A model generated the notes under the pieces. The model was given only the letters and a program-made list of their open reading frames with translations, was not told where the DNA came from and searched no databases. Shown here piece after piece: positions 1 through 64,000 of a DNA stretch of 64,000 bases. Origin of the DNA: Anaerolineae bacterium (GTDB lineage Bacteria > Chloroflexota > Anaerolineae > Aggregatilineales > Phototrophicaceae); contig JALHQT010000001.1 of the NCBI GenBank assembly GCA_022841825.1, positions 1,302,001 to 1,366,000 on the forward strand. The letters are read 5' to 3'. The translations under genes and the position numbers were made by a program. The first letter of the stretch is position 1. Each line of letters starts with the position of its first letter.

Positions 1-198
1 TGGAAAGTGATTGAGTTCGAGGTGATCATGGGCATTGACCAGTGCGGGAAAGATCGTATAACCCCCAAGTTCGACCGTCAGCGCGCCCCAGCCCGCCCGC
101 GCTGTGACCCTGCCACGCACGCAGTGGAGATCGCGCTGGCGGACATCATCTCGCGCATCCCAAATGCGTGCGCCTCGGATCGTGGTCGCACGGCTCAT
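1..198 (-). CDS. Amidohydrolase family protein, N-terminal part only
   Basis: An open frame runs leftward from an ATG at 198 to the window edge with no stop (66 codons seen). The translation ends in GYTIFPALVNAHDHLELN, the start of an amidohydrolase barrel: a hydrophobic strand followed by an H-x-H metal-binding pair (HDH). Members hydrolyse C-N bonds with one or two bound metals and include deaminases and dihydroorotase-like enzymes; the substrate cannot be told from this piece. The start codon overlaps the stop of the Mut7-C gene (ATGA), so the two are probably cotranscribed. The fragment has no signal peptide. The family call rests only on this short motif. Confidence 0.6.
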   Translation of the reverse strand, partial: MSRATTIRGARIWDARDDVRQRDLHCVRGRVTARAGWGALTVELGGYTIFPALVNAHDHLELNHFP

Positions 199-923
199 CC
201 GCCGCGCAGCCCGTCGACAAATCGCTCGATCTTCTCATGATGTGAGCCACGCCAGTAGACCTTGCCACAGGCGGTACAGCGGCGGAACTCGTCATAGTAG
301 CGCAGCGTCTGCGCCGTCATTTGCGGTGCGATCTCGTCTTTGGCGACGGCTTCCAGCGCGCCGTTGCAATTCGTGCAGCGCAGCGCCTGCATCCCGTAAT
401 GCAGGAGATCATACCGCTCGACGATCTCGGCAAGCTGCCTAAGCGGCGCGGTCTCCCGCACAAAGTAGCCAAAACGGACGATCTTGCGCTTGAGTAACCC
501 AAGATCGCGCGTCAGCAGGATACGCTGGTCACGATAGGCGATGTCCGCCAGCAGTGGGTCGGCGAGATCGACCGAAGAATAGACCGTATCGAACCCCAGC
601 ATACGCAGATATGCCGCCAGGCGCCCCAGATGCACATCCGCGACGAAGGTCGGGCGCAGCTCGGCAAAAGCAGCACGATAGAAGTCAATCGGCTGGCGAG
701 GGGGGTAAATCTCGCAGATGTCGTCAGGCTGGGCGATATACGCCATGTCTACAGGCGCGCCGTTGACGACGACGCGCTCGATTTCCGGGTGTGGCACGCC
801 GACCGACTCGAGGGTGTCCTTGATGGCAGGCGCGCCATCGACCGACTGCGCAAACGCCACAGCGCGCCGACTGCGCGGCAGGAAGTCATTCAGCCGCCCG
901 TGAAAGCGCAGCGTGATATTCAT
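195..923 (-). CDS. Mut7-C RNase domain protein with ubiquitin-like N-terminus
   Basis: A 242-residue protein. Residues 1 to about 80 look like the beta-grasp (ubiquitin/MoaD-like) Mut7-C ubiquitin domain. The rest matches the Mut7-C RNase domain, a PIN-like fold, with acidic positions in FVADVHLGRLAAYLRMLGFD and ILLTRDLGLL. It ends in a zinc ribbon with CTNC and CTAC pairs about 45 residues apart. The family is thought to be an RNase linked to RNA quality control, but the prokaryotic role is poorly known. The stop overlaps the start of the amidohydrolase gene by four bases, and the FmdB-type gene lies just upstream, so the three may form one operon. Confidence 0.85.
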   Translation of the reverse strand: MNITLRFHGRLNDFLPRSRRAVAFAQSVDGAPAIKDTLESVGVPHPEIERVVVNGAPVDMAYIAQPDDICEIYPPRQPIDFYRAAFAELRPTFVADVHLGRLAAYLRMLGFDTVYSSVDLADPLLADIAYRDQRILLTRDLGLLKRKIVRFGYFVRETAPLRQLAEIVERYDLLHYGMQALRCTNCNGALEAVAKDEIAPQMTAQTLRYYDEFRRCTACGKVYWRGSHHEKIERFVDGLRGG

Positions 924-929
924 CTGGGG

Positions 930-1229
930 TCAGTCATACTTGGTGTTGAGCGTAGACGCATACTTGTTGACGGTCTCTTCGCCCAGCTTGCGCGTCAACT
1001 GCTCACGCAGCTTGGGGGTTTCTTCCGCCCACTTCGCCTGGAGCTGCTCTTTACTCGCTTTACCGCCGCTCCCTGCATCTGCCAGCATCCCCTTCTGCAT
1101 CCCTGCGACGCGCGTGATAATACGCTCCGCTTCCGCCCCGCATTCCGGGCAGACGGGCAATGGTGCATCGAAGCCATGCCGCGCCTCGAAAGAATGTCCA
1201 TTCGTGCAGCGATAGTCATACAGCGGCAT
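930..1229 (-). CDS. FmdB-type zinc ribbon protein
   Basis: A 99-residue small protein beginning MPLYDYRC, typical of the FmdB zinc-ribbon family (putative regulators or metal-binding adaptors). The usual first CxxC pair is here CTNGH, so one ligand may be histidine; the second pair is CPEC. A charged helical tail follows. The ATG at 1229 is preferred over an in-frame GTG six bases upstream (1235), because the GGGGAG ribosome site sits 9 bases from the ATG but only 3 from the GTG. It lies 6 bases upstream of the Mut7-C gene in the same direction. Function is unproven. Confidence 0.75.
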   Translation of the reverse strand: MPLYDYRCTNGHSFEARHGFDAPLPVCPECGAEAERIITRVAGMQKGMLADAGSGGKASKEQLQAKWAEETPKLREQLTRKLGEETVNKYASTLNTKYD

Positions 1230-1285
1230 AGCCACGCACTCCCCTTATCCAGACGCCAACAAACGCAGTTTACCCTGAGACCATT

Positions 1286-2497
1286 TTACACCTGTGATCT
1301 CAGCGCCGCGAACGCCTCCTGCTCGACCGCCAGAATTCCGCGAATGTGTTCCGCCATTTCCTGGCGGAGCGTCTCTGACTCATCGTCGCTCAATGGGAAC
1401 TGCTGCGACGCCTGCACCTTGAGTTCGTTGAGCCGCGCTTCAACGGTATGGCGCTCCGCCCGGCTTTGCGCCGCACCTGTGTTGACGAACAGCTCGTACT
1501 CACGGCACAGCAGCTCGCGCGCCTCCTTCAGCATGGGTGCAGAGTCCGGCAGCACCGCGCGCGTAAGAGCGCCCCAGCGGCGCGCCGAATCGCGGAACAT
1601 GCCGCTGATTTCGCCCAAGCCGGGTTTGTTCATGAGAGCGGCTGCTTCATCCAGGAAATCCGCATAGATATGCCGCGCGCCACTGCCGCCCGTGTAAAAG
1701 ACCTCAATGTACTTATAGGTTGTGAGCAGTCCTTCCCACATCCGGCTGCCCGGCGCAAACATCTTCGCCCAGCTCCCCTTGCCCTTAGGGCTTGTCAGCA
1801 GACCGACCCACTTTTCATACGCCGCAAAACCCCAACTGCTTGCCGCGCCCACAGGCGGTTTTCCCGTGAAGATATCGATGCAAGCGCGGATGCCCGCCTC
1901 CACCGCCAGCGGGAGCCTGGACTCGTCCGGCGCGCCCAACGTCAGCATCCGATGGCGCGTCTTTGCGATGCGCACCCGCGCCCGCGCAAAAGTGTCCAGG
2001 CTCACCTCGTGGGGAACGCGCGAACGGTCGGCGATTTGGACGACGCCCGCCTTGAGATCCAGCCCATAGACCAGCACTGGATTGACCATCCAATACTTGT
2101 CCGCTGGCGGCGCTTCGTCGCCATAGCCAAGCGTGATCAGGTCGCACCAGACAATCGCGGGCTTGCCCGCTGTCAGCGCGTCCACCACGTTCGCCAGCGC
2201 CTTCTTAGCGTCGGTTGTCGTCCGGTTCTCGAACGGGATGGCGAGTCGTTCAACGACCGCGCCGAGTTCATCGGTGAAAGGATAGCGCGTCAGAAAATGA
2301 AGATGGGGGTCCCATCCTTCGTATTCGAACGCGAAGTAGCCCGCAGAAATGCCGCCGCCGATCCCCATCAGCAGGGCTTCGCTGTAAGGCTTGCCCGTAT
2401 GCGGTGCGATGCTGCCTTGATATGCCAGTGCATTGACGAGGTATCCCGTGGCAAACGGCAGCCCGTCAAACTGATGATAGTTCGGGAGTGTGGTCAT
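1286..2497 (-). CDS. BtrH N-terminal domain / DUF4872-type protein
   Basis: A 403-residue cytoplasmic protein. The first 130 residues fit the BtrH_N domain of the butirosin acyltransferase BtrH (YHQFDG... then ALLMGIGGGISAGYF), and the rest fits the associated DUF4872 region. BtrH moves an acyl group from a carrier protein to an aminoglycoside through a cysteine near the N-terminus. Here that segment reads GLPFATGYLVNAL, with no cysteine, so the same chemistry is doubtful. No carrier protein or aminoglycoside gene is nearby. The start has AGGAG nine bases upstream. It follows OppB in the same direction after about 100 bases. Confidence 0.65.
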   Translation of the reverse strand: MTTLPNYHQFDGLPFATGYLVNALAYQGSIAPHTGKPYSEALLMGIGGGISAGYFAFEYEGWDPHLHFLTRYPFTDELGAVVERLAIPFENRTTTDAKKALANVVDALTAGKPAIVWCDLITLGYGDEAPPADKYWMVNPVLVYGLDLKAGVVQIADRSRVPHEVSLDTFARARVRIAKTRHRMLTLGAPDESRLPLAVEAGIRACIDIFTGKPPVGAASSWGFAAYEKWVGLLTSPKGKGSWAKMFAPGSRMWEGLLTTYKYIEVFYTGGSGARHIYADFLDEAAALMNKPGLGEISGMFRDSARRWGALTRAVLPDSAPMLKEARELLCREYELFVNTGAAQSRAERHTVEARLNELKVQASQQFPLSDDESETLRQEMAEHIRGILAVEQEAFAALRSQV

Positions 2498-2594
2498 TTG
2501 CTTTTGCTCCTGTCTTGCAAATCTGCAAACAGGATAAGCGGGTCGCTAATCAATTGGAACATGCTGAGTGTGTTAGCCATATCATGACACACGC

Positions 2595-3539
2595 TTATTC
2601 CAGCCGGATGCGGGGATTGAGCAGCGCGTACACCAGGTCTGCAAGCAGATTCGCCAGAGCAAAGAAGAAGACAGTCATCATCACGACTGCCTGCAACAGC
2701 GGGATGTCCTTACGCTCGACTGCTGCCACGATCAGGCGCCCGATGCCAGGATAGCTGAAGACATTCTCGATCACAATCAGACCGCCGATCAACCAGCCAA
2801 AACTCAACGCAATGACGGTAATCGTCGGCAGCAGCGCGTTACGCAGGACGTGCTTAAACAGGACAACACGCTGTGGCAGTCCCTTGAGGGTTGCCGTGCG
2901 CACATACGACTTCTTCAATTCGTCAATCACCCCCGCCCGCGTCAGCCGTACGATGTACGCCAGCAGGACGAGAGACGCAGTCACGGCGGGCAGCGTAAGC
3001 TGATAGAACCAGTCCCGAATGTTGGCGTCCGGAGGGGACGCGCTGGCAGGAAACCAGCCCAAGCCGAGGGCGAAGACATTGATCAGGACTAACCCGGTCA
3101 CAAACTCAGGCAGTCCGACTACTGCCAGCGATCCGAACGAGATAGCCGCGTCGATGGGCTTGTTTTCGCGCAGCCCTGCGACAACGCCGAGCGCAATCGA
3201 CAGCGGCACCGCAAAGACCAGCGTCATCAGTGCCAGCTTGAACGAGTCGGCGACGCGCGCCATCACGAGGGGGCGAATCGGAGCGCCGCCATTCGCGAAC
3301 GAAGTCCCCCAGTCCCCCATGACAAACCGGGTCAGCCATGAAGTGTACTGTTGGAGCGGCGGCTGATTCAGCCCAAGCTGTTCGCGAAGAGCCTCCAGCG
3401 CCTCTGGTCGCGCCTCGCGACCCAGAATCAGGCGCGCAACGTCGCCCGGCAGGAGCTGTGTCAGCACAAACAGCAGCGCGGACGTGAGGAGAAGCGTGAT
3501 TGCCAGCAGCAGCACGCGGCGGAGGACATAGCGCGTCAT
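2595..3539 (-). CDS. ABC transporter permease, OppB/DppB type
   Basis: A 314-residue inner-membrane permease for peptide or nickel-type ABC importers. The start MTRYVLRRVLLLAITLLLTS is the usual OppB N-terminus, followed by five more membrane segments, and the protein ends in ALLNPRIRLE, a common OppB ending. Earlier in-frame codons (to about 4067) give a charged sequence unlike the family and overlap an opposing gene, so the ATG at 3539 is chosen. Its partners OppC, OppDF and the binding protein lie at 4142-9439 on the same strand, but a membrane gene on the other strand separates them, so OppB probably has its own promoter. Confidence 0.88.
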   Translation of the reverse strand: MTRYVLRRVLLLAITLLLTSALLFVLTQLLPGDVARLILGREARPEALEALREQLGLNQPPLQQYTSWLTRFVMGDWGTSFANGGAPIRPLVMARVADSFKLALMTLVFAVPLSIALGVVAGLRENKPIDAAISFGSLAVVGLPEFVTGLVLINVFALGLGWFPASASPPDANIRDWFYQLTLPAVTASLVLLAYIVRLTRAGVIDELKKSYVRTATLKGLPQRVVLFKHVLRNALLPTITVIALSFGWLIGGLIVIENVFSYPGIGRLIVAAVERKDIPLLQAVVMMTVFFFALANLLADLVYALLNPRIRLE

Positions 3540-3677
3540 GGATTCCTCGCAATCATGATGATCATCATCCGCTAACCCTGATCGATTGCACTGAAAGATG
3601 CTGCGGAAAGGGGTGACAATCGAGACAAGAGAGATTGTTTGAATAGAAACGGGCAAAGCCCGTCTGGAGAAGTCGTC

Positions 3678-4145
3678 ATGAGTATGCGCAAACCTGTTCG
3701 TCCGCTGCTGGTCATGTGGGTACTCTCGGTGCTGCTCATCTTCCTGGCGCTTACTGGTGTGGGCGGTGGCGTGCTGCTCCTGCAAGACCCCACCGGTGCC
3801 TCTCTGCAATTGGAACCGGAATGGCTCCTGAATACACCCTTCGTCGATTACTTCGTGCCGGGGCTGATCCTCTTCTTCGTCTTCGGCGTCGGAAGTCTCG
3901 TCCTGCTTTACGCGCTGTGGGAACTGCCAAAGGTCGATTTCCTCGCCCGCCTCACGAAGTTCACCCATGAGCATTGGGCTTGGGATTTCACAGTACTCCT
4001 CGGCGTCGTCCTGCTGGTCTGGCTGGTGGCGCAGATCGCATTGCTGCCCGCCCTCAGCCCAATCCAACCGGTGATGCTCGTCGTTGCGCTTGCGCTGATC
4101 GTGCTGCCGCTGCTGCCTGCCATGCGCCGCTTCTATGCCCGTTAG
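3678..4145 (+). CDS. Four-helix integral membrane protein, unknown function
   Basis: A 155-residue protein with four predicted membrane helices (residues about 9-35, 55-80, 105-130 and 132-150) and little soluble sequence. GGAGA lies 7-8 bases before the ATG at 3678. I do not recognise the family. It is the only plus-strand gene in the first 12 kb and sits between oppB and the oppDF fusion; its last four bases overlap the end of oppDF tail to tail. It may be a later insertion that split the importer operon. Confidence 0.6.
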   Translation: MSMRKPVRPLLVMWVLSVLLIFLALTGVGGGVLLLQDPTGASLQLEPEWLLNTPFVDYFVPGLILFFVFGVGSLVLLYALWELPKVDFLARLTKFTHEHWAWDFTVLLGVVLLVWLVAQIALLPALSPIQPVMLVVALALIVLPLLPAMRRFYAR

Positions 4146-6205
4146 GCATCGGTCGCCTGTAGCCGCGCCAGATCTTCAATCGGGATGTGGCAGCGGATGA
4201 AATGTCCGTCTCCCGCATCACGCCAGGGAGGTGCCTCGCTTTCGCAGACTGCCCCCAGCTTGCGGGGGCAGCGCGTATGAAAGCGGCACCCCGTCGGGAC
4301 ATCCCGCGCACTCGGAATATCGCCATCCAGCCGGATACGCTGAGGCTGGATGGCGGGGTTCAGGCGCGGCACGGCTGATATCAGCGCCTCGGTGTAGGGG
4401 TGCGATGGAAAGCTGAACACCTGCCCCGTCGTGCCCTCTTCGACGATTTCGCCCAGGTACATCACCAACACCCAGTCCGCCAGGTAGCTGACCGCTTTGA
4501 GATCATGCGTGATCAGCAGATACGATGCGCCCTGCTGGGCACGCAGGTCTTTGAGCAGATTGAGGATCGTCCCCTGGACAGAGACGTCCAACGATGATGT
4601 GGGTTCGTCCGCGATGACGAGCGCAGGCTGGGCAGCGAAGGCACGCGCGATAGCAACACGCTGCTTTTCGCCGCCGCTCAATTCCGTCGGGTAGCGGTCG
4701 GCATAGGCGTCGGTTAGCTTGACGGCATTCAGAAGCTGGCTGACGCGCGCCTTCACCGCTTCATCCCCAACCGCCTCCGACGAAAGCTTGCGCACCGCCC
4801 GCCCCAGTGCCTGCCCAACCGTCCTGTACGGGTTGAGCGCATCGTTCGGGTTCTGGAAGATCATCTGTAGGTTGCGAAGCTGGTCAATGCTTCGTCCTGC
4901 CGACGTGAGATCGAGCGGGATGTCCAGGAGTTCAATGTCCCCGTTGTCCGCGCACTCCAATCCCGCCACCAGCCGCGCCAGCGTGGTCTTGCCGCTGCCA
5001 CTCTCGCCGACAAGTGCCAGCGTGGAACGGGCACGGATCGAGACGTTGACGCCATCGACCGCCCGCACAGGCTTGCGGTCCCGCATGAAAATCCGATCCG
5101 ACCACGCTACGTCGCCGAATGTTTTCACCATATCGGTCGCCGTCAGAACATGCCCCCCACTGATCTGCGCCTCCGCCGAAAGCTGCGTCGGCTCGGTCTG
5201 CAAACGCAGCGAACCGGACGCGATCTCGCGCCAGCGGTGGCAGCGCACCATCTCCCCCTGCTCTACGCGCTCCAGCGGCGGTTTGACCTCGCGGCAGATG
5301 GCAATCGCGGCGGGGCAGCGGTCAACGAAGACGCAGGCATGCGGGCGTTCCAGCAGCGACGGCGCGACGCCCTCGATGACGGGGAGCCGGGTTTCGCTTC
5401 CAGTCATTAGACGCGGGCGGCTGGCAAGCAGACTGATCGTGTAGGGATGCAGTGGCTGCGTATAGAGCGATTCCGACGCCATGCTCGACATGATCTCGCC
5501 GCCATACAGCACCGTCACCCGCTGGCACATTTGCGCCACCAGCGCCAGATCGTGGGAGACAAGCAGCGCCGCCGCACCTTGTTCGCGTACCAGGTCACAA
5601 ACCAGGTCGAGGATCGACGCCTGGGTCGTCACGTCAAGCGCGGTCGTCGGCTCATCGAGGATCAACAGGCGTGGTTCGGCGGCAAGCGCCATCGCAATTA
5701 CAACACGCTGCTGCATCCCGCCGCTCAGTTGGTGCGGATACCGTCCGGCTATCGTCTCCGCATCGGCGATGCGTACGCGGCGCAGCAGATCAACAGCATT
5801 CCGCTGAGTCTCCGCCCGCGTCGGGCGACCTCCGCCAGCGAGCGCCTTAATCTCGACCGCTTCCGCGATCTGGTCGCCGACCGTGTAAGACGGATTAAGC
5901 GACGCCAACGGGTCCTGGGGTACGAGCGCGACCTTGCGCCCCCAGATGCGCTGCATCTCCTCATCACGCTTGTGCGTGATGTCTTCGCCGTCGAGGATGA
6001 TCTGCCCCGCACTGATGCGCGCGTTGCCGGAAAGGTAGCGCATCATCGCCAGCGCCAGCGTCGATTTCCCGCTGCCGCTCTCGCCAACCAAGCCGTGAAT
6101 TTCGAGCGGCGCGATCTCCAGCGTGATGTCGCGCAGCGCATTCACCCACTCGCCGCCCAGCCGATAGTCGATGGAGAGATTGTTGACTGACAATACTGGC
6201 ATCAC
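4142..6205 (-). CDS. Fused ABC importer ATPase, OppD-OppF type
   Basis: A 687-residue protein with two complete ABC ATPase domains in one chain. Domain 1 (residues about 5-330) has Walker A GESGSGKST, signature LSGGMQQRV and Walker B LLILDEPTTALDV. Domain 2 (about 350-685) has GESGSGKTT, LSGGEKQRV and LVIADEPTSSLDV. Both carry the OppD/F C-terminal extension with cysteines (CVFVDRCP; CRFHTRCPRKLGAVC) and the HPYT motif that follows the ATPase core. It would energise oligopeptide uptake through OppB and OppC. OppD and OppF are usually separate genes; fusions are known. The Uma2-like gene ends 6 bases upstream. Confidence 0.92.
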   Translation of the reverse strand: MMPVLSVNNLSIDYRLGGEWVNALRDITLEIAPLEIHGLVGESGSGKSTLALAMMRYLSGNARISAGQIILDGEDITHKRDEEMQRIWGRKVALVPQDPLASLNPSYTVGDQIAEAVEIKALAGGGRPTRAETQRNAVDLLRRVRIADAETIAGRYPHQLSGGMQQRVVIAMALAAEPRLLILDEPTTALDVTTQASILDLVCDLVREQGAAALLVSHDLALVAQMCQRVTVLYGGEIMSSMASESLYTQPLHPYTISLLASRPRLMTGSETRLPVIEGVAPSLLERPHACVFVDRCPAAIAICREVKPPLERVEQGEMVRCHRWREIASGSLRLQTEPTQLSAEAQISGGHVLTATDMVKTFGDVAWSDRIFMRDRKPVRAVDGVNVSIRARSTLALVGESGSGKTTLARLVAGLECADNGDIELLDIPLDLTSAGRSIDQLRNLQMIFQNPNDALNPYRTVGQALGRAVRKLSSEAVGDEAVKARVSQLLNAVKLTDAYADRYPTELSGGEKQRVAIARAFAAQPALVIADEPTSSLDVSVQGTILNLLKDLRAQQGASYLLITHDLKAVSYLADWVLVMYLGEIVEEGTTGQVFSFPSHPYTEALISAVPRLNPAIQPQRIRLDGDIPSARDVPTGCRFHTRCPRKLGAVCESEAPPWRDAGDGHFIRCHIPIEDLARLQATDA

Positions 6206-6211
6206 GTGCGC

Positions 6212-6826
6212 CTAAAGCTCAAAGACTGATTGCACGTCGAGCAGCAGCCCAGGCATCAGATCGCCGCCGGGGACTTGCTGTCCAAAGCCGAAGCGCGTCA
6301 CATCGCCGTTCGGGGCATGCGTTTCAATCACCTTGTCTTTCGGCAGGACAATCCATACCTGCTCGCTGCCATACTGAAAATACTCTTGAGCCTTTTTGAT
6401 CATGCCGTCGTAATCCTGAGATGGCGACATGATCTCGATGGCGAGATCGGGTGCGCGGTAGATAAAGCCTTTCGTCGGCTGCACATGCTCCCGGCGGACA
6501 AAGCTGACATCCGGCTCGCGCGAAACGACAATGTTGCCAGGGTTGCCATCCAGCACAAATATCACGTCGCCCGGATAGACACGTCCAAGCTTGTTGGCGA
6601 CCACATGATTGCCGATGAAGTAGAGCAGCGCGTATTCCAACCAACCATGTTCTTCGCCTGTTGGCACTTCGTCCGCCTCCTGCTCCAAGCCTTCCCACTC
6701 GCCCTGCGTCACGCGCAGATGTCCGAAGCCCGGCGTCTCCAGGACAGCCAGCGCGAACGCTTCCGTGATCGGGCGCTTGAGCAGCAGCGCGACGATCTCG
6801 CGGACTTCTTGCATCGCAAACGCCAT
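6212..6826 (-). CDS. Uma2 family (DUF820) endonuclease-like protein
   Basis: A 204-residue protein of the Uma2/DUF820 group, which has the PD-(D/E)xK nuclease fold. Visible landmarks are PDVSFVRREH, APDLAIEIMSPSQDY (the E-I-MSPS stretch carries catalytic acids) and a following lysine-rich helix. The family is very abundant in cyanobacteria and Chloroflexota; its role is unknown, though mobile behaviour is suspected. The ATG at 6826 has GAGGTG just upstream; longer starts add a methionine-rich, non-conserved tail. It is embedded between oppC and oppDF on the same strand, unrelated to transport. Confidence 0.85.
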   Translation of the reverse strand: MAFAMQEVREIVALLLKRPITEAFALAVLETPGFGHLRVTQGEWEGLEQEADEVPTGEEHGWLEYALLYFIGNHVVANKLGRVYPGDVIFVLDGNPGNIVVSREPDVSFVRREHVQPTKGFIYRAPDLAIEIMSPSQDYDGMIKKAQEYFQYGSEQVWIVLPKDKVIETHAPNGDVTRFGFGQQVPGGDLMPGLLLDVQSVFEL

Positions 6827-6883
6827 ATCCACCTCGCCAACTCGTGACATCATCACCATTCTAGTCCGCATCACCTGGGCAGG

Positions 6884-7780
6884 CTACATCTGCCCCTCGC
6901 GGCGGAAGACGCGACGTAAGCCATCGCTCAACAGATTGACGCCAATCACCAGCAGTGCGATTGCGCCGGATGGGAACCAGAGCGCCCAGGGTGACTGCGC
7001 ATAGAAGCCGCGCGCTTCGTTGACCATCCGCCCCCAATCGGGCGACGGCGGCTGCACGCCCAGTCCCAGGAAGCCGAGCGATGCCTGCAAGAATATCGCG
7101 TAACTGAAGCGCAGCGCCGCCTCGACCGCCAGCGCGGGCAGCACCCCCGGCAGCAGCTCGCGGAACAGGATGTAGCCCAAGCCCTCGCCGCGCAGCCGCG
7201 CAGCCTCGACATAGCCCGCGCTGCGCAGCGACAGGGTCGCGCTGCGCACCACGCGTGCCACAATCGGCGTGTAGAGCAGCACGATCACAATGACAATGCC
7301 GAGAGGCGAAGGACCCAGCGTACCAAGCATCACCATCGCCAGCACCAGCGCTGGGATCGAGAGCAGGCTGTCGAGCAGACGCGCAGCGATTTCATCCAGC
7401 CATCCGCCGACGTAGCCGAGAAGCAAGCCCAGGCTTGCCCCCAGTACGACACTGATGCTCGTGCTGATCATCGGGATGGCGATGATCTCGCGCGCCCCAT
7501 AGACGACGCGGCTGAACACATCGCGCCCAAGCTGATCAGTTCCAAACAGGTGTTCCGCCGACGGAGGCTGTCGTGCCGCACCGCGTATCATCTCCGCGTA
7601 ATCATAGGGTGCAATCCAGGGACCGAGCACCGCCACAACCAGGAAGAAGACGACCAGCAGCGTGCCGATTAATGGCAGCGGTCGCCCAGTCAGCCCACGC
7701 AGGACTAAGGCGAGCGAAAAACCAGGGCGCGGCAACGCCCTTCGCACACCTGATGATGCAGAGGTGTCAATCGACGTCAT
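6884..7780 (-). CDS. ABC transporter permease, OppC/DppC type
   Basis: A 298-residue permease with the OppC pattern: a first helix (residues about 35-55), the periplasmic segment ending HLFGTDQLGRDVFSRVVYG, then five helices with the ATPase-contact loop EAARLRGEGLGYILFRELLPG. It ends after the FRREG loop typical of the family. It pairs with OppB (2595-3539) to form the channel. The binding protein gene lies upstream, separated by a 120-base gap that contains a strong hairpin. The start MTSIDTSASSG has no clear ribosome site. Confidence 0.92.
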   Translation of the reverse strand: MTSIDTSASSGVRRALPRPGFSLALVLRGLTGRPLPLIGTLLVVFFLVVAVLGPWIAPYDYAEMIRGAARQPPSAEHLFGTDQLGRDVFSRVVYGAREIIAIPMISTSISVVLGASLGLLLGYVGGWLDEIAARLLDSLLSIPALVLAMVMLGTLGPSPLGIVIVIVLLYTPIVARVVRSATLSLRSAGYVEAARLRGEGLGYILFRELLPGVLPALAVEAALRFSYAIFLQASLGFLGLGVQPPSPDWGRMVNEARGFYAQSPWALWFPSGAIALLVIGVNLLSDGLRRVFRREGQM

Positions 7781-7808
7781 GTACGCGCTTTCGATAACAA
7801 AGACGGGA

Positions 7809-7891
7809 ATAAACCGTCAGGACGCCAGGAACACCATATGAAGGATTGACGGGTCAAACCCTATGGCGTCGTTGGCGTCCTGGCGGTTTAT
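7809..7891 (-). terminator. Intercistronic hairpin between binding protein and OppC
   Basis: Two arms of 20 bases (7809-7828 and 7872-7891) pair at 18 of 20 positions around a 43-base loop. The hairpin lies just after the binding-protein stop codon and before oppC. There is no run of T after it, so it is more likely an RNA-stabilising or partial attenuation structure than a full terminator. Such hairpins commonly keep binding protein in excess over permease (known for malE-malF). Strand is given as that of the operon. Confidence 0.5.
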
Positions 7892-7900
7892 CACAGTTCC

Positions 7901-9439
7901 CTAAGCGGACAGGCTGACGCCGCGCAGGTCGGTCAAACCGGGGAACGGAGCCATCTCCAGCCCTTGAACCCGCGCGCTGGTTGCACCAAAGAGCGGAGCG
8001 AAATACGGAATGATGATGGGACCACGCTCGGCGAAAATGTCGCCGACCTGGCGATAAATCTCGCGTCGTGCTTCCGGGTCGGCGGTTTGGCTGCCCTGAG
8101 CGACCAGCGCTTCCAACTCGGCATCGACAAAACGCGACTCGTTGAAACCCGTAGCGATGCCACTCTCGACATACGCTTCCCGCAGCAGGATTTGCGGCGA
8201 CGGACGCGCACCCCAACCCGTTATCCCCAGGTCTACGTCGAAGTAGTTGTCGGGATTGCTGGTATCGTAGTAGTAGCCCTCTTCGCGGATCTGGATGTCT
8301 ACATTGATGCATCCAGCCGCCCACTGCTGCTGTAAGACCGCCGCCAGATCGGCATACTCAAAAGCATTCGGCACGTACAGTGTCGATTCCACCGTACCGA
8401 TGCCCGCTTCACTCAAGAGTTCGCAGGCGCGAGCGGGGTCATAGGTCTGGTTGTTGGCATTGGGCTGGAAGAAGAACTCGAACACCGGGGCAATTGGGTC
8501 GTTATTGCCCACCGTGCCGCGCCCCTGGAGCAGCAGATCGTTGAGGGCGTCGCGGTCGGTGGCAAACTTAAATGCCTGACGCACGCGCACATCCTCGCCC
8601 AAGCGCCCTTCGTCGGTACGCAGGCGGATAACCGGGTGCTGGCTGGTCGAACGCTGCAAAACGACGACTTCCGCCGCGCCATCCAGGCGATCTACCTGGG
8701 CAATCGGCACCTTGAAGATGAAGTCGAGCTGCCCGCTCAAGAGCGCATCGACTTGTGCGACGGTGTCGTCGATGAAGACCAATTCGACGCCTTCCACCGC
8801 TGGCGCACCGCCCCAATAGGCGCTGTTGGCGACCAACGACGCACCCGCGACCGGGTCATACGCCTCCAGGATGAATGGACCCGTGCCATTGAAGTTGAGA
8901 TAGGGATCGTCGCCTTCGATCAGAATATTCACATCGGTCGCGCCGTCCTGCACGATGACCGCCTGACGCGACGCTACGCCATAGAGGAAGTCCGCATTTA
9001 CAGCGGACAGTGTGAATACGACCGTCGCTGCATCCGGAGCGCTCACTTCCCACTCGCTGCCCATCAGGTTGAGCGCGGGAGAACCGACTTCCTTGAGGCG
9101 ATTGAAGGTGTAGACGACATCCGCCGAGGTCAGCGCACCACCGCGATGGAACACGACACCATCGCGCAGTGTGAAGGTGTAAGTCAAGCCATCCTCGCCG
9201 ATCGTCCATTCGGTCGCCAGATTCGCGCCGATGGTCGAATCAGGCAGAACCTCGACAAGGTAGTCATAGATCGAGCGGTTGAGGAGTGTTTCGGGGTCGT
9301 TGGTGTGCAGCGCGGGATCCAATACAACCGGTGTATTGACGCCAACGCGCAAGCGGTTTCCGGCGTCCTGAGCCGCGGCGGGAATGACGATGCTGAGAAT
9401 CAGCATCAGCAGGGTAAACAAGGCTACAAATCGTCGCAT
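7901..9439 (-). CDS. Peptide ABC transporter substrate-binding protein (SBP family 5)
   Basis: A 512-residue exported binding protein. A signal peptide (residues 1-23, hydrophobic, ending PAAAQ-DAG) precedes the SBP_bac_5 domain with LATEWTIGEDGLTYTFTLRD and GVVFHRGGALTSADVVYTF, the signature of OppA/DppA proteins. No lipobox cysteine is present, so it is either soluble or held by other means. It delivers peptides or similar solutes to OppB-OppC. The start has GGGGAGG 7 bases upstream. It is the first gene of the importer operon. Confidence 0.92.
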   Translation of the reverse strand: MRRFVALFTLLMLILSIVIPAAAQDAGNRLRVGVNTPVVLDPALHTNDPETLLNRSIYDYLVEVLPDSTIGANLATEWTIGEDGLTYTFTLRDGVVFHRGGALTSADVVYTFNRLKEVGSPALNLMGSEWEVSAPDAATVVFTLSAVNADFLYGVASRQAVIVQDGATDVNILIEGDDPYLNFNGTGPFILEAYDPVAGASLVANSAYWGGAPAVEGVELVFIDDTVAQVDALLSGQLDFIFKVPIAQVDRLDGAAEVVVLQRSTSQHPVIRLRTDEGRLGEDVRVRQAFKFATDRDALNDLLLQGRGTVGNNDPIAPVFEFFFQPNANNQTYDPARACELLSEAGIGTVESTLYVPNAFEYADLAAVLQQQWAAGCINVDIQIREEGYYYDTSNPDNYFDVDLGITGWGARPSPQILLREAYVESGIATGFNESRFVDAELEALVAQGSQTADPEARREIYRQVGDIFAERGPIIIPYFAPLFGATSARVQGLEMAPFPGLTDLRGVSLSA

Positions 9440-9556
9440 CTATCGATCCTCCCCTAGCGGATAAATGGGTCGCAGGCTTTCGAGAATGCAAGCGCATCCC
9501 CCTGCACAGCGTGTTGACAAAGCGTAATCAGCGATCCTTACGAAAGTGTGACGAGA

Positions 9557-11689
9557 TCAGGACGCGGGCGAAACTTCCAGCAGCACGGCTCCGACAGGCG
9601 CGAACTGCCCTGCTTCGTAGTGAATAGTGGTGACCTTGCCGGCATGAGGTGCGGTGATGCGATGTTCCATTTTCATCGCCTCCATCACCAGTAACACCTC
9701 CCCATTTTCCACCGCCTGCCCGACCTCTACAAACACGGCGATGACATTGCCAGGCATCGGTGCGCGCAGTGACCCGGCGCTGGCAGCCTGCGCCTCGCTC
9801 GCAGGCAGCGGATCGATCCAGCGCAGCGCGAACGTACCTGCCTCGCTGTGTGCCCACCACGTCTCGTCGCCGTCGTGCGCCAGCGTGAGCTTATGCGACA
9901 AGCCATCGACAAGAAGAGTGACTACGCCATCTTGATATGTAGTCCAGCGAACCTCATGTGACGTTACACCGACTTTGGCGTTGTAAGTTTCCGCATCTAA
10001 CGGCGTCAGCTCGACCGCATATTCAGCATCGCCAGCGGCGAAGCGCTCGATGTGCGGACGAAAGGGGTTGTTGCGGAAAAGCGTGAGCGGCGGTTGATAC
10101 GCCGCCATCTCCGCCATGACCGCCCCGCCGCGCTCGATTCGCCGCCGAAGCTGTGCGATGCCCGTCGCGATGACGACATCGTCGGGAGGAGGTGGATAAG
10201 GCAGGAGTTCGGGGTGTCGCTCGATAAAGCTCGTGTCGTAGTCACCCGCGATGAACTCCGGATGGTTGATGACGCGGCGCAGAAAATCGATGTTGGTGCG
10301 GACGCCGAGAATTACCATCTGACCGAGGGCTTCATACAACTCGCGGATGCATTCAGAGCGTGACAGTCCAAACCCAACAAGTTTGACAAGCAGCGAGTCG
10401 TAATCTGCTGTGATCACCGAGTCCTGAGCGATTCCAGCGTGTATGTGCCTCAGGCTATCTGTCGAGGGTGTCCAGATAAGAATCTTTCCCGTCGTCGGCA
10501 AGAATGCGTTGGGTGGTAGCGCGGACGCCATCAATGGCGTCCCTACGCCAGACGATTCGGTAGGGACGCCATTGATGGCGTCCGTCTGGTTCGGCTCCCC
10601 AATGCGCAATCCAACCATCGATCCCGCGTCCTCGGCGCAAATACGCACCTCAACAGCATGACCTGCTGGGTAGCGATCGTAATCACTAAGCGAAGCTGCC
10701 TGAACGACATCTAGCTGAAGACGCACAAGGTCGAGTTGCCGCTCGCCCGGCTGCTCTGGGTGATAAAAATAAAATCGAGCTTCCGTCACCGGATGCTCAA
10801 CCTGTAAGCGCGCATTGACTTCGAGGAAATAGAAGTTCTTGTCCGCGTCGAGGATGAACTCGACCGTACCTGCATTCACGTACCCAACTGCCTTACCAAG
10901 CTCTATCGCTGCCCCGGACATCCGCCAACGGAGATCGCCTGTCATGATCGGCGAAGGCGCCTCTTCGATCAGCTTTTGATGGCGACGCTGGATGCTGCAC
11001 TCGCGCTCACCAATCGCCATTACACTGCCAAATAAATCACCCATAATCTGAATCTCGACATGGCGCGGGCGGCTGATGCGCTTCTCCAGCAGCAGCGTCG
11101 GGTCGCCAAACGCTGCCTGCGCCTCGCGTCGCGCCGCCGCCAGAGCAGGGAGTAACTCGCCCACCTGATGGACTTCTCGCATCCCCTTGCCGCCGCCGCC
11201 CGCGCTCGCCTTGATCATGACCGGGTAGCCAATGCGCTCTGCTTCTTCGGCAAAGCGGGCGTCGCTCTGGTCGTCGCCGTCGTAGCCGGGCACGACCGGG
11301 ATGCCTAAGCCTTGCGCGATGCGCTTCGCCTCGATCTTGCTGCCGAGCTTCTCGATCACGTCCGCCGGAGGTCCCACGAAGACCAAGCCCGCCTCGGCGC
11401 AGGCGCGCGCGAACGCTGGGTTTTCCGCCAGGAAGCCGTAACCCGGATGCACGGCGTCCGCGCTCGTTCGTCTGGCAGCGTCGATGATTTTGTCGATACG
11501 CAGGTAGCTCTCGCTGGCGGGCGCCGCGCCGATATGGACTGCCTCGTCCGCCTGACGCACATGCAGCGCATCGCGGTCAGCATCGCTATAGACGGCGACG
11601 GTGCGGATACCCATCTCGCGGCAGGTGCGCATGATGCGGCAAGCGATCTCGCCGCGATTGGCGATCAGCAGCTTACGGATCACACACAC
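9557..11689 (-). CDS. Acyl-CoA carboxylase alpha subunit (biotin carboxylase plus BCCP)
   Basis: A 710-residue biotin-dependent carboxylase alpha chain. Domains: biotin carboxylase N-domain from IRKLLIANRGEIACRI, ATP-grasp with KASAGGGGKGMRE and FLEVNARLQVEHPVTE, C-domain around FLPTTGKI, a middle region, and a C-terminal biotinyl domain with VMEAMKMEH (Lys is biotinylated). Such chains serve acetyl-, propionyl- or methylcrotonyl-CoA carboxylases; the partner carboxyltransferase is not in the window. Next to a crotonase, a leucine-type pathway is plausible. Oddity: about 35 extra residues sit between RICAEDA and NAFLPTTGK, encoded largely by a double GTAG palindrome at 10523-10585. GTG at 11689 or the in-frame GTG at 11683 could be the start. 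Confidence 0.9.
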   Translation of the reverse strand: MCVIRKLLIANRGEIACRIMRTCREMGIRTVAVYSDADRDALHVRQADEAVHIGAAPASESYLRIDKIIDAARRTSADAVHPGYGFLAENPAFARACAEAGLVFVGPPADVIEKLGSKIEAKRIAQGLGIPVVPGYDGDDQSDARFAEEAERIGYPVMIKASAGGGGKGMREVHQVGELLPALAAARREAQAAFGDPTLLLEKRISRPRHVEIQIMGDLFGSVMAIGERECSIQRRHQKLIEEAPSPIMTGDLRWRMSGAAIELGKAVGYVNAGTVEFILDADKNFYFLEVNARLQVEHPVTEARFYFYHPEQPGERQLDLVRLQLDVVQAASLSDYDRYPAGHAVEVRICAEDAGSMVGLRIGEPNQTDAINGVPTESSGVGTPLMASALPPNAFLPTTGKILIWTPSTDSLRHIHAGIAQDSVITADYDSLLVKLVGFGLSRSECIRELYEALGQMVILGVRTNIDFLRRVINHPEFIAGDYDTSFIERHPELLPYPPPPDDVVIATGIAQLRRRIERGGAVMAEMAAYQPPLTLFRNNPFRPHIERFAAGDAEYAVELTPLDAETYNAKVGVTSHEVRWTTYQDGVVTLLVDGLSHKLTLAHDGDETWWAHSEAGTFALRWIDPLPASEAQAASAGSLRAPMPGNVIAVFVEVGQAVENGEVLLVMEAMKMEHRITAPHAGKVTTIHYEAGQFAPVGAVLLEVSPAS
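10523..10585. repeat. Head-to-head pair of GTAG palindromes inside the carboxylase gene
   Basis: Two 25-base units (10523-10547 and 10561-10585) are perfect reverse complements of each other around a 13-base spacer. Each unit contains its own small palindrome with arms GGACGCCAT and ATGGCGTCC; the inner end of each carries CTAC or GTAG. The whole element is 63 bases, 21 codons, so the reading frame is kept. It encodes DAINGVPT and VGTPLMAS in the carboxylase. It is a REP-like doublet of the kind seen elsewhere in the window. Confidence 0.85.
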
Positions 11690-12481
11690 CTATCCCTTCG
11701 CCCAACGGGCGCGCCGCTTTTCCACGAATGCGCGCATCCCCTCCTGTGCTTCCTCGCTTACGCGCAGGCGGTTGAGCAATTCTGCGCGACTGCTCAGGGT
11801 GTCGTCGAGCGGCTTATCCACCACATCCATGATCAGCGCTTTGCAGGCACGCAGCGCGTTGGGCGCACAGTGGCGAATCTCGTTCAGCAGCGCTTCGATG
11901 CGCACATCCAAGCCATCCGGCGGCAGCACCTCATGGACCACGCCATATTCCTGCGCCGCCGCGCCATCGAAACGCGCGCCCATCAACATCATCTGACGTG
12001 CGCGCGTCAGCCCAACGCGGCGGATGACATAAGGCGAGATGACGGCGGGGACGAGACCCAGCCGGACTTCCGGTAAGCCCAGGCGCGCCTCGCTGCTGGC
12101 AACCGCCACATCGCTGACACACACCAGCCCGAAGCCTCCACCAAGCGCCGCGCCCTCGATGCGCGCGATGACGATCTGAGGCGCGCTGTTGACGAGCCTC
12201 AGCAGCAAATCCAATCGTGAGGTCTGCCTGATCTGCTGCGAATCGCTGACGTTGGGCAGCCCCTGAAGCTCGTTGATGTCACCCCCGACACAGAACGTAC
12301 CGTTCGCGCCCGTCAGAATGACCGCGCGGATGTCAGTCATTTCGCGCAGCACGTCGAAGGCATGAATCAGCTCTTCAACCATCGTCGTATTCATCGCATT
12401 TTTGACGTGCGGGCGGTTCAGCGTAATCTGCGCAAACGGCGGTACAACCTCGAGGAGGATAGTATCATACCCTGGGGTCAT
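11690..12481 (-). CDS. Enoyl-CoA hydratase/isomerase (crotonase) family protein
   Basis: A 263-residue crotonase. The oxyanion-hole segments are visible as NGTFCVGGDINEL and IEGAALGGGFGL, and the catalytic region LGLPEVRLGLVPAVISPYV includes the glutamate used by hydratases (PEV). It would hydrate an enoyl-CoA or 3-methylglutaconyl-CoA. The stop codon directly abuts the start of the biotin carboxylase chain, so the two are translationally linked, as in leucine degradation operons (liuC-liuD type). GAGGAA precedes the ATG at 12481; an upstream in-frame start at 12508 is less likely. Exact substrate is inferred from context only. Confidence 0.88.
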   Translation of the reverse strand: MTPGYDTILLEVVPPFAQITLNRPHVKNAMNTTMVEELIHAFDVLREMTDIRAVILTGANGTFCVGGDINELQGLPNVSDSQQIRQTSRLDLLLRLVNSAPQIVIARIEGAALGGGFGLVCVSDVAVASSEARLGLPEVRLGLVPAVISPYVIRRVGLTRARQMMLMGARFDGAAAQEYGVVHEVLPPDGLDVRIEALLNEIRHCAPNALRACKALIMDVVDKPLDDTLSSRAELLNRLRVSEEAQEGMRAFVEKRRARWAKG

Positions 12482-12541
12482 CAGCTTCCTCTCGTACAAC
12501 TGTCCCAAAGTTAACTCGATACGACAAAAAACCGAGTATCA

Positions 12542-12570
12542 TTGGTGAAAGCGTTATGTCACCTTTAATT
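12542..12570 (+). promoter_or_regulatory. Candidate promoter of the 2-oxoacid dehydrogenase operon
   Basis: TTGGTG (12542-12547) and TTAATT (12565-12570) are 17 bases apart in the AT-rich gap between the divergent crotonase and E1 alpha genes. They fit a housekeeping sigma promoter loosely. The leader would be about 50 bases and ends in an AGAGGAGG ribosome site. Confidence 0.3.
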
Positions 12571-12626
12571 GTAGCAAAGACGAACAAAAATGCCATTTTG
12601 TCACGACAGAGGAGGAATGTGAGCCG

Positions 12627-13655
12627 ATGATGGTTCAACCGCTCGAAAAGCGCGAAGAGCATCTCACCGACGCAGCGCTCCTCGAAATGTACCGGGTCAT
12701 GGTGCGCAGCCGCCGCCTGGACGAGCGCGCCTGGGCGATCCACCGTCAGGGTCGCATCGCATTCCATGTCAGCGCCATCGGTCACGAAGCCACTCAGGTC
12801 GCCGCCGCCTTCGCCATCCATCGCGGCGTCGATTATGTCGCGCCCTATTACCGCGACCTGGCAATGATGATCGGGCTTGGCATGACGCCCGTGGACTTCC
12901 TCAAGAGTCTCTTCGGCAAAGCGGGCGAAGTCAGCAGCGGCGCGCGGCAGATGGGCAGCCACTTCTCGAACAAGGCGCTCAATATCGTCAGCACCTCCGC
13001 CGCCGTTGCCACGCAGGTCGCTCATGCTGCCGGGCTTGCCTTCGCCATCCAGTACAAACAACGCTGCGGATTGGTCGATCCGCATGACGAGACGCAGCCG
13101 CGCCTCGCCCTCACCTGCATCGGCGAAGGCTCGACCAATCAGGGTGACTTTCACGAGTCGATGAACTGGATGGGCGTCTTCAAGCTGCCGATGATCATGC
13201 TGGTGCAGAACAACCAGTATGCCATCTCGATCCGCGTGGAAAAGCAGATGGCTGTACCCAACGTCGCCGACCGCGCACCCGCCTTTGGCGTGCCCGGCGT
13301 GGTCGTTGACGGCAACGACATCCTGGCGATGTACCGCGCGCTCCGGCAGGCGGCACAGCGTGCCTACGACGGCGAAGGCGGCACGCTGGTCGAGGCGAAA
13401 ACCTATCGCATGACCCCGCATTCATCGGACGACGACGACCGTACTTACCGCTCACACGATGAGGTCGAGCAGTGGAAGCAAAAAGACCCGATCCTGCGCT
13501 TCCGCCACTGGCTGATCAACGAGACGCTACTCACTGACGCCGACGCCGAGCAGATCGACCATGAGGCACAAGCTGAAGTGGATGCCGCACAGGCAGAAGC
13601 GGAAGAAGCCCCCTACCCACCCGCCGAAGCCGCCCTGGGAGATGTCTATGCCTGA
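12627..13655 (+). CDS. bkdA: Branched-chain 2-oxoacid dehydrogenase E1 alpha subunit
   Basis: A 342-residue thiamine-diphosphate enzyme subunit. It has the phosphate/TPP site GEGSTNQGDFHESMNW followed by MIMLVQNNQYAIS (the G-E/D-G...NN thiamine motif), and the loop with MTPHSSDDDDRTYR that matches the branched-chain family phosphorylation loop. Together with E1 beta it decarboxylates branched-chain 2-oxoacids and transfers the acyl group to lipoyl-E2. The related AcoA/PdhA groups are alternatives. The gene overlaps E1 beta by 8 bases, and E2 follows; no E3 gene is present. A strong AGGAGG site precedes the start. Confidence 0.9.
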   Translation: MMVQPLEKREEHLTDAALLEMYRVMVRSRRLDERAWAIHRQGRIAFHVSAIGHEATQVAAAFAIHRGVDYVAPYYRDLAMMIGLGMTPVDFLKSLFGKAGEVSSGARQMGSHFSNKALNIVSTSAAVATQVAHAAGLAFAIQYKQRCGLVDPHDETQPRLALTCIGEGSTNQGDFHESMNWMGVFKLPMIMLVQNNQYAISIRVEKQMAVPNVADRAPAFGVPGVVVDGNDILAMYRALRQAAQRAYDGEGGTLVEAKTYRMTPHSSDDDDRTYRSHDEVEQWKQKDPILRFRHWLINETLLTDADAEQIDHEAQAEVDAAQAEAEEAPYPPAEAALGDVYA

Positions 13656-14631
13656 AGTGACCATGATCGAGGCAATCCGACAGGCGATGGATGAGGAGTT
13701 AGCCCGCGACCCGCGCGTCTTCATCGTTGGCGAAGATGTGGGACCGCGCGGGGGTGTTTTCCGCGCCACACAGGGCTTATTCGAGAAGTACGGCGAGCAG
13801 CGTATCGTCGATTCGCCGCTGGCAGAACTGTCAATTGTGGCGGTCGGCATTGGGTCGGCGCTGGCGGATTTGCGCCCGATCTGCGAAATCCAGTTTGCCG
13901 ACTACATCTTCCCTGCCTTCAACCAGATCGTCAACGAAGCCGCCAAGCTCTACTATCGCTCCAACGGCGCATGGTGTGTGCCGATGGTCATCCGCGCACC
14001 GTATGGGGGAGGCATCGGCGGCGGGTTGTATCACAGCCAAAGCGTCGAAGCGTTCTTCGCCCATGTGCCGGGATTGAAGGTCGTCATCCCCAGCACACCG
14101 CATGACGCCAAAGGGCTGCTCAAGAGCGCCGTGCGCGACCTCAACCCGGTCATCATGTTCGAGCCGAAGAAAGGCTATCGCGCCATCAAGGGCGAAATCC
14201 CTGATGGCGAGTACACGGTGCCGATTGGTCCCGCGCGTATCGCCCGCGCCGGGCGCGATGTCAGCGTCTTTGCTTACGGCATGATGGCGCATTATGCGGC
14301 ACAGGCGGCAGAACTCGTCGCCCAGGAAGGCATTGATGTCGAACTGGTCGATCTGCGCACGCTGCTGCCTGTCGATCACGCTTCTATCCTCGCGTCGGTC
14401 AAAAAGACGGGCAAAGCGCTGATCGTCCACGAGGATACGCGCACGCTGGGCTACGCCGCCGAAGTCGCGGCAATCCTGGCGGACGAGGCATTCGAGCATC
14501 TTGACGCGCCTGTTCGACGGCTGACCGGGCTGGATGTTCCGGGCGTGCCCTTCAGCCATCCGATGCAGGACCTCTTCATGCCGAGCGTCGAGAAGATCGC
14601 TGACGCCATCCGCGAGCTGGCAGGGTATTGA
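13648..14631 (+). CDS. bkdB: Branched-chain 2-oxoacid dehydrogenase E1 beta subunit
   Basis: A 327-residue transketolase-like beta chain. The N-terminus MPEVTMIEAIRQAMDEEL, the segment VFIVGEDVGPRGGVFRATQGL and the conserved acidic region E-IQFADYIFPAFNQI are typical of E1 beta. The C-terminal domain has IVHEDTRTLGYAAEVAAIL. It forms an alpha2-beta2 E1 with the upstream gene. The ATG at 13648 is chosen because GGGAG lies 6-7 bases upstream and the conserved sequence starts there. The stop codon lies two bases before the preferred E2 start. Confidence 0.92.
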   Translation: MPEVTMIEAIRQAMDEELARDPRVFIVGEDVGPRGGVFRATQGLFEKYGEQRIVDSPLAELSIVAVGIGSALADLRPICEIQFADYIFPAFNQIVNEAAKLYYRSNGAWCVPMVIRAPYGGGIGGGLYHSQSVEAFFAHVPGLKVVIPSTPHDAKGLLKSAVRDLNPVIMFEPKKGYRAIKGEIPDGEYTVPIGPARIARAGRDVSVFAYGMMAHYAAQAAELVAQEGIDVELVDLRTLLPVDHASILASVKKTGKALIVHEDTRTLGYAAEVAAILADEAFEHLDAPVRRLTGLDVPGVPFSHPMQDLFMPSVEKIADAIRELAGY

Positions 14632-14633
14632 TT

Positions 14634-15938
14634 ATGCCTATGGACATCCTGATGCCACAGTTGGGCGAAAGTGTGGTCGAGGGCACGGTCAGCGCATGGT
14701 TGAAGGCAGTGGGTGATAGCATCTCCCGCTTTGAGCCGCTGCTGATCGTCGAGACGGACAAGGTAACGACGGAGATTCCGTCGCCCGCCGCTGGGACGCT
14801 GCAAGCGATCTTCGTCCGCGAAGGCGAAACGGTCGCCAAAGGCACCCGCCTCGCCATCATCGCAAGTGCCGACGAAGTAACCCCACCTGTATCTGTAGGG
14901 ACGACGCATGCGTCGTCCGCACCTGTCGCCACCACGCAGAACACGCCTACCCCCGCGCACGAGAACGGGCAATCATGGCACATCACGCCCGTCGTCGCGC
15001 GGATGGCGGCGGAGCACGGGCTGGATTTGACCGCGATCCCCGGCAGCGGGCGCGGCGGGCGCGTCACCAAGAAGGATGTCGAAGCATTCCTCGAGTCTCA
15101 CCGTTCCGTGCCGCCCGTCCCATCAGCCCATGCCAACGACGAACATGCGCCCTGGGAAACACCCGGCTCAGGCGAACTCTTCAAGCCCACCGAGGAACTC
15201 CGCGAGAGCTTGCCCGCACCGCATTCGGCGATTGCGCCAGCACATGGCGCCGCCAACAACGAAGGCACACTTGTGCCGCTGACGCCAATGCGAAAGACCA
15301 TCGCGGAACGCATGATCTTCAGCCGCCAGCACTATGCGCATGTGACGACCGTCTGGGAAATCGATCTGTCGGCGGTGCAGAAGCATCGTGCGGTGAACCG
15401 CGAGTCGTTCACCCGCCAGGGTGCTCGCCTGACACTCACGCCCTATTTCCTGACAGCAATTGTCAAGGCACTGAGAGCGGTGCCCGTGCTCAATGGCGAG
15501 TGGCGCGACGAGGGCATTTTGCTGCATCATCAGCATCACATCGGCATCGCGGTCGCGCTTGACGAGGGGTTGATCGTGCCCGTGCTGCGCAACGTTGATG
15601 ATCTGAGCCTGATCGGAATCGCACGCGGCATCCATGACCTGGCAGAGCGCGCGCGCACGCATCGCCTGAAGGCGGAAGAGGTCAAGGGCGGCACCTTCAC
15701 GTTGAGTAACCACGGCGTCAGCGGCAGCCTGTTCGCCACGCCGATCATCACGCCGCCGCAGGTCGGCATCCTCGGTATCGGCGTGATGGAGCAGCGCGTC
15801 AAAGTGATCGACGGGATGATCGCCATCCGTCCGTGCGTCTATGCCTCACTCACGTTTGACCACCGCGCCGCCGATGGCGCAACCGCCGACGCGTTCATGG
15901 ATGTGCTGAAGCGGACGCTGGAGGGGTGGAAGGAGTAG
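14634..15938 (+). CDS. 2-oxoacid dehydrogenase E2 acyltransferase (lipoyl)
   Basis: A 434-residue E2. Order: lipoyl domain (residues 1-80, ETDKVTTEIPSP with the lipoylated Lys), flexible linker, peripheral subunit-binding domain (ITPVVARMAAEHGLDL... GRGGRVTKKDV), second linker, and catalytic acyltransferase domain ending with the active-site motif DHRAADGA. It accepts the acyl group from E1 and passes it to CoA. The first linker contains VGTTHASS, encoded by a GTAG palindrome at 14895-14918. The E1 beta stop overlaps the possible TTG start at 14628; ATG 14634 or 14640 is more likely. E3 must come from elsewhere in the genome. Confidence 0.92.
   Translation: MPMDILMPQLGESVVEGTVSAWLKAVGDSISRFEPLLIVETDKVTTEIPSPAAGTLQAIFVREGETVAKGTRLAIIASADEVTPPVSVGTTHASSAPVATTQNTPTPAHENGQSWHITPVVARMAAEHGLDLTAIPGSGRGGRVTKKDVEAFLESHRSVPPVPSAHANDEHAPWETPGSGELFKPTEELRESLPAPHSAIAPAHGAANNEGTLVPLTPMRKTIAERMIFSRQHYAHVTTVWEIDLSAVQKHRAVNRESFTRQGARLTLTPYFLTAIVKALRAVPVLNGEWRDEGILLHHQHHIGIAVALDEGLIVPVLRNVDDLSLIGIARGIHDLAERARTHRLKAEEVKGGTFTLSNHGVSGSLFATPIITPPQVGILGIGVMEQRVKVIDGMIAIRPCVYASLTFDHRAADGATADAFMDVLKRTLEGWKE
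14895..14918. repeat. GTAG palindrome within the E2 linker
   Basis: A GTAG tetranucleotide followed by a perfect 20-base palindrome with arms GGACGACGCA and TGCGTCGTCC. It is 24 bases long (8 codons) and lies in frame in the linker between the lipoyl and subunit-binding domains of E2, where extra residues are easily tolerated. It is preceded by TCT, as are two copies near the RAYT gene. Confidence 0.8.
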
Positions 15939-16238
15939 CTACCGCTTCCGCGCCAGCCGCATCAAGTACTGCAGGAGCTGGCGCAGCGCGTCGGACGCGG
16001 CATCTTCGCTCGCCGTCACCGTATGGCTGCGCATCTCATCCTCGACCGTCAGCACGTACTGGTACATATCCGCCGCGTTCGGACTTCCCGGCAGAATGGC
16101 GGGCAGCGCGAAGAAGTCTGCCTCTTCGACCAGCCGCGTAAGCGCCGCCGCCGTCGCAGGCGGCAGCAGCTCCGTATCAAACAACGCACTGAGTCGCAGC
16201 CCCGCGAACCCACCTGACCGCTCAAATGAGATTTTCAT
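15939..16238 (-). CDS. Emfourin-like inhibitor of M4 metalloprotease
   Basis: A 99-residue protein beginning MKISFERSGGFAGLRL, with a central VEEADFFALP and the strand YVLTVEDEMRSHTVTASE; this is the pattern of emfourin, the protealysin inhibitor. Emfourin blocks protealysin-like M4 peptidases and is encoded beside them. Here the protease gene lies 9 bases upstream on the same strand. No signal peptide is present, as for the known inhibitor. AGGAG lies 6 bases before the ATG. Confidence 0.8.
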   Translation of the reverse strand: MKISFERSGGFAGLRLSALFDTELLPPATAAALTRLVEEADFFALPAILPGSPNAADMYQYVLTVEDEMRSHTVTASEDAASDALRQLLQYLMRLARKR

Positions 16239-16247
16239 GCAGCGCTC

Positions 16248-17384
16248 CTAACGATTAGGATTACCGAACAGCGCCTCCAGCACCATGCCCGCGCGTGCGC
16301 CGCATCCGGGGTTAGTCGTCGCGCCGACGACAATGCCGACTTCCGCCCAGCCCGCGCGTACCGCCTGCTGCTCCAGGCTGCCCACGCCATACAGCGACTC
16401 CGCCACCGAGTACGTCGCATCCGCCGCCTGCTGGAAATTGCTGTTGAACGTCAGGCGGTCGCGCAGCGTCTGATACCAGATGCGCCCCGCCTTTTCCCAG
16501 GCATTGCCGCCCAGGTTGAGCGCAGTCACATAGAAGGCGTGGTTGGGGATGCCGGAATTGATGTGCACACCGCCGTTATCGGACGATGTGTTGACGTAGG
16601 CGCTCATGTGCGCGGGCTGCGGGTCTTTGCCAAGGAGTGGATCGTTATATGCGGTTCCCGGCGCTTTCATCGACCGGATGCCCACACCGTTGATGCTGGG
16701 ACCGAATAACCCACCGCCGATGATCCAATCCGCCTGATTTGCCGTCTGCCCCAACCCGCGCTGCTTGACCAGCGAGCCAAACACGTCACTCATCGATTCG
16801 TTGAGCGCGCCTGACTGTTGAAAGTACAACAGCTTCGCCGTGTACTGCGTCACGCCATGCGTCAGTTCGTGGGCGATGATGTCAATGGCGATGGTGAAGC
16901 GGTTGAAGATCCGTTCGTCTTCCGGCAGGTTCTCGTCGCCATCGCCATACACCATCTGACTGCCATTCCAGAAGGCGTTGTCATAGCTGCTGCCGTAATG
17001 CACCGTCGAGTCCAGGCGCAGCCCGCTGCCGTCGATAGAGTCGCGCCCATAGATGTCCGAGTAAAGGTCATAGGTCGCGCCGGAGCCCTCGTATGCCTCG
17101 TCCACCGCGGCATCTCCGCTGGCGGGCTGCCCTTCGCTGCGTACGGCTGTGCCTGGCAGCGACGTACCATTGGCGGCGGTGTAGACGATGCGCTGTTTGC
17201 CGCCTGCCTGAGCACGCGGAGTCACCTGCAAATCACCAAGCTGCGCCTGCCGCTCCCCTCGAAGGTGGGCAGAGAGCGCCGCTGTGCGGAACGCCTGTTC
17301 CTTTTGTTCCGGAGTACCGCGCTCGTAGATTTCCCGCAGCATATGCGGCGGGACAATACACTCAATCGGGTTACGCTGACACAT
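16248..17384 (-). CDS. Protealysin-like M4 metalloprotease
   Basis: A 378-residue M4 peptidase. The zinc site is HELTHGV with the third ligand in NESMSD, and the catalytic-histidine region is GGVHINSGIPNHAFY. The short N-terminal propeptide contains CIVPPHML, matching the PPxL-type motif of protealysin, which replaces the long FTP/PepSY propeptide of thermolysins. There is no signal peptide, again as in protealysin, so it may stay inside until lysis or be exported by another route. It is followed by the emfourin-like inhibitor. A purine-rich AGGGGAGGGGG stretch precedes the start. Confidence 0.92.
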   Translation of the reverse strand: MCQRNPIECIVPPHMLREIYERGTPEQKEQAFRTAALSAHLRGERQAQLGDLQVTPRAQAGGKQRIVYTAANGTSLPGTAVRSEGQPASGDAAVDEAYEGSGATYDLYSDIYGRDSIDGSGLRLDSTVHYGSSYDNAFWNGSQMVYGDGDENLPEDERIFNRFTIAIDIIAHELTHGVTQYTAKLLYFQQSGALNESMSDVFGSLVKQRGLGQTANQADWIIGGGLFGPSINGVGIRSMKAPGTAYNDPLLGKDPQPAHMSAYVNTSSDNGGVHINSGIPNHAFYVTALNLGGNAWEKAGRIWYQTLRDRLTFNSNFQQAADATYSVAESLYGVGSLEQQAVRAGWAEVGIVVGATTNPGCGARAGMVLEALFGNPNR

Positions 17385-17545
17385 GATGCTGCCCCCTCCC
17401 CTGATCGCAATCAGGAATTGGCAATGTAATCTACCTTGTTATGTCTCCGACGCAAAGAAGTTCTACCAATGCGGCTCAAACACGATTCAATTTCCGCTCT
17501 TATACAATAGGGGTAAACTGCTACAATTCCCCCGAATGCACTTGA

Positions 17546-18367
17546 GTGAAACGGAAAAGCGTCGTGATTGAGCAATACATCACCGATCTTCGTCATGTCG
17601 ATGCCGCAGTTCGCTATGAGGCGGCGCAGAAGCTCGGCAGCAGCAGCGACCCGCGCGCGCTTCTGCCACTGATTGAAGCACTGCCCGACCGAAACGAGAA
17701 GGTGCAGTATGCGGCATTCTCCAGTCTGATAAAACTGGGCGATCCCGCCGCCGCCGCCCCGATGATCTCGCTGCTTCTCAGCGACTTGCAGAGCCGTGTC
17801 TGGGCGCTGATGAAGCTCAACATCGGGATGCGGCTCCGTCACGGTTTACTTGACCTCGTCCCGCGTGGTGATGAGATCATCCTGCATCGCGTGACGACCG
17901 CGCTGGTCAGCGGGGGGCTGGATCACTATCAGCGCGCCTTCTTCGTGCGGCTGCTTGGCAAGGCGGGACACGGCGAACAGGTCACGACGCTGGTCGAAAT
18001 GCTCACGCACGAGGTCAGCCAGGTACGCGAAGCTGCCGCAGAAGCGCTTGGCTGGATCGGCGACGCGCGCGCCTACGACGCGCTCTACCCGCTGCTTGGC
18101 AACGACAGCGAGCAGCTCCGCGAGGTCGGTATTGAGGCGCTCGGTCGCCTGGGAGATGTGCGCGCCGTCGCACCGATCATCAGCGCGCTGAAAGACACCT
18201 CCGAGTGGGTGCGCCGTGCTTCTGCCGTTGCATTGGGCGAGCTGGGCGACCGCCGTGCCATCGACCCTCTGAGCGAAGCGATGCATGACGAGGACGAGAT
18301 GGTACAGGATGCAGCATTCGAGGCGCTTAAGAAGTTCAGCTCCGGTCACTATACGACGGTGCTATAA
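17546..18367 (+). CDS. HEAT repeat protein
   Basis: A 273-residue all-helical solenoid. At least six HEAT/PBS-lyase-type repeats of about 31 residues are visible, for example VREAAAEALGWIGDARAYDA, LREVGIEALGRLGDVRAVAP and VRRASAVALGELGDRRAIDP. Such proteins act as binding scaffolds; the partner is unknown. No enzymatic motif is present. Starts are GTG at 17546 or GTG at 17564; neither has a strong ribosome site. The 160-base gap upstream, shared with the divergent protease gene, is AT-rich with TATACA near 17503 that could be a promoter. Confidence 0.7.
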   Translation: MKRKSVVIEQYITDLRHVDAAVRYEAAQKLGSSSDPRALLPLIEALPDRNEKVQYAAFSSLIKLGDPAAAAPMISLLLSDLQSRVWALMKLNIGMRLRHGLLDLVPRGDEIILHRVTTALVSGGLDHYQRAFFVRLLGKAGHGEQVTTLVEMLTHEVSQVREAAAEALGWIGDARAYDALYPLLGNDSEQLREVGIEALGRLGDVRAVAPIISALKDTSEWVRRASAVALGELGDRRAIDPLSEAMHDEDEMVQDAAFEALKKFSSGHYTTVL

Positions 18368-18389
18368 GCCAGTATCCATACCGTTGCAA

Positions 18390-18413
18390 GGGCGGCATTC
18401 CTGCCGTCCTACC
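18390..18413. repeat. Degenerate GTAG palindrome after the HEAT gene
   Basis: Arms GGGCGGCA and TGCCGTCC flank TTCC and are followed by TACC, so on the minus strand the element begins GGTAGGACGGCA. It resembles the other GTAG palindromes but has one mismatch in the arms. The rest of the gap up to 18491 holds only a possible second degenerate copy near 18460-18478. Confidence 0.5.
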
Positions 18414-18491
18414 ATCATTGCGGCAAGACGCCCTCGTGTGGAGAACGGCGAACCCGGCGCGGCAGGATCGCCTTACAGTCCTGATCACACG

Positions 18492-18519
18492 TTACTTTCC
18501 TGGGTCACATCGCTATAAT
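18492..18519 (+). promoter_or_regulatory. Candidate promoter of the sugar dehydrogenase gene
   Basis: TTACTT (18492-18497) and a consensus TATAAT (18514-18519) are separated by 16 bases. The predicted transcript would start near 18527, about 23 bases before the ATG at 18550. Confidence 0.45.
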
Positions 18520-18549
18520 GCGCATCATCGCCTGCATGAATGATAGGTC

Positions 18550-19980
18550 ATGATGCGCATCCCAGTTCTCGCCTTGTTGATCATCCTTGTCGCAATGGTC
18601 GCCGCCTGCGCGCCCGATGCGCCACAGCAAAGCTTCCAGGCGACACCCATCGGCATCCAGGCAACCGCGCCGATCATCCCAACGGCGACTACCCCTCCCA
18701 CGCGCACGCCAATCCCGCCTACATTCACGCCTTCCCCCACCGCAACTGCGACATACACCCGCACGCCGACCCCAAGTCCTACCGCAACACAGACTCCATC
18801 ACCGACGCTGCCGCTGATGAGCCTGACGCCGCCTGGGACGAGCGACGCGCCGCGCGCCATACTCGCCCAGCCCGCCGCGCTGACGGACGCCGATGGCTGG
18901 TCGTGCGGCGACTTCCCCTGCGAAAACGACATCGAGGGGTTCTTACGAAGAATTGCCGTGCCGCCCGGCTTCACCGTCGAGCATTTTGGGCAGTTCCCTG
19001 GGCAGCCGCTGCAGATCGCGTTTGGCGGCGATGGGCGTCTGTACGCGACCGTCCTGGAAGGCGGAACGCGGAACGGTGCCGTATACGCGCTGAACGACGA
19101 CGGCAGCGCGGAGCGCTACGCGGGGAACTTCATCTCGCCCATCGGTCTCGCCTTCCAGCCCGGCACAGATGTGCTCTACGTCAGCGCACGCAGCACAGCG
19201 CAGAGCGGCGGCGTCCTTTATCGCGTACCGCCTGGGGGAGTGCAGGAAGTCGTGATAGACGACCTGCCCTGCTGTCTGAACCTGCTCGACAATCAACCCA
19301 ATGGCATGGTCTTCGGTCCCGATGGCTGGCTCTATCTGGGCGTTGGTGCGCTGACCAACCGCGCGGAACCGCCCGACCCGCGTATTGCACAGTTCGCCAC
19401 GCTCGAACCGTTGGAAGCATCGATCCTGCGCATCCAGCCACACACCGGTGAGACACAGCCGTTTGCCCAGGGACTGCGCAATCCCTACGACATCGCATTC
19501 GACAGCCGAGGGCGCGCCTATGCGACCGATCAGGGGCTGATCGAAGGTCCCGGCGACCGCATCCTGCAAATCGAGCCGAACGGCAACTACGGCTTCCCCT
19601 ATTGGCGGCTGCGCGGCTGCGCGGACTGTCCTTTCACGCCGGGAAGCCTTTCCGTCCTGCCCGACCTGCTGCCGCTGCCCTCGTACACACTTCCGCGCGG
19701 CATTGTCGCATACACAGGGTCACAGTTCCCACGCAACTACCTCGATTCTGTCTTCGTCGCGCTTTGGAATGGCGTTGAAGGTGGACAGCGTATCATCCGG
19801 GTTGAGCCGGAAGCAGTGCCAACCGATGCGGAAGCGCTGGCTGTTTTCCAGCCTGAGGCGTTCGTGACCGGGCTGATACGCCCGATTGATGTTGCTATCG
19901 CGCCAGATGGTGCCCTGCTGGTAGCGGATTTCATTTACGGGCACATCTGGCGCATTTCCTATCGTGGAGCATCCTCATGA
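18550..19980 (+). CDS. PQQ-dependent sugar dehydrogenase-like lipoprotein
   Basis: A 476-residue exported protein. It starts with a lipoprotein signal ending in the lipobox MVAAC (cysteine near residue 20), followed by a long Thr/Pro-rich spacer (residues about 30-95) and then a beta-propeller of the glucose/sorbosone dehydrogenase family: QIAFGGDGRLYATV, NQPNGMVFGPDGWLYLGVG and GLRNPYDIAFDSRGRAYATD. The family oxidises sugars with PQQ or acts on related carbohydrates; the substrate is unknown. Its stop overlaps the UPF0316 start (ATGA). Confidence 0.85.
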   Translation: MMRIPVLALLIILVAMVAACAPDAPQQSFQATPIGIQATAPIIPTATTPPTRTPIPPTFTPSPTATATYTRTPTPSPTATQTPSPTLPLMSLTPPGTSDAPRAILAQPAALTDADGWSCGDFPCENDIEGFLRRIAVPPGFTVEHFGQFPGQPLQIAFGGDGRLYATVLEGGTRNGAVYALNDDGSAERYAGNFISPIGLAFQPGTDVLYVSARSTAQSGGVLYRVPPGGVQEVVIDDLPCCLNLLDNQPNGMVFGPDGWLYLGVGALTNRAEPPDPRIAQFATLEPLEASILRIQPHTGETQPFAQGLRNPYDIAFDSRGRAYATDQGLIEGPGDRILQIEPNGNYGFPYWRLRGCADCPFTPGSLSVLPDLLPLPSYTLPRGIVAYTGSQFPRNYLDSVFVALWNGVEGGQRIIRVEPEAVPTDAEALAVFQPEAFVTGLIRPIDVAIAPDGALLVADFIYGHIWRISYRGASS

Positions 19981-20516
19981 ACATGACCCCTGAAGCCTGG
20001 TTGACTGTCCTGCTCATCTTCATCCTGCGCGTCTTCAACGTCGGCATCGGCACGTTTCGACTCGTGATCATTTCGCGTGGGCAAAAACTGCTGTCAGCGG
20101 TGTTGGGATTCATCGAGTCGGCTGCCTTCGCCTATACCATCGCCAACGTCGCCGCTGACCTCAGCAATCTGCCCAATTTCCTCGCCTACTGCGGCGGTTT
20201 CTCGGTGGGCAGCTATGTGGGCATGTGGGTCGAAAGCCTGCTCATCCGCAGTTTCGTCAGCGTGAACGTCATCGCCAAAGAGAACGGTGCCGGAATCGCT
20301 CATGCGATGCGGCAGGCGGGCTTTGGCGTCACGATCACCCAGGGCGAGGGGCGCGATGGCGAAGTGACGCTGCTCCGCAGCATCATGTCCAGCCGCGATA
20401 CTGTACGCGCGCTCCAGGTTATCCGGAATATCCAGGAAAACGCCTTTGTTTCTGTCGAGCCTGCCGTCAGCGTCTATCGCGGCTACCTGGGTCGCGCACG
20501 CATAACCGAACACTGA
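19977..20516 (+). CDS. UPF0316 membrane protein (DUF5698/DUF2179)
   Basis: A 179-residue protein with three membrane helices in the first 90 residues, including RVFNVGIGTFRLVIISRGQK and GFIESAAFAYTIANV, then a soluble DUF2179 domain (TITQGEGRDGEVTLL). This order defines UPF0316. Function is unknown. The start overlaps the previous stop by four bases, so the two genes are coupled; an in-frame ATG at 19983 is also possible. Confidence 0.85.
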   Translation: MNMTPEAWLTVLLIFILRVFNVGIGTFRLVIISRGQKLLSAVLGFIESAAFAYTIANVAADLSNLPNFLAYCGGFSVGSYVGMWVESLLIRSFVSVNVIAKENGAGIAHAMRQAGFGVTITQGEGRDGEVTLLRSIMSSRDTVRALQVIRNIQENAFVSVEPAVSVYRGYLGRARITEH

Positions 20517-20587
20517 TGCAATATTCGTGCGAAATGCTGGAACGCATGTACAATTGAGGGTGATGGGCAAACATCCAAGGCGGCAGC

Positions 20588-21226
20588 ATGGCGAACCACG
20601 ACGATTACGAACATGCACATGACGACGCGCTCCATGAACACGAGCCGATGACGATCTACTGCGTGCGCTGCCGCGAGTCAGTGGATGTTGATGACCCCGT
20701 GCCCGTCTGGACGCGCAAAGGTCTGCCCGCGACGCGCGCCACCTGCCCTATCTGCGGCAACACGGTGTTCCGGCTCGGCAAAACCGACGCCCATGCGCAG
20801 ATGTCCAAACCGAGCGCTATCAAAGTGGGGACACAGACACGCGCGGAGCTGACGCAGGAAGCAATCTACATCAACCACGCGCCAGATGACGCGGCATTTG
20901 CCCGTCGGCTCGCCAACGACCTCGAACGGATCGGGCTGGCGTGCTGGATGCATGAGATTGAGCCGCCGGAGGTCGATTGGGCGGGCGGTGTACATCCCGC
21001 GCTGAAGGAATGCACACGGATGGTACTTGTCCTGTCGCTCGCCACACAGCACGAGCCGAGCGTCGAGCGAGCATGGACCTACTTCCGCGAGAAAAACAAG
21101 TTCGTCGCCATCGCCCAGCTCGCGCCCATCGACCCGCCAGACGCGCTGCGCAGACGCCCGCGTTTCGACCTGACCGGGGATTACAAACCTGCGTTTCGCC
21201 AGCTTGTCGCCAGCTTTTATGAGTGA
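20588..21226 (+). CDS. DUF5679 zinc ribbon fused to a TIR-like domain
   Basis: A 212-residue cytoplasmic protein with two parts. Residues about 20-60 form a DUF5679 zinc ribbon (YCVRCRESVDV and ATCPICGNTVFRLG, two CxxC pairs). Residues about 93-212 look like a TIR domain: AIYINHAPDDAAFARRLAND, then IGLACWMH, then a core strand RMVLVLSLAT and SVERAWTYF, where the Glu lies at the position of the catalytic glutamate of NAD-cleaving TIRs. DUF5679 is usually a stand-alone small protein, often next to topoisomerase genes. Whether this TIR has NADase activity or only binds is unknown. Confidence 0.7.
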   Translation: MANHDDYEHAHDDALHEHEPMTIYCVRCRESVDVDDPVPVWTRKGLPATRATCPICGNTVFRLGKTDAHAQMSKPSAIKVGTQTRAELTQEAIYINHAPDDAAFARRLANDLERIGLACWMHEIEPPEVDWAGGVHPALKECTRMVLVLSLATQHEPSVERAWTYFREKNKFVAIAQLAPIDPPDALRRRPRFDLTGDYKPAFRQLVASFYE

Positions 21227-21231
21227 CCGCG

Positions 21232-21705
21232 CTAGGGCAGCGCCCTGACCCGGCGGATCAGATCGCTCGTGCTGTGTCCGGGGAGATAGTCGATCAGCAC
21301 CACACACCCGCCATAACTTTCGACCAACGCGCGTTCTGGCAGCGGCTTATCACGATAATCGCCGCCTTTCACATAGATGTCCGGCTTGAGCGCGGCGATC
21401 AATCGGTCCGCCGTGTCGTCGTCGAAGATCACCGCCGCCGTCACGGGTTGCAGCGCAGCCAGCAGCCGCGCCCGTTCATCGGCGGGAACAAGCGGGCGAC
21501 CACTTCCCTTCAGCCGCCCAGAGCTGCCATCGCCATTCACGCCGACGATCAGCGCGCCGCCCAACGCCCGCGCCTTCTCCAGATAATCCAGATGCCCGAC
21601 ATGCAGCAGATCGAAGTGCCCGTTGGTGAAGACGAGCACACCACCGTTGTCGCGGACGTGGTCTGCCAGATGGAGTGAGTCATTCCAGGAGAGGACGCTA
21701 CCCAT
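21232..21705 (-). CDS. rfaE2: Heptose-1-phosphate adenylyltransferase-type nucleotidyltransferase
   Basis: A 157-residue nucleotidyltransferase, the normal length for a stand-alone RfaE2. It shows FTNGHFDLLHVGHLDYLEKA, containing the HxGH active site, and YVKGGDYRD near the C-terminus, typical of the RfaE2 group that makes ADP-glycero-manno-heptose. No other heptose gene is in the window, and a related cytidylyl- or adenylyltransferase role is possible. The ATG at 21705 has AGAGG five bases upstream and overlaps the end of the ygfZ gene by 8 bases. Confidence 0.82.
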   Translation of the reverse strand: MGSVLSWNDSLHLADHVRDNGGVLVFTNGHFDLLHVGHLDYLEKARALGGALIVGVNGDGSSGRLKGSGRPLVPADERARLLAALQPVTAAVIFDDDTADRLIAALKPDIYVKGGDYRDKPLPERALVESYGGCVVLIDYLPGHSTSDLIRRVRALP

Positions 21706-22777
21706 CCGCAGCCTCTTCTTCGCGGAGACCGGGCGGCTGCACGCCCGCGTAGTCGAGGATGTGAACCGGCGTCTCGCCCGCGAACAGGGTGTGCCCCGGC
21801 TGCGCATACGCCATCTTCGCGACCGCGATCCCAACATGCAGACCTTCCGGCAGCGTCACCGCGCTCGTCAGCACCCCCGCGCTTTTGCCCTCGGCGGTCA
21901 ACTCGGCGGGCGCGCCGACGGGCGCATCCAGCCGGACGCGCACGATCGTCTTCGCCAGCCGTCCCCGGCTCTCCATGCGCGCGATGATCTCCTGCCCGGT
22001 ATAGCAGCCCTTCGTGAAGCTGACCTCATCCCACAAGCCGACTTCGAGCGGGATGTAGTCGCCGCTCAGTTCCCTCCCGCCCCCCGGCCACCCGGCATAG
22101 ATGCGCAGCATGTTGTACGCGAGCGAACCTGCGAGCCGCAAATGATGGTCATCTCTGCCGCGCGCGTAGACGGCGCGGTGAACGTCAACCGAAGATGTCG
22201 AAGGGACGATGAGCGACCAGGCTGCGCTTGCCAGCGGCTTGAGGCGTATGGCGATGACCTGCGCTCCGGCGATCTCGATCTCACGGGCACCGAAGATCGG
22301 CAGCGCCGAGATGCCCGGTGACAGGTCGTCCATCAGACCATCAGCCGCGCCATGCAGTGCAAACGCCCGCGTCTCACCGCTTAGATCGCGCAGACGCAGG
22401 TCGTCGTTGAAGAAGATGTTACGCTGCAAGTAGCCAAGCAGCGCACTGCCGCGCCCCGGCTCCGTCAGCGCGATAACGCGCTCGCCCAGGTTGCAGAAGA
22501 CCGCACGGTCGAGGATGCGCGCGTTCGGCGTGGTGAAGATCGTCGACGCGCCCTCCCCCGGCTTGAGCGCACCCACGTCATTGGTGGACATACGCTGCGG
22601 GATCGCCAGGCGGTCGCGCCCGATTAGTTCCAGCCGCCCTTCATGCGACCGATCCATCAACACGACCGACCCCATGATAAAGCCGAAATCGCGGTCCGCA
22701 CTCCCATAATGCAGCGCAATGCCGTCGGCGGCGAGTTCTGCGCCAAGTTCGCGCTGATATTGAGCAAAGTCCGTCAT
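21698..22777 (-). CDS. ygfZ: YgfZ/GcvT-type folate-binding protein
   Basis: A 359-residue protein of the aminomethyltransferase fold with the YgfZ signature KGCYTGQEIIARMESRG near residue 260. YgfZ uses folate to help repair or assemble certain iron-sulfur enzymes and is needed for some tRNA modifications. The GcvT-like body is present throughout (for example MSTNDVGALKPGEG). The start at 22777 lies one base after the guanylate kinase stop. Longer in-frame starts give a non-conserved basic tail within the kinase gene. Confidence 0.85.
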   Translation of the reverse strand: MTDFAQYQRELGAELAADGIALHYGSADRDFGFIMGSVVLMDRSHEGRLELIGRDRLAIPQRMSTNDVGALKPGEGASTIFTTPNARILDRAVFCNLGERVIALTEPGRGSALLGYLQRNIFFNDDLRLRDLSGETRAFALHGAADGLMDDLSPGISALPIFGAREIEIAGAQVIAIRLKPLASAAWSLIVPSTSSVDVHRAVYARGRDDHHLRLAGSLAYNMLRIYAGWPGGGRELSGDYIPLEVGLWDEVSFTKGCYTGQEIIARMESRGRLAKTIVRVRLDAPVGAPAELTAEGKSAGVLTSAVTLPEGLHVGIAVAKMAYAQPGHTLFAGETPVHILDYAGVQPPGLREEEAADG

Positions 22778-22778
22778 C

Positions 22779-23753
22779 TCAGGCGACCACCAGCGACTTG
22801 ACCAGTTGCATGATCGGTTCGCGCAGCCCAGCCTGATCCATGGGCTGCCACTTCCAGCCCGGCGCGAGCGTCTCCTGGTCGTCAAGGCGAACGACATAAT
22901 AGTAGATACAGTCGTCGATCTGCGCGGACTGCTCGACATCGATGAGGGCGGGCGGGATGAAAACGCCGTCCTCCTGATGGGTCGTCAAGGCAGTGTTTGG
23001 TGGCGCTATCCCCAACGGCTGCAGCACATCCAGCGCCGCCATATGAGGCACCTCCGAGGAGTCGAAGATCCGTTCTGGCAGGTGGTTCGAGTCGGAAACC
23101 GCGACGAACTCGCCATATGTCACCAGCGTGCGCACCCGATACTGGAGCGCAGGCTTTGAAGCAGCCGCCACGCGCGCGGCGTGCTGGCTGTGCTCCCAGG
23201 CGATGATCTCTAACAACGACTGCGTCGCGCGCTCCAACGTGTCGTTGACGACGATGTAGTCGCATTCCGGCGCGAAAGCCATCTCACGCTGGACACGCAG
23301 CATTCGCCTCGCAATCTCGCTGGGCGTTTCGCCGCGTTCGTACATGCGCGCGGCGAGTATCGGGATGGAGGGCGGCGCGACGAAGACCAGGACCGTGTTA
23401 TGCGGGAAGTGCGTGCGTGCCGCCTGCGCCCCGAACATATCAATATCCGCGATCATCATCTCGTCTGCACCCAGCGCCGCTTCCAGCGGATCGCGCGCAA
23501 TTCCATACCAGTTGCCATGCACGATCTGTTGTTCGAGCAGCTTTCCGGCATCACGCAGCGCCATAAACTCCGAGACCGTGATGAAGAAGTGCTCACGCCC
23601 TTCCTGTTCCGTCGGGCGGATAGCGCGCGTCGTAGCAGTCGGAAGCTGTCGCAGTCCGGGGAGCGCCTCAATCGCCTGCCGCATCACTGTGTTCTTGCCC
23701 GCACCTGCCGGACCCACCAGCGTAAACAACAATCCGCCGAAAACCTGAGCCAC
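22779..23753 (-). CDS. Guanylate kinase-like protein with extra C-terminal domain
   Basis: A 324-residue protein. Residues 1 to about 195 are guanylate kinase-like: P-loop GPAGAGKNT, TATTRAIRPTEQEGREHFFI (GMP-binding region) and the lid with RMLRVQREM. Typical Gmk ends near 200. Residues about 200-324 form an additional domain I cannot identify, with the segments YRVRTLVTYGEFVAVSDSNH, DGVFIPPALIDVEQSAQ and a final helix. The P-loop has Asn where Gmk normally has Ser or Gly. A GTG start is used, with AGGGGG six bases upstream. It may be a specialised nucleotide kinase rather than the housekeeping Gmk. Confidence 0.72.
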   Translation of the reverse strand: MAQVFGGLLFTLVGPAGAGKNTVMRQAIEALPGLRQLPTATTRAIRPTEQEGREHFFITVSEFMALRDAGKLLEQQIVHGNWYGIARDPLEAALGADEMMIADIDMFGAQAARTHFPHNTVLVFVAPPSIPILAARMYERGETPSEIARRMLRVQREMAFAPECDYIVVNDTLERATQSLLEIIAWEHSQHAARVAAASKPALQYRVRTLVTYGEFVAVSDSNHLPERIFDSSEVPHMAALDVLQPLGIAPPNTALTTHQEDGVFIPPALIDVEQSAQIDDCIYYYVVRLDDQETLAPGWKWQPMDQAGLREPIMQLVKSLVVA

Positions 23754-23821
23754 GTCCGCCCCCTGTCGTCAAGGTACGAAATGATAAGGTAGTTTAACAG
23801 ATACAGGTAGGCAGTCGATGA

Positions 23822-23859
23822 GAAAAAAAGCCGCCCCCGACAAATCGTCAGGGGCGGCT
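23822..23859 (-). terminator. Rho-independent terminator of the surface protein gene
   Basis: On the minus strand a GC-rich stem (AGCCGCCCC with GGGGCGGCT, plus three inner pairs) around a short loop is followed by seven T residues and further T. It lies 28 bases after the stop of the 1490-residue gene. This is the clearest terminator in the window. Confidence 0.92.
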
Positions 23860-23886
23860 CTTCAAACATCGAGGTGTGACCAGGGG

Positions 23887-26800
23887 CTACCCGGAGCGCA
23901 CGTCAATGTCACTGATGTAGACACCATCGCTTGTGTCAGCATCCGTATTGTAGCGGAAGCGAATCATGACGCTTGCCGCCTGGGGCAGCGAAACAGCCGC
24001 AGACTGCCAGGCAAAGTCCGCCGGGAACCGCGTATCGCCCGTGTTCCACGACGCAGGCGCTACCGTCCAGGTGAAGCCACCATCGGTTGAGACGTCCACG
24101 AACAGGCGAGTGCCCGTGTCCTGGCGCGCAATCCAGGTGAACCGCAGAGTCGGGTTTGCGACGCCGCTGGTGTTGAAGTAGCCGTTGAGCATCATCGAGG
24201 TCTTGCTCGGCTGCAAGCTGTCCACAGAGTTAATGCTCGCGTCCACGCCGTTCCAGTTCGGGCTGTCGCTGAACGACGACCCCAAGCGCGCGACGTTGAG
24301 GAACAGGTGGTTTCCCCCGCTAGCGCCCCAGTAATCGAGGACCAGCACGCGGTCGATAACCGCAGTCACCGTCATGTATACCGAACAGATTGTACTGCGT
24401 GAAACAGCTCCTCCGCATCCATCTAAATAAATGGTTGCTGGACTTCCCGCGAAGTTCGTGCCCGTCCCGTTGTTAATGCGCAAGCGCGTATTGTCGTTAT
24501 GCGATATCTGGAAGACATACGTCCCTGGCGTTAACTGAACGTTGCGCATGAAGCGCCCGCCGACGTTTGTAAGATAAGAGGCGTCCGCAACATAAGCACC
24601 CTCCATGATCCCGAGCGGACCTTGAGAAGTACCCAGGTTACTGACGATGATGCGGATGGCGTTGTTCATTTGAACATCGCTGACCGGCTGGGCATTCGCG
24701 GCGAACTGCGCCCGGCTCGTGGCGGTACCTGCCGTTGTCGAGAGCGCCGACAAGGTCGTGGCACCAGGTGCCGGCATCGGCCAATATTGTTCAAGCGCGT
24801 TGCGGGAGCCACTGGCGCTGCAGCCCTGCCCGGTCGCCGAAATGATGCTGCAATTCGCCCAGTAGGCACGCCACGAGCTGCTGCCGAGCGCCTGCGCACC
24901 GAACACACTGCTCTCAGTCGCCGGGTTGAACCAATCGTATGTGGTCCCCCACGTTCCATCCATGATCCATCGACTGGCGCTGGTGCTTTGCAGCGCAGTG
25001 AATGGCAGCGGAATCGCCGTCGTCGTGCCCGCGCCGCTGCCATTATAGAAGTAGCTCAGGTCGTCAATCACCCATCCATCCGCTCTGCTGCCGTCAAACG
25101 CATTGATCACCCAGCGCAGGCGAATCTGCTGCCCGACATACGGCGTCAGATTAACCTGGATACGCTGCCAACCGACGCGCTGCTGATTTCCGCTCATCTC
25201 GTTGTAGTAGCTGGTCGAATTCAGGTCAGTCCATGCCGACCACCCCGCAGTCAAACCCAACCGCTGATCGGTCTGTCCCGCATTTGCGGTGCTGACCTGC
25301 AAGCGCATACTGTGCGGATTAACCACTTCGTAACGCTGATAGTAGACCAGGTTCGGCACCTGAGCCGCCGTGATGCCGCGCAGATCTATCACCGGCTGCT
25401 GTTCGAGCGCGATGAAGGAGTCACTGGGGTAATCGGCACCTGGCGAGTCATCGAGCGCGTTGGTCGTCGCCGATGCGCTCGGCGCGCGCCCCGTGTTCGC
25501 TACACGCCAGGTACCCCCGGCGAGATACCAGCGCTGTTCGGCTGCCAGCAATGTGGTCGGCGTTGCGCCATCGATAGTGTCGCTGTAAGTCGCGCCACTC
25601 CCCGCAACCGACTGCCCTGCCAGCGCGCTGCCTGCCAGCGGGCTGCCCGACCACAAGCGGTGCACAGGTCGCTGCAAGTCAATGATCTGAATGCCATCGA
25701 CAAAGACGCCATTGGCAGTGCTGGCACCTGTGTTCAGACGGAAGCGAATCTTGATGTCATCATCGATCTGACTGGCGCTTGCCAGCAACGCCGCGTAGTT
25801 GCTGGTGGTTGCCACCTGGAGCGCCTGGCGGAGATCGACCTCTATACGCTCCCACGAATCCTGCCGCCAGCGGTCATACGTCGCGCCAGCAGCGGCGGGC
25901 GCTGTGTACGTCCAGACCTGCCGCCATTCGGCGTCACTGGCGGGATTGTTGTCATCGAGTGCTTTCGTCGTCAGGTCAACCGACAGCGTAACGCCGTTAA
26001 CGACATCGCGCCGCAGCCAGAAGACCAGCATCGGCTGTGCCGTCGCAGCGCGCCGCGCCGTCTGGTTATACGCGGGGTTGCTCGGCGTTGGCTCACCAAT
26101 CCCACCCGGATTATTGCGATTAACATCCGTATCGTAGAAGAGGTCAATCCAGCGACGCATCTCCATCAATGTCGCTGTGTTGGCGACGAAGTCGGTATTC
26201 GGAGAGTCGGCGTAGAAATTGGCGCTGCTGCCCGCGACATCGCCTACGCCTGTGCCATTCTGCACGCCCCAGCGCCCTGTCGCCCTCCAGTGATCCATCG
26301 TGAAGGACGTGCTTTCGGCGCTGTCCTGGAACGGATACGCAGCAAAGCGGTCGCCCCCGGTGCGCTCAATCGAAATCTGGTCGATCCACCACTGACTGTT
26401 GTTCGCGCCAGCTTGTGGAACAACCAGTGCCCACCGCAAGCGGAAAGGCGTCACATTCCAGTCCGGAATCTGGTCGAGCAGGATTTCGACGCGCTGCATC
26501 GTAAGGTCGGACAGGCTGCTGGTGCCAGTGCTGTTGTCCACCAACATGCCACCCGGCTGAGGCGGCACTGCCGTCCCGACCGGAACCGTCTGCCAGGTAT
26601 CAGGAGTGGTGTCGCGCGCGTCGCGTGTGTATTGAAGCTGAATCATCGCTCCAGGGACTGCCTGATAGGCATGGTAGAACGACACAACAGGCGTGCCGGT
26701 ATCACCCTCGTCATCGGTCGCGGGTGCAACCGCAGGACGAAGATCGACATTTCCTGCAAGCTCGATGAAATGAATACGAGGACCGCCACTCACCGCTGCG

Positions 26801-28359
26801 CTTTGCGAGAAATTCGGTGCCGCCGAAAGTTCCCAACCGGAGCCGCTGACCACGCGCGAAGTTGACACGTTCCAGCGACCGGAGTTGAAGAAGAAATCCC
26901 GGTGCGTCCCGCTATCCATGTTGTAACGGGAATTGACCGTGAAGGTGCGGTCGGGCTGAGGCTTGACCTCGATGTCGTCGAGATACCAGCGAACCGGGTT
27001 GCCACCCGTACCGCCGGACTCCAGCACAAAGCGCACAGCGACCGAGTTGCCGAGACCGGGGATCGAAGTCAGTGAAACCTGGTTGCGTGTCCACTGGTAA
27101 TTACGGAAGTTCGCTGCACCCGTGCGGAGATTGACCGTCTGCCAGCTAATCAGGCTGGTATCGGCATTGTAGGCACCCAGTTGAAGGCTGGCACTCGTCC
27201 CCGCGGGCAAATCCCAGACATCGTAGAAGGAGAGCGTCGGGTTGGTGACGCCGGTCAGATCGACGTAACCGCGCAGTTCCAGCACACAGCGCTGGTTGGC
27301 GGGCCAGTTATCACTGGTCGGGTTCTCGTCCCACATCCAGTCCAGAGTATTCACATCCTGGTTGCTGGTCGTGCGTCCCCAGTTGCATTGTCCGCCGCTG
27401 GGCACTATATCCGCCGAGTTCACAATACCCTGGTTCGTCATGTCCAGGCGTATGTTCGCCGTCCCGGTCGTCTCGACGTAGGAAACCGACAGCCACTGCG
27501 TACCGGAGATGGTCGTATCGAATGAGGCACCCGCGGTGCCGATGTTATTGAGCAGGATTGTACAGGCGCCCGTCGCATCGATGGCATCCTGTTCGGTTGG
27601 GCAGATGCGCAGCGTCGCCTGGTCATCACCAATCAGCCTGAAGGTGACAGCGGTTGGATTGGTTGCCTCGACGCGGCGCGTCCAACGCACCGAGAAGTTG
27701 TCCGTCAGCGTCCAGGGAGCAGCCAGCGGCGCATTCGTCCCATAGTTAAAATCAAGGGCGACTGCCTTCAGCGGTCCGACGATGTCGCGGTTGCGCACGA
27801 TGGTGGCTGACCCACTGAAATTCGTGGAGGGATAGTAGCGTCCCAGCCAGTCGTCACCGCCCAGCCAGACGCTGTTATCCAGCCGCCAGAAGGTTGAAGT
27901 GCCCGGATCGCCTGACTCCTGGAACACGACCGAAAACGCACGGTCGGGCGGAATATCCGTCGGATCCAGCGGCGGTGGTGGCGGTGGAATATCGGTCGGA
28001 ACCGGACTTAGGATGGGCGGCGGAGCGCCCGACGTTGGCTCCGCTGACGGCGGGATAAGCGGTACCGTCGGGAACGGCGTGCGTTCCAGCGGGTTACCCG
28101 CCACCCACGTCACCGTGCCCCAGAAGCCGTTGTCGCTGGGGTTGCCCAATGGGCTGAGCGAGGCAATCTGCTGCCCGCACGGGTTCTGCCCGGCGACATT
28201 GCAGATCACGTTCCTGAACACATTGGCAATCGCGGGACCAGTAGCAGACAGCGCCACTGCCATTGCCAGCGCGAGCAAAGCAAGAATGAGGGCATATTCA
28301 ACCAATGCCTGCCCTGCTTGCTCGCGTTCTCGCTTAAGATTCCGAATGACATTCATCAT
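23887..28359 (-). CDS. Giant surface protein with Flp-pilin-like N-terminus
   Basis: A 1490-residue protein. The N-terminus has a short basic leader followed by GQALVEYALILALLALAMAV, the class III (Flp/Tad) prepilin pattern, so it may be cut before the hydrophobic helix and placed in a pilus or membrane. A Pro/Thr linker (about 100-140) follows, then a PA14-like domain (WLGRYYPSTNFSG ... DNFSVRWTRRVE), then repeated beta-sandwich units that end in motifs such as WYLDDIEV, WWIDQISIER and DGWVIDDL, like MAM or immune-inhibitor-A modules, and a second PA14-like stretch (YVFQISHNDNTRLRIN). This suggests glycan or surface adhesion. It is a single-gene unit with its own terminator. Starts upstream of 28359 lack support. 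Confidence 0.8.
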   Translation of the reverse strand: MMNVIRNLKREREQAGQALVEYALILALLALAMAVALSATGPAIANVFRNVICNVAGQNPCGQQIASLSPLGNPSDNGFWGTVTWVAGNPLERTPFPTVPLIPPSAEPTSGAPPPILSPVPTDIPPPPPPLDPTDIPPDRAFSVVFQESGDPGTSTFWRLDNSVWLGGDDWLGRYYPSTNFSGSATIVRNRDIVGPLKAVALDFNYGTNAPLAAPWTLTDNFSVRWTRRVEATNPTAVTFRLIGDDQATLRICPTEQDAIDATGACTILLNNIGTAGASFDTTISGTQWLSVSYVETTGTANIRLDMTNQGIVNSADIVPSGGQCNWGRTTSNQDVNTLDWMWDENPTSDNWPANQRCVLELRGYVDLTGVTNPTLSFYDVWDLPAGTSASLQLGAYNADTSLISWQTVNLRTGAANFRNYQWTRNQVSLTSIPGLGNSVAVRFVLESGGTGGNPVRWYLDDIEVKPQPDRTFTVNSRYNMDSGTHRDFFFNSGRWNVSTSRVVSGSGWELSAAPNFSQSAAVSGGPRIHFIELAGNVDLRPAVAPATDDEGDTGTPVVSFYHAYQAVPGAMIQLQYTRDARDTTPDTWQTVPVGTAVPPQPGGMLVDNSTGTSSLSDLTMQRVEILLDQIPDWNVTPFRLRWALVVPQAGANNSQWWIDQISIERTGGDRFAAYPFQDSAESTSFTMDHWRATGRWGVQNGTGVGDVAGSSANFYADSPNTDFVANTATLMEMRRWIDLFYDTDVNRNNPGGIGEPTPSNPAYNQTARRAATAQPMLVFWLRRDVVNGVTLSVDLTTKALDDNNPASDAEWRQVWTYTAPAAAGATYDRWRQDSWERIEVDLRQALQVATTSNYAALLASASQIDDDIKIRFRLNTGASTANGVFVDGIQIIDLQRPVHRLWSGSPLAGSALAGQSVAGSGATYSDTIDGATPTTLLAAEQRWYLAGGTWRVANTGRAPSASATTNALDDSPGADYPSDSFIALEQQPVIDLRGITAAQVPNLVYYQRYEVVNPHSMRLQVSTANAGQTDQRLGLTAGWSAWTDLNSTSYYNEMSGNQQRVGWQRIQVNLTPYVGQQIRLRWVINAFDGSRADGWVIDDLSYFYNGSGAGTTTAIPLPFTALQSTSASRWIMDGTWGTTYDWFNPATESSVFGAQALGSSSWRAYWANCSIISATGQGCSASGSRNALEQYWPMPAPGATTLSALSTTAGTATSRAQFAANAQPVSDVQMNNAIRIIVSNLGTSQGPLGIMEGAYVADASYLTNVGGRFMRNVQLTPGTYVFQISHNDNTRLRINNGTGTNFAGSPATIYLDGCGGAVSRSTICSVYMTVTAVIDRVLVLDYWGASGGNHLFLNVARLGSSFSDSPNWNGVDASINSVDSLQPSKTSMMLNGYFNTSGVANPTLRFTWIARQDTGTRLFVDVSTDGGFTWTVAPASWNTGDTRFPADFAWQSAAVSLPQAASVMIRFRYNTDADTSDGVYISDIDVRSG

Positions 28360-28518
28360 TGGCAGTACACCTTGTTCATCACTTGCTTGACTGCGCAAGA
28401 AGACGTACAACTGAGTCAGAACACTTTTTTCACCTCTTTAATGTTACTCGACTCTTGCAACGCAGGGATTGTAGAATTGTAAGGCTCTTGTTCGGATGCG
28501 TTGACAAATGGAGACCCT

Positions 28519-29397
28519 ATGCCAGCAGTGATCATTGACGGGCAGCAGGTGGCAGAACGAATGCGCTCTGCCATCGCCGAAGAAGCCGCGCAGTTCGCTG
28601 CGCAGCATGGGTTTCCCCCTGGTTTAGGCGTTGTCCTGGTCGGCGATAACCCCGCTTCCCACCAGTACGTACGCATGAAGCGCCGCGCCTGCGAGAAAGC
28701 TGGTATGGCATCCTTTGCGGCAGAGCTGCCCCAAAACGCCACTCAGGACCAGGTCGCGGCAGCCGTTCAGGCGATGAACGATGACCCCAGAGTGCATGGC
28801 ATCCTCGTCCAGCTTCCGCTGCCCCCCCAGGTCGATGAACAGACGATTCTCAGCCTCGTCAGCCTCGACAAAGATGTCGATGGCTTCCACCCGCTCAATA
28901 TCGGCGCGCTGGCGATGAAGGGGCGCGACCCGCTCTTCACCCCCGCCACGCCCACTGGCTGCATGGTCTTGCTGGAGGAGGTCGGCGCGGTGCTCGACGG
29001 GGCGAATGCCGTCGTCATCGGACGCAGCAACATCGTCGGGCTGCCCGTCGCGCTCATGCTGATGAAGGCGAACGCCACCGTCACCGTCTGCCACAGCCGC
29101 ACGCGCGACATGCGCTCTGTCATCCAGCGCGCCGACGTCGTGATCGCCGCCATCGGCAAGCCGGAATATGTCAAAGGCGACTGGCTGAAGCCCGGCGCGG
29201 TCGTGATTGACGTCGGAACCAACAAGATTGACGATCCAGGCAGCCCGCAGGGCTACCGCTTTGTCGGCGATGTCGAGTTTGCGTCGGCGGTCAATGTCGC
29301 GTCTGCCATCAGCAAAGTCCCTGGCGGCGTCGGACCGATGACGATCACCATGCTGATGGTCAACACGATGAAGGCGGCAAAACGGCGCGTACCCTAA
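28519..29397 (+). CDS. folD: Bifunctional methylene-THF dehydrogenase/cyclohydrolase
   Basis: A 292-residue FolD, normal length. Visible are YVRMKRRACEKAG (active-site Lys/Tyr region: the Y and K of YVxxK), QLPLPPQVDEQTIL, DKDVDGFHPLN and the dinucleotide-binding segment VIGRSNIVGLPVALML, ending in PGGVGPMTITML. It interconverts methylene-, methenyl- and formyl-tetrahydrofolate in the cytosol. GGAGA lies 4 bases before the ATG at 28519. Its end overlaps the opposing methyltransferase gene by four bases. Confidence 0.96.
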   Translation: MPAVIIDGQQVAERMRSAIAEEAAQFAAQHGFPPGLGVVLVGDNPASHQYVRMKRRACEKAGMASFAAELPQNATQDQVAAAVQAMNDDPRVHGILVQLPLPPQVDEQTILSLVSLDKDVDGFHPLNIGALAMKGRDPLFTPATPTGCMVLLEEVGAVLDGANAVVIGRSNIVGLPVALMLMKANATVTVCHSRTRDMRSVIQRADVVIAAIGKPEYVKGDWLKPGAVVIDVGTNKIDDPGSPQGYRFVGDVEFASAVNVASAISKVPGGVGPMTITMLMVNTMKAAKRRVP

Positions 29398-30020
29398 GCA
29401 CGCACCGCCCAGACGACATAGAGTGGGTCCTCGCCCCCGCCGAACAAGCCACGCCTCCCTGGTTTGAACTGCGCCTGGATGTCCTGCCAGCCGCCCGACT
29501 GCGCAAAATACTGCGCAACCAGTTCCATATGCTGCTTGTCGTCAGTCATCTTCCAGATGGCGACCGCCTTGGTCGGAAAACAGCGATTGCTAAAGGACAC
29601 AATGAATGGCGCACCGGGTTTAAGCACGCGCCCGACCTCACGAAAGACTTCGACGGGTTGTGTCAGATACTGCACGGACACCGTACAGACCGCTGCATCA
29701 AATTCCGCATCGGCGAACGGCAGTTGTGGCGCATGGTTCAGGCTGTGGATGACAGTCTCGGTCAGCGCCGGGTTATCATCCATTTCCGCCTGGTTCATGC
29801 CTAACCCCACCACACGATCAAACGCAACGCCTTCCGGCAGATGCGAACGCCAGCTTGACATAAGGTCGAGCAGTGCGCCGCCGGCCGGCAGCTGATCGCG
29901 CAGAAACTCTGCCAGCGTCGCAATCGCCGCATCATCGATATGCACGACCTTGCGCGGCTGCGTATAGAAGTTGAAATCGTCGCTTTCGTCCTGGCGGCGA
30001 AAGTAGTCGGCTGGAAACAT
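29394..30020 (-). CDS. Class I SAM-dependent methyltransferase
   Basis: A 208-residue protein with a methyltransferase core of the Methyltransf_11 kind: GGALLDLMSSWRSHLP (motif I region), VVGLGMNQAEM, FDAAVCTVSVQYLTQP (motif IV-like) and VLKPGAPFIVSFSNR. The motif I glycine pattern is atypical (LDLMSS rather than DxGxG), which is seen in a subgroup of this family. The substrate is unknown. ATG 30020 is chosen with AGGG 9 bases upstream; ATG 30029 is also possible. Confidence 0.78.
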   Translation of the reverse strand: MFPADYFRRQDESDDFNFYTQPRKVVHIDDAAIATLAEFLRDQLPAGGALLDLMSSWRSHLPEGVAFDRVVGLGMNQAEMDDNPALTETVIHSLNHAPQLPFADAEFDAAVCTVSVQYLTQPVEVFREVGRVLKPGAPFIVSFSNRCFPTKAVAIWKMTDDKQHMELVAQYFAQSGGWQDIQAQFKPGRRGLFGGGEDPLYVVWAVRA

Positions 30021-30058
30021 ACTGCGCATCCCTAAACAGTGAGAACGATGAAGGTGGA

Positions 30059-30556
30059 TTATCTGCGATCCGGCTGAGGCGCAAATGAGGCGCGCCGAAA
30101 TGCTCGCAAACGCCGCGTGATCGCCGAACCTAGCGCCCTGCCCTGCCAGAGGCGTGCCAACCGCAGATCGCGCCGCCCCACCCAAAAAGCAATCAGGAGC
30201 GTCGTAAGCATCCCGCCAGAAAAAAGCATCGCCGTCGTGATGAACGGGTTATGCCTGACCTGGGTTGTCAAGACCACTGTCGCCAGATGAAATGCACCCA
30301 GCAGCGCTGCACTCACGTTCAGCGCCGCGACGATAAATGTCAGAGGCACTGCCAGGAAGACCAGCCAGCCTTTTTCACGCAGCGTGCCGCGCCCAAGTTG
30401 ATAGGCTGTCCACACCGGGGCAACCAGGACTGCGAAGACGAGGGTGAGCAGGACAAGGGTCGGCAGAAAGCGCAGGCAGCCTTCTGCCGGACGGGAATCG
30501 TGTTGAAAGACGCCCAACCAGTCCCAATCGTCATACGGATCATCGCGCCGAGGCAT
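30059..30556 (-). CDS. Small membrane protein of unknown function
   Basis: A 165-residue protein with three predicted membrane helices (about residues 28-55, 65-90 and 105-127) and a basic C-terminal tail (RRLRAFRRASF). The N-terminus is acidic (RRDDPYDDWDW). No family is recognised. GGGGG lies five bases before the ATG at 30556. It sits between the CpXC protein gene and the methyltransferase gene on the same strand. Confidence 0.6.
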   Translation of the reverse strand: MPRRDDPYDDWDWLGVFQHDSRPAEGCLRFLPTLVLLTLVFAVLVAPVWTAYQLGRGTLREKGWLVFLAVPLTFIVAALNVSAALLGAFHLATVVLTTQVRHNPFITTAMLFSGGMLTTLLIAFWVGRRDLRLARLWQGRALGSAITRRLRAFRRASFAPQPDRR

Positions 30557-30615
30557 AAATACCCCCAAAATCTCACGCGCGCCTTACCGAATGCATACAA
30601 TAAGGTCACTGTACG

Positions 30616-30642
30616 CCAGGACGAAACTGATGTTCGTCCTGG
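30616..30642 (-). terminator. Hairpin after the CpXC gene
   Basis: A perfect 10-base stem (CCAGGACGAA with TTCGTCCTGG) with a 7-base loop, 25 bases after the CpXC stop codon. No T run follows, so termination is uncertain. Confidence 0.4.
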
Positions 30643-30666
30643 TTATTGGGGGGTTTGTTCCGAAGC

Positions 30667-32025
30667 CTACGAAACCACGCCTTCTGCCAGCGTGCGCAGG
30701 TGACGAATACGCTCGACGATGGCGGGGTTATCGCCGCGCGCTTCCAGCGTGCGCCCGACCGCATCGAGTGCCTGAAGCAGCGACGGTCCAAATTGCGCGC
30801 CCTCGCTCCTGAGCAGTGACTCGGCGTCCTCCGCCGTCGGCGCACCCAGAATCTGGTTGATGAAGCGCAGTTCCGGCGACATCTGGGATTGCAGTGCCTG
30901 GATCACCTGGTCGTAGATCTGGCGCAGGCGCGCGCTCGCCTGAAGATTGCCGCTCTGCTCGGCGTTTTGTAGATTTGCCGTCAGCACTGCCATGAACGCA
31001 TCGTCAAACATATGCGCGTTTTCAGCGATGAACTGCTGCGGGTTGGGCGTCTGGAGGATCGCCTGAAGCAGCGCGACCGCTTCCTGGAGGGCATCCTGCG
31101 CTTCGGCGTCCACGGCTTGTACGAGTTCCTGCAAGCGCGCGCGCAGCGCTTCTAAGGCATCGCGCTGGTCGGCGGGCGACTGCCCGATCCTGAGCGTGAG
31201 CTGATTGAAGAACTCATCATCGAACGCGGGGCGCGCCAGACCGATCAATGCCTGCAACCGCATTTCATCGCTCATGTAGCGGATAGCGATATTCATGAAG
31301 GTTTCGCGGGTCGCGTCCTGTCCCAAGCCACGCAGCTCCGCCTCCATCTCACGAACGACGCGCTCCTGCTCCTGAGCATCGGCGATGATCGCCTTGCCAT
31401 AAGACGAAAGCTGCATCACCATCTGCTGGGTCATCATGATCTGCTGGGCAGCTTCGCGCGCGCCATCCTGCATAGCGCGCTGGGCAAACATGCCCATCGT
31501 TTGCAGGAAGGGACCGTCGATTTCCGCATCATACTGCGCCACCAAAGATGGCAGTACGTCGTCGGTCGCCTGCAAGAACTGTTCGATCAGGCGAGCGCGC
31601 TGCTTTTGCGCCGCCATCATCTCCGGGGTGACACCATCCGCCTGCAAGATCTGTTCGAGTAATCCTGCCATCGTCAGCGCCTGTCGCGGCTGGAAAAAGT
31701 ACCCACGCATCCCCCCCTGCGGAACGACCTTCGTCAATTCACGAAGCAGGTCGCCGGTGACTTTTTCCTGCTGGTCTTTGGGCAGTCCCAATTCCATCGG
31801 CACAAACGTAATCAGGAGATCCTTACTGGGATCATGATAGATAAGCGGCGATGCAACCTGAATCGCGGTGCCGCAGTGAGGACATTGGGCGACGTTGAAA
31901 CGCCCGCTCAACAGGCGCATTTTTGCGTCTGGGTCTTGCTGCGCATCGACCACCATTTCCACCGTCGCGGGGAATTGATTTCGACACTGTGGACAGGTGA
32001 CGGTCGTTCGAGATGCGATAGCCAT
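30667..32025 (-). CDS. CpXC domain protein
   Basis: A 452-residue protein. Residues about 1-130 are a CpXC domain, with the paired motifs TCPQCRNQFPA and AQCPHCGTAIQV, a predicted zinc site. The remainder is alpha-helical and rich in Gln and Glu (for example AQEQERVVREMEAELRGL), probably coiled coils. CpXC proteins are widespread in Chloroflexota and Firmicutes, with unknown function. ATG 32025 follows AAGGAA by nine bases. The histidine kinase gene lies immediately upstream (22 bases), so the two may be cotranscribed. Confidence 0.8.
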   Translation of the reverse strand: MAIASRTTVTCPQCRNQFPATVEMVVDAQQDPDAKMRLLSGRFNVAQCPHCGTAIQVASPLIYHDPSKDLLITFVPMELGLPKDQQEKVTGDLLRELTKVVPQGGMRGYFFQPRQALTMAGLLEQILQADGVTPEMMAAQKQRARLIEQFLQATDDVLPSLVAQYDAEIDGPFLQTMGMFAQRAMQDGAREAAQQIMMTQQMVMQLSSYGKAIIADAQEQERVVREMEAELRGLGQDATRETFMNIAIRYMSDEMRLQALIGLARPAFDDEFFNQLTLRIGQSPADQRDALEALRARLQELVQAVDAEAQDALQEAVALLQAILQTPNPQQFIAENAHMFDDAFMAVLTANLQNAEQSGNLQASARLRQIYDQVIQALQSQMSPELRFINQILGAPTAEDAESLLRSEGAQFGPSLLQALDAVGRTLEARGDNPAIVERIRHLRTLAEGVVS

Positions 32026-32047
32026 GTGTTGTGATTCCTTGTTGATA

Positions 32048-33613
32048 TCAGAGTGGAAGGGAGAAGTAAAAGGTCGAGCCATTCCCCGGAGCGCTTTCGA
32101 CCCACATGCGCCCACCATGCGCTTCGATGATGGCGCGCGAAAGATACAACCCAAGCCCCGTGCCCTGCGTCTTGCGGCTCAAAGCGCCATCGACACGATA
32201 AAACCGCTCGAAAATGCGCGACTGATCAGCGCTGGACAAGCCAACGCCCTCATCACGCACGTAGGCGACAACCTGCGTACCATCGTCATGCGCGCCGATC
32301 TCGACTGTCCCACCCTCCGGCGAGTACTTGATGGCGTTACTGACAAGGTTATCGAGCACCTGGCGCAGCCGCACCTCGTCACCTGGCACCGGCGATAGCC
32401 CTGGTGCAAAGCGCAGCACGAAACGATGTTTCTGCGTCTGCGTGGAGAACCGTTCAATCACACGCTTCGCCAGCGCCTCCAGCATGACATCGTCCTTGTT
32501 GAGTTTAAGGTTGCGATCTGCTTGGATGCGGCTCGCCGTCAGCAGGTTTTCGATCAGCTCTGTCAGGCGGTCGGACTCCTCTTCGATGACCCCGCTGTAC
32601 TCGCGCACGAACTCTGGCGGAAACTCGACATCATCGCGCCGCAGGGTGGCTGCGTGCCCTTTGATGAGCGCGACCGGCGTCTTCAGTTCGTGCGAGATGG
32701 TGGAGATAAAGACGTTCTGCATCTCCTGCGCCTGACGAAAGTTGGTGATGTCGCGCACATTGGCGATGATCGTACGCAGACGCCCATCGGCATGAAAGAG
32801 CGGCGCGTAGATGATGGCAAGGCTCTGAGTCATGCCATCGCGCCGCAGCAAGTCACCTTCGACATAAAGCGGTTCACCGCTCATTGACGTATCCTGCGCA
32901 AGGGGCCACCCCCCCACAATCGCCTGCTCCAGATCGCCCTTCTCCAGGCGCTTCCATGTCAGTACTTCGGCGACCGGCTTACCGATGGCATCTTCCGCCA
33001 GCCAGCCCGTCATACGCTCAAGTGCGCGATTGAACGACGCGATCCGGAATTCGTCATCGAGAATCATGACCCCATCGGCGCTATGCTGAAGAATAGCCGC
33101 GAGCTGCTGTCGTTCCACGTTGATGCGCTCATAAAGCTGCGCGTTATGGACGGCGATGGCAGCCTGATCCGCAAAGCTCTGCAAGATCTGGATGTCGTCC
33201 TGTGTCGCTGTCCCGCGCGTTGCCCGAAACGCAACCAGGAAGCCGAGCGGCTCTTCCGCGATGATCAGCGGAAGGGCGAATGACTGCCGCATCCGCCGAT
33301 CCAAGCCGATGCCCATTCGCGTGAGCTGATCGTGGAAGCTCTCGTAATCGAGCTTCTCCTGTTCCAGAAGCGCATTCAACTGTTCGCCGAGTTCGGGAAC
33401 CCGCTCAGACATGATGCCGAGCGTGGCGCGGATACGGTATGTGCCGGACGAATCACGCAGCGCGATTAAACCCAACTGCCCGCCCAGCATCACGACGGAC
33501 GCATTCAGGACGCGCCGCAAGACCTCGCTCAATTCAAGTTGGGCGGTGATGGCACGCGAGATTTCCAGCAAGAAATCCCGCTGCCGGACGCGGAAGTCTT
33601 GCAGCATAAGCAT
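32048..33613 (-). CDS. Cytoplasmic GAF-PAS sensor histidine kinase
   Basis: A 521-residue kinase with no membrane helix. Order: GAF domain (about 15-165), PAS domain (about 170-295, LQHSADGVMILDDEFRIASF), HisKA with the phospho-accepting His in ISTISHELKTPV, and HATPase_c with NLVSNAIKYSPEGG, VRDEGVGLS and TQGTGLGLYLSRAIIEAHGG. It would sense an internal signal and phosphorylate an unlinked response regulator. No regulator gene is adjacent. ATG 33607 is an alternative start. Confidence 0.92.
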   Translation of the reverse strand: MLMLQDFRVRQRDFLLEISRAITAQLELSEVLRRVLNASVVMLGGQLGLIALRDSSGTYRIRATLGIMSERVPELGEQLNALLEQEKLDYESFHDQLTRMGIGLDRRMRQSFALPLIIAEEPLGFLVAFRATRGTATQDDIQILQSFADQAAIAVHNAQLYERINVERQQLAAILQHSADGVMILDDEFRIASFNRALERMTGWLAEDAIGKPVAEVLTWKRLEKGDLEQAIVGGWPLAQDTSMSGEPLYVEGDLLRRDGMTQSLAIIYAPLFHADGRLRTIIANVRDITNFRQAQEMQNVFISTISHELKTPVALIKGHAATLRRDDVEFPPEFVREYSGVIEEESDRLTELIENLLTASRIQADRNLKLNKDDVMLEALAKRVIERFSTQTQKHRFVLRFAPGLSPVPGDEVRLRQVLDNLVSNAIKYSPEGGTVEIGAHDDGTQVVAYVRDEGVGLSSADQSRIFERFYRVDGALSRKTQGTGLGLYLSRAIIEAHGGRMWVESAPGNGSTFYFSLPL

Positions 33614-33678
33614 AGTGTGGCAAGTGTAGCACGCCCGATATTGGATTTGTGTTGGAGGATTTCCGTCCGCTGACTGGC

Positions 33679-34662
33679 TTACTCCGCCAGTTTCTTCGCC
33701 GCCTTCGTCACATCTTCCACGCCACCTTTGGTCGCCACCAGCGCGCCAGCGCCGACGATGCTGACGTTTTCACCCAGCGCCGCCAGCGCATAGCGCAGGT
33801 CCTTGTAGTAGGCATCGTCAATGATGTGCTCCGCGATGGTACGGCGCATCGGGGCAAACATCAGCTCGCCCACACCAAAGCTGACACCTCCGCCGAAGAC
33901 AATGATCTCCGGATTGAAGATCAGCAGCAGGCTGGCGACGCCCAACCCCAGCACATAGCCCGCGTGCTCGACGATCTCCAACGCCAATGGATCGCCCTGC
34001 TGCGCGGCTTTGCCGACCGTTCCGCCGTTGATCGTCTCAAGCTGTCCTTCACACAAATCGAGGATGATCGACTTTCTGCCCGCTTCGATGTGCTCACGCG
34101 CCTTGCGTGCCAGCGCCGGACCAGCCGCTTCCTTTTCCAACGATGTGACCTTGCCATCGATTTCCAGCAGCATATGCCCGACTTCCGCCGCATAGCCGTT
34201 TACGCCGAGCAGCATCCGCCCGTTGACGATAATGCCGCCGCCGATGCCAGTGCTGACCGTGATAAAAATCGAATGGCGCGTCCCGCGCGCCGCGCCGATG
34301 GCGGCTTCCGCCAGCGCCGCGACATTGGCATCGTTGCCCAGGTAGACCGGGACGCCGAATTCCTCACGAACTATCCGGGCAAGAGGGATGTTGTGCCAGC
34401 CAAGGTTCGTGCCCAGCTCAACCGTCCCTGTAAATGGGTTGGTGGGTCCGGGGATCGAAATACCAATGCCTTCCACCATCGTACCGTCGGTCGGCAGCAC
34501 ATGCCGAATCATCTCCATCACCCGCCCCAGGGTCGCATCTACCCCTTCATGTGCCAGCGTCAGTTCTTCATGACGCAACAGCATTTCAAGGTCGTCGTTC
34601 AGCCGCGCGCTGCGGATGCGAGTTCCTCCGAGATCAACTGCGATTATGGAACTGGCAGACAT
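33679..34662 (-). CDS. ROK family protein (sugar kinase or glucokinase-like)
   Basis: A 327-residue ROK protein. It has the phosphate-binding start IIAVDLGGTRIRSARLN, GIGISIPGPTNP, VYLGNDANVAALAE with the catalytic Asp, and VSTGIGGGIIVNGRMLLG. The usual ROK zinc motif (CGxxGCxE) after the EVGHMLLEIDG histidine is missing; the segment reads KVTSLEKEAAG. It has no helix-turn-helix, so it is an enzyme rather than a repressor. It likely phosphorylates glucose or another hexose. AGGAAC lies about 6 bases before the ATG. Confidence 0.85.
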   Translation of the reverse strand: MSASSIIAVDLGGTRIRSARLNDDLEMLLRHEELTLAHEGVDATLGRVMEMIRHVLPTDGTMVEGIGISIPGPTNPFTGTVELGTNLGWHNIPLARIVREEFGVPVYLGNDANVAALAEAAIGAARGTRHSIFITVSTGIGGGIIVNGRMLLGVNGYAAEVGHMLLEIDGKVTSLEKEAAGPALARKAREHIEAGRKSIILDLCEGQLETINGGTVGKAAQQGDPLALEIVEHAGYVLGLGVASLLLIFNPEIIVFGGGVSFGVGELMFAPMRRTIAEHIIDDAYYKDLRYALAALGENVSIVGAGALVATKGGVEDVTKAAKKLAE

Positions 34663-34808
34663 GAGGATGTTCCTGTGTTGTGCTGCAAAAGATGGGCGGG
34701 ATGATACCCATTCCTGCCCATCTCCTCAACGTGCTCGAATGACGGAAAAGAAACACGAACGTCCTTCTCCAATCCTGGTGCTCATCGTGACTTCGCGGCT
34801 AACGCTTT

Positions 34809-35288
34809 CTACTTGGGGCTGCGCCAGGTGATCGAGAATGAGGTGTCCGTGATGATCACCTCGTGCGTTTCGTCATCGCTTTCGGCAGCGTCGCGCGCCA
34901 GCCCAGCCGCCATGTCTGCATTGAAGCGCTGGAGCATTCCTGCATCGGCATTGAAACCTGCAAAGTTGAATGTCGTCACCTCAAGGTTGAGCTGCCCGTT
35001 AGCCGCCCATGCCCGTATGCTCAGGCTGCCAGGATACAACTGCCCGCCATCGCCGAGGACATCCCCGCGTGCGACAATCTCGCCAGGTCGCAGGTCAATC
35101 GTCACATTCTGCATTCGCAAGTCCTGACCGTTGGTCAGGATCGGCACAAGCAGATCGCGCACTTGCTCTTCACTCATCGTCAGCGTCAGGTAATTCCAAT
35201 TGGCGTCCGAACGAACGTTGAAGCCGCCTGCACATGCCACCAATGGCAGCGCCAGCAGCGCTATAATGATCCACAGTCGCGTTTTCAT
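34809..35288 (-). CDS. Small lipoprotein of unknown function
   Basis: A 159-residue protein with a lipoprotein signal (MKTRLWIIIALLALPLVAC, lipobox LVAC). The mature part is a small beta-rich domain (LTMSEEQVRDLLVPILTN, then repeated strands such as QNVTIDLRPGEIVARGDV) resembling LmeA/DUF2993-type lipid-binding folds, although this is only a visual likeness. AAGGAGAA lies 5 bases upstream of the ATG. A GTAG palindrome follows the promoter side at 35311-35334. Confidence 0.65.
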   Translation of the reverse strand: MKTRLWIIIALLALPLVACAGGFNVRSDANWNYLTLTMSEEQVRDLLVPILTNGQDLRMQNVTIDLRPGEIVARGDVLGDGGQLYPGSLSIRAWAANGQLNLEVTTFNFAGFNADAGMLQRFNADMAAGLARDAAESDDETHEVIITDTSFSITWRSPK

Positions 35289-35310
35289 GATGGTTCTCCT
35301 TCGCTATTGC

Positions 35311-35334
35311 GGTCGAGGCATGCCTCGACCCTAC
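35311..35334. repeat. Intergenic GTAG palindrome
   Basis: A perfect 20-base palindrome (arms GGTCGAGGCA and TGCCTCGACC) followed by CTAC, so on the minus strand it begins with GTAG. It lies between the lipoprotein gene and the next membrane protein gene. It has the same design as the copy in the E2 gene but different arm bases. Confidence 0.8.
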
Positions 35335-35421
35335 GGCAAATTTGTTGTGTCTGTTGATATGGCGCATGCAGCGTCCGCGGTCCGACATTTTTGGATGGCT
35401 GCCGGACATAGACGAGACACC

Positions 35422-36639
35422 TCACGCCGTCATCCACCGCAGCACCAAATCGATCAAACCCGTTACAGCCGGAATGACGACCACTGCGGAGACGAGCGGG
35501 GTCACCCTTTGCAGCGTCCAGGGCTGCGAGAGAATGTGATGCAAGCGTTCGCCCATGCGCTTGCCAAGCAGGATGAACGGTGGAGCGACGAAAACGAGCA
35601 ACCAGGCGGCGCTCGTCCCATCCCAGATGTCGAAGATCATCAGCGCGAACAGGATACCTGCCAGCGCATATGCCCAGCCCTCGCTCACGCGGAAGCGCAC
35701 GAGCAGCAGGAGCAGCATCGTCGGCAGGACGACCGGCAGCGCCCGCCAGTTCGCCTCGCGTGCAAGTTCCGGGATGAACTGCGCGATCAGATTGCCCAGA
35801 TCCTGATTGCCCGTGTCGAACATCAGCACCATACACATCATCAGCAGCGTCATCCACCAGCGCCCATCCAGCCTGCGCACCCAACCCAGGATCACGCCGA
35901 ACGCAAACGGTGCCAGCAGCAGCAGCGCCGGATTGGTGCGGTTCAGATTCCATGTCTCGTAGATGCGAAACAAGTTCTGCGCCGATTCCTGGGTGGCGAG
36001 CGTCGGAATGTAGGTGAAGAAGAAATCCACCGACTCAGGCGTCCGGTTGCTGCCGATGGGTCCCAGCAGCGACCCCAGCAGCATCGATGCGATCAACCCA
36101 CCAACCAGCAGGGTCGTCGTCCAGGGCAGCGGCTTGACATGCGTCATTGCCAGGCGGCAGGCGATGATGCCGAAGGCGACCAGATTGAGCGACCAGCCGA
36201 TCATCGCATGTGGAAACGACCAGCCCGTCTCGTTCAGACCGAATGCGGTATGCCACAGGTTATCGAGCACCGCGCCAGCGAAGCCGAGCAGGACAATGCC
36301 CATCCCCAGAATGAACAGCGCGCCCGGCACTTTGAACGGCAGCACCTTCACGTCGAAGCCACGCCCAAAGGCGCGGCGGATCGGCGTATGAAACAGCATG
36401 CCCATAAAGACGAAGGCGACGAACGCCACTGTTACATAGACGACGATGTGCGGCGGTGACCAGAACCCGTCGAACGGCACAGTTGTGTGCCAAATCTGAT
36501 CCCAAGTCGTGCCCGCCCATGCCCCTACGACGAGGACGACCAGCGCGCGCCACAACCAGCGGCGCGCGGCAGCATAGTCAGGCGGCTGAGCTGCTGTCTG
36601 CGCGCGTTCCTCGAAACCTGTCGCATTGACCTGCTGCAT
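35422..36639 (-). CDS. Polytopic membrane protein with WDxxWH/LDNLWH motifs
   Basis: A 405-residue protein with about ten membrane helices. Two similar motifs, TTWDQIWH (near residue 46) and AVLDNLWHTAFG (near residue 120), place histidines close to helix ends and may bind metal or heme; this is inference. Several further conserved-looking aromatic residues occur (GWSFPHAMIGW). I do not recognise the family. The ATG at 36639 has GGAGGC five bases upstream; longer starts look non-conserved. Confidence 0.6.
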   Translation of the reverse strand: MQQVNATGFEERAQTAAQPPDYAAARRWLWRALVVLVVGAWAGTTWDQIWHTTVPFDGFWSPPHIVVYVTVAFVAFVFMGMLFHTPIRRAFGRGFDVKVLPFKVPGALFILGMGIVLLGFAGAVLDNLWHTAFGLNETGWSFPHAMIGWSLNLVAFGIIACRLAMTHVKPLPWTTTLLVGGLIASMLLGSLLGPIGSNRTPESVDFFFTYIPTLATQESAQNLFRIYETWNLNRTNPALLLLAPFAFGVILGWVRRLDGRWWMTLLMMCMVLMFDTGNQDLGNLIAQFIPELAREANWRALPVVLPTMLLLLLVRFRVSEGWAYALAGILFALMIFDIWDGTSAAWLLVFVAPPFILLGKRMGERLHHILSQPWTLQRVTPLVSAVVVIPAVTGLIDLVLRWMTA

Positions 36640-36899
36640 CGAACGCCTCCAACCAAAAATCCTGCCGATGTGCTTCATAATACGAATGGCAAGCCATACA
36701 GACCCCTGAGGCGACGCACCTGTCGAGGTGCATCGGCTCACATTATCGAATGCCCGACCTCACACCCGCGTTTCCACCAACCGATGCATAATCAAATGAA
36801 GATACGCTTTTGGGCGTCTCTGGCGTCGCAGCGGTTCAATTAACGCAACCGCCAGGTCACCAGAAACGCGCGGCGCTCACGTAAAGGCTCTTGCCTACC

Positions 36900-38117
36900 A
36901 TGCGAGGAGTCACACAACACAACCTCGAACCGGGTCTCATCCCCATCTTCCGCCTGTTCGTCGGAGTAATGTTCGTGCTGCTGTCGCTGGGACTCGGGGG
37001 ATACCTGAGCCGTGAGCCGCCCGACTACTTCGGCGCACTAATGTGGGGATTTCTGACAGTGATGATCGTGCTGCTGTTCTGGCGACCGCCGCGCCGCTGG
37101 CTGGGTGAACGTTGGCTGCCGCTGCTGTTGTGGGGCGCATCACTCTACCCCATCGCCGCTGATGCGCTGGCGAATGCTGCGCTGGTTCAGCGCGGTGTGA
37201 CCGATCCGTTGCTGCTGGAAACGACGCGGCTCTACTTCTGGCTGCTCATCCCGCTGCTGCTGGTCAGCGCGCAGTATGGGTGGCGCACGCTCATGCTCTT
37301 CTGCGTGGGCACTGCCCTGCTGCCCGTCCTGCTCGTGCTCCCTGTCGCGGATCGGCTGGACTTCGCGGGTTATCTCGGCGCTGCCGTCGTGCGGCTGACG
37401 CTCTACACCGTCGCAGGGTACATCGTCATGCGCATCACCAGCGCCGCCCGGCAGCAGCGTATCGCGCTCGCACAGAAAAACACCCAGCTTACGCAGTACG
37501 CCGCCACGCTGGAACAGCTCGCCATCGCCCGCGAGCGCAACCGCCTGGCGCGCGAGCTGCATGATACGCTGGCGCATACCCTGAGCGCGGTCAACATCCA
37601 GCTCAAGGCACTCGATGTGCTGATGGAAAGCGACCCTGCCGCCGCGCGCAGGACGCTGGAAGCAACGCAGGAGCTGACGCGCACAGGCTTGGGTGAAGCA
37701 CGGCGTTCGCTCCAGGCGCTGCGCGCCCGCCCGATTGACGAGCTGGGGTTGGGGCTGGCGCTGGCAGAGCTGGCGCGGCGGGCAGCGGAACGCGCAGGCT
37801 TGGCGCTGACACTCGACGTACCTGCGCAGATCGAAGGGCTTTCGCCCGACCGAGAGCAGCAGGTGTACCGGATCACCGAAGAAGCCCTGAACAACGTCGT
37901 CCGCCACGCCAATGCACGCTGCCTGACCGTGCGCTGGAAAAACGGCAGGCTGATGATAGAGGATAATGGCGTCGGTTTCGCGAGCGATGCCGTCGCAGAG
38001 AATGGGCACTTTGGCGTTACGGGCATGAAGGAGCGCGCGCAGTTGATGGATGCGGCACTCAAAATTGATAGCGCACCGGGTAAAGGGACAAAGATCGTCC
38101 TGGAGGCGACAACATGA
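36900..38117 (+). CDS. NarL-type sensor histidine kinase, membrane bound
   Basis: A 405-residue kinase. The first 180 residues hold about six membrane helices with short loops (an MASE-like or intramembrane sensor). A coiled stretch leads to HisKA_3 with the phospho-accepting His in RNRLARELHDTLAHTL, then HATPase_c with ALNNVVRHANAR, IEDNGVGF and HFGVTGMKERA. It phosphorylates the response regulator encoded next (overlap of four bases). A start at the TTG 36891 is possible, but ATG 36900 is better placed. Confidence 0.9.
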   Translation: MRGVTQHNLEPGLIPIFRLFVGVMFVLLSLGLGGYLSREPPDYFGALMWGFLTVMIVLLFWRPPRRWLGERWLPLLLWGASLYPIAADALANAALVQRGVTDPLLLETTRLYFWLLIPLLLVSAQYGWRTLMLFCVGTALLPVLLVLPVADRLDFAGYLGAAVVRLTLYTVAGYIVMRITSAARQQRIALAQKNTQLTQYAATLEQLAIARERNRLARELHDTLAHTLSAVNIQLKALDVLMESDPAAARRTLEATQELTRTGLGEARRSLQALRARPIDELGLGLALAELARRAAERAGLALTLDVPAQIEGLSPDREQQVYRITEEALNNVVRHANARCLTVRWKNGRLMIEDNGVGFASDAVAENGHFGVTGMKERAQLMDAALKIDSAPGKGTKIVLEATT

Positions 38118-38758
38118 TTCGTGTATTGATCGTGGATGACCAGCAGATCGTCAGCGAGGGGCTGCGCGTGATGTTGAGCGCCAGCCCGCAGATCGAGGTC
38201 GTTGGCACGGCGCACGACGGCGCAGAAGCAGTCGCTGCGGCGGCACGACTATTGCCCGATGTCGTGATGATGGACCTGAAGATGCCCGGCATGAACGGCA
38301 TTCACGCCACACAGGCGATCAAGGCGGCGCATCCGGCGATGGCGGTATTGGTGCTGACGACCTATGACGAGGACGAGTGGGTGATCGACGCCATCCGCGC
38401 GAGCGCGAATGGTTATCTGCTCAAGGACACCGGGCGCGCCGAGATCATCGCCGCCATCGAAGGTGTCGTCGCAGGGCGCACGCCCGTCGATCCGGCGGTC
38501 GGCGAGAAGTTGTTCCAGTATGTGCGTGCGGGTGCGCCGCCCAACCGCGACCTCGCCGCACAGCTTACAGAGCGCGAGCGCGATATCCTGCGACTGCTTG
38601 CCAGCGGCTTATCCAACGCCGCCATCGCCGACCGCCTGTTCCTGGCAGAGGGCACCGTGCGCAACCACATCACGACCCTATTCTCGAAACTCGACGTCAC
38701 TGACCGCGCTCAGGCGACCGCCCTCGCCTGGAAGCACGGACTGGTGAGTGGTTCCTGA
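38114..38758 (+). CDS. NarL/LuxR-type response regulator
   Basis: A 214-residue regulator. The receiver domain (1-120) has RVLIVDDQQIV (acidic pair), the phospho-Asp in PDVVMMDLKMPGM and a conserved Lys in GYLLKDTG. The C-terminal HTH (about 145-210) is LuxR type: LTERERDILRLLASGLSNAAIADRL, then VRNHITTLFSKL. It is translationally coupled to its kinase. Target genes are unknown; the adjacent transporter gene is a candidate. Confidence 0.94.
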   Translation: MIRVLIVDDQQIVSEGLRVMLSASPQIEVVGTAHDGAEAVAAAARLLPDVVMMDLKMPGMNGIHATQAIKAAHPAMAVLVLTTYDEDEWVIDAIRASANGYLLKDTGRAEIIAAIEGVVAGRTPVDPAVGEKLFQYVRAGAPPNRDLAAQLTERERDILRLLASGLSNAAIADRLFLAEGTVRNHITTLFSKLDVTDRAQATALAWKHGLVSGS

Positions 38759-38833
38759 GGCTGGCACTATACAGAGAGGGCGTGTCTCACATAAGATAGC
38801 GGCGTCACCTCGATCCGAAAGCCCATCAAATCC

Positions 38834-39706
38834 ATGTCCTCGCCCACCACCGCCGCCGCACCGTCAAATTCGCGCACCCTGAATGTCGTTCCACCCTGGG
38901 CGCAGGTCGTCCTGGCGATCATCTCCGTACAGCTCGGCGCGGTTATCGCCAAAGACCTCTTCCCGGTCATCGGTCCGTCGGGCGTCGTCTTCCTGCGTAC
39001 GTTTCTCGGCGGCATCCTGTTCCTGATCATCTTCCGCCCGCAGGTCTGGGGACACAGCGCGCGCGTCTATGGTTGGGTGCTGCTGTATGCGCTCTGCATC
39101 GCCGCCAACATGCTGATTTTCTACACCGCGATTGAACGCATCCCGCTCGGCATCACCGTCGCCATCGCCTTCCTGGGACCGCTGGCAGTCTCCGTCATCG
39201 GCTCTCGCCGCGCCATTGATCTCGCTTGGGTGGCGCTGGCGGCAGTTGGCATCCTGCTGCTCTCGCCCATCACCGACACATCACTCGATCCGGTTGGAGT
39301 CGGGTTGGCGTTCGCGTGTGCGGCGGCATGGGGTGGCATCATCGTCGTCTCGAAGCGCGCGGGCGCACTGCTGCCCGGCAATACGATGGTGGCGCTGGCA
39401 ATGTGCGCGGCGGCATTCATCACCGCCCCCTTTGGCGCGATCAGCTCGGTCGGCGTGCTGGCGAGTCCCCAGTTGATCGGCGTTGCACTGGTGGTGGCGG
39501 TGCTGTCGTCGTTCATCCCCTTCTGGCTGGAATTCGCGGCGCTGCAAAAGCTGTCGGCGCGCGTGGTCGGGCTGCTCCTGAGTCTCGAACCCGCGACGGG
39601 CGCTATTCTCGGCTGGATTCTCCTGAGCGAAGCACTCAGCATCGAGAAGATCATCGGCATTGCGCTCGTCTCGATTGCCGCCGCGGCGACGACGAGGAAC
39701 GGGTAA
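38834..39706 (+). CDS. DMT superfamily (EamA) transporter, RhtA-like
   Basis: A 290-residue inner-membrane protein with ten helices formed by two EamA repeats (first near 15-140, second near 150-288, ending WILLSEALSIEKIIGIALV). This class exports amino acids or other metabolites; the sequence GITVAIAFLGPLAVSVIGSR is typical of the RhtA/threonine-homoserine branch. The start is ATG at 38834, with only a weak ribosome site. It ends one base before the opposing nucleoside phosphorylase gene. Confidence 0.88.
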   Translation: MSSPTTAAAPSNSRTLNVVPPWAQVVLAIISVQLGAVIAKDLFPVIGPSGVVFLRTFLGGILFLIIFRPQVWGHSARVYGWVLLYALCIAANMLIFYTAIERIPLGITVAIAFLGPLAVSVIGSRRAIDLAWVALAAVGILLLSPITDTSLDPVGVGLAFACAAAWGGIIVVSKRAGALLPGNTMVALAMCAAAFITAPFGAISSVGVLASPQLIGVALVVAVLSSFIPFWLEFAALQKLSARVVGLLLSLEPATGAILGWILLSEALSIEKIIGIALVSIAAAATTRNG

Positions 39707-40471
39707 TCACAGCCGCAGCACGGCATCCGCCGCCAACCAGAACAACCGCTCGCGCAAACTCGCCTGCCCGTGAATGAAGTCGCGCATGTCCCAGGCTTCG
39801 CCGCTCAGGTCGTCACCGACATACAGCATCTGCCCGCAAGCGACGCCCCGGAACTCCGCCACCGCAAAGAATGCCGCTGCTTCCATCTCGACCGTCAGAC
39901 AACCTTCTTCGCGCCGTCGAGCAATGCGTGCGGGCGTCTCGCGGTAAATGCCGTCGGTCGTCCACGTCTTGCCCAGCGCATACGGCACATCGTGCGCCGC
40001 CAGCGTCGCCTTGATCGCCTCGATGGGTGCAGACTGCTGCGGCACTTCACGCGCGGCGGGAAGGTAATGGTAGGATGTGCCTTCGTCGCGGATGGCGTGC
40101 GTCGGGATGACGACATGCCCTGCGGTCATCTCGCGCACAAGCCCGCCCGCGCTGCCAACGGCGATGAACTTACGCCCGCCAAACGCGATCATCTCTTCCA
40201 GCACGGCTGCGGCATAGGGCGCGCCGACGCCCGGATGTGCGACGGCGACAGGCTCGCCCTTCACGTCGATGATGTGTATCGGGAAGCGCCCGACCTCGCT
40301 CCTCAGATGCCCGCCGCTGCGTGCGTCTTTGCCGACCTTCGCCAGCGCCTCCTGGAAGAAGCACAGCACGACGCGCTCCGGGATGTCGCGCGGTTTCCAG
40401 ATTTTCGTCGGTTCCAGCATCGCCTCACGCGATGGATCGTGTTCGAAAATAGGATAGTCGTGACTATGCAT
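39707..40471 (-). CDS. Nucleoside phosphorylase, uridine phosphorylase-like
   Basis: A 254-residue phosphorylase of the PNP/UDP family. It shows AVAHPGVGAPYAAAVLEEM (phosphate-site region), FIAVGSAGGLVREM, TTDGIYRETP and EGCLTVEMEAAAFFAVAEF, where the ExE-like segment contacts the ribose. It cleaves nucleosides with phosphate in the cytosol as part of salvage. The start MHSHDYPIFEHDPS at 40471 has CGGAG nine bases upstream; a longer start at 40558 lacks support. Confidence 0.85.
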   Translation of the reverse strand: MHSHDYPIFEHDPSREAMLEPTKIWKPRDIPERVVLCFFQEALAKVGKDARSGGHLRSEVGRFPIHIIDVKGEPVAVAHPGVGAPYAAAVLEEMIAFGGRKFIAVGSAGGLVREMTAGHVVIPTHAIRDEGTSYHYLPAAREVPQQSAPIEAIKATLAAHDVPYALGKTWTTDGIYRETPARIARRREEGCLTVEMEAAAFFAVAEFRGVACGQMLYVGDDLSGEAWDMRDFIHGQASLRERLFWLAADAVLRL

Positions 40472-40638
40472 TGCAATGAACTCCGGGTGTGAAGTAGCGA
40501 TATCATGATGGCACAGTTCGTCAAAGCCTTCCCCGGACTTTTGACGGAGAACATGCATGATAAATTGCCTCCCCTCGTCCGCTCCTGTTAGAATATGCGT
40601 TCAGATTGTTCCGCCAAACGTGTGACGAGCAACCCCCC

Positions 40639-43245
40639 ATGAGCGATGTGACGCCCCTGCGCCAGCAGTACCTTGACATCAAGCGAGAATACCCCAACGC
40701 GATCCTCTTCTTCCGCCTGGGTGACTTTTACGAAACCTTCGACGGCGATGCCGAGATCGCCGCTCGCGAGCTAGACCTTGTCCTCACCAGCCGCCCTGTC
40801 TCCAAGAGCAGCCGCATCCCGATGGCAGGTGTTCCGCATCACGCCGTCGATACCTACATCGCGCGCCTGATCGAGCGCGGCTACCATGTCGCCGTCTGCG
40901 AGCAGGTCACGGAGCCGAATGGGCGCGGGATAGTCGAGCGCGAGGTTACGCGCGTCGTCACGCCGGGCACGATCATCGAGCCGGAACTGCTCTCGGAAAA
41001 GCATGCCAATTATCTGCTGGCGATCATGCCCATTGGCGACCCTGCAAGCGGGCGCTGGGAGCGCGCGGGCATCGCCTATGCCGACATCAGCACGGGCGAA
41101 TTCGCTGCGACCGAGCTGACGGGCGAAAACGCCGCCATGCTCACGCTCGAAGAGCTGGCGCGCCTGCAGCCGCGCGAAGTGCTGATGCCGCAGTCGTGGG
41201 CAGAGCGCGGCGTCACCCTGCCGCCCGGCATGAGCCTGACGCCGTATGCCGATTGGCGCTTTGAGCGCAGCAGCGCTGAAACGACGCTGACACAACACTT
41301 CCGCACTCGCACCTTGAGCGGCTTCGGGCTGGATGAATTTCCTGCGGGCATCTGCGCGGCGGGCGCGGCGCTGCAATACCTGCGAGACACGCAGAAGAAC
41401 AACCTGGCGCAGATCATCACGATCCGCCCGTACACGACCAGCGGATTCATGGTGCTCGATCCCTTCACGCGCCGCAACCTGGAACTGACCGAGACGATCC
41501 GCAATCGCAAGACGCAGGGCAGCCTGCTCGGCATTCTCGACCGCACCGTCACGGCGATGGGCGCGCGCCTGCTGCGCACCTGGATGAGCCAACCGCTGCT
41601 TGACCTCAAGCGGCTGAACGCACGACTGGATGCCGTCGAATCGCTGGCGAGCACGGAAATCGCCCGTGCGGAAATCCGCGAGGCGCTGCGCGGCGTGACC
41701 GACCTGGAACGTCTGACCAACCGCCTGCTGATCGGCAAAGCGGGTCCGCGCGACCTAATCGCCCTGCGCCACAGCCTGGATGCCGTGCCGACGCTGCAAG
41801 GGCTGATCGCCCCGCTGCCGCCGCTCGGTGCGCTGGCGCGGATGCTCGACGCCTGCGAAGACATCCGCGAACTGATCGACCGCGCCATCTCCGATACGCC
41901 GCCCGCCACGCTCAACAACAGCGGCATCATCCGCGCGGGCTACAGCGCCGAGCTGGACGACATCATGGACAAGACCAAGCATGCCCGCGAATGGATCGCG
42001 GAGTTGGAGCCGCAGGAGCGCGCGCGCACGGGCATCGGCTCGCTCAAGGTCGGCTACAACAAGGTCTTCGGCTACTATCTCGAAGTCAGCCACGCCAACA
42101 CCGACCGCGTGCCGTCCGACTACATCCGCAAGCAGACGCTCGTCAACGCCGAGCGCTACATCACGCCCGAACTGAAGGAATACGAGACGCTCGTCCTGAA
42201 CGCCGAGGAGCAAATCCTGGCGGTTGAACGCGAGCTGTTCGAGACGCTCTGCAAAGAGATCGCCGCGCATAGCAAGCGACTGCTGGAGACGGCGCGCGGC
42301 GTCGCGCATCTCGATTCGTTCGCCTCGCTGGCGGATGTCGCCGTTCGCGAGGCGTACTGCCGCCCAACGCTGACCGACGATGACCTGCTGATCATCGAGG
42401 ATGGGCGGCATCCGGTCGTCGAACAGCTTCTCGACGGCGGCTTCCGCTATGTCCCCAACGACACGCACTTCGACAGCATGGGGCGCATCCACATCATCAC
42501 GGGACCCAACATGGCGGGCAAATCAACCTACATCCGCCAGGTGGCGATCATCACGCTGATGGCGCAGATCGGCAGCTTCGTCCCAGCGGGTCAGGCGACC
42601 ATCGGGCTGGTAGACCGCATCTTCGCGCGCATCGGGGCGCAGGACGAAATCCACGCCGGGCAGAGCACCTTCATGGTCGAGATGGTCGAGACGGCGCGCC
42701 TCCTGAGCGGCAGCACACGCCGCAGCCTGCTCATCCTGGACGAGGTCGGGCGCGGCACTTCGACCTACGACGGCATGGCGATTGCCCGCTCAGTGGTCGA
42801 ATACATCCACAATCATCCGGGGCTTGGCTGCCGCACGCTCTTCGCTACCCACTACCATGAGCTGACGGAGCTGCCCAACGTGCTGCCGAAGGCGCGTAAT
42901 TACAATGTCGCCGTGGCGGAAGAAGGCGACGAGATCGTGTTCCTGCACAAGGTCGTGCCGGGCGGCGCGGATCGCTCGTATGGGGTGCATGTGGCGCAGC
43001 TTGCCGGGCTGCCGCGCCCGGTCGTGGAGCGCGCCCGTGCGCTGCTGCGCGACCTGGAGACGGCGGGCAGCACCTTTGAGCCACAGGCAGTAAAACAAAA
43101 GAGGCATAATCCCGCACAGCTCAAGATGTTCGACGAAGCCCCCAACCCGGCGTTGGAGGCGCTGAAGGCGATCAAGGTCGATGAGCTTAGCCCGCTGGAG
43201 GCGCTGACGAAGCTGTACGAGCTGAAGCGGCTGGCGGGGGAATAG
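40639..43245 (+). CDS. mutS: DNA mismatch repair protein MutS
   Basis: An 868-residue MutS1. The mismatch-reading motif is FFRLGDFYETF (the F-Y-E triplet). It has the core and lever domains, the clamp (around VGYNKVFGYYLEVSHAN), and the ATPase with Walker A TGPNMAGKSTYIRQV and Walker B LLILDEVGRGTSTYDG, followed by TLFATHYHELTEL. It recognises mismatches and starts repair. MutL is not nearby in the window. The ATG at 40639 is the conserved start; the gene stands alone, with no clear AGGAGG. Confidence 0.97.
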   Translation: MSDVTPLRQQYLDIKREYPNAILFFRLGDFYETFDGDAEIAARELDLVLTSRPVSKSSRIPMAGVPHHAVDTYIARLIERGYHVAVCEQVTEPNGRGIVEREVTRVVTPGTIIEPELLSEKHANYLLAIMPIGDPASGRWERAGIAYADISTGEFAATELTGENAAMLTLEELARLQPREVLMPQSWAERGVTLPPGMSLTPYADWRFERSSAETTLTQHFRTRTLSGFGLDEFPAGICAAGAALQYLRDTQKNNLAQIITIRPYTTSGFMVLDPFTRRNLELTETIRNRKTQGSLLGILDRTVTAMGARLLRTWMSQPLLDLKRLNARLDAVESLASTEIARAEIREALRGVTDLERLTNRLLIGKAGPRDLIALRHSLDAVPTLQGLIAPLPPLGALARMLDACEDIRELIDRAISDTPPATLNNSGIIRAGYSAELDDIMDKTKHAREWIAELEPQERARTGIGSLKVGYNKVFGYYLEVSHANTDRVPSDYIRKQTLVNAERYITPELKEYETLVLNAEEQILAVERELFETLCKEIAAHSKRLLETARGVAHLDSFASLADVAVREAYCRPTLTDDDLLIIEDGRHPVVEQLLDGGFRYVPNDTHFDSMGRIHIITGPNMAGKSTYIRQVAIITLMAQIGSFVPAGQATIGLVDRIFARIGAQDEIHAGQSTFMVEMVETARLLSGSTRRSLLILDEVGRGTSTYDGMAIARSVVEYIHNHPGLGCRTLFATHYHELTELPNVLPKARNYNVAVAEEGDEIVFLHKVVPGGADRSYGVHVAQLAGLPRPVVERARALLRDLETAGSTFEPQAVKQKRHNPAQLKMFDEAPNPALEALKAIKVDELSPLEALTKLYELKRLAGE

Positions 43246-43300
43246 CGGGCGTCGTCTAAACGTTCGTGTTTCGCATCAGAATTACGTGTCACATCCGCCC

Positions 43301-43325
43301 GTAGGGGCGCAATATATTGCGCCCC
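43301..43325. repeat. GTAG palindrome downstream of the RAYT gene
   Basis: GTAG followed by a palindrome with arms GGGGCGCAATA and TATTGCGCCCC. The right end lacks CTAC. It lies between mutS and the RAYT stop codon. Confidence 0.85.
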
Positions 43326-43366
43326 AGCGTCGTCCTGCCATGATGCCGCGCGTATTCAGGTGTGAT

Positions 43367-43999
43367 TCATTCGCCTGTGCCATACAAAGAATCTGCCTGC
43401 CAACGCGCAGGATTCGATGCAATGTACGACCGAATATGATCTAACTGAGCGGTATTGCGGATGATGTGGTCATAGTAGTTGCGCTGCCAGATCGGCGTTT
43501 CGACTTGCGCGCCGACAATGCGCGTCACTGCCGCCTTGAATGAACGCACAATCGATCCCAGTGACCCCTGCGCGACATTGTTCGGTGTCGCGCCGCCTAT
43601 TGCTGCACTCGTCTGGTGATGCAACATGGATGGTGGCGCGGTCTGTAGGGGCGCAATATATTGCGCCCCTACGTCGCGTGTCAGGGGTTCCGCAATTACA
43701 ATGATGCCATGCAAGTGATTCGGCATCACGACAAACGCATCAAGTTCGACATTCGGAAAATGCTCGGGGATCTGATCCCCGCACGTTTGCACGACCTCGC
43801 CGATGGGGGACGCCAGCATCTCGCCATTTACCACCTCGCCAAACACATGCGCGCGCTCCTGCGTGCAAATCGTGACGAAATAGGCACCTTCCTGGGTGTA
43901 ATCATAATCACGCAATCGGATGGAACGGCGATGGTATTTGGGATACACGATTGCCCTTTCGCCACGATACAACGTGACACATCCCATCTTCTGTATCAT
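43367..43999 (-). CDS. REP-associated tyrosine transposase (RAYT), IS200-like
   Basis: A protein of about 210 residues of the IS200/Y1-transposase fold. Hallmarks: GAYFVTICTQERAHVFGEV near the N-terminus, the HUH metal motif VVMPNHLHGIIV, and the catalytic tyrosine region WQRNYYDHIIRN. The start is taken at ATG 43999 (MIQKMGCV); an upstream in-frame extension to 44068 would translate the flanking palindrome. Within the gene, GAQYIAPLQT is encoded by a copy of the same palindrome in a variable loop between the HUH motif and the tyrosine. It likely processes or spreads the GTAG palindromes. Confidence 0.88.
   Translation of the reverse strand: MIQKMGCVTLYRGERAIVYPKYHRRSIRLRDYDYTQEGAYFVTICTQERAHVFGEVVNGEMLASPIGEVVQTCGDQIPEHFPNVELDAFVVMPNHLHGIIVIAEPLTRDVGAQYIAPLQTAPPSMLHHQTSAAIGGATPNNVAQGSLGSIVRSFKAAVTRIVGAQVETPIWQRNYYDHIIRNTAQLDHIRSYIASNPARWQADSLYGTGE
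43645..43672. repeat. GTAG palindrome inside the RAYT gene
   Basis: A perfect 28-base palindrome with GTAG and CTAC at its two ends and arms GTAGGGGCGCAATA and TATTGCGCCCCTAC. It is the only copy here with both ends intact. The seven bases before it (GCGGTCT) match those before the copy at 44008. Confidence 0.9.
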
Positions 44000-44007
44000 G
44001 CGGTCTG

Positions 44008-44032
44008 TAGGGGCGCAATACATTGCGCCCCG
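44008..44032. repeat. GTAG palindrome upstream of the RAYT gene
   Basis: GTAG plus a near-perfect palindrome with arms GGGGCGCAATA and CATTGCGCCCC (one mismatch). It lies 9 bases before the likely RAYT start, on the side of the TIR-FGE gene. Confidence 0.85.
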
Positions 44033-44091
44033 AATGGCATGCTCCACATGAGACCCCACAAAGAGCATTCAAAGCCACAGAATTCGGGACA

Positions 44092-45687
44092 CTAAGAGAG
44101 GGACAGGCGAAACCCCCCATCGTTAATCCTATTGTGCGGGACAAAGCTAATTCGGTAGTCGCAGAGGAGCATATCTCTTTCTTTTACATTCCACGAGCCG
44201 CCTCGGACCCCACGAAACTTAGCATTGCTGGTTATGTCATTCGTGTTGTTGTCGTAGCCGGTCAGGCACCACTCCCATACATTCCCTGCCATGTCTACCA
44301 CCCCGAATGCACTGTCGCCCTTCCCTTGATACTGCCGAACGGGGGTCGTCACATTGCTTACGCACGGCTCCACAGAATTATTGCAGCGCGGGCAATCCCA
44401 TTCGTTCCCCCAAGAGAATTTTCTGCCATCGTCACCCTGGGCGGCGTACTGCCATTGGTCTTCCGTCGACAGCATGATCTTCTCGCCCGTCACGTCGCTC
44501 AACCACAGACAGAATGCCACCGCTTCGAACCACGAGACGCCTACGACAGGCTGCTCAGCGCCGTTCCACTTGCTATCTTGCCAAAAACGTGTCTGCGTCC
44601 ATGCATTATTCGTGGGACTCCATTCGCGCTTTTTCTCATCCCACGCCCAACCCTTCAACTTCGCTTCCCAACCCGCATCCGTCCACCACTTACGCTCATC
44701 ATAGCCACCCGCGTCAATGAACTTGGCAAACTGTGTGTTGGTCACCGGGTATTTGGCGATGCTGTAGCCCTTCTTCGGGATTTCGACCCAGGCGAAAGGG
44801 GCGGGCAGCAGATCAATGATCCGGGGTTTGGAGAGCTTTCGGATGGCGGGTAGGGGTGCAGGTGCTGCCTCGGCTTCATGGGTCGCACGGGCTGCAAACC
44901 CTTTTGGGTCGAAGATGCCCTCCAGAAATTCTTTGGGAAACAATCCTGTGTATGTCCCCCATTTCTTCCCAAAAATGAACGCGGCGCTGCGACGTTCGTC
45001 GATTTCAACGAGTTCAGCATAGAGTCGAAGCAGTTCAAGCCACTGCGCTGCCACCTCGGCATAGTCCGAGTCATTGCGTAGAACCAACGCACTAAAGTGT
45101 TTTTCCGCATCAGCAAACGCCAGTCGTTCCGCATAATCGCATGCCGCATCGTACAGCGCGTGGTTGCTGCCATGCAAGCTTTTGGTGTCTGGAGTCAATG
45201 GGCGCTTCGCTGTGAGTCTACGAGGCCAGTTGCGCTCAAAAACGCCGACCGCCTGCTCAAACCTGCCATAGAAGTCTGTACCGACATAAAACAATAGTTG
45301 CGCTTCTCGCAGTCGTTCCGGTACAAGCGCCCAGGTTTCTTTCGGCAGATCGTATTTACCAGAGTGCTCATTGAGGAAGAATTCCCCATCAAGCACGATA
45401 GGTATCACGGGGAGGTTGAGCTGGTAAGCGTAGTCGAGTTCGGCGCGGCACACGTCGCTTTGCAAACTGGCACGAGACAGATTGAATACGAAGATGTCGC
45501 AGTCGATGATGGCATCCACGATGGCATCCCACCAGTTCGGGCTGGCGGGCGGTAGATTGTGCTTGTCCTGCCAGGTCGAGTAACGCGGCGTACCGTCGTC
45601 GTATTTCAGCAGCGTCAAATCCTTGGCAATCTTGTCCACTTTGGCAGCGTCACTACTGCGGTAGCTGATGAATAATTTGCGCGGCAT
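44092..45687 (-). CDS. TIR domain fused to formylglycine-generating enzyme-type domain
   Basis: A 531-residue soluble protein. The N-terminal TIR (1-150) opens with KLFISYRSSDAAKVDKIAK, has IFVFNLSRASLQSDVCRAELDYAY with the Glu of the NADase site, and VIPIVLDG. A helical middle segment (150-290) follows. The C-terminal FGE-sulfatase (C-type lectin-like) domain starts near YSIAKYPVTNTQFAKFI and ends FRGVRGGSWN ... NDGGFRLSLS. FGE domains activate sulfatases with two cysteines, but many, as here, probably act in binding. TIR-FGE fusions are known in bacterial conflict and signalling systems. It has its own promoter and lies between the glucan locus and the RAYT gene. Confidence 0.85.
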   Translation of the reverse strand: MPRKLFISYRSSDAAKVDKIAKDLTLLKYDDGTPRYSTWQDKHNLPPASPNWWDAIVDAIIDCDIFVFNLSRASLQSDVCRAELDYAYQLNLPVIPIVLDGEFFLNEHSGKYDLPKETWALVPERLREAQLLFYVGTDFYGRFEQAVGVFERNWPRRLTAKRPLTPDTKSLHGSNHALYDAACDYAERLAFADAEKHFSALVLRNDSDYAEVAAQWLELLRLYAELVEIDERRSAAFIFGKKWGTYTGLFPKEFLEGIFDPKGFAARATHEAEAAPAPLPAIRKLSKPRIIDLLPAPFAWVEIPKKGYSIAKYPVTNTQFAKFIDAGGYDERKWWTDAGWEAKLKGWAWDEKKREWSPTNNAWTQTRFWQDSKWNGAEQPVVGVSWFEAVAFCLWLSDVTGEKIMLSTEDQWQYAAQGDDGRKFSWGNEWDCPRCNNSVEPCVSNVTTPVRQYQGKGDSAFGVVDMAGNVWEWCLTGYDNNTNDITSNAKFRGVRGGSWNVKERDMLLCDYRISFVPHNRINDGGFRLSLS

Positions 45688-45720
45688 GGATGATTCCCAG
45701 CGGGCTGGTCTGTGTTTGAG

Positions 45721-45749
45721 CTATTATGCACGATTGAACTCAGCCGCGC
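45721..45749 (-). promoter_or_regulatory. Candidate promoter of the TIR-FGE gene
   Basis: On the minus strand TTGCGC (45749-45744) and CATAAT (45726-45721) are 17 bases apart, with the start codon 34 bases downstream. The remaining gap up to 45885 shows no other feature. Confidence 0.45.
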
Positions 45750-45885
45750 AATCGCGTTACTTCACCCCCTCCCCGGTATTAACGAACTGCCCTCCTGCCG
45801 CGCTGAGACTTTCCACCAATCATTAGGCGAACGAGGCGGCTTGACCAGACGCTTGCGGCTCGATGCGGAATCCAGTTCTGCGGTT

Positions 45886-46848
45886 TCAGCCAGTTGACTT
45901 CAAGAGCTGCTGCATGAACTGCTTTGGCTTACGGTCCACATCGAATAGACCCCAGTGCTTTTCAGGTTCCATAGGATCAGGCGAACCCTTCCAAGGCTCA
46001 TCGAAGGCTTCAAATATAAATGCCAAGATCCCTTCGGACTGCGCCCACGCCATCAACTCCTGGCAGTAGCGTGCCTGTAATGCCTCCGACGCATTCCGGG
46101 GTTCAATGCCCCGCCCGTTGGAAGCTGTTGTCCAACCGGCTTCGGTAATGACGACGAGTTTCTTGGGATAACGGTCGGCAACCGAGTAGTAATTCTGTTT
46201 GGTATACGCGAGCGCGTCATCAATCGTACGATATTCCCAGACAGGGTAGGTGTGAACCGAGATGAAGTCGAGTTCGGCGGCAAGCGACACCAGCTTGGAA
46301 GTCCAGGGAACATAGTTTTCACAGAAGGTGACCGGTTGAGCGACCGCCTCTTTGAGCCGACGCGCGTAGTCCACGATGCTATCGACGGGCACCAGATGAT
46401 CTGTCCACGAAACACTGGACTCGTTGCCTACGGATACTGAGAAGACGATGTCCGGGCAGCGATTGGCGAGCGCGATCAAGCGATCAATGCTTTCGCTGTT
46501 GGACTGACGATTGGCAGCAAGGGTCTCATCATCAAAAATGGCACCCCACGGACATTCCGGATTGCTGACTTCAGCAGCCAGGTCAGCGCCAAGCATCACC
46601 TGCAGGTCTAGCTTTTCGTCGCGGATGACTTCTAGCGTTGTTTCAGCATGTTGGCTGGGGTCATACAAGCGGAGATACGACCAGTTCGCCTCCAAAATCA
46701 AGAGGTCTTCCCGGATCTCCTGATAACTTGGGAAGATACCCTTTCGCGGATCTTGTCCCCTGCGATAGCCGGAGTAACAAATGGCGTTGCCCGGCTTCTG
46801 TTCGATAAGCTGCCTAATGATCTTCTGCTTTTTCGGCTCGCTAGACAT
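45886..46848 (-). CDS. Glycoside hydrolase family 17-like beta-1,3-glucanase, second copy
   Basis: A 320-residue (beta/alpha)8-barrel enzyme of the GH17 type. The acid/base glutamate is in FSVSVGNESSVSW and the nucleophile in LVVITEAGWTTA; the intervening strand is DFISVHTYPVWEY. GH17 enzymes act on beta-1,3-glucans by hydrolysis or transglycosylation. No signal peptide is seen, so it works in the cytoplasm on imported oligosaccharides. Its ATG overlaps the upstream GH17 gene by 8 bases. It is the last gene of the glucan operon. Confidence 0.8.
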   Translation of the reverse strand: MSSEPKKQKIIRQLIEQKPGNAICYSGYRRGQDPRKGIFPSYQEIREDLLILEANWSYLRLYDPSQHAETTLEVIRDEKLDLQVMLGADLAAEVSNPECPWGAIFDDETLAANRQSNSESIDRLIALANRCPDIVFSVSVGNESSVSWTDHLVPVDSIVDYARRLKEAVAQPVTFCENYVPWTSKLVSLAAELDFISVHTYPVWEYRTIDDALAYTKQNYYSVADRYPKKLVVITEAGWTTASNGRGIEPRNASEALQARYCQELMAWAQSEGILAFIFEAFDEPWKGSPDPMEPEKHWGLFDVDRKPKQFMQQLLKSTG

Positions 46849-47728
46849 ATTTCGGGACACCATCCTTGTCCCACAAGCCCCAATAAGCACCGACATCCCC
46901 CTCACTCGCGATCTTCCATGCCTCATCGAAGGCGGAGAAGTAGATGATGTCGATCTCCTCCTCTTCAGCCCACTGATAAGCGTTGATGAAGTAGCGGATG
47001 GCGTTCTCAAACGAGGGAACCGCCTGACGATCCGGTGTCCCAATGTTGGGCCAACCCGTTTCGCTGATAATCACCGGTTTACCCTTCGCAGCGCGGGTCG
47101 CACGTCTGTACATGTCCTTCATGTAGAGCAGGGAGTGTTCAGCAGCAATTCCTTCCCAAAACGGATAGCAATTGGCAAGAATCACGTCGCAGGCGTCACT
47201 GACATTTGGGTGATCGACAAACTTGAAGTAAGCATCAACGTACCCAATCGGTACACCCGGTGCCCCCTGCCTTGCCTGATTGATGTAGCCGACTAATTCC
47301 GCCTCAGACATTTCATTGCGCAGCAACACCTCGTTGCCGACGGCAAGCACATCAGCATGTCCAGCCCTGGCAACTTCAAGCGCATTGTTGAGTTCTAGAG
47401 CGTTATGCTCGTGATTATCGTCCAGCCATACGCCCACCATGGTTCGTAGCCCTAGCCCGGCGGCAATCTGAGGGATAAGCTCGTTTCCTTCGGTGCAGGA
47501 AAATGTGCGCACCCAATTGACATAAGGCTGGACAATGCTGAGACGTTGGTCGATCTGTGACGCGGAGATTTGCGTTCCCGGCGCTTGTCCTTCAACGTAA
47601 GGGCTGAAGGCAATTCCATGTATCTTCTCTGCCAGGATGTCGCGAACAATCGCTTTCAACTCATCTATTGAGTGAGCAGAGACATCGATTCCTGCCAATG
47701 ATTTATTTCGTCTGTGTTCTTTTCCCAC
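46841..47728 (-). CDS. Glycoside hydrolase family 17-like beta-1,3-glucanase, first copy
   Basis: A protein of about 295 residues with the same barrel: acid/base Glu in DVLAVGNEVLLRNEM and nucleophile Glu in PVIISETGWPNIG. The two copies differ enough to be old paralogues rather than a recent duplication. No signal peptide is present. The start is uncertain: GTG at 47728 has AGGGG nearby and is preferred over TTG at 47767. The region 47768-47878 between it and the phosphorylase-like gene has no clear promoter. Confidence 0.8.
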   Translation of the reverse strand: MGKEHRRNKSLAGIDVSAHSIDELKAIVRDILAEKIHGIAFSPYVEGQAPGTQISASQIDQRLSIVQPYVNWVRTFSCTEGNELIPQIAAGLGLRTMVGVWLDDNHEHNALELNNALEVARAGHADVLAVGNEVLLRNEMSEAELVGYINQARQGAPGVPIGYVDAYFKFVDHPNVSDACDVILANCYPFWEGIAAEHSLLYMKDMYRRATRAAKGKPVIISETGWPNIGTPDRQAVPSFENAIRYFINAYQWAEEEEIDIIYFSAFDEAWKIASEGDVGAYWGLWDKDGVPKYV

Positions 47729-47878
47729 TTGCCCCTGCCTTCGTAAAGTCTCAGCTCGGCGAATCAAACCCGGCGTTTCAGCCCGACCTACATGGTTAGG
47801 CTGCTCAACGCGACTCAGCGGCGAATACTGCGCGGCGCGGGCAGCGCAAGATACTTCGTCGTTCGCATTTCATCGCGA

Positions 47879-50800
47879 TCATTCAACTATTGCGGATACG
47901 ATCACACGCGCCACGCTGCCATCGCGGCGAAATATGCGACTGCTGGTGAGGCTATCAAGCTTAAGCCCATCGAGGGTGTGCACAGAACCATCTTCAAAGT
48001 GCACCGAAATACCCGCATGACTTGATCCCTGAAGCACGACCGGAGTCTGGCAAATGGAGTACGCAAGCGAACCTGCTTGCAGTTCGATTCCGAGCGTCCG
48101 TCCCTGGGCATCGAGATAGGAAAACGTCCCAGGAGCAGAGAGCAGCTCGGCGGAGTCAAGCCAGGCCGCGTCGAATGCGATGATGCCGTCTTCAACGTGG
48201 TAACCAAGCTCCGCCTGCCGTGACAGCGCCACTTCTTTGACATACCCTGTCATGCCCGGTTGTTTCGCTCCCTGTCCTTTGGGCGTGTGCGAATAGGGAT
48301 CGGTGGGAAAAGCGCCGAAGGCATCGGGTGATTTGTTGAAACCCAACCCCTGTCGAATATCCCAGTAGCATTGCCGCAGGGCATCCGCATTGGAGTCGTC
48401 TCTGAATCTCATGGCGGTCTCCTGTGCCGCGAGCAGGAGTTTTGCAACCATGTGCCAGTAGACGCTGCCAAGCCCTTCGTAGGCGAAAAACGTTCCCGAA
48501 CGCCCGGTGAACTCGTTATGGTGGAAGGTGGCTTCAAACAACGCCCTGATCTTCTCGAACTCGACTTCGATCAGTTCAGCATATCGAGGCTGTGTTTTCA
48601 GAGTCTCCAGTGCCCGGCTTACGTCGTTGAAGTTGCGAATGTGTCCACTGAAGTGATACACGCCGTTGACATCGCGCGTCATGATGGAGTGATCATGCGC
48701 CTCCAGCAGCTCTGCAATAAGCGTGATATCCGCGACCTGATCCTGTGTTAAACAGTTCTTTTCCAGGAAACCGGGAAGGCTTCGGTCGGGGTAAAGGATG
48801 TAGCTCTGCTGCTCCGGCTGATAAAGCGCGCTGTTTCGAAGGCTCTGAAGCAAAGCCAACGATTCGTCACTTGACAGCAGACCTGACGAAAGGATGGCGA
48901 CCTGCCCTTCGAGCATCTCATACAAATGACCGACCGAGGCAGTGCTATCGCCGAGATGCAGGATGTTGTACGAGTGGTAGAGGTTATCGGCGCGTTTGTT
49001 TGCGCGCAGGGATTGTTCAATGTACTCCAAAGCCAGATCGAGAAATGCGACGATTGTGCTCACCGATGACTCGGCAACCTCACCAGAAAAACCGTTGTTG
49101 TAGAAGTTCCAACGGTATTCACTCCCCGCTGCACCCAGCGCATCCATGATGTTGCGCCGCTGCGCATCGTTGAAGCCACTTCGCAGGGTCGGCAGGAAAT
49201 GATGTAGGATGCCGGACATGCTTTCATGGAGCTTGCGAAGCTCCGCATTGAGAGGAACAGCATCAACGCCGCTGTTCTCGAACAGGTCCCGGCAAAAGAC
49301 GACATAACGCCGCAGATAGCACAACGTAACGACTGATAGTCCCTTGCCGACGAGGGCATTGTTGGCATCATTCCACTCCGGGCGCTGGGTGTTCATCCAG
49401 ATGCCGCCATCGGGAACAAAGTTCACCAATTTGGCGAGCAGCAACAGCAGCAGCTTTTCGGCTAATGAGACCTGGAGAATTTGCCCATTGGGGGCATACA
49501 CTAATCTCCCATCGGTTCCACGTTCATGCTGCTGCGCTTCAATCCGCTGTTCCAGCGCCCAGTCGAAGTTAATCGTGTTATAGGGATTTTTCAGCAAATC
49601 AGCGTAGGGTTTGATCTGATAGGGAACATGGGCATGGCTGAACATGAGGTGCGTAAGAAGTCCCTGGAGCTTGCCAGGGTGGAACCTGGTACTGATTTCC
49701 ATCAGCCGTTGGAGATAGATGATCTGGTGATCGCTCCAATACCCGATGTTGGACCAGGGATTACCCGGCTCTGGGACTTCCCAATCGATCCCATAGTAAG
49801 TGATGCGGTAGGGGTTGTAACCATCCGCCGTTGTGGCATTCAGGAAGGTAGCGACCATGCTCTCGATGAATTCAGGGTACGAATAGGCAAGCGCCTCCCA
49901 GTTCTGGAAGATGTCGCGCCAGTTTCCTTCATAGTCCAACTTGACGGACCCATCCGGTTTCCTCACGTTTATTGCAAACCGATTCCAGGGGCGGCTGGGA
50001 TCGCCGTGACGCCTGCTGAAGGTCAACGGCAAATACGCGTAGCTCAGTCGAATAAGATCAGCCTCGCCGGATGTCTCTGCCCGTGACTGTAGATCGGACA
50101 CCTGAATTTTGTGCGGCAGCGCGGCGAAGAAGTCTGAATTCGCTTTCAGCAACGCGGGATTGCGCGCAGACACAAAGTCGACAAAGTCGGCTGCTTGAAT
50201 CCAATATTGATCTGCAAAAATGCCGCCGCGCATCACGTTGAACATGACATTTGCAAAGTGATGGGCTGCATCGAGTGGGTTATTGGAAAGCTGTACACCG
50301 TCTGCGCTGGCAACAATCTTCCATAGACTGGACTGGTTGGCTGAAACATCTTCCTCCACATCCTTCGCTAAGGTCAGTGGGTTTCCTTCCAGCCAGCGTA
50401 CCTTCTGGGCGATTGCGGTGCTGTCCTGCCGGACATCCGCCAGCAGATGCCAAGTGAGAGTCTCTTCAGGAGCCAGCTCCAGCCGCGTATGCACAAAGTA
50501 CGCACCACGTCTGCCACGCACATCGGTTTCGGGAGTGATCTCTCCACCTGAACGGAACCGATCAAGCTGCGTCGAAGAGAGCAAATACGATACATCCGCC
50601 AGACCGACCTGTACGACGGTCGTTGCGAGAAGTGACTCGCTTGGCTCGGCAAGATCGGTCAGCGTGGAACTCAGCCCAAATATTGCCAGTCCTGTTCCGA
50701 AATGAAGCTCACTGCGCTTATAAGCGTCAAGAAGGGCGCTGAGTGTATTTTGTGTCCCTGATGCCACATTGGCGGGCAGAATATTCTGGATGCCGTCGAC

Positions 50801-51337
50801 GAATTCGACCTGGCACGGAGAGTCTGCGATGTTTCTCACCCATGTCGTTTTGACAAAACCGAACTGGTCGCTGGTGCGCCACACATACTGGTAAGACAAA
50901 CCCAGCAAGGGATTAATCTCTTCAAAGACCAAGGCTGTTCCGGTCACATTCTTGTAGAGATTGCGTTGGGTGGAGTAGCTGCCTCGGTACAGATTTGAAA
51001 ATGGCTCCCAGAGACTCGTTCGACCAGAACGGGTAACCAACAGGATGCTCTTATTCCCGGTGTTGTCACTGTTTTCCGTAAGTTTGTCTACCGTGTAATA
51101 GGGAAAAAGCGCATTCTCGGCATTACCGCGCCCCGCCGAGAGTCCTCCCGTTGATGAGACAAAGAGCCAGTGATCAGAGCTGCTGACCAGACTGACGAAG
51201 AATGGCTCAATGGCATCAAAATTCTGAATCCGATAAAAAGACTCTCCCATCAACGAAACATAATCACCGCGCACGGGTTCGTCGGGCTGCTCTTGCAGGG
51301 TGTCGCCAATGAAAATCGGTCGCGGATAGTGACTCAT
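47879..51337 (-). CDS. GH94-clan beta-1,3-glucan phosphorylase-like protein (GH149/GH161 type)
   Basis: A 1152-residue soluble protein. An N-terminal beta-sandwich (about 1-330) precedes a helical (alpha/alpha)6 region. In the middle, PEWNDANNALVGKG resembles the catalytic-acid motif DWNDG-N-VG of GH94 cellobiose-type phosphorylases. The size and architecture fit GH149 or GH161, which phosphorolyse beta-1,3-oligoglucans to glucose-1-phosphate. I infer the substrate from the GH16, GH17 and ABC neighbours. It has no signal peptide. The ATG at 51337 (MSHYPRPIFIGD) is the conserved-looking start; upstream codons lack a ribosome site. An uncharacterised GH of the same clan is the main alternative. 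Confidence 0.65.
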   Translation of the reverse strand: MSHYPRPIFIGDTLQEQPDEPVRGDYVSLMGESFYRIQNFDAIEPFFVSLVSSSDHWLFVSSTGGLSAGRGNAENALFPYYTVDKLTENSDNTGNKSILLVTRSGRTSLWEPFSNLYRGSYSTQRNLYKNVTGTALVFEEINPLLGLSYQYVWRTSDQFGFVKTTWVRNIADSPCQVEFVDGIQNILPANVASGTQNTLSALLDAYKRSELHFGTGLAIFGLSSTLTDLAEPSESLLATTVVQVGLADVSYLLSSTQLDRFRSGGEITPETDVRGRRGAYFVHTRLELAPEETLTWHLLADVRQDSTAIAQKVRWLEGNPLTLAKDVEEDVSANQSSLWKIVASADGVQLSNNPLDAAHHFANVMFNVMRGGIFADQYWIQAADFVDFVSARNPALLKANSDFFAALPHKIQVSDLQSRAETSGEADLIRLSYAYLPLTFSRRHGDPSRPWNRFAINVRKPDGSVKLDYEGNWRDIFQNWEALAYSYPEFIESMVATFLNATTADGYNPYRITYYGIDWEVPEPGNPWSNIGYWSDHQIIYLQRLMEISTRFHPGKLQGLLTHLMFSHAHVPYQIKPYADLLKNPYNTINFDWALEQRIEAQQHERGTDGRLVYAPNGQILQVSLAEKLLLLLLAKLVNFVPDGGIWMNTQRPEWNDANNALVGKGLSVVTLCYLRRYVVFCRDLFENSGVDAVPLNAELRKLHESMSGILHHFLPTLRSGFNDAQRRNIMDALGAAGSEYRWNFYNNGFSGEVAESSVSTIVAFLDLALEYIEQSLRANKRADNLYHSYNILHLGDSTASVGHLYEMLEGQVAILSSGLLSSDESLALLQSLRNSALYQPEQQSYILYPDRSLPGFLEKNCLTQDQVADITLIAELLEAHDHSIMTRDVNGVYHFSGHIRNFNDVSRALETLKTQPRYAELIEVEFEKIRALFEATFHHNEFTGRSGTFFAYEGLGSVYWHMVAKLLLAAQETAMRFRDDSNADALRQCYWDIRQGLGFNKSPDAFGAFPTDPYSHTPKGQGAKQPGMTGYVKEVALSRQAELGYHVEDGIIAFDAAWLDSAELLSAPGTFSYLDAQGRTLGIELQAGSLAYSICQTPVVLQGSSHAGISVHFEDGSVHTLDGLKLDSLTSSRIFRRDGSVARVIVSAIVE

Positions 51338-51427
51338 GATCTGGATTCTTTCGCTGTGAATCAGTGAGTTCCTGCTGCCCCTCGAAGAGCAACATGAGTC
51401 TTCGAGGGACACGCAGGGTATTGATCG

Positions 51428-52279
51428 TTACTGTTGGAAGACGCGTACGTAGTCTACGAAGTACTGTGCCGGAAAGACCGTATCCAGCCCGATAGGACCC
51501 GGAAGTGTGCCGCCAACTGCGAGGTTGAGGATGATGAAGAACGGTTGGTCAAAGGGCCATTCGCGTTCGCCAACATCGCTGCGGGTATACGTGCCGTATT
51601 CTTCCCCGTCGTAGAACCAGGTGATCTGGTCTTCATCCCACTCGACCGCATAGGTGTGAAAATCATCGGCAATCTCATAGTCCTGACGGTTCCAGTGGCT
51701 TAGGCTCGTTGCTCCCGCGTAGCCGGGACCATGGATGGTGCCCAGAATCAGGTCTGGTTCTCTGCCGACGTATTCCATGATGTCGATTTCCCCGCAATCG
51801 GGCCACCCGACTTCTTCGAAATTCGACCCCAGCATCCAGAACGCGGGCCACAGACCCCGTCCGGCGGGCACTTTGAGGCGAGCTTCTATGCGTCCGTACT
51901 GGAACTCCTGTAAGCCCTGTGACTTAAGACGCGCCGAGGTGTAGTACGAAGCTTCATATCTTTCCTGTCGCGCTTCGATCACCAGCATGCCATCTTCCAG
52001 CCGGGCGTTATCAGGGCGATCCGTGTAAAACTGTGCCTCTCCATTGCCCCAGCCGTGACCACCTATGTCGTAAGTCCAGTTGGCCTCATCAATCGATTCG
52101 CCATCGAATTCGTCGTGCCAGGCTAATTCCCAACCCTCTGGCACGACAATCGGTGTCGCTTCGGGTTCAGGCGTCGTCTCAGGGGTGGCTTGTTCCTGGG
52201 CAGTAACGGCGCTGATCACACTCAGGCTTACCACCAGAAACGTCAGCGCCAGCACACGGCGGATAGCGTTTGTTCGCAT
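51428..52279 (-). CDS. Secreted GH16 endo-beta-1,3-glucanase (laminarinase-type)
   Basis: A 283-residue exported enzyme. Signal peptide: residues about 1-27, ending AVTAQ-EQ; a short Thr/Pro/Glu linker follows. The GH16 domain begins WELAWHDEFDG and has the catalytic motif GEIDIMEYVG, in which the two Glu of E-x-D-x-x-E are nucleophile and acid/base; the extra residue pattern is that of laminarinases. It ends QYFVDYVRVFQQ. It cuts beta-1,3-glucan outside the membrane. GAGGA lies 7 bases before ATG 52279. The gene follows the permease genes of the importer. Confidence 0.93.
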   Translation of the reverse strand: MRTNAIRRVLALTFLVVSLSVISAVTAQEQATPETTPEPEATPIVVPEGWELAWHDEFDGESIDEANWTYDIGGHGWGNGEAQFYTDRPDNARLEDGMLVIEARQERYEASYYTSARLKSQGLQEFQYGRIEARLKVPAGRGLWPAFWMLGSNFEEVGWPDCGEIDIMEYVGREPDLILGTIHGPGYAGATSLSHWNRQDYEIADDFHTYAVEWDEDQITWFYDGEEYGTYTRSDVGEREWPFDQPFFIILNLAVGGTLPGPIGLDTVFPAQYFVDYVRVFQQ

Positions 52280-52312
52280 CACAATATCCTCATTACACTC
52301 CGGACGAAGTTG

Positions 52313-53161
52313 CTAGCCTTTGACGGAACCAGCGGTCAAACCTGAGACGATGTAACGCTGCAAGAACAAGAACAGGATCACCATCGGCAGTGTCAGCATG
52401 AGCACTGCGGATGCAAGCACGGGCCAGTCGCTGCCATACACACCCTGAAACACGATCAGCCCTCTTGTGATGGGGAAGTAGTCCTCATTCGTCAGGTAGA
52501 TCGTCGGCAGAATGACCTCATTCCAGATACCAATCGCATGCAGAACCACGACTGTTGCAATGGCAGGTCGAATGAGCGGCAGGACGATGGACCACACAAA
52601 ACGGAAGTATCCACAGCCATCCAGCGCCGCAGCCTCATCCAGTTCCTTGGGAACTGTCTTGATGTAGTTCACCAGGATGACAATACCGATCGGGTTCACG
52701 ATAAACAGCAGGATGTAACCAATGGGATTGTTGTACAGCCCCAAACGCAAGATAAGCTGAAATTGTGGTATCAAAGCGGGCGGAAGAAACAGCGCAATCA
52801 CGAAAAGCGTGAGCAGCACCCCCGAATACTTGACATAGCCACGCGCGATTGGGAATGCCACAAAGACGGCGGTGACGACATAAATCGTCGTTGCAGAGGC
52901 AGCATAGAGTGCCGAGTTGAGCATGTACTGCGGGAAGTTTGCCTTTTCCCACGCCTCTGCGAAGTTCTCGAAGTGCAGCTCGGATGCAAGTCTGGTTGCA
53001 TCCCGGTTGAACGATGGGGTCGTTTTGAGTGACGTATTGACCAACATCAGCAGCGGTCCGAGGTAGATGACTGCCAGCAGCACCAGGAACCCATATGACG
53101 CGAACTTGCCCCACGGGAGTGGGCGACCTGTGCTTGAGGCTGCGCTAGTTGCTGCGTTCAT
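52313..53161 (-). CDS. Carbohydrate ABC transporter permease, MalG type
   Basis: A 282-residue permease with six membrane helices. It has the EAA loop KELDEAAALDGCGYFRFVWSIVLPL that contacts the ATPase, and ends with the common sequence FLQRYIVSGLTAGSVKG. It pairs with the MalF-type gene upstream (ATGA overlap). The ATPase is not in the window and is probably the shared MsmK/UgpC-like subunit. Confidence 0.94.
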   Translation of the reverse strand: MNAATSAASSTGRPLPWGKFASYGFLVLLAVIYLGPLLMLVNTSLKTTPSFNRDATRLASELHFENFAEAWEKANFPQYMLNSALYAASATTIYVVTAVFVAFPIARGYVKYSGVLLTLFVIALFLPPALIPQFQLILRLGLYNNPIGYILLFIVNPIGIVILVNYIKTVPKELDEAAALDGCGYFRFVWSIVLPLIRPAIATVVVLHAIGIWNEVILPTIYLTNEDYFPITRGLIVFQGVYGSDWPVLASAVLMLTLPMVILFLFLQRYIVSGLTAGSVKG

Positions 53162-54087
53162 CCCATTAACCTCGCTTCTCTGCGACGCAGAACAGTCTGC
53201 ACCGCCATGCCGATCACAAGCACCAGCAAGAACATGATGATGGATGCCGCCGCGGCGTATCCCTGTCGGAAACTACTGGTCACGCTGCCCGATGTTTGTC
53301 CGAAGCCCGTTGCATAGATCAGGTATCCCAACACCTGCGTTCCATTGCGGTAGCCCAGCAAAATCAGGAATAGCTGCCATGCCTGAAGACTGCCGATGAC
53401 GTTCAGCAGCAGGTTGGTGTTCACGCTGGGAGTCAGCAGCGGCCAGGTGACATTGCGGAAGACCTGCCAACGATCCGCGCCATCAATGCGCGCCGCCTCG
53501 TAATACTCTTCCGAGATGGTCTGGAGACCCGCAAGGAAGATGATCATGGTCGTCCCCATGTTTGCCCAAATCTGGACAACAATGACCCATGCAAACGCCT
53601 CCGTTGGCTGCGCGCCTAGGAATTCCGAACGCGCACCAAAGATTTCTAGGAATTTTGCCAGCGGTCCCCCAAGCGGGTACAGGAAGAGTGACCATATCAG
53701 ACCCTGGATGACCGCACCCAGAATCACGGGCATGAAGTACAGCGTGCGGAAGAAGTTCCTGCCGCGCAACTTCTGATTGAGAATGAGAGCGACCAGAAGA
53801 CCCAGTGCGAACTGAATCGTTGTGACGAAGAAACAGAAGACCAGCGTTCGCCCGACAGCGTTCAGGTTGTCTCTGGCTGCCTGACCCAAGAACAGAAATT
53901 CTTCGTAGTTGTCCAGCCCAACCCAGTTGATGGGTGCTCCAGGCAAGCCGCTGGCATCCGTAAAGGAGTAGACTGAAGTCGCCAATGAAGGACCAAGAGC
54001 AACCACGAAGTAGGCGATAATTCCCGGCAAAAGCAATAAGTAAGGAAGCCAGCGAGCTCGACCCCGACCGAAGTGATACCCAATCAT
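53158..54087 (-). CDS. Carbohydrate ABC transporter permease, MalF type
   Basis: A 309-residue permease. The first helix follows RARWLPYLLLLPGIIAYFVV; the EAA loop is EEYYEAARIDGADRWQVFRNV. It forms the importer channel with the MalG-type protein. GAGGAG lies 5 bases before the ATG at 54087, which is chosen over a longer in-frame start. A strong hairpin precedes the gene at 54115-54148. Confidence 0.94.
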   Translation of the reverse strand: MIGYHFGRGRARWLPYLLLLPGIIAYFVVALGPSLATSVYSFTDASGLPGAPINWVGLDNYEEFLFLGQAARDNLNAVGRTLVFCFFVTTIQFALGLLVALILNQKLRGRNFFRTLYFMPVILGAVIQGLIWSLFLYPLGGPLAKFLEIFGARSEFLGAQPTEAFAWVIVVQIWANMGTTMIIFLAGLQTISEEYYEAARIDGADRWQVFRNVTWPLLTPSVNTNLLLNVIGSLQAWQLFLILLGYRNGTQVLGYLIYATGFGQTSGSVTSSFRQGYAAAASIIMFLLVLVIGMAVQTVLRRREARLMG

Positions 54088-54114
54088 GTCACTCCTCGTT
54101 TCTGACTGAAAATG

Positions 54115-54148
54115 TGTGGGCTTCCCATCAAATCGAGGGAAGCCCACA
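54115..54148 (-). terminator. Hairpin between binding protein and MalF-type permease
   Basis: A perfect 12-base stem (TGTGGGCTTCCC with GGGAAGCCCACA) around a 10-base loop, 19 bases after the binding-protein stop. On the minus strand it is followed by CATTTTC, so partial termination is possible. It would keep the binding protein in excess over the permeases. Confidence 0.65.
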
Positions 54149-54166
54149 TGCAGGATGGCGGTCTAG

Positions 54167-55462
54167 CTAGCTACCAGCAGCATCCAAACCGGACTGTAGG
54201 TCGGCTTGAACCGTGTCAGCAAGCGCCTGAGGATCATCAAATGTGCCGAACGGCTGGAAGTATGACGCCCAGGGGTTGGCGTATTGACCAACACCACGCG
54301 GCGAAACCCAGTACTGTTCGTACCCGACGCGGAAGTTTTCGAGATACGGTGCAACCTGCTCACCGAGGCGGGTATTCAACTGCGCGGTCGGCTGCGTCGG
54401 AATGAAGCCGACAGCATCGACAAACGCCTGGTAATTCTCAGGTTCCGAGAACTCAGCGAGGTACAGCAAGGCGGCTTCAGCATTCGGCGTATTGGCAGCG
54501 ACAGCCCAGCCCTGGTCATATTTGCCGAACAGGTACTGGTTGTCTTCGGCATTTTCCGAGCCTGGGAAGGGAATGTAGCCCCACTCGAATTCGGGTTCGG
54601 CTGCTTCGATGGCGGGCGCATACCACGTTCCACCAGGGAACATAGCAACTGCACCGGATGCGAAACGACCGGGAGCCGCGTCAGCCGCGATCCCGCTCGC
54701 GCCCGATTCGATCATGTCGCGGGTATAAACCTGCATCCTTGACCACATCTCCAGCGCGCGTTCGTCGTTCCAGGTGATCGTCCCGGTCCACAGTCCCTCG
54801 ACCAATGCTGCCTGGTCGGGATACAGCGCACCCGTCAGACCGTAAGCACCGACGAAAATGGGCCAACCATCTTTGCCACCCGCCGTCATACACGGAATTC
54901 CAGCGGCATTGAAGGTCTCGCAAGCCTGAACCAGTTCGCTCCAGGTCGTCGGCACGGTCACGTTATTGGCGGTGAACAGATCGATGTTGTAGTAAATTCC
55001 GCTGTAGGAAACGCGACCCAGGTTGACGGCGTAAACCTTGCCATCGTACGTGCCAGCATCCGCAATGGTCGCGGCATCGTAGTTGGCGATGAAGGCTTGA
55101 TCCGTCAGATCCATCAGGAGACCGGCATCCGCAAGTTGCTGCCAGTTCGGCGGATCGACGTTATCCATATAGGGTTGAACCGCATTGGCAAAGCCAAACA
55201 TATCGATCACGTCGATGTCGTTGGCGCTCAGGCGGGTCTGAGTTACGGTGCTGAGGTCATTCGCGTTGACCACCGACATGTCAACCACAATATCGGGGTT
55301 CCGTTCCTGAAACGCCTGGTTGAACGCTTCCATGAATTCCACCATGGGGGGATTTTGATGGACGAGCACTCGCAGCGTCGTCGTCTGTGCCGCGACCGGT
55401 TGAATGAGCGCCATGCTCAGGATCAGCAAGACGACCAGTGACAACAAATTTGTCTTTCGCAT
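54167..55462 (-). CDS. Carbohydrate ABC transporter substrate-binding protein (SBP family 1)
   Basis: A 431-residue exported binding protein. Signal peptide: residues 1 to about 25, ending PVAAQ-TTT. The mature part shows the SBP_bac_1 pattern (NPDIVVDMSVVNANDLSTVTQ; GKVYAVNLGRVSYSGIYYN; GAVAMFPGGTWYAPAI). It likely binds beta-glucan oligosaccharides, given the adjacent glucanases. ATG 55462 has GGAG 8 bases upstream; ATG 55468 is too close to that site. It is the first gene of the importer set. Confidence 0.92.
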   Translation of the reverse strand: MRKTNLLSLVVLLILSMALIQPVAAQTTTLRVLVHQNPPMVEFMEAFNQAFQERNPDIVVDMSVVNANDLSTVTQTRLSANDIDVIDMFGFANAVQPYMDNVDPPNWQQLADAGLLMDLTDQAFIANYDAATIADAGTYDGKVYAVNLGRVSYSGIYYNIDLFTANNVTVPTTWSELVQACETFNAAGIPCMTAGGKDGWPIFVGAYGLTGALYPDQAALVEGLWTGTITWNDERALEMWSRMQVYTRDMIESGASGIAADAAPGRFASGAVAMFPGGTWYAPAIEAAEPEFEWGYIPFPGSENAEDNQYLFGKYDQGWAVAANTPNAEAALLYLAEFSEPENYQAFVDAVGFIPTQPTAQLNTRLGEQVAPYLENFRVGYEQYWVSPRGVGQYANPWASYFQPFGTFDDPQALADTVQADLQSGLDAAGS

Positions 55463-55588
55463 TATCATCTCTCCTTGTCCAGCGTGTTTAACTGTATGTG
55501 GACTGATTCGATTGGAAAACCCTGTCGAAAAATGCGTGTGTTCCTTCCTCCTCTATCCTGTCCCGCCATGAGTGGGTTTGTTGATCCA

Positions 55589-55780
55589 TCACGATTGCTT
55601 CCGCGAACGCTGCGCCGCTAACGATCGCGCCTCCGGATTGGGTTGGTAGCCATACTTGCGGATAATCCAGAGTACGCGCTCACGGGTTGCCGGACTTACA
55701 CCGGGTTGTCCGTTTGCAGCCCGCGAAGCGGTTGCGCGTGAGACCCCGGCTAATTTCGCAATCTCCTCTAAAGTGATCAA
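55589..55780 (-). CDS. Stand-alone LacI-type HTH and hinge, no sensor domain
   Basis: A 63-residue protein that is only the DNA-binding part of a LacI/GalR regulator: ITLEEIAKLAGVSRATASRA, a second helix pair, and the hinge-helix sequence NPEARSLAAQ, then a stop. In full-length family members the sugar-binding domain starts a few residues later. No remains of one follow the stop (55480-55588 holds no coding continuation). The start codon is TTG at 55780. A perfect LacI-type operator lies 22 bases upstream. It may act with the neighbouring sensor kinase or as a simple autoregulator. Confidence 0.8.
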   Translation of the reverse strand: MITLEEIAKLAGVSRATASRAANGQPGVSPATRERVLWIIRKYGYQPNPEARSLAAQRSRKQS

Positions 55781-55801
55781 CGTAATTTGCCTTTGGATAC
55801 T

Positions 55802-55819
55802 TTAGGAAGCGCTTCCAAA
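55802..55819 (-). promoter_or_regulatory. LacI-family operator
   Basis: The perfect palindrome GGAAGCGCTTCC (55805-55816), extended by flanking TT and AA, with the central CG typical of LacI-family sites. It lies just upstream of the small HTH gene and downstream of the hybrid kinase gene. The rest of 55820-55970 contains no other clear feature. Confidence 0.7.
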
Positions 55820-55970
55820 CCCATTCGGAGTCTAATCGAGAGCGGTTGCATGGGACATGGAGAAAAGCGAGTCAAATCTGGACAATACATAGCGAGGCGA
55901 TACAGAGGAATGCCCTCGTCAACGAGGGCATAGGTCTGGCATGTGAAGTATCGTGATGAAAGAACGCGGC

Positions 55971-58900
55971 TCAGGAACGGCGAAATGCCTCCGGCGATAT
56001 CCCGGTTTCGCGGTGGAAAATACGACTGAAATACCCGCTGTCCGAAAAACCGACGTTGGACGCAATCTCTGTGATAGATTGTCGGTTTTCCTTCAGGAGG
56101 TGTTTCGCCTGGTTGATGCGGTAGCGCTGAAGATAGGTGATGGGCGTGGTTCCTAACTCCTGGCGAAAGCAAAAAGTCAGATGATCTTCTGTAATGCCAA
56201 CATGCTGGGCAATTTGTCGGCGCGAGAGTGCTTGACTAAAGTTTTGATGGATATACCCCATTGCCATCCGAACCAGAAAGCGTGACTCGTCGCTCAATTT
56301 GCGTTTGTGTTCCAGGGCGGCGCTGATGTGCGAGATGGTCTCCTCGATGCTGAACAATCCTTTGCCCAAAACAACAGCGACGCCCTCAGTCAGTCGTCCC
56401 ATGTCAGTTTCGGTCAATGCCTTTCCGGTAACGACAATAACGGGGATATTTCGAACGCTTTCCAGGGTTCGCATTTCCGCCAAAACCTCAAAGCCATCCA
56501 TCTCCGGCATATGCAAATCCAGCACGACAAGATCGACAATCTCCCTGTGGAGAATTTCCAGCGCTTCCTTGCCGCTGCGCGCCTTCACTACGCGGTTGTG
56601 TGAGGAATGAGACTGAACCATCCGAGCATGCATTTCCAGAGTCCCCGGTTCATCGTCCACCACGAGGATTGTCCGGGTCACATGGTGTGCGTCCGGCAGC
56701 AGCCAGTGTTGATCGAGTGCTTTAGTCAACTCGGAGATTTCGATTGGCTTGGTGAGATAATCCAGTTCCAGTAAGGCTCCGTCGATTTGCGAAGTCGAAT
56801 AGAAGAACACGGGAACTCCCGCCAGCAGCTCGCTGCGTTTGATTTCCTTGAGAGCATCCCAGCCGAGAGCGGTATCCGTACTGACATCCAACACAATCGC
56901 ATCTGGACGCCAGTTGTCAATTTGCCCTCGCCATTCAAACCCTCGTTCGATTACGATGACACCCGCCTTGAATCCACGCCCCTGTAAATGCTCAAAGAGC
57001 CGTTGACTCGTGTTCGGATTGTTGGTTAACACGGCTACGCTTTGCTGCGTTGACGGGTGTATCTCCACGCTGCGAGCCTGTTCGAGGGGTGGCTCAACCG
57101 TTGCAAGCCTAAAGGAAAAGGACGACCCTTCCCCCTCTTCACCAGTCGAGTACACAGAGATGGTGCCGCCGTGCAGTTCTACGAGCCGCTTACTGATCGC
57201 TAATCCAAGCCCTAAACCGCCATAACCCTGAGCAACGGTTCGATCAGATTGCCGGAATTCGTCAAAGATTACCCGCTGTTCTTCGAGAGCGATGCCCAGC
57301 CCCGTATCCTGCACCAATACCCTCACGAAATCGCCATCGGGTTCGAGGCGCAGGCTTACGGTACCGCGTGAGGTGAACTTGATCGCATTGTTGATCAGAT
57401 TGAGCGCAACCTGTCGTAGACGAGTCTGGTCACCCCACACCCAGATACCTGATTCTGGCAAATTGGCTTTCCACTCCAACCCTTTATCGGCTGCCAGTTG
57501 GCTGCCACTCTCAGCGACAATGCGTAAGGCTTGTGCAAGATCAACATATTCGTTGTTCAGGCGAAGCTGTCCGGCATCGCTGGTAGCAAGGTCCAGCACA
57601 TCGCCAATCAGCCCGCCCAGGTGTTGGGAATAGGTGTGTATTCGATCCACGTCTTTTCGGACGGATTCAGGCAGCGGCGAAACGCCCTCATCGCTGTCGC
57701 GCAGGAGTATGCCACTTAAACCGACAATCAAGTTGAGAGGCGTCCTCAGTTCATGGCTGATGGTGGAAAGAAACCGACTCTTCATCCGGTTCGCTTCTTC
57801 TGCCAACAGTCGCCCCTCGGTTGCCTCACGATACAGGTGAGCTGTATTGAGCGCACCGCCGACTTGCTGAACAATCGAACCGTATACATCAAAATACTCT
57901 GAGTCGAACACCATGAAACCAATTTGCCCGGATTGGTCAACCAGGGGTATGAGCGTCAGGACGAAGTTATGCCCCTCAGGCAGGAGACCCGAAGGCGGGA
58001 ATTCCTGACTGCGAAAGCGAAATACCTCTTGATCGGGGCGGATGGTATTGCGCATCGTCGTCCACGCGACAGGATCATCACCCTCCGTTTCAAACAAACC
58101 AAGCATGGCGGTGTGGATATTCATGTTGGGTAAATGTGTTGCCAGAATCTGATAAATTTGCATTTTGTCGAGCGTGGTGAGCAGTCTGGCGGTTAACAGA
58201 CTTAAACGGCTTGCCCTCCATCGCTCATCCACAACGTACTGCCGGTGCTGCCGCCGCATGTGGGCACTGATGGTCAGTCTCGCCTCGCTCAGGAGGTCAC
58301 GCGCCAGCGAGACGGATTTGGGAGATCGCGCGGAGGTTTCAGCAAATTCCACACTCATCAGCGAAATCGCATCCTGCCATAGATGCGTATCATCATCGCC
58401 CTCTGCCGTGCGGCGAAGCGTGTCTGCAAGGACTCTCTGGAATTCCGCACTGTCCCCATCCTGAATACTGGCAACGAACGTGTCCACCAGACGCTGGCAC
58501 AGAGCCAACCCTTCATCCTCGGTCAGACTATGCGCCTGAGTCAGGATCGCGGATGCCATCACAGTGACCAGTTCAGAATGCGGATGCTCGCTACTTGAGG
58601 GCTTTACCGAACGAACTGCCCTCGCTCCGCCAATGCATCCACACGACTCACGAATCACGATATGGGCAGTGACCTGGACGAGTTCGGGCAGCGGCGTTTT
58701 TCCTTCAATGGAGTGCAGCAGCAGATCGACCGCTCGATAGCCAATATCAAACAAAGGAACGTGGATGCTGGTCAACCCCGGTTCATGGACACTACCCTCA
58801 AGCCGGTTGTCAAACCCGATGACGGCGACATCCTGCGGGATTCGACGTCCTTCATCCCGAAGCGCCTGCATCGCACCCAATGCCGACTCATCGTTGCTCG

Positions 58901-59543
58901 CCACCACTGCTGAGAACGCCCCACCAGAGTTGATGATTTGCTGCATGGCAGCGTAGCCGCCGTCATAGACATGGCGACCGTATGCCACGAGACGTGGATC
59001 TTGATCCAAATCGTAGATTTCAAGACCCGTTTGGTAGGCACGCAGACGGTCACCGCTGTCCCCGCGCATATCCCCCACTGTACCAGCGATAAAGGCAATC
59101 TGGCGATGACCGTGCTTCACCAGATGCAGCATCGCTTCCAGAATGCCATCCCGGTTATTGACCGCGATGGTCGGTCCCGCTTCTCCTGAACCGACAAACA
59201 GGATTGGATGTCCAGCAGCAAGCAGCCCCTGAACATAATCTGACCGTGCTTGAGAGTGGAGTGGAACAGCAATGATCAGACCATCTGTATTGTACGGACC
59301 AACCGGGACAAATTCGTGATCGGGGGAAAACACAGACCAGGCGGGTCGCAGGGGATCGGCGGGGCTTGCGGAAGGACCCATCCCACAACCCAGGAGCAGA
59401 TTACAACCCAGGCCTTGCGCAGCATGGGAAGCGCCGCGAAAGATGGGCGCAAGGTAGCTGAGATTAGTCGCTGTACGATAAAACTGCCAGCCCGCCAGGA
59501 CACCAATCGTCGGTACTCTCTCGCGGGAGAATGTTGTTTTCAT
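55971..59543 (-). CDS. LacI-sensor hybrid histidine kinase with AraC output
   Basis: A 1190-residue cytoplasmic regulator. Order: LacI/GalR-type periplasmic-binding-like sensor (about 8-310: TIGVLAG ... DVAVIGFDNRLEGSVHEPGL), helical linker, GAF-like domain (about 450-590), HisKA (FLSTISHELRTPLN), HATPase (NLINNAIKFTS; GLGLAISKRLVELHGG), a divergent receiver (VLDVSTDT), a canonical receiver (LVVDDEPG; LVVLDLHMPEMDGF), and an AraC-type HTH (ISRRQIAQ-like first helix, then FSDSGYFSRIFHRETG). Such one-protein two-component regulators control glycan loci in Bacteroidetes, but the LacI-type internal sensor is unusual. It probably activates the glucan operon. ATG 59543 is preferred. Confidence 0.88.
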   Translation of the reverse strand: MKTTFSRERVPTIGVLAGWQFYRTATNLSYLAPIFRGASHAAQGLGCNLLLGCGMGPSASPADPLRPAWSVFSPDHEFVPVGPYNTDGLIIAVPLHSQARSDYVQGLLAAGHPILFVGSGEAGPTIAVNNRDGILEAMLHLVKHGHRQIAFIAGTVGDMRGDSGDRLRAYQTGLEIYDLDQDPRLVAYGRHVYDGGYAAMQQIINSGGAFSAVVASNDESALGAMQALRDEGRRIPQDVAVIGFDNRLEGSVHEPGLTSIHVPLFDIGYRAVDLLLHSIEGKTPLPELVQVTAHIVIRESCGCIGGARAVRSVKPSSSEHPHSELVTVMASAILTQAHSLTEDEGLALCQRLVDTFVASIQDGDSAEFQRVLADTLRRTAEGDDDTHLWQDAISLMSVEFAETSARSPKSVSLARDLLSEARLTISAHMRRQHRQYVVDERWRASRLSLLTARLLTTLDKMQIYQILATHLPNMNIHTAMLGLFETEGDDPVAWTTMRNTIRPDQEVFRFRSQEFPPSGLLPEGHNFVLTLIPLVDQSGQIGFMVFDSEYFDVYGSIVQQVGGALNTAHLYREATEGRLLAEEANRMKSRFLSTISHELRTPLNLIVGLSGILLRDSDEGVSPLPESVRKDVDRIHTYSQHLGGLIGDVLDLATSDAGQLRLNNEYVDLAQALRIVAESGSQLAADKGLEWKANLPESGIWVWGDQTRLRQVALNLINNAIKFTSRGTVSLRLEPDGDFVRVLVQDTGLGIALEEQRVIFDEFRQSDRTVAQGYGGLGLGLAISKRLVELHGGTISVYSTGEEGEGSSFSFRLATVEPPLEQARSVEIHPSTQQSVAVLTNNPNTSQRLFEHLQGRGFKAGVIVIERGFEWRGQIDNWRPDAIVLDVSTDTALGWDALKEIKRSELLAGVPVFFYSTSQIDGALLELDYLTKPIEISELTKALDQHWLLPDAHHVTRTILVVDDEPGTLEMHARMVQSHSSHNRVVKARSGKEALEILHREIVDLVVLDLHMPEMDGFEVLAEMRTLESVRNIPVIVVTGKALTETDMGRLTEGVAVVLGKGLFSIEETISHISAALEHKRKLSDESRFLVRMAMGYIHQNFSQALSRRQIAQHVGITEDHLTFCFRQELGTTPITYLQRYRINQAKHLLKENRQSITEIASNVGFSDSGYFSRIFHRETGISPEAFRRS

Positions 59544-59692
59544 AAAATCCACTCATGCAATAAACCTTTACCGTCAGTGTTTGCTGGCATCCACTCCCTG
59601 CAATATCACCGGACAGATACATTGTAGCGAAGACACCCTCATATAGCCTATAGAATGACCTGACCGACTCGCGAGCTCCGGCTCAGAAAACA

Positions 59693-59720
59693 AAACAGGC
59701 GACATTTCTGTCGCCTGTTT
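59693..59720 (-). terminator. Strong hairpin with T-rich tail on the minus strand
   Basis: A perfect 12-base stem (AAACAGGCGACA with TGTCGCCTGTTT) and a 4-base loop, followed on the minus strand by TTGTTTTC. No minus-strand gene lies to its right before the ParA gene. A possible minus-strand promoter (TTCATC, 17 bases, TATAAA at 59772-59744) lies just beyond. The rest of 59544-60020 has no gene I can support. Confidence 0.6.
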
Positions 59721-59875
59721 GAGACCACTTTTATTATGTGACCTTTATAAGACTCAGTCCGAACACGATGAAGAGTTTCTTCCCCGTGAGATCTTCCTTC
59801 AAGCCATTACAGTTCCTCAGCGCGGCTTGCTATTGCGCTTCTCAAACCACATCTGAACTCGGCTTGACGGGGACT

Positions 59876-59895
59876 GGAGGAGCTTAAGCCCCTCC
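59876..59895. repeat. Near-palindrome in the gap before parA
   Basis: Twenty bases, arms GGAGGAGCTT and AAGCCCCTCC, with one mismatched pair. It has the same length as the GTAG palindrome cores but no GTAG or CTAC end, so its relation to them is uncertain. It lies 125 bases before the ParA start. Confidence 0.3.
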
Positions 59896-60020
59896 CCCAA
59901 CCCCCTTGAAGGCTCGCTGCTCGCGCCAGCAAGACTCCCGCGAAAGAGTGTAACACAGCTCCGCGAAGTGCTTGCCAGCCCCAGCGATTTCTATCCGGTT
60001 TGAGCGTTGGAGGGATGGAC

Positions 60021-60845
60021 ATGGCACGCATACTTGCACTAACGAACCACAAGGGAGGCGTCGGTAAAAGCACTTCGGCGACGAACGTTGCGCTGGGCTT
60101 GTGCGGCGTTCTGCGGAAGATGGGCGCGGCGAACAACCGCGTACTGCTGATCGATACCGACAGCCAGGGTCACGCGACCCTGGTCACGACCGGACGCAAC
60201 GACTTCGGCGCGGACAACAGCTTGTACACCGTGTTGATGGCGGATCGCGCGCAGGCACCGCAGGTGATGGCGAAGACGATTGTGCAGAGCGCCTGGGATA
60301 ACGACCTGCATGTGCTGCCTGCATCGCCGATGCTGGAGGGTGCTGAGCGCGAGCTGATGGGCGTCGCAGGCGCACCGTATCGCCTCGCCGACCCGCTCTC
60401 GCGCATCGCACTGCACTACGCAGCGGTTGTCATCGACACGCGCCCGTCGTTCTCGTTGATGACCGAGATGGGACTGATCGCCTCAACAGACGCAATCGTG
60501 CCGGTCGAGCCGCGTTACCTGGAAACGGTCGGCTTGATGAGCGTGGTCAACAAGATCGCCGATATCCGCGAAGGCTGGCGGACGCAGAAGCTGCGCATCA
60601 GCGGCATCATCGTGACGAAGATGGACACGCGCGTGCGTGGTCACAACTACCTGCTCGACGAGATCAAGCAGCATCCGACGCTGGGCAAGCTGGTGTGCGG
60701 CGTCATCCCCTCGAACGAAGCCGTGTCCTATGCCCATCGCAACCACCAGAGCATCTTCGCCTACGATCCGCACGCCCCAGCGGGCATCGCCTATCTCAAG
60801 CTGGTGGGCGCGCTGCTCGGGCGCTTGTTCAAGGCAGGTGTGTGA
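60021..60845 (+). CDS. ParA-type partition ATPase
   Basis: A 274-residue ParA/Soj-like ATPase. The deviant Walker A is NHKGGVGKST with its signature lysine, Walker A-prime is VLLIDTDSQGHAT, and Walker B is YAAVVIDTRPSFS. It lacks an N-terminal HTH, so it is the small ParA (type Ib-like or Soj) form. It would move a plasmid-like element together with the ParB encoded next. GGAGGG lies 6 bases before ATG 60021. The stop overlaps the ParB start. Confidence 0.92.
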   Translation: MARILALTNHKGGVGKSTSATNVALGLCGVLRKMGAANNRVLLIDTDSQGHATLVTTGRNDFGADNSLYTVLMADRAQAPQVMAKTIVQSAWDNDLHVLPASPMLEGAERELMGVAGAPYRLADPLSRIALHYAAVVIDTRPSFSLMTEMGLIASTDAIVPVEPRYLETVGLMSVVNKIADIREGWRTQKLRISGIIVTKMDTRVRGHNYLLDEIKQHPTLGKLVCGVIPSNEAVSYAHRNHQSIFAYDPHAPAGIAYLKLVGALLGRLFKAGV

Positions 60846-62044
60846 TGGCGAAGCGCGATAACACCCAGCGCCTCGACGCGCTGCTCGGCTCCATCACCGA
60901 TGAGATGCTGACGTTTGATCCGCAGCAGTTTGTGGACAACAGCCTGCGCGTCGAACGTATCCTGCTGGAGATGGTGCGCCCCGATCCGGTGCAGCCTCGC
61001 CGTGTGCTGCCAGAGAGCATCCACTTCGAGTTCCACAACAATCGCATGACACCGACGCAGTCATTGCGCCAGCTCGTGCAGACGGTGCAGATCGCGGCAC
61101 GACAGCGTGGACGCCCGTTCAACAGCGTGGTCGAACTGCTGCCGAACGGGGATGATGAGCAGGAAGACGTGGCGGACGTAAAGCTCTCTTCGGAGGAGCA
61201 GCTTCTGCGCGATCTCGTGACGCTCGCCATCACGATCCGGGATGATGGGCAGGTCAACCCGCTCACGGTCGTGGATATGTCGCAGGGTGCGACGCGGCTG
61301 TTTCGCATCGAGACGGGCGAGCGGCGCTATTGGGCGACCTGGCTGCTGCGCGACTTCATCCCGGAGTACACAGGCGACGGCATGATCCCGTGCCTCGTCA
61401 TTCCAGCGGCGCAGTCGTCGGTGTTCCGCCAGGCGAAAGAGAACACGGCGCGCAGCGGTCTATCGGCGATTGCGATGGCGCGACAGGCTGCGCTGCTCCT
61501 GCTGACCGTGCATGGTTACGAAATCCCTGCCTACGCCGTGGGCAACGACTTCTACCGCCAAGCGCTGACTCTCGACCTGCGCGGCAAGCGCGAGTACACC
61601 GACACAATCCTAGCAGCGATGGGTGGGGTAGACAAGCGGCGCTTCAGCCAATTCAAGATGTTGATGCGTTTGTCAGATGAAGCACTCGAAATGGCTGACC
61701 GCCATGATATTGACGAGCGCAAGCTTCGCTATGTAGTTCCGCTGCAACAGGAATATCACGCGGAAATCGTCCGGCAGATTATTGATCTCAATTTGACCAG
61801 CAAACAGGTACAAGAACTCTGCGAGGGAGATCCAATGGATGACCACGACAAAGATGATACGCCCGCAGTATCCGCATCTGCCATGAAAGTGGCAAAGATA
61901 ACGCAGCATGTTGCTAGGCTGTCTCCAACAGAAGTTGCTCGCGCATTCCTGGATTTGGAAGGCGATGTTTCGTTGGCACGCGCGCGACTGAAGAGTTTCC
62001 AACGCTTACTGACTGAAGTCGAAGGTTTCTTGGAGCAGCAGTAA
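60845..62044 (+). CDS. ParB-domain protein
   Basis: A 399-residue protein with a ParB/Srx-like nuclease-fold region (residues about 130-200), including LFRIETGERRYWATWLL, the ERRxxA-type motif that binds CTP in ParB. The middle part resembles the HTH region (SGLSAIAMARQAALLLL). The C-terminus is helical. It overlaps parA (TGATG). No parS-like palindrome was recognised. It is longer and more divergent than chromosomal ParB, consistent with a mobile element. Confidence 0.82.
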   Translation: MAKRDNTQRLDALLGSITDEMLTFDPQQFVDNSLRVERILLEMVRPDPVQPRRVLPESIHFEFHNNRMTPTQSLRQLVQTVQIAARQRGRPFNSVVELLPNGDDEQEDVADVKLSSEEQLLRDLVTLAITIRDDGQVNPLTVVDMSQGATRLFRIETGERRYWATWLLRDFIPEYTGDGMIPCLVIPAAQSSVFRQAKENTARSGLSAIAMARQAALLLLTVHGYEIPAYAVGNDFYRQALTLDLRGKREYTDTILAAMGGVDKRRFSQFKMLMRLSDEALEMADRHDIDERKLRYVVPLQQEYHAEIVRQIIDLNLTSKQVQELCEGDPMDDHDKDDTPAVSASAMKVAKITQHVARLSPTEVARAFLDLEGDVSLARARLKSFQRLLTEVEGFLEQQ

Positions 62045-62112
62045 AAGGTCTACCCGGGTGGACGAATTGAGGTTGGCAAGACTATGAACACTGAGCGCGC
62101 ACCGCCGTAAGA

Positions 62113-62210
62113 CAACAAAAGACCCGCTGGTTGGTACTTCGCGGGTCGGCGGAACCGATATGTTGTGACTGTGGTAAGCACAATATATCACGACCCCGAT
62201 CCGCATGCAA
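62113..62210 (-). ncRNA. Candidate short antisense RNA upstream of the primase gene
   Basis: On the minus strand TTGCAT (62210-62205), a 17-base spacer and TATATT (62187-62182) form a good promoter. About 30-60 bases on, a hairpin (GACCCGC with GCGGGTC, 62147-62121) is followed by TTTTGTTG. A transcript of about 60 bases (near 62175 to 62113) would be made, antisense to the leader of the following gene. No open frame fits it. Plus-strand transcription of parAB would read through it. Confidence 0.4.
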
Positions 62211-62287
62211 CTCACTTTCGCCTTATTGTCGCGCCATTTGGCACGACCCCTCTTTGACTTTGCATGTAACGGAAACGGGGACCCATC

Positions 62288-64000
62288 ATGAGCATTAACC
62301 TGGAGCAGATTCGCTCCGCTAATCCGATAGAAGATGTTGTGGCGTTGCGGTTTGCGCTGAAGAAAGCGGGCACGCGGTTCGTGGGCGTCGAGCATGACAG
62401 CCTGGTCATCGTGCCACGCACACAGATGTACTTCTGGAACTCGAAAGACGAACAAGGGGATGTCTTCGACTTCACCGGGCGGCATCTCCTCAATCTGGTC
62501 ACATGGAACCCGCGCGACCCGGCGCACTTTATGGAGGCAGTACGCTATCTTGCGCAGCGCGCGGGTATCATGATTGAGGAAGACGAAAGCTTTAAGCGGT
62601 CGCATACGTGGGGGGAACGCCAGCTTGTACAACGGTTGCACGATGCGTTGCTGAACACGCGCCCGGCACTGGAGTATGTGACGAAAGTGCGCGGTTGGGC
62701 GATGGAGACGGTGCGCGCTACGCGTATCGGCTTCATGCCAGCGGATAAGCGCGCCTTGGTGGCTGATTTGAACCTGCCGGACAAGTGGCGAACAGTAATC
62801 CAGAGGTTCCCGACAGGCATGATCGTCTACACGCATCTCGAAGGTGGGTGTTTGACCTATCTCAGCGGTCGCTCGATTGAGAGCAAGCAGCATTACAACC
62901 CCCCGCGCGAAATCATCGGCGAGCGGCAGCCCTACTACAATCATGCCTATAGCAAAGGCTGCGAGCAGGTCGTCCTTGTCGAAGGTCAGGCGGACGCGAT
63001 CACGTTTGGCGAGTGGGGCATCGCAGCAATCGCGCTCGGCGGTATGAAGGTATCGGATGACCTGCTGCGTTCGCTTAAGGGCTACAAGCGCGTTTTCGTG
63101 ACGCTCGACAACACCGACGACGCCAATGCCAAGAGCCGTGAGATCGCGCTGGCGCTGCGTGGGCAAACGTATTTGCCCAAACTGCCCAGCGGCGTTAAGG
63201 ATGCGAATGATTGGCTGGTCAATGTGCAGGCGACGGCGGATGATGCCGCTGGGCTGCTCAACCGCGCCCAGCACTGGCTCGCAGCGGAGGTATCGCGTGC
63301 GGTATTCCTTGAAGGCTTGGAACGGCAGGACGCGATCCGCGAGCTATTTGGCTACGCGGTCGGGTTGGATGACTTCGCGCTGGCGGAGTTTAAGGGACTT
63401 ATGGCGAAGATCGGCGTCAAGGTGCGGCTGTTCGCGGAGATGCTGGCTGCCGCGCGAAATGGGAAGCACGATGACGAGGATGACGACATGCCTGAAGTGT
63501 TAGACGACGATGTTCCGATCCTCTCGCCAGCCCTCGGCTTCCAGCGCGAGATGGCGCTGGTCACCGTTTCGGTGATGGAACGAACGAAGGGCAAGCGGCT
63601 CAACATCCAGCCGTATCTGGTCACCAGCACACGCGAGATGAGGCGACTGGCGGACGAGCAAATCATCACCATCAACGAGCAGGAAGTCGCGCTCAAGGTG
63701 CTGCCGGAAGGCACCGAGTTCCTGATGCGTTGGCGCTACAGCGACATCCGACGATTTCTCGATGGCGAAGTCTATGCGCCGGGCGAGGTCTTCGCGACGG
63801 TGCATGATCTGCTGACCAAGTACATCGACTTTCGCTCCGAGGTCGAGAGCCGCATCCTGACGTTGTGGACGATTGGCACCTACTTTTATACCATGTTCCC
63901 GGCGTACCCGTACCTGGCGCTGAACGGGCCGAAGAACAGCGGTAAATCGACCGTGATGCGCGTGTTGCAGCCCTTGTGCTTCAACATGGTCAGCACGTCC
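62288..64000 (+). CDS. Toprim primase/helicase-type protein, C-terminus beyond the window
   Basis: An open frame of 571 codons to the window edge. The N-terminus resembles the CHC2 region of DnaG-like primases (MYFWNSKDEQGDVFDFTG), but the zinc cysteines are absent. Residues about 215-290 form a Toprim fold: EQVVLVEGQADAITFGE with the catalytic Glu and VFVTLDNTDDANAK with the acidic pair. An acidic linker (HDDEDDDMPEV) follows, and at the end Walker A GPKNSGKSTVM opens a P-loop ATPase, probably a helicase. It suits replication of a plasmid or integrative element. GGGGA lies 6 bases before the ATG. Confidence 0.8.
   Translation, partial: MSINLEQIRSANPIEDVVALRFALKKAGTRFVGVEHDSLVIVPRTQMYFWNSKDEQGDVFDFTGRHLLNLVTWNPRDPAHFMEAVRYLAQRAGIMIEEDESFKRSHTWGERQLVQRLHDALLNTRPALEYVTKVRGWAMETVRATRIGFMPADKRALVADLNLPDKWRTVIQRFPTGMIVYTHLEGGCLTYLSGRSIESKQHYNPPREIIGERQPYYNHAYSKGCEQVVLVEGQADAITFGEWGIAAIALGGMKVSDDLLRSLKGYKRVFVTLDNTDDANAKSREIALALRGQTYLPKLPSGVKDANDWLVNVQATADDAAGLLNRAQHWLAAEVSRAVFLEGLERQDAIRELFGYAVGLDDFALAEFKGLMAKIGVKVRLFAEMLAAARNGKHDDEDDDMPEVLDDDVPILSPALGFQREMALVTVSVMERTKGKRLNIQPYLVTSTREMRRLADEQIITINEQEVALKVLPEGTEFLMRWRYSDIRRFLDGEVYAPGEVFATVHDLLTKYIDFRSEVESRILTLWTIGTYFYTMFPAYPYLALNGPKNSGKSTVMRVLQPLCFNMVSTS

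Follow-up and report, generated by a model that had tools for sequence, protein, structure and literature searches.

A stand-alone LacI headpiece as a candidate brake on a beta-1,3-glucan operon beside a soluble hybrid sensor kinase in Chloroflexota

LacI proteins are textbook repressors whose grip on DNA depends on a sensor/dimerisation core. In the 64,000-nucleotide stretch of Anaerolineae DNA analysed here (the window), a 63-aa LacI protein ends before that core, and the product of the adjacent gene carries a core of this type in front of a kinase. We asked what such a protein may do at this locus and where it came from.

The headpiece gene and its neighbours

The genes concerned are the following.

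55589..55780, minus strand: headpiece-only LacI protein, 63 aa, TTG start at 55780 (open reading frame list, profile and structure matches)
55971..59552, minus strand: soluble hybrid sensor kinase, next gene upstream of the headpiece gene (profile matches, hydropathy, model and alignment)
54167..55468, minus strand: extracellular solute-binding protein of a sugar ABC transporter
53158..54147, minus strand: ABC permease, MalF/UgpA type
52313..53161, minus strand: ABC permease, MalG/UgpE/GlcU type
51428..52282, minus strand: GH16 beta-glucanase
47879..51412, minus strand: beta-1,3-oligosaccharide phosphorylase (best solved relative 6hq6, 1110.6 bits, residues 42-1174), which we take to belong to GH149

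The PF00356 LacI profile matched the 63-aa protein over all of its 46 positions (E 1.1e-16). The protein consists of an HTH and a hinge helix, and its stop falls just past this helix, after residue 63; the C-terminal PBP-like core, which serves ligand binding and dimerisation, is absent. A gap of 120 bp separates the reading frame from the next gene. LacI PBP queries were run by tblastn against the 1200 nt that follow each of the 19 headpiece-only genes described below, and those that follow L179; nothing matched at E<=0.01, whereas the PBP part of L096, used as a positive control, was detected. Hinge residues A51, R52, L54 and A55 are invariant across 17 aligned headpiece rows (L245 and L246 left out). 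In a fold search, the AF2 model fitted the heads of the LacI family, with a hinge helix at residues 49-61 modelled at low confidence, and the LacI HP62 structures 1l1m, 1cjg and 2bjc were among the structure matches.

The nearest known proteins, by sequence or fold, are the LacI/GalR repressors CcpA, Cra and CelR. The headpiece shares with this family the HTH fold, a hinge helix with an invariant leucine and a CG-centred palindrome near its own gene, but it has no sugar-binding/dimerisation core of any kind, and whereas HP62 is a fragment cut in the laboratory, the protein described here is a natural gene product. According to the part of PMC4805274 available to us, a disulfide-linked dimer of LacI 1-62 and whole LacI are about equal in DNA binding, and nonspecific binding by LacI requires that dimers form. 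Beside the result on the LacI 1-62 dimer, the missing dimerisation domain counts against reading the headpiece protein as a brake.

Counted from GTG 59552 the kinase reading frame has 1193 aa, and counted from ATG 59543 it has 1190; several orthologs start at the residue matching ATG 59543, which is the probable start. Profile searches identified Peripla_BP_3, HisKA, HATPase_c, two Response_reg stretches and an AraC HTH. The LacI-type PBP (about residues 10-305) is preceded by a short low-confidence stretch (residues 1-11, below pLDDT 50) and followed by a helical region (326-458) and a mixed domain (about 459-553) that looks GAF-like by secondary structure. His600 in HisKA, Asp1012 in REC2 and the acidic pocket of REC2 are invariant in 25 aligned kinases; REC1 is degenerate and has lost its acidic pocket. 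The highest 19-residue hydropathy was 1.37, which does not qualify the protein as a membrane-bound sensor. An earlier note, made from the sequence alone, had described a 63-residue LacI DNA-binding part without sugar-binding domain next to a protein composed of sensor domain, kinase, two receivers and AraC HTH; the full PF00356 match with no PBP frame downstream, and profile matches to every part of the kinase, agree with that description.

Like the HTCS of Bacteroides, as described in the accessible part of PMC11253607, the kinase unites HK, REC and AraC HTH in one chain encoded beside a glycan operon, and it has the intact phosphorylation sites (His600, REC2 Asp1012) by which HTCS are recognised. 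Unlike the HTCS of that text, it has no membrane segment, its sensor is a cytosolic LacI-type PBP, and it possesses a second, degenerate REC and a companion headpiece gene. With XylR-type AraC regulators it has in common a LacI-type sensor coupled to an AraC-type HTH; it differs from them by the HisKA, HATPase and two REC placed between sensor and HTH, and by the separate headpiece protein. In a literature search with most subscription journals outside its scope, none of the titles listed dealt with stand-alone LacI headpiece genes or with kinases of this type.

Recurrence of the gene and the elements of its promoter

Headpiece-only genes were found in at least 19 Chloroflexota genomes. In all 19 the gene lies 0.1-0.4 kb downstream of the kinase gene, on the same strand, and the carriers span more than one order, six of them sharing only the class with the window's genome. 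The dN/dS ratio was 0.043-0.196 in 22 unsaturated pairs of eight rows (six more pairs were saturated); in these eight rows, the headpiece gene is under purifying selection. The stop is at the same position in the seven closest genomes. Recurrence in 19 genomes together with low dN/dS indicates that the gene is more than a product of chance. The earlier note had called for a survey of adjacency and had considered that the two genes might never co-occur elsewhere, or that the small one might be a truncated remnant; the 19 adjacent pairs answer the former doubt and the dN/dS values the latter. No headpiece-only gene was present at 64 of 79 related kinase loci, some of which are cut by contig ends, and the gene is absent from two close orthologous loci (L075/L136 and L076/L138).

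At least three other short LacI-HTH frames occurred among the matches listed: a 79-aa frame (G396:C703) stops 29 nt short of where its 3.3-kb contig ends, a 149-aa frame (G576:C90) runs towards the edge, about 230 nt off, of a 3.6-kb contig that carries no kinase match, and a 181-aa frame (G811:C658) lies 36 nt from the contig start. A scan of viral contigs with the headpiece alignment revealed no relative; a plasmid scan with the headpiece returned 139 records, all below 60% identity regardless of protein length.

Three candidate elements lie between the kinase and headpiece genes.

55856..55889, minus strand: conserved direct-repeat box TGTATTGTCCA-N10-GCTTTTCTCCATG, where the AraC domain of the kinase may bind
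55829..55834, minus strand: candidate -10 element TAGACT, 21 nt past the direct repeat
55805..55816, no strand: perfect 12-bp palindrome GGAAGCGCTTCC, which the headpiece protein may use as its operator

The palindrome is the sole exact copy in the 5.9-Mb genome, and the 30-nt core of the repeat (55856-55885) has one genome match at three mismatches or fewer. A clear repeat (at most five mismatches) was present in 14/19 loci with a headpiece gene and in 14/48 kinase loci without one (missing in 5 and 34, respectively), compared with 0/340 shuffles and 0/79 coding stretches. Since the repeat is found both at loci that have the headpiece gene and at loci that lack it, it goes with the kinase and not with the headpiece. 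The -10 element follows 20-21 nt after the repeat; counted as TANNNT starting 16-23 nt after it, it was found in all 28 clear-repeat loci (L245 and L246 left out) versus 359/2800 shuffled controls. Measured from where the repeat starts, the palindrome mostly lies at 72-73 bp, over the inferred transcript start. At sequence level, AraC-type repeat, -10 and palindrome look like a fixed promoter module, in which the earlier note's suggestion that repression and activation are integrated at the operon would find a separate candidate site for each.

In 16 of the 19 headpiece loci, a palindrome with at most three mismatches to GGAAGCGCTTCC sits 60-95 bp away from where the best repeat match starts; a good one was not found at the expected place in the other three (L151, whose record names Ornatilinea apprima P3M-1, and L246; weak in L169). 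Among the 28 clear-repeat loci, it accompanied 13/14 with the headpiece gene versus 2/14 without (Fisher p 7e-5, kinship uncorrected). These two, L136 and L138, are nested within a headpiece-bearing clade of the kinase tree, and their palindromes are imperfect, as expected after gene loss. In a kinship-aware test on 62 rows (leaving out L198, L119, L245, L246 and kinase loci with less than 600 nt downstream), 2.8 of 5 independent pairs agreed, none disagreed and 2.2 showed no difference, too few for significance.

The protein itself varies with the site. One operator base was G in 22/24 half-sites of rows with R15 versus 3/10 of rows with L15 (p 0.028 by rows, kinship uncorrected; 17 of the 19 rows, including the weak L169 site, L151 and L246 having no operator). 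Headpiece residue 15 is presumably the position of LacI Tyr17. Full-length LacIs with similar heads carry similar palindromes before their own genes (L096, GGGAGCGCTCCC; L120, GGAAGCGCTTTC). The candidate operator is an even palindrome with a central CG near a promoter, as are the LacI operators described in the available part of PMC4052901.

Origin of the headpiece-only form

The earlier note had proposed the fission of one LacI regulator, the kinase having captured the sensor half. In the PBP tree, a single branch supported at 98/98 separated the 22 rows of kinase PBPs from the 36 rows of LacI PBPs; the LacI rows had been picked by head similarity, together with the LacIs of the window's own genome, and nearer LacIs were compared by BLAST alone. 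By BLAST, the window kinase PBP was 53-80% identical to ten other kinase PBPs (76% to those of L075 and L076, which have no headpiece gene), 41-47% to three further ones and 27-35% to the eight most distant, the last being no closer than full-length LacI PBPs, to which identity was at most about 36% over the aligned part. The most distant kinase PBPs are set apart from LacI PBPs by the tree, not by identity.

Downstream of related kinases, L179 (248 aa) and L173 (cut by a contig end) are longer LacIs. Their sensor parts match LacI PBPs (best E 4e-9 and 6e-8, respectively) and showed no likeness to kinase PBPs (best E 0.23 and 1.1), and each has a complete kinase PBP encoded on its upstream side. 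Tree, identities and these two sensors contradict fission.

One clean origin for the headpiece-only form found support at first and then lost it. The first head tree separated 17 headpiece rows from 40 others (96/97), with a single origin in 98% of bootstraps and the L173 and L179 heads outside. In a larger tree, with L245, L246 and further full-length LacIs added and seven own-genome LacIs dropped, the headpiece family had 21 rows (99/95) and, among the rows listed, the full-length ones inside it were L173 and L179; every bootstrap required two changes for the headpiece form. Truncation may therefore have occurred more than once, or L173 and L179 may be intermediates. Both trees are weak, with 66-67 columns. 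More likely than fission is that the headpiece protein descends from a LacI that stood beside the kinase and lost its own sensor.

A candidate brake and its rivals

We consider it fairly probable that the 63-aa protein is a sensor-less, autoregulated brake acting on a beta-1,3-glucan operon whose activator is the kinase. The headpiece gene would be the first gene of an operon for uptake and breakdown of beta-1,3-glucan, and its product would bind the palindrome just downstream of the operon's promoter; position in the operon and position of the site together suggest autoregulation. Two headpieces probably pair only on DNA, via their hinge helices. Induction would be left to the soluble kinase: its LacI-type PBP may sense an imported beta-glucan oligosaccharide, upon which the kinase would phosphorylate its own REC2, and its AraC domain would act as activator at the direct repeat, which lies before the -10. 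This reading draws on the constant pairing, the purifying selection, the invariant hinge and phosphorylation residues, the palindrome and its covariation with residue 15, and the repeat. Weighing against it are the three headpiece loci with no good palindrome, the symmetric palindrome of L194, the loci where a clear repeat is missing and the small number of independent pairs.

Among the other readings, a functionless truncated LacI remnant is extremely improbable. The TTG start in this genome and the absence of the gene from two close orthologous loci agree with decay, but the conserved stop, carriers outside the window's order, and above all dN/dS and recurrence rule it out. That both proteins break between hinge and core is what fission would leave, and fission is nevertheless very unlikely given the 98/98 split, the low identity to LacI PBPs, the many kinase loci with no headpiece-only gene (contig ends accounting for some), and the LacI-type sensors of L173 and L179 downstream of complete kinase PBPs.

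The headpiece might instead act in trans, docking on the kinase PBP so that the ligand controls operator binding and kinase activity together. The kinase starts right at its PBP, the two genes adjoin in 19/19 cases and an absent dimerisation domain needs a substitute; against this, close kinases with no headpiece gene in their locus (L075, L076) have equally similar PBPs, and we regard such docking as quite unlikely. The same low expectation applies to the free headpiece as a natural split lac-type repressor, in which one ligand event would release the repressor and fire the AraC-type activator at the same promoter. Unlikely too is an accessory role, the headpiece competing with other LacIs at the palindrome or bending DNA for the AraC domain. 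It would suit the linked dimer being the strong binder in LacI (PMC4805274, available part), the roughly five 18-bp palindrome-like units in tandem ahead of the headpiece gene of L140, fit for coating or bending, and the symmetric palindrome GAGAGCGCTCTC at exactly 72 bp in L194, which has no headpiece gene; the palindrome, however, lies downstream of the candidate -10, a usual position for a repressor, and is imperfect where the headpiece gene was lost (L136, L138).

A stand-alone headpiece kept by selection in more than one order is a natural setting in which to ask whether a useful regulator can rely on hinge helices alone. The locus suggests how a one-component repressor may come to hand sensing to a neighbouring signalling kinase, and the conserved promoter elements make the idea of brake and activator directly testable.

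Gene order and the hybrid sensor kinase

Two adjoining genes are considered here:

59552 or 59543 to 55971, minus strand: hybrid sensor kinase, 1190-1193 aa
55780-55589, minus strand: LacI headpiece gene (HTH and hinge), 63 aa

On the minus strand, the kinase gene is followed by the headpiece gene and then by genes for a solute-binding protein, two ABC permeases, a GH16 glucanase and a large enzyme. The latter had no Pfam match at E ≤ 0.001; at 1110.6 bits, it matched 6hq6, a bacterial beta-1,3-oligosaccharide phosphorylase of solved structure. The gene set therefore probably serves to import beta-1,3-glucan pieces and to break them down by phosphorolysis. Beside the kinase, on the opposite strand (window 60000-64000), ORF reading revealed ORFs resembling ParA, a ParB-like protein and a DnaG-like primase, perhaps an integrated element.

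The kinase combines a LacI-type sugar-binding domain (PBP), HisKA, HATPase, two receivers (REC1 and REC2) and an AraC HTH. Hydropathy gave no membrane segment in it, which is why its PBP is treated as cytosolic. An AF2 model covering residues 1-585 (mean pLDDT 86.1, pTM 0.85) best matched LacI-family proteins, with CelR-cellobiose (5ysz) on top (E 1.2e-19). In an alignment of the window kinase with those of 24 of 79 loci, His600 and REC2 Asp1012 with its two acidic residues were invariant (25/25). The acidic pocket of REC1 is lost, Lys935 being kept in 25/25 and Asp889 in 20/25; REC1 is therefore a probable pseudo-receiver.

Recurrence of the headpiece gene

The 63-aa protein matched PF00356 over the full profile, and an alignment of seven orthologs matched LacI HP62 headpiece structures in a sequence search. 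Its AF2 model (mean pLDDT 82.6) has the three HTH helices and a low-confidence fourth helix at 49-61; Foldseek grouped it with the LacI, CcpA and PurR heads, the HP62 entries 1l1m and 2bjc scoring a TM of about 0.7. The chain ends a few residues past the hinge. A literature search returned no report of a natural headpiece-only LacI protein.

Among 154 genomes searched in the window's order, seven carry the gene, own genome included; the six others are 71-90% identical to the window's, and all other LacI matches among those listed sit in open frames of at least 196 aa. A scan of a genome collection with the N-terminal part of the kinase gave 79 kinase loci, 15 of them with a headpiece-only ORF downstream (63-110 aa as first read; five on the same contigs as loci of the order search). 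Two more genes were found in G633 and G716 when 396 genomes of the class were searched, bringing the total to 19 genomes. In 19/19, the same strand carries the C-terminus of a kinase about 0.1-0.4 kb upstream (the kinase being cut by the contig end in G044 and G716). Thus the pairing pointed out in the earlier note recurs elsewhere. One carrier's record bears the name Ornatilinea apprima (L151). The kinase is also present in Levilinea saccharolytica (L148), Longilinea arvoryzae (L153) and Chloroflexus islandicus (L158), with no LacI-HTH ORF within the stretch examined around it. Four more of the 79 loci have LacI-HTH ORFs of other kinds:

L180: 4058-5077, a complete LacI of 339 aa, 282 bp past the kinase gene
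L179: 248 aa, 732 bp downstream of the kinase
L173: incomplete at the contig end, 3.7 kb downstream of the kinase
L197: 342 aa, on the other strand from the kinase

In L180, the full-length LacI stands where other loci have the headpiece gene, and GGGAGCGCTCCC precedes it.

A search past the ends of all 19 headpiece genes gave no frame for a LacI sensor. Headpiece dN/dS was 0.043-0.196 (59 codons; 22 unsaturated pairs among 8 rows, six pairs involving L198 being saturated at synonymous sites); therefore, the small gene is maintained by selection. At L198 (6001-9531), the kinase frame is broken in several places, as is the solute-binding gene, and the headpiece gene is intact; these breaks are either MAG sequencing errors or real.

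Direct repeat and palindrome

A direct repeat, TGAATTGTCCA-N8..10-GCTTTTCTCCATG, follows the stop codon of the kinase gene. Among loci with at least 300 nt, and allowing up to 5 mismatches of 24, it was found in 28/67, namely 14/19 with the headpiece gene and 14/48 without; at the same cut-off it occurred in 0/340 shuffles and 0/79 coding stretches. Because its occurrence is independent of the headpiece gene, the AraC domain of the kinase is likely to bind there. Many kinases that are more distant lack it. A TANNNT hexamer starts 20 or 21 nt past the repeat in all 28 clear-repeat loci (counted within 16-23 nt, which 359/2800 shuffles reach). In the own genome, the 30-nt repeat core occurs once within 3 mismatches.

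The palindrome, a candidate operator for the headpiece, has one exact copy in the own genome, at this locus. It begins 72 or 73 bp from the repeat start in 11 of 13 headpiece loci with clear repeat and palindrome, the exceptions being L140 (90 bp) and L142 (66 bp). For a transcription start 6-7 nt past the candidate -10 hexamer, its centre would fall near +12. In clear-repeat loci (n=28), it was present in 13/14 with the headpiece gene versus 2/14 without, at up to 3 mismatches (Fisher p 7e-5, uncorrected for kinship; allowing 2 or 4 mismatches gave p 0.0013). Counted as independent pairs, gene and palindrome agreed in 2.8/5 and disagreed in 0, which is not significant. Of five headpiece loci with weaker repeats, L245, L161 and L160 have the palindrome and L246 and L169 do not. 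The two gene-less loci with a palindrome, L136 and L138, have imperfect copies and, in the kinase tree, nest within a clade of headpiece carriers, a pattern consistent with loss of the gene. L194, also without the gene, carries the symmetric GAGAGCGCTCTC near 9400, at the conserved 72-bp spacing.

Headpieces with Arg15 go with G at the second half-site base (22/24), those with Leu15 with A or T (7/10); this variation of residue 15 with the half-site base suggests that the headpiece protein reads the palindrome. According to PMC4052901, LacI sites are mostly even palindromes with a central CG (1173/1303 regulators), and autoregulation holds for 72% of the LacI regulators studied.

Two tandem arrangements were observed. 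At L140 (6076-6167), the stretch from the candidate -10 to the headpiece gene contains about five 18-bp palindrome-like units. At L130 (10011-10506), in a genome of the window's phylum, a 63-bp unit that includes the LacI-like palindrome GGGAGCGCTCTC is present in 7.9 tandem copies, about 1.3 kb away from the head of a LacI gene.

Origin of the headpiece gene and its proposed role

The earlier note had proposed that one LacI regulator was split into the headpiece and a sensor captured by the kinase. This fission is rejected: in the PBP tree, one branch parts the 22 kinase PBPs from the 36 LacI PBPs (98/98, 99% of bootstraps), and the L173 and L179 sensors are of LacI type, unlike kinase PBPs. 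Their best matches were LacI PBPs (E 6e-8 for L173, 4e-9 for L179), kinase PBPs giving at best E 1.1 and 0.23, respectively; their heads fall inside the headpiece family in the larger tree (99/95) and outside it in the smaller one. In BLAST comparisons, the window kinase PBP shared 53-80% identity with ten other kinase PBPs, 41-47% with three more and 27-35% with the eight remotest ones; with the LacI PBPs compared, near-headed ones included, it shared about 36% at most. Since these ranges overlap, identity sets apart only the nearer kinases and the tree is needed for the rest. The simplest account of these sequences is that a LacI gene adjoining the kinase shed its own sensor, perhaps stepwise or more than once. 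On the kinase tree, the headpiece trait needs six changes, five of them forced by starred branches.

In the proposed mechanism, imported beta-glucan pieces would bind the kinase PBP, REC2 would be phosphorylated by the kinase, and the AraC domain would activate from the direct repeat beside the -10. The headpiece, first product of the same transcript, would bind the palindrome over the start region and throttle expression. Because it has no sensor, it would not be directly inducible; its effect would depend on how much of it is made and on weak, DNA-assisted pairing. According to PMC4805274, a disulfide-linked dimer of LacI 1-62 headpieces binds about as well as whole LacI, and LacI must form dimers for nonspecific binding; dimerisation is therefore the weak point of reading the headpiece as a brake, and the tandem units of L140 may show one way around it.
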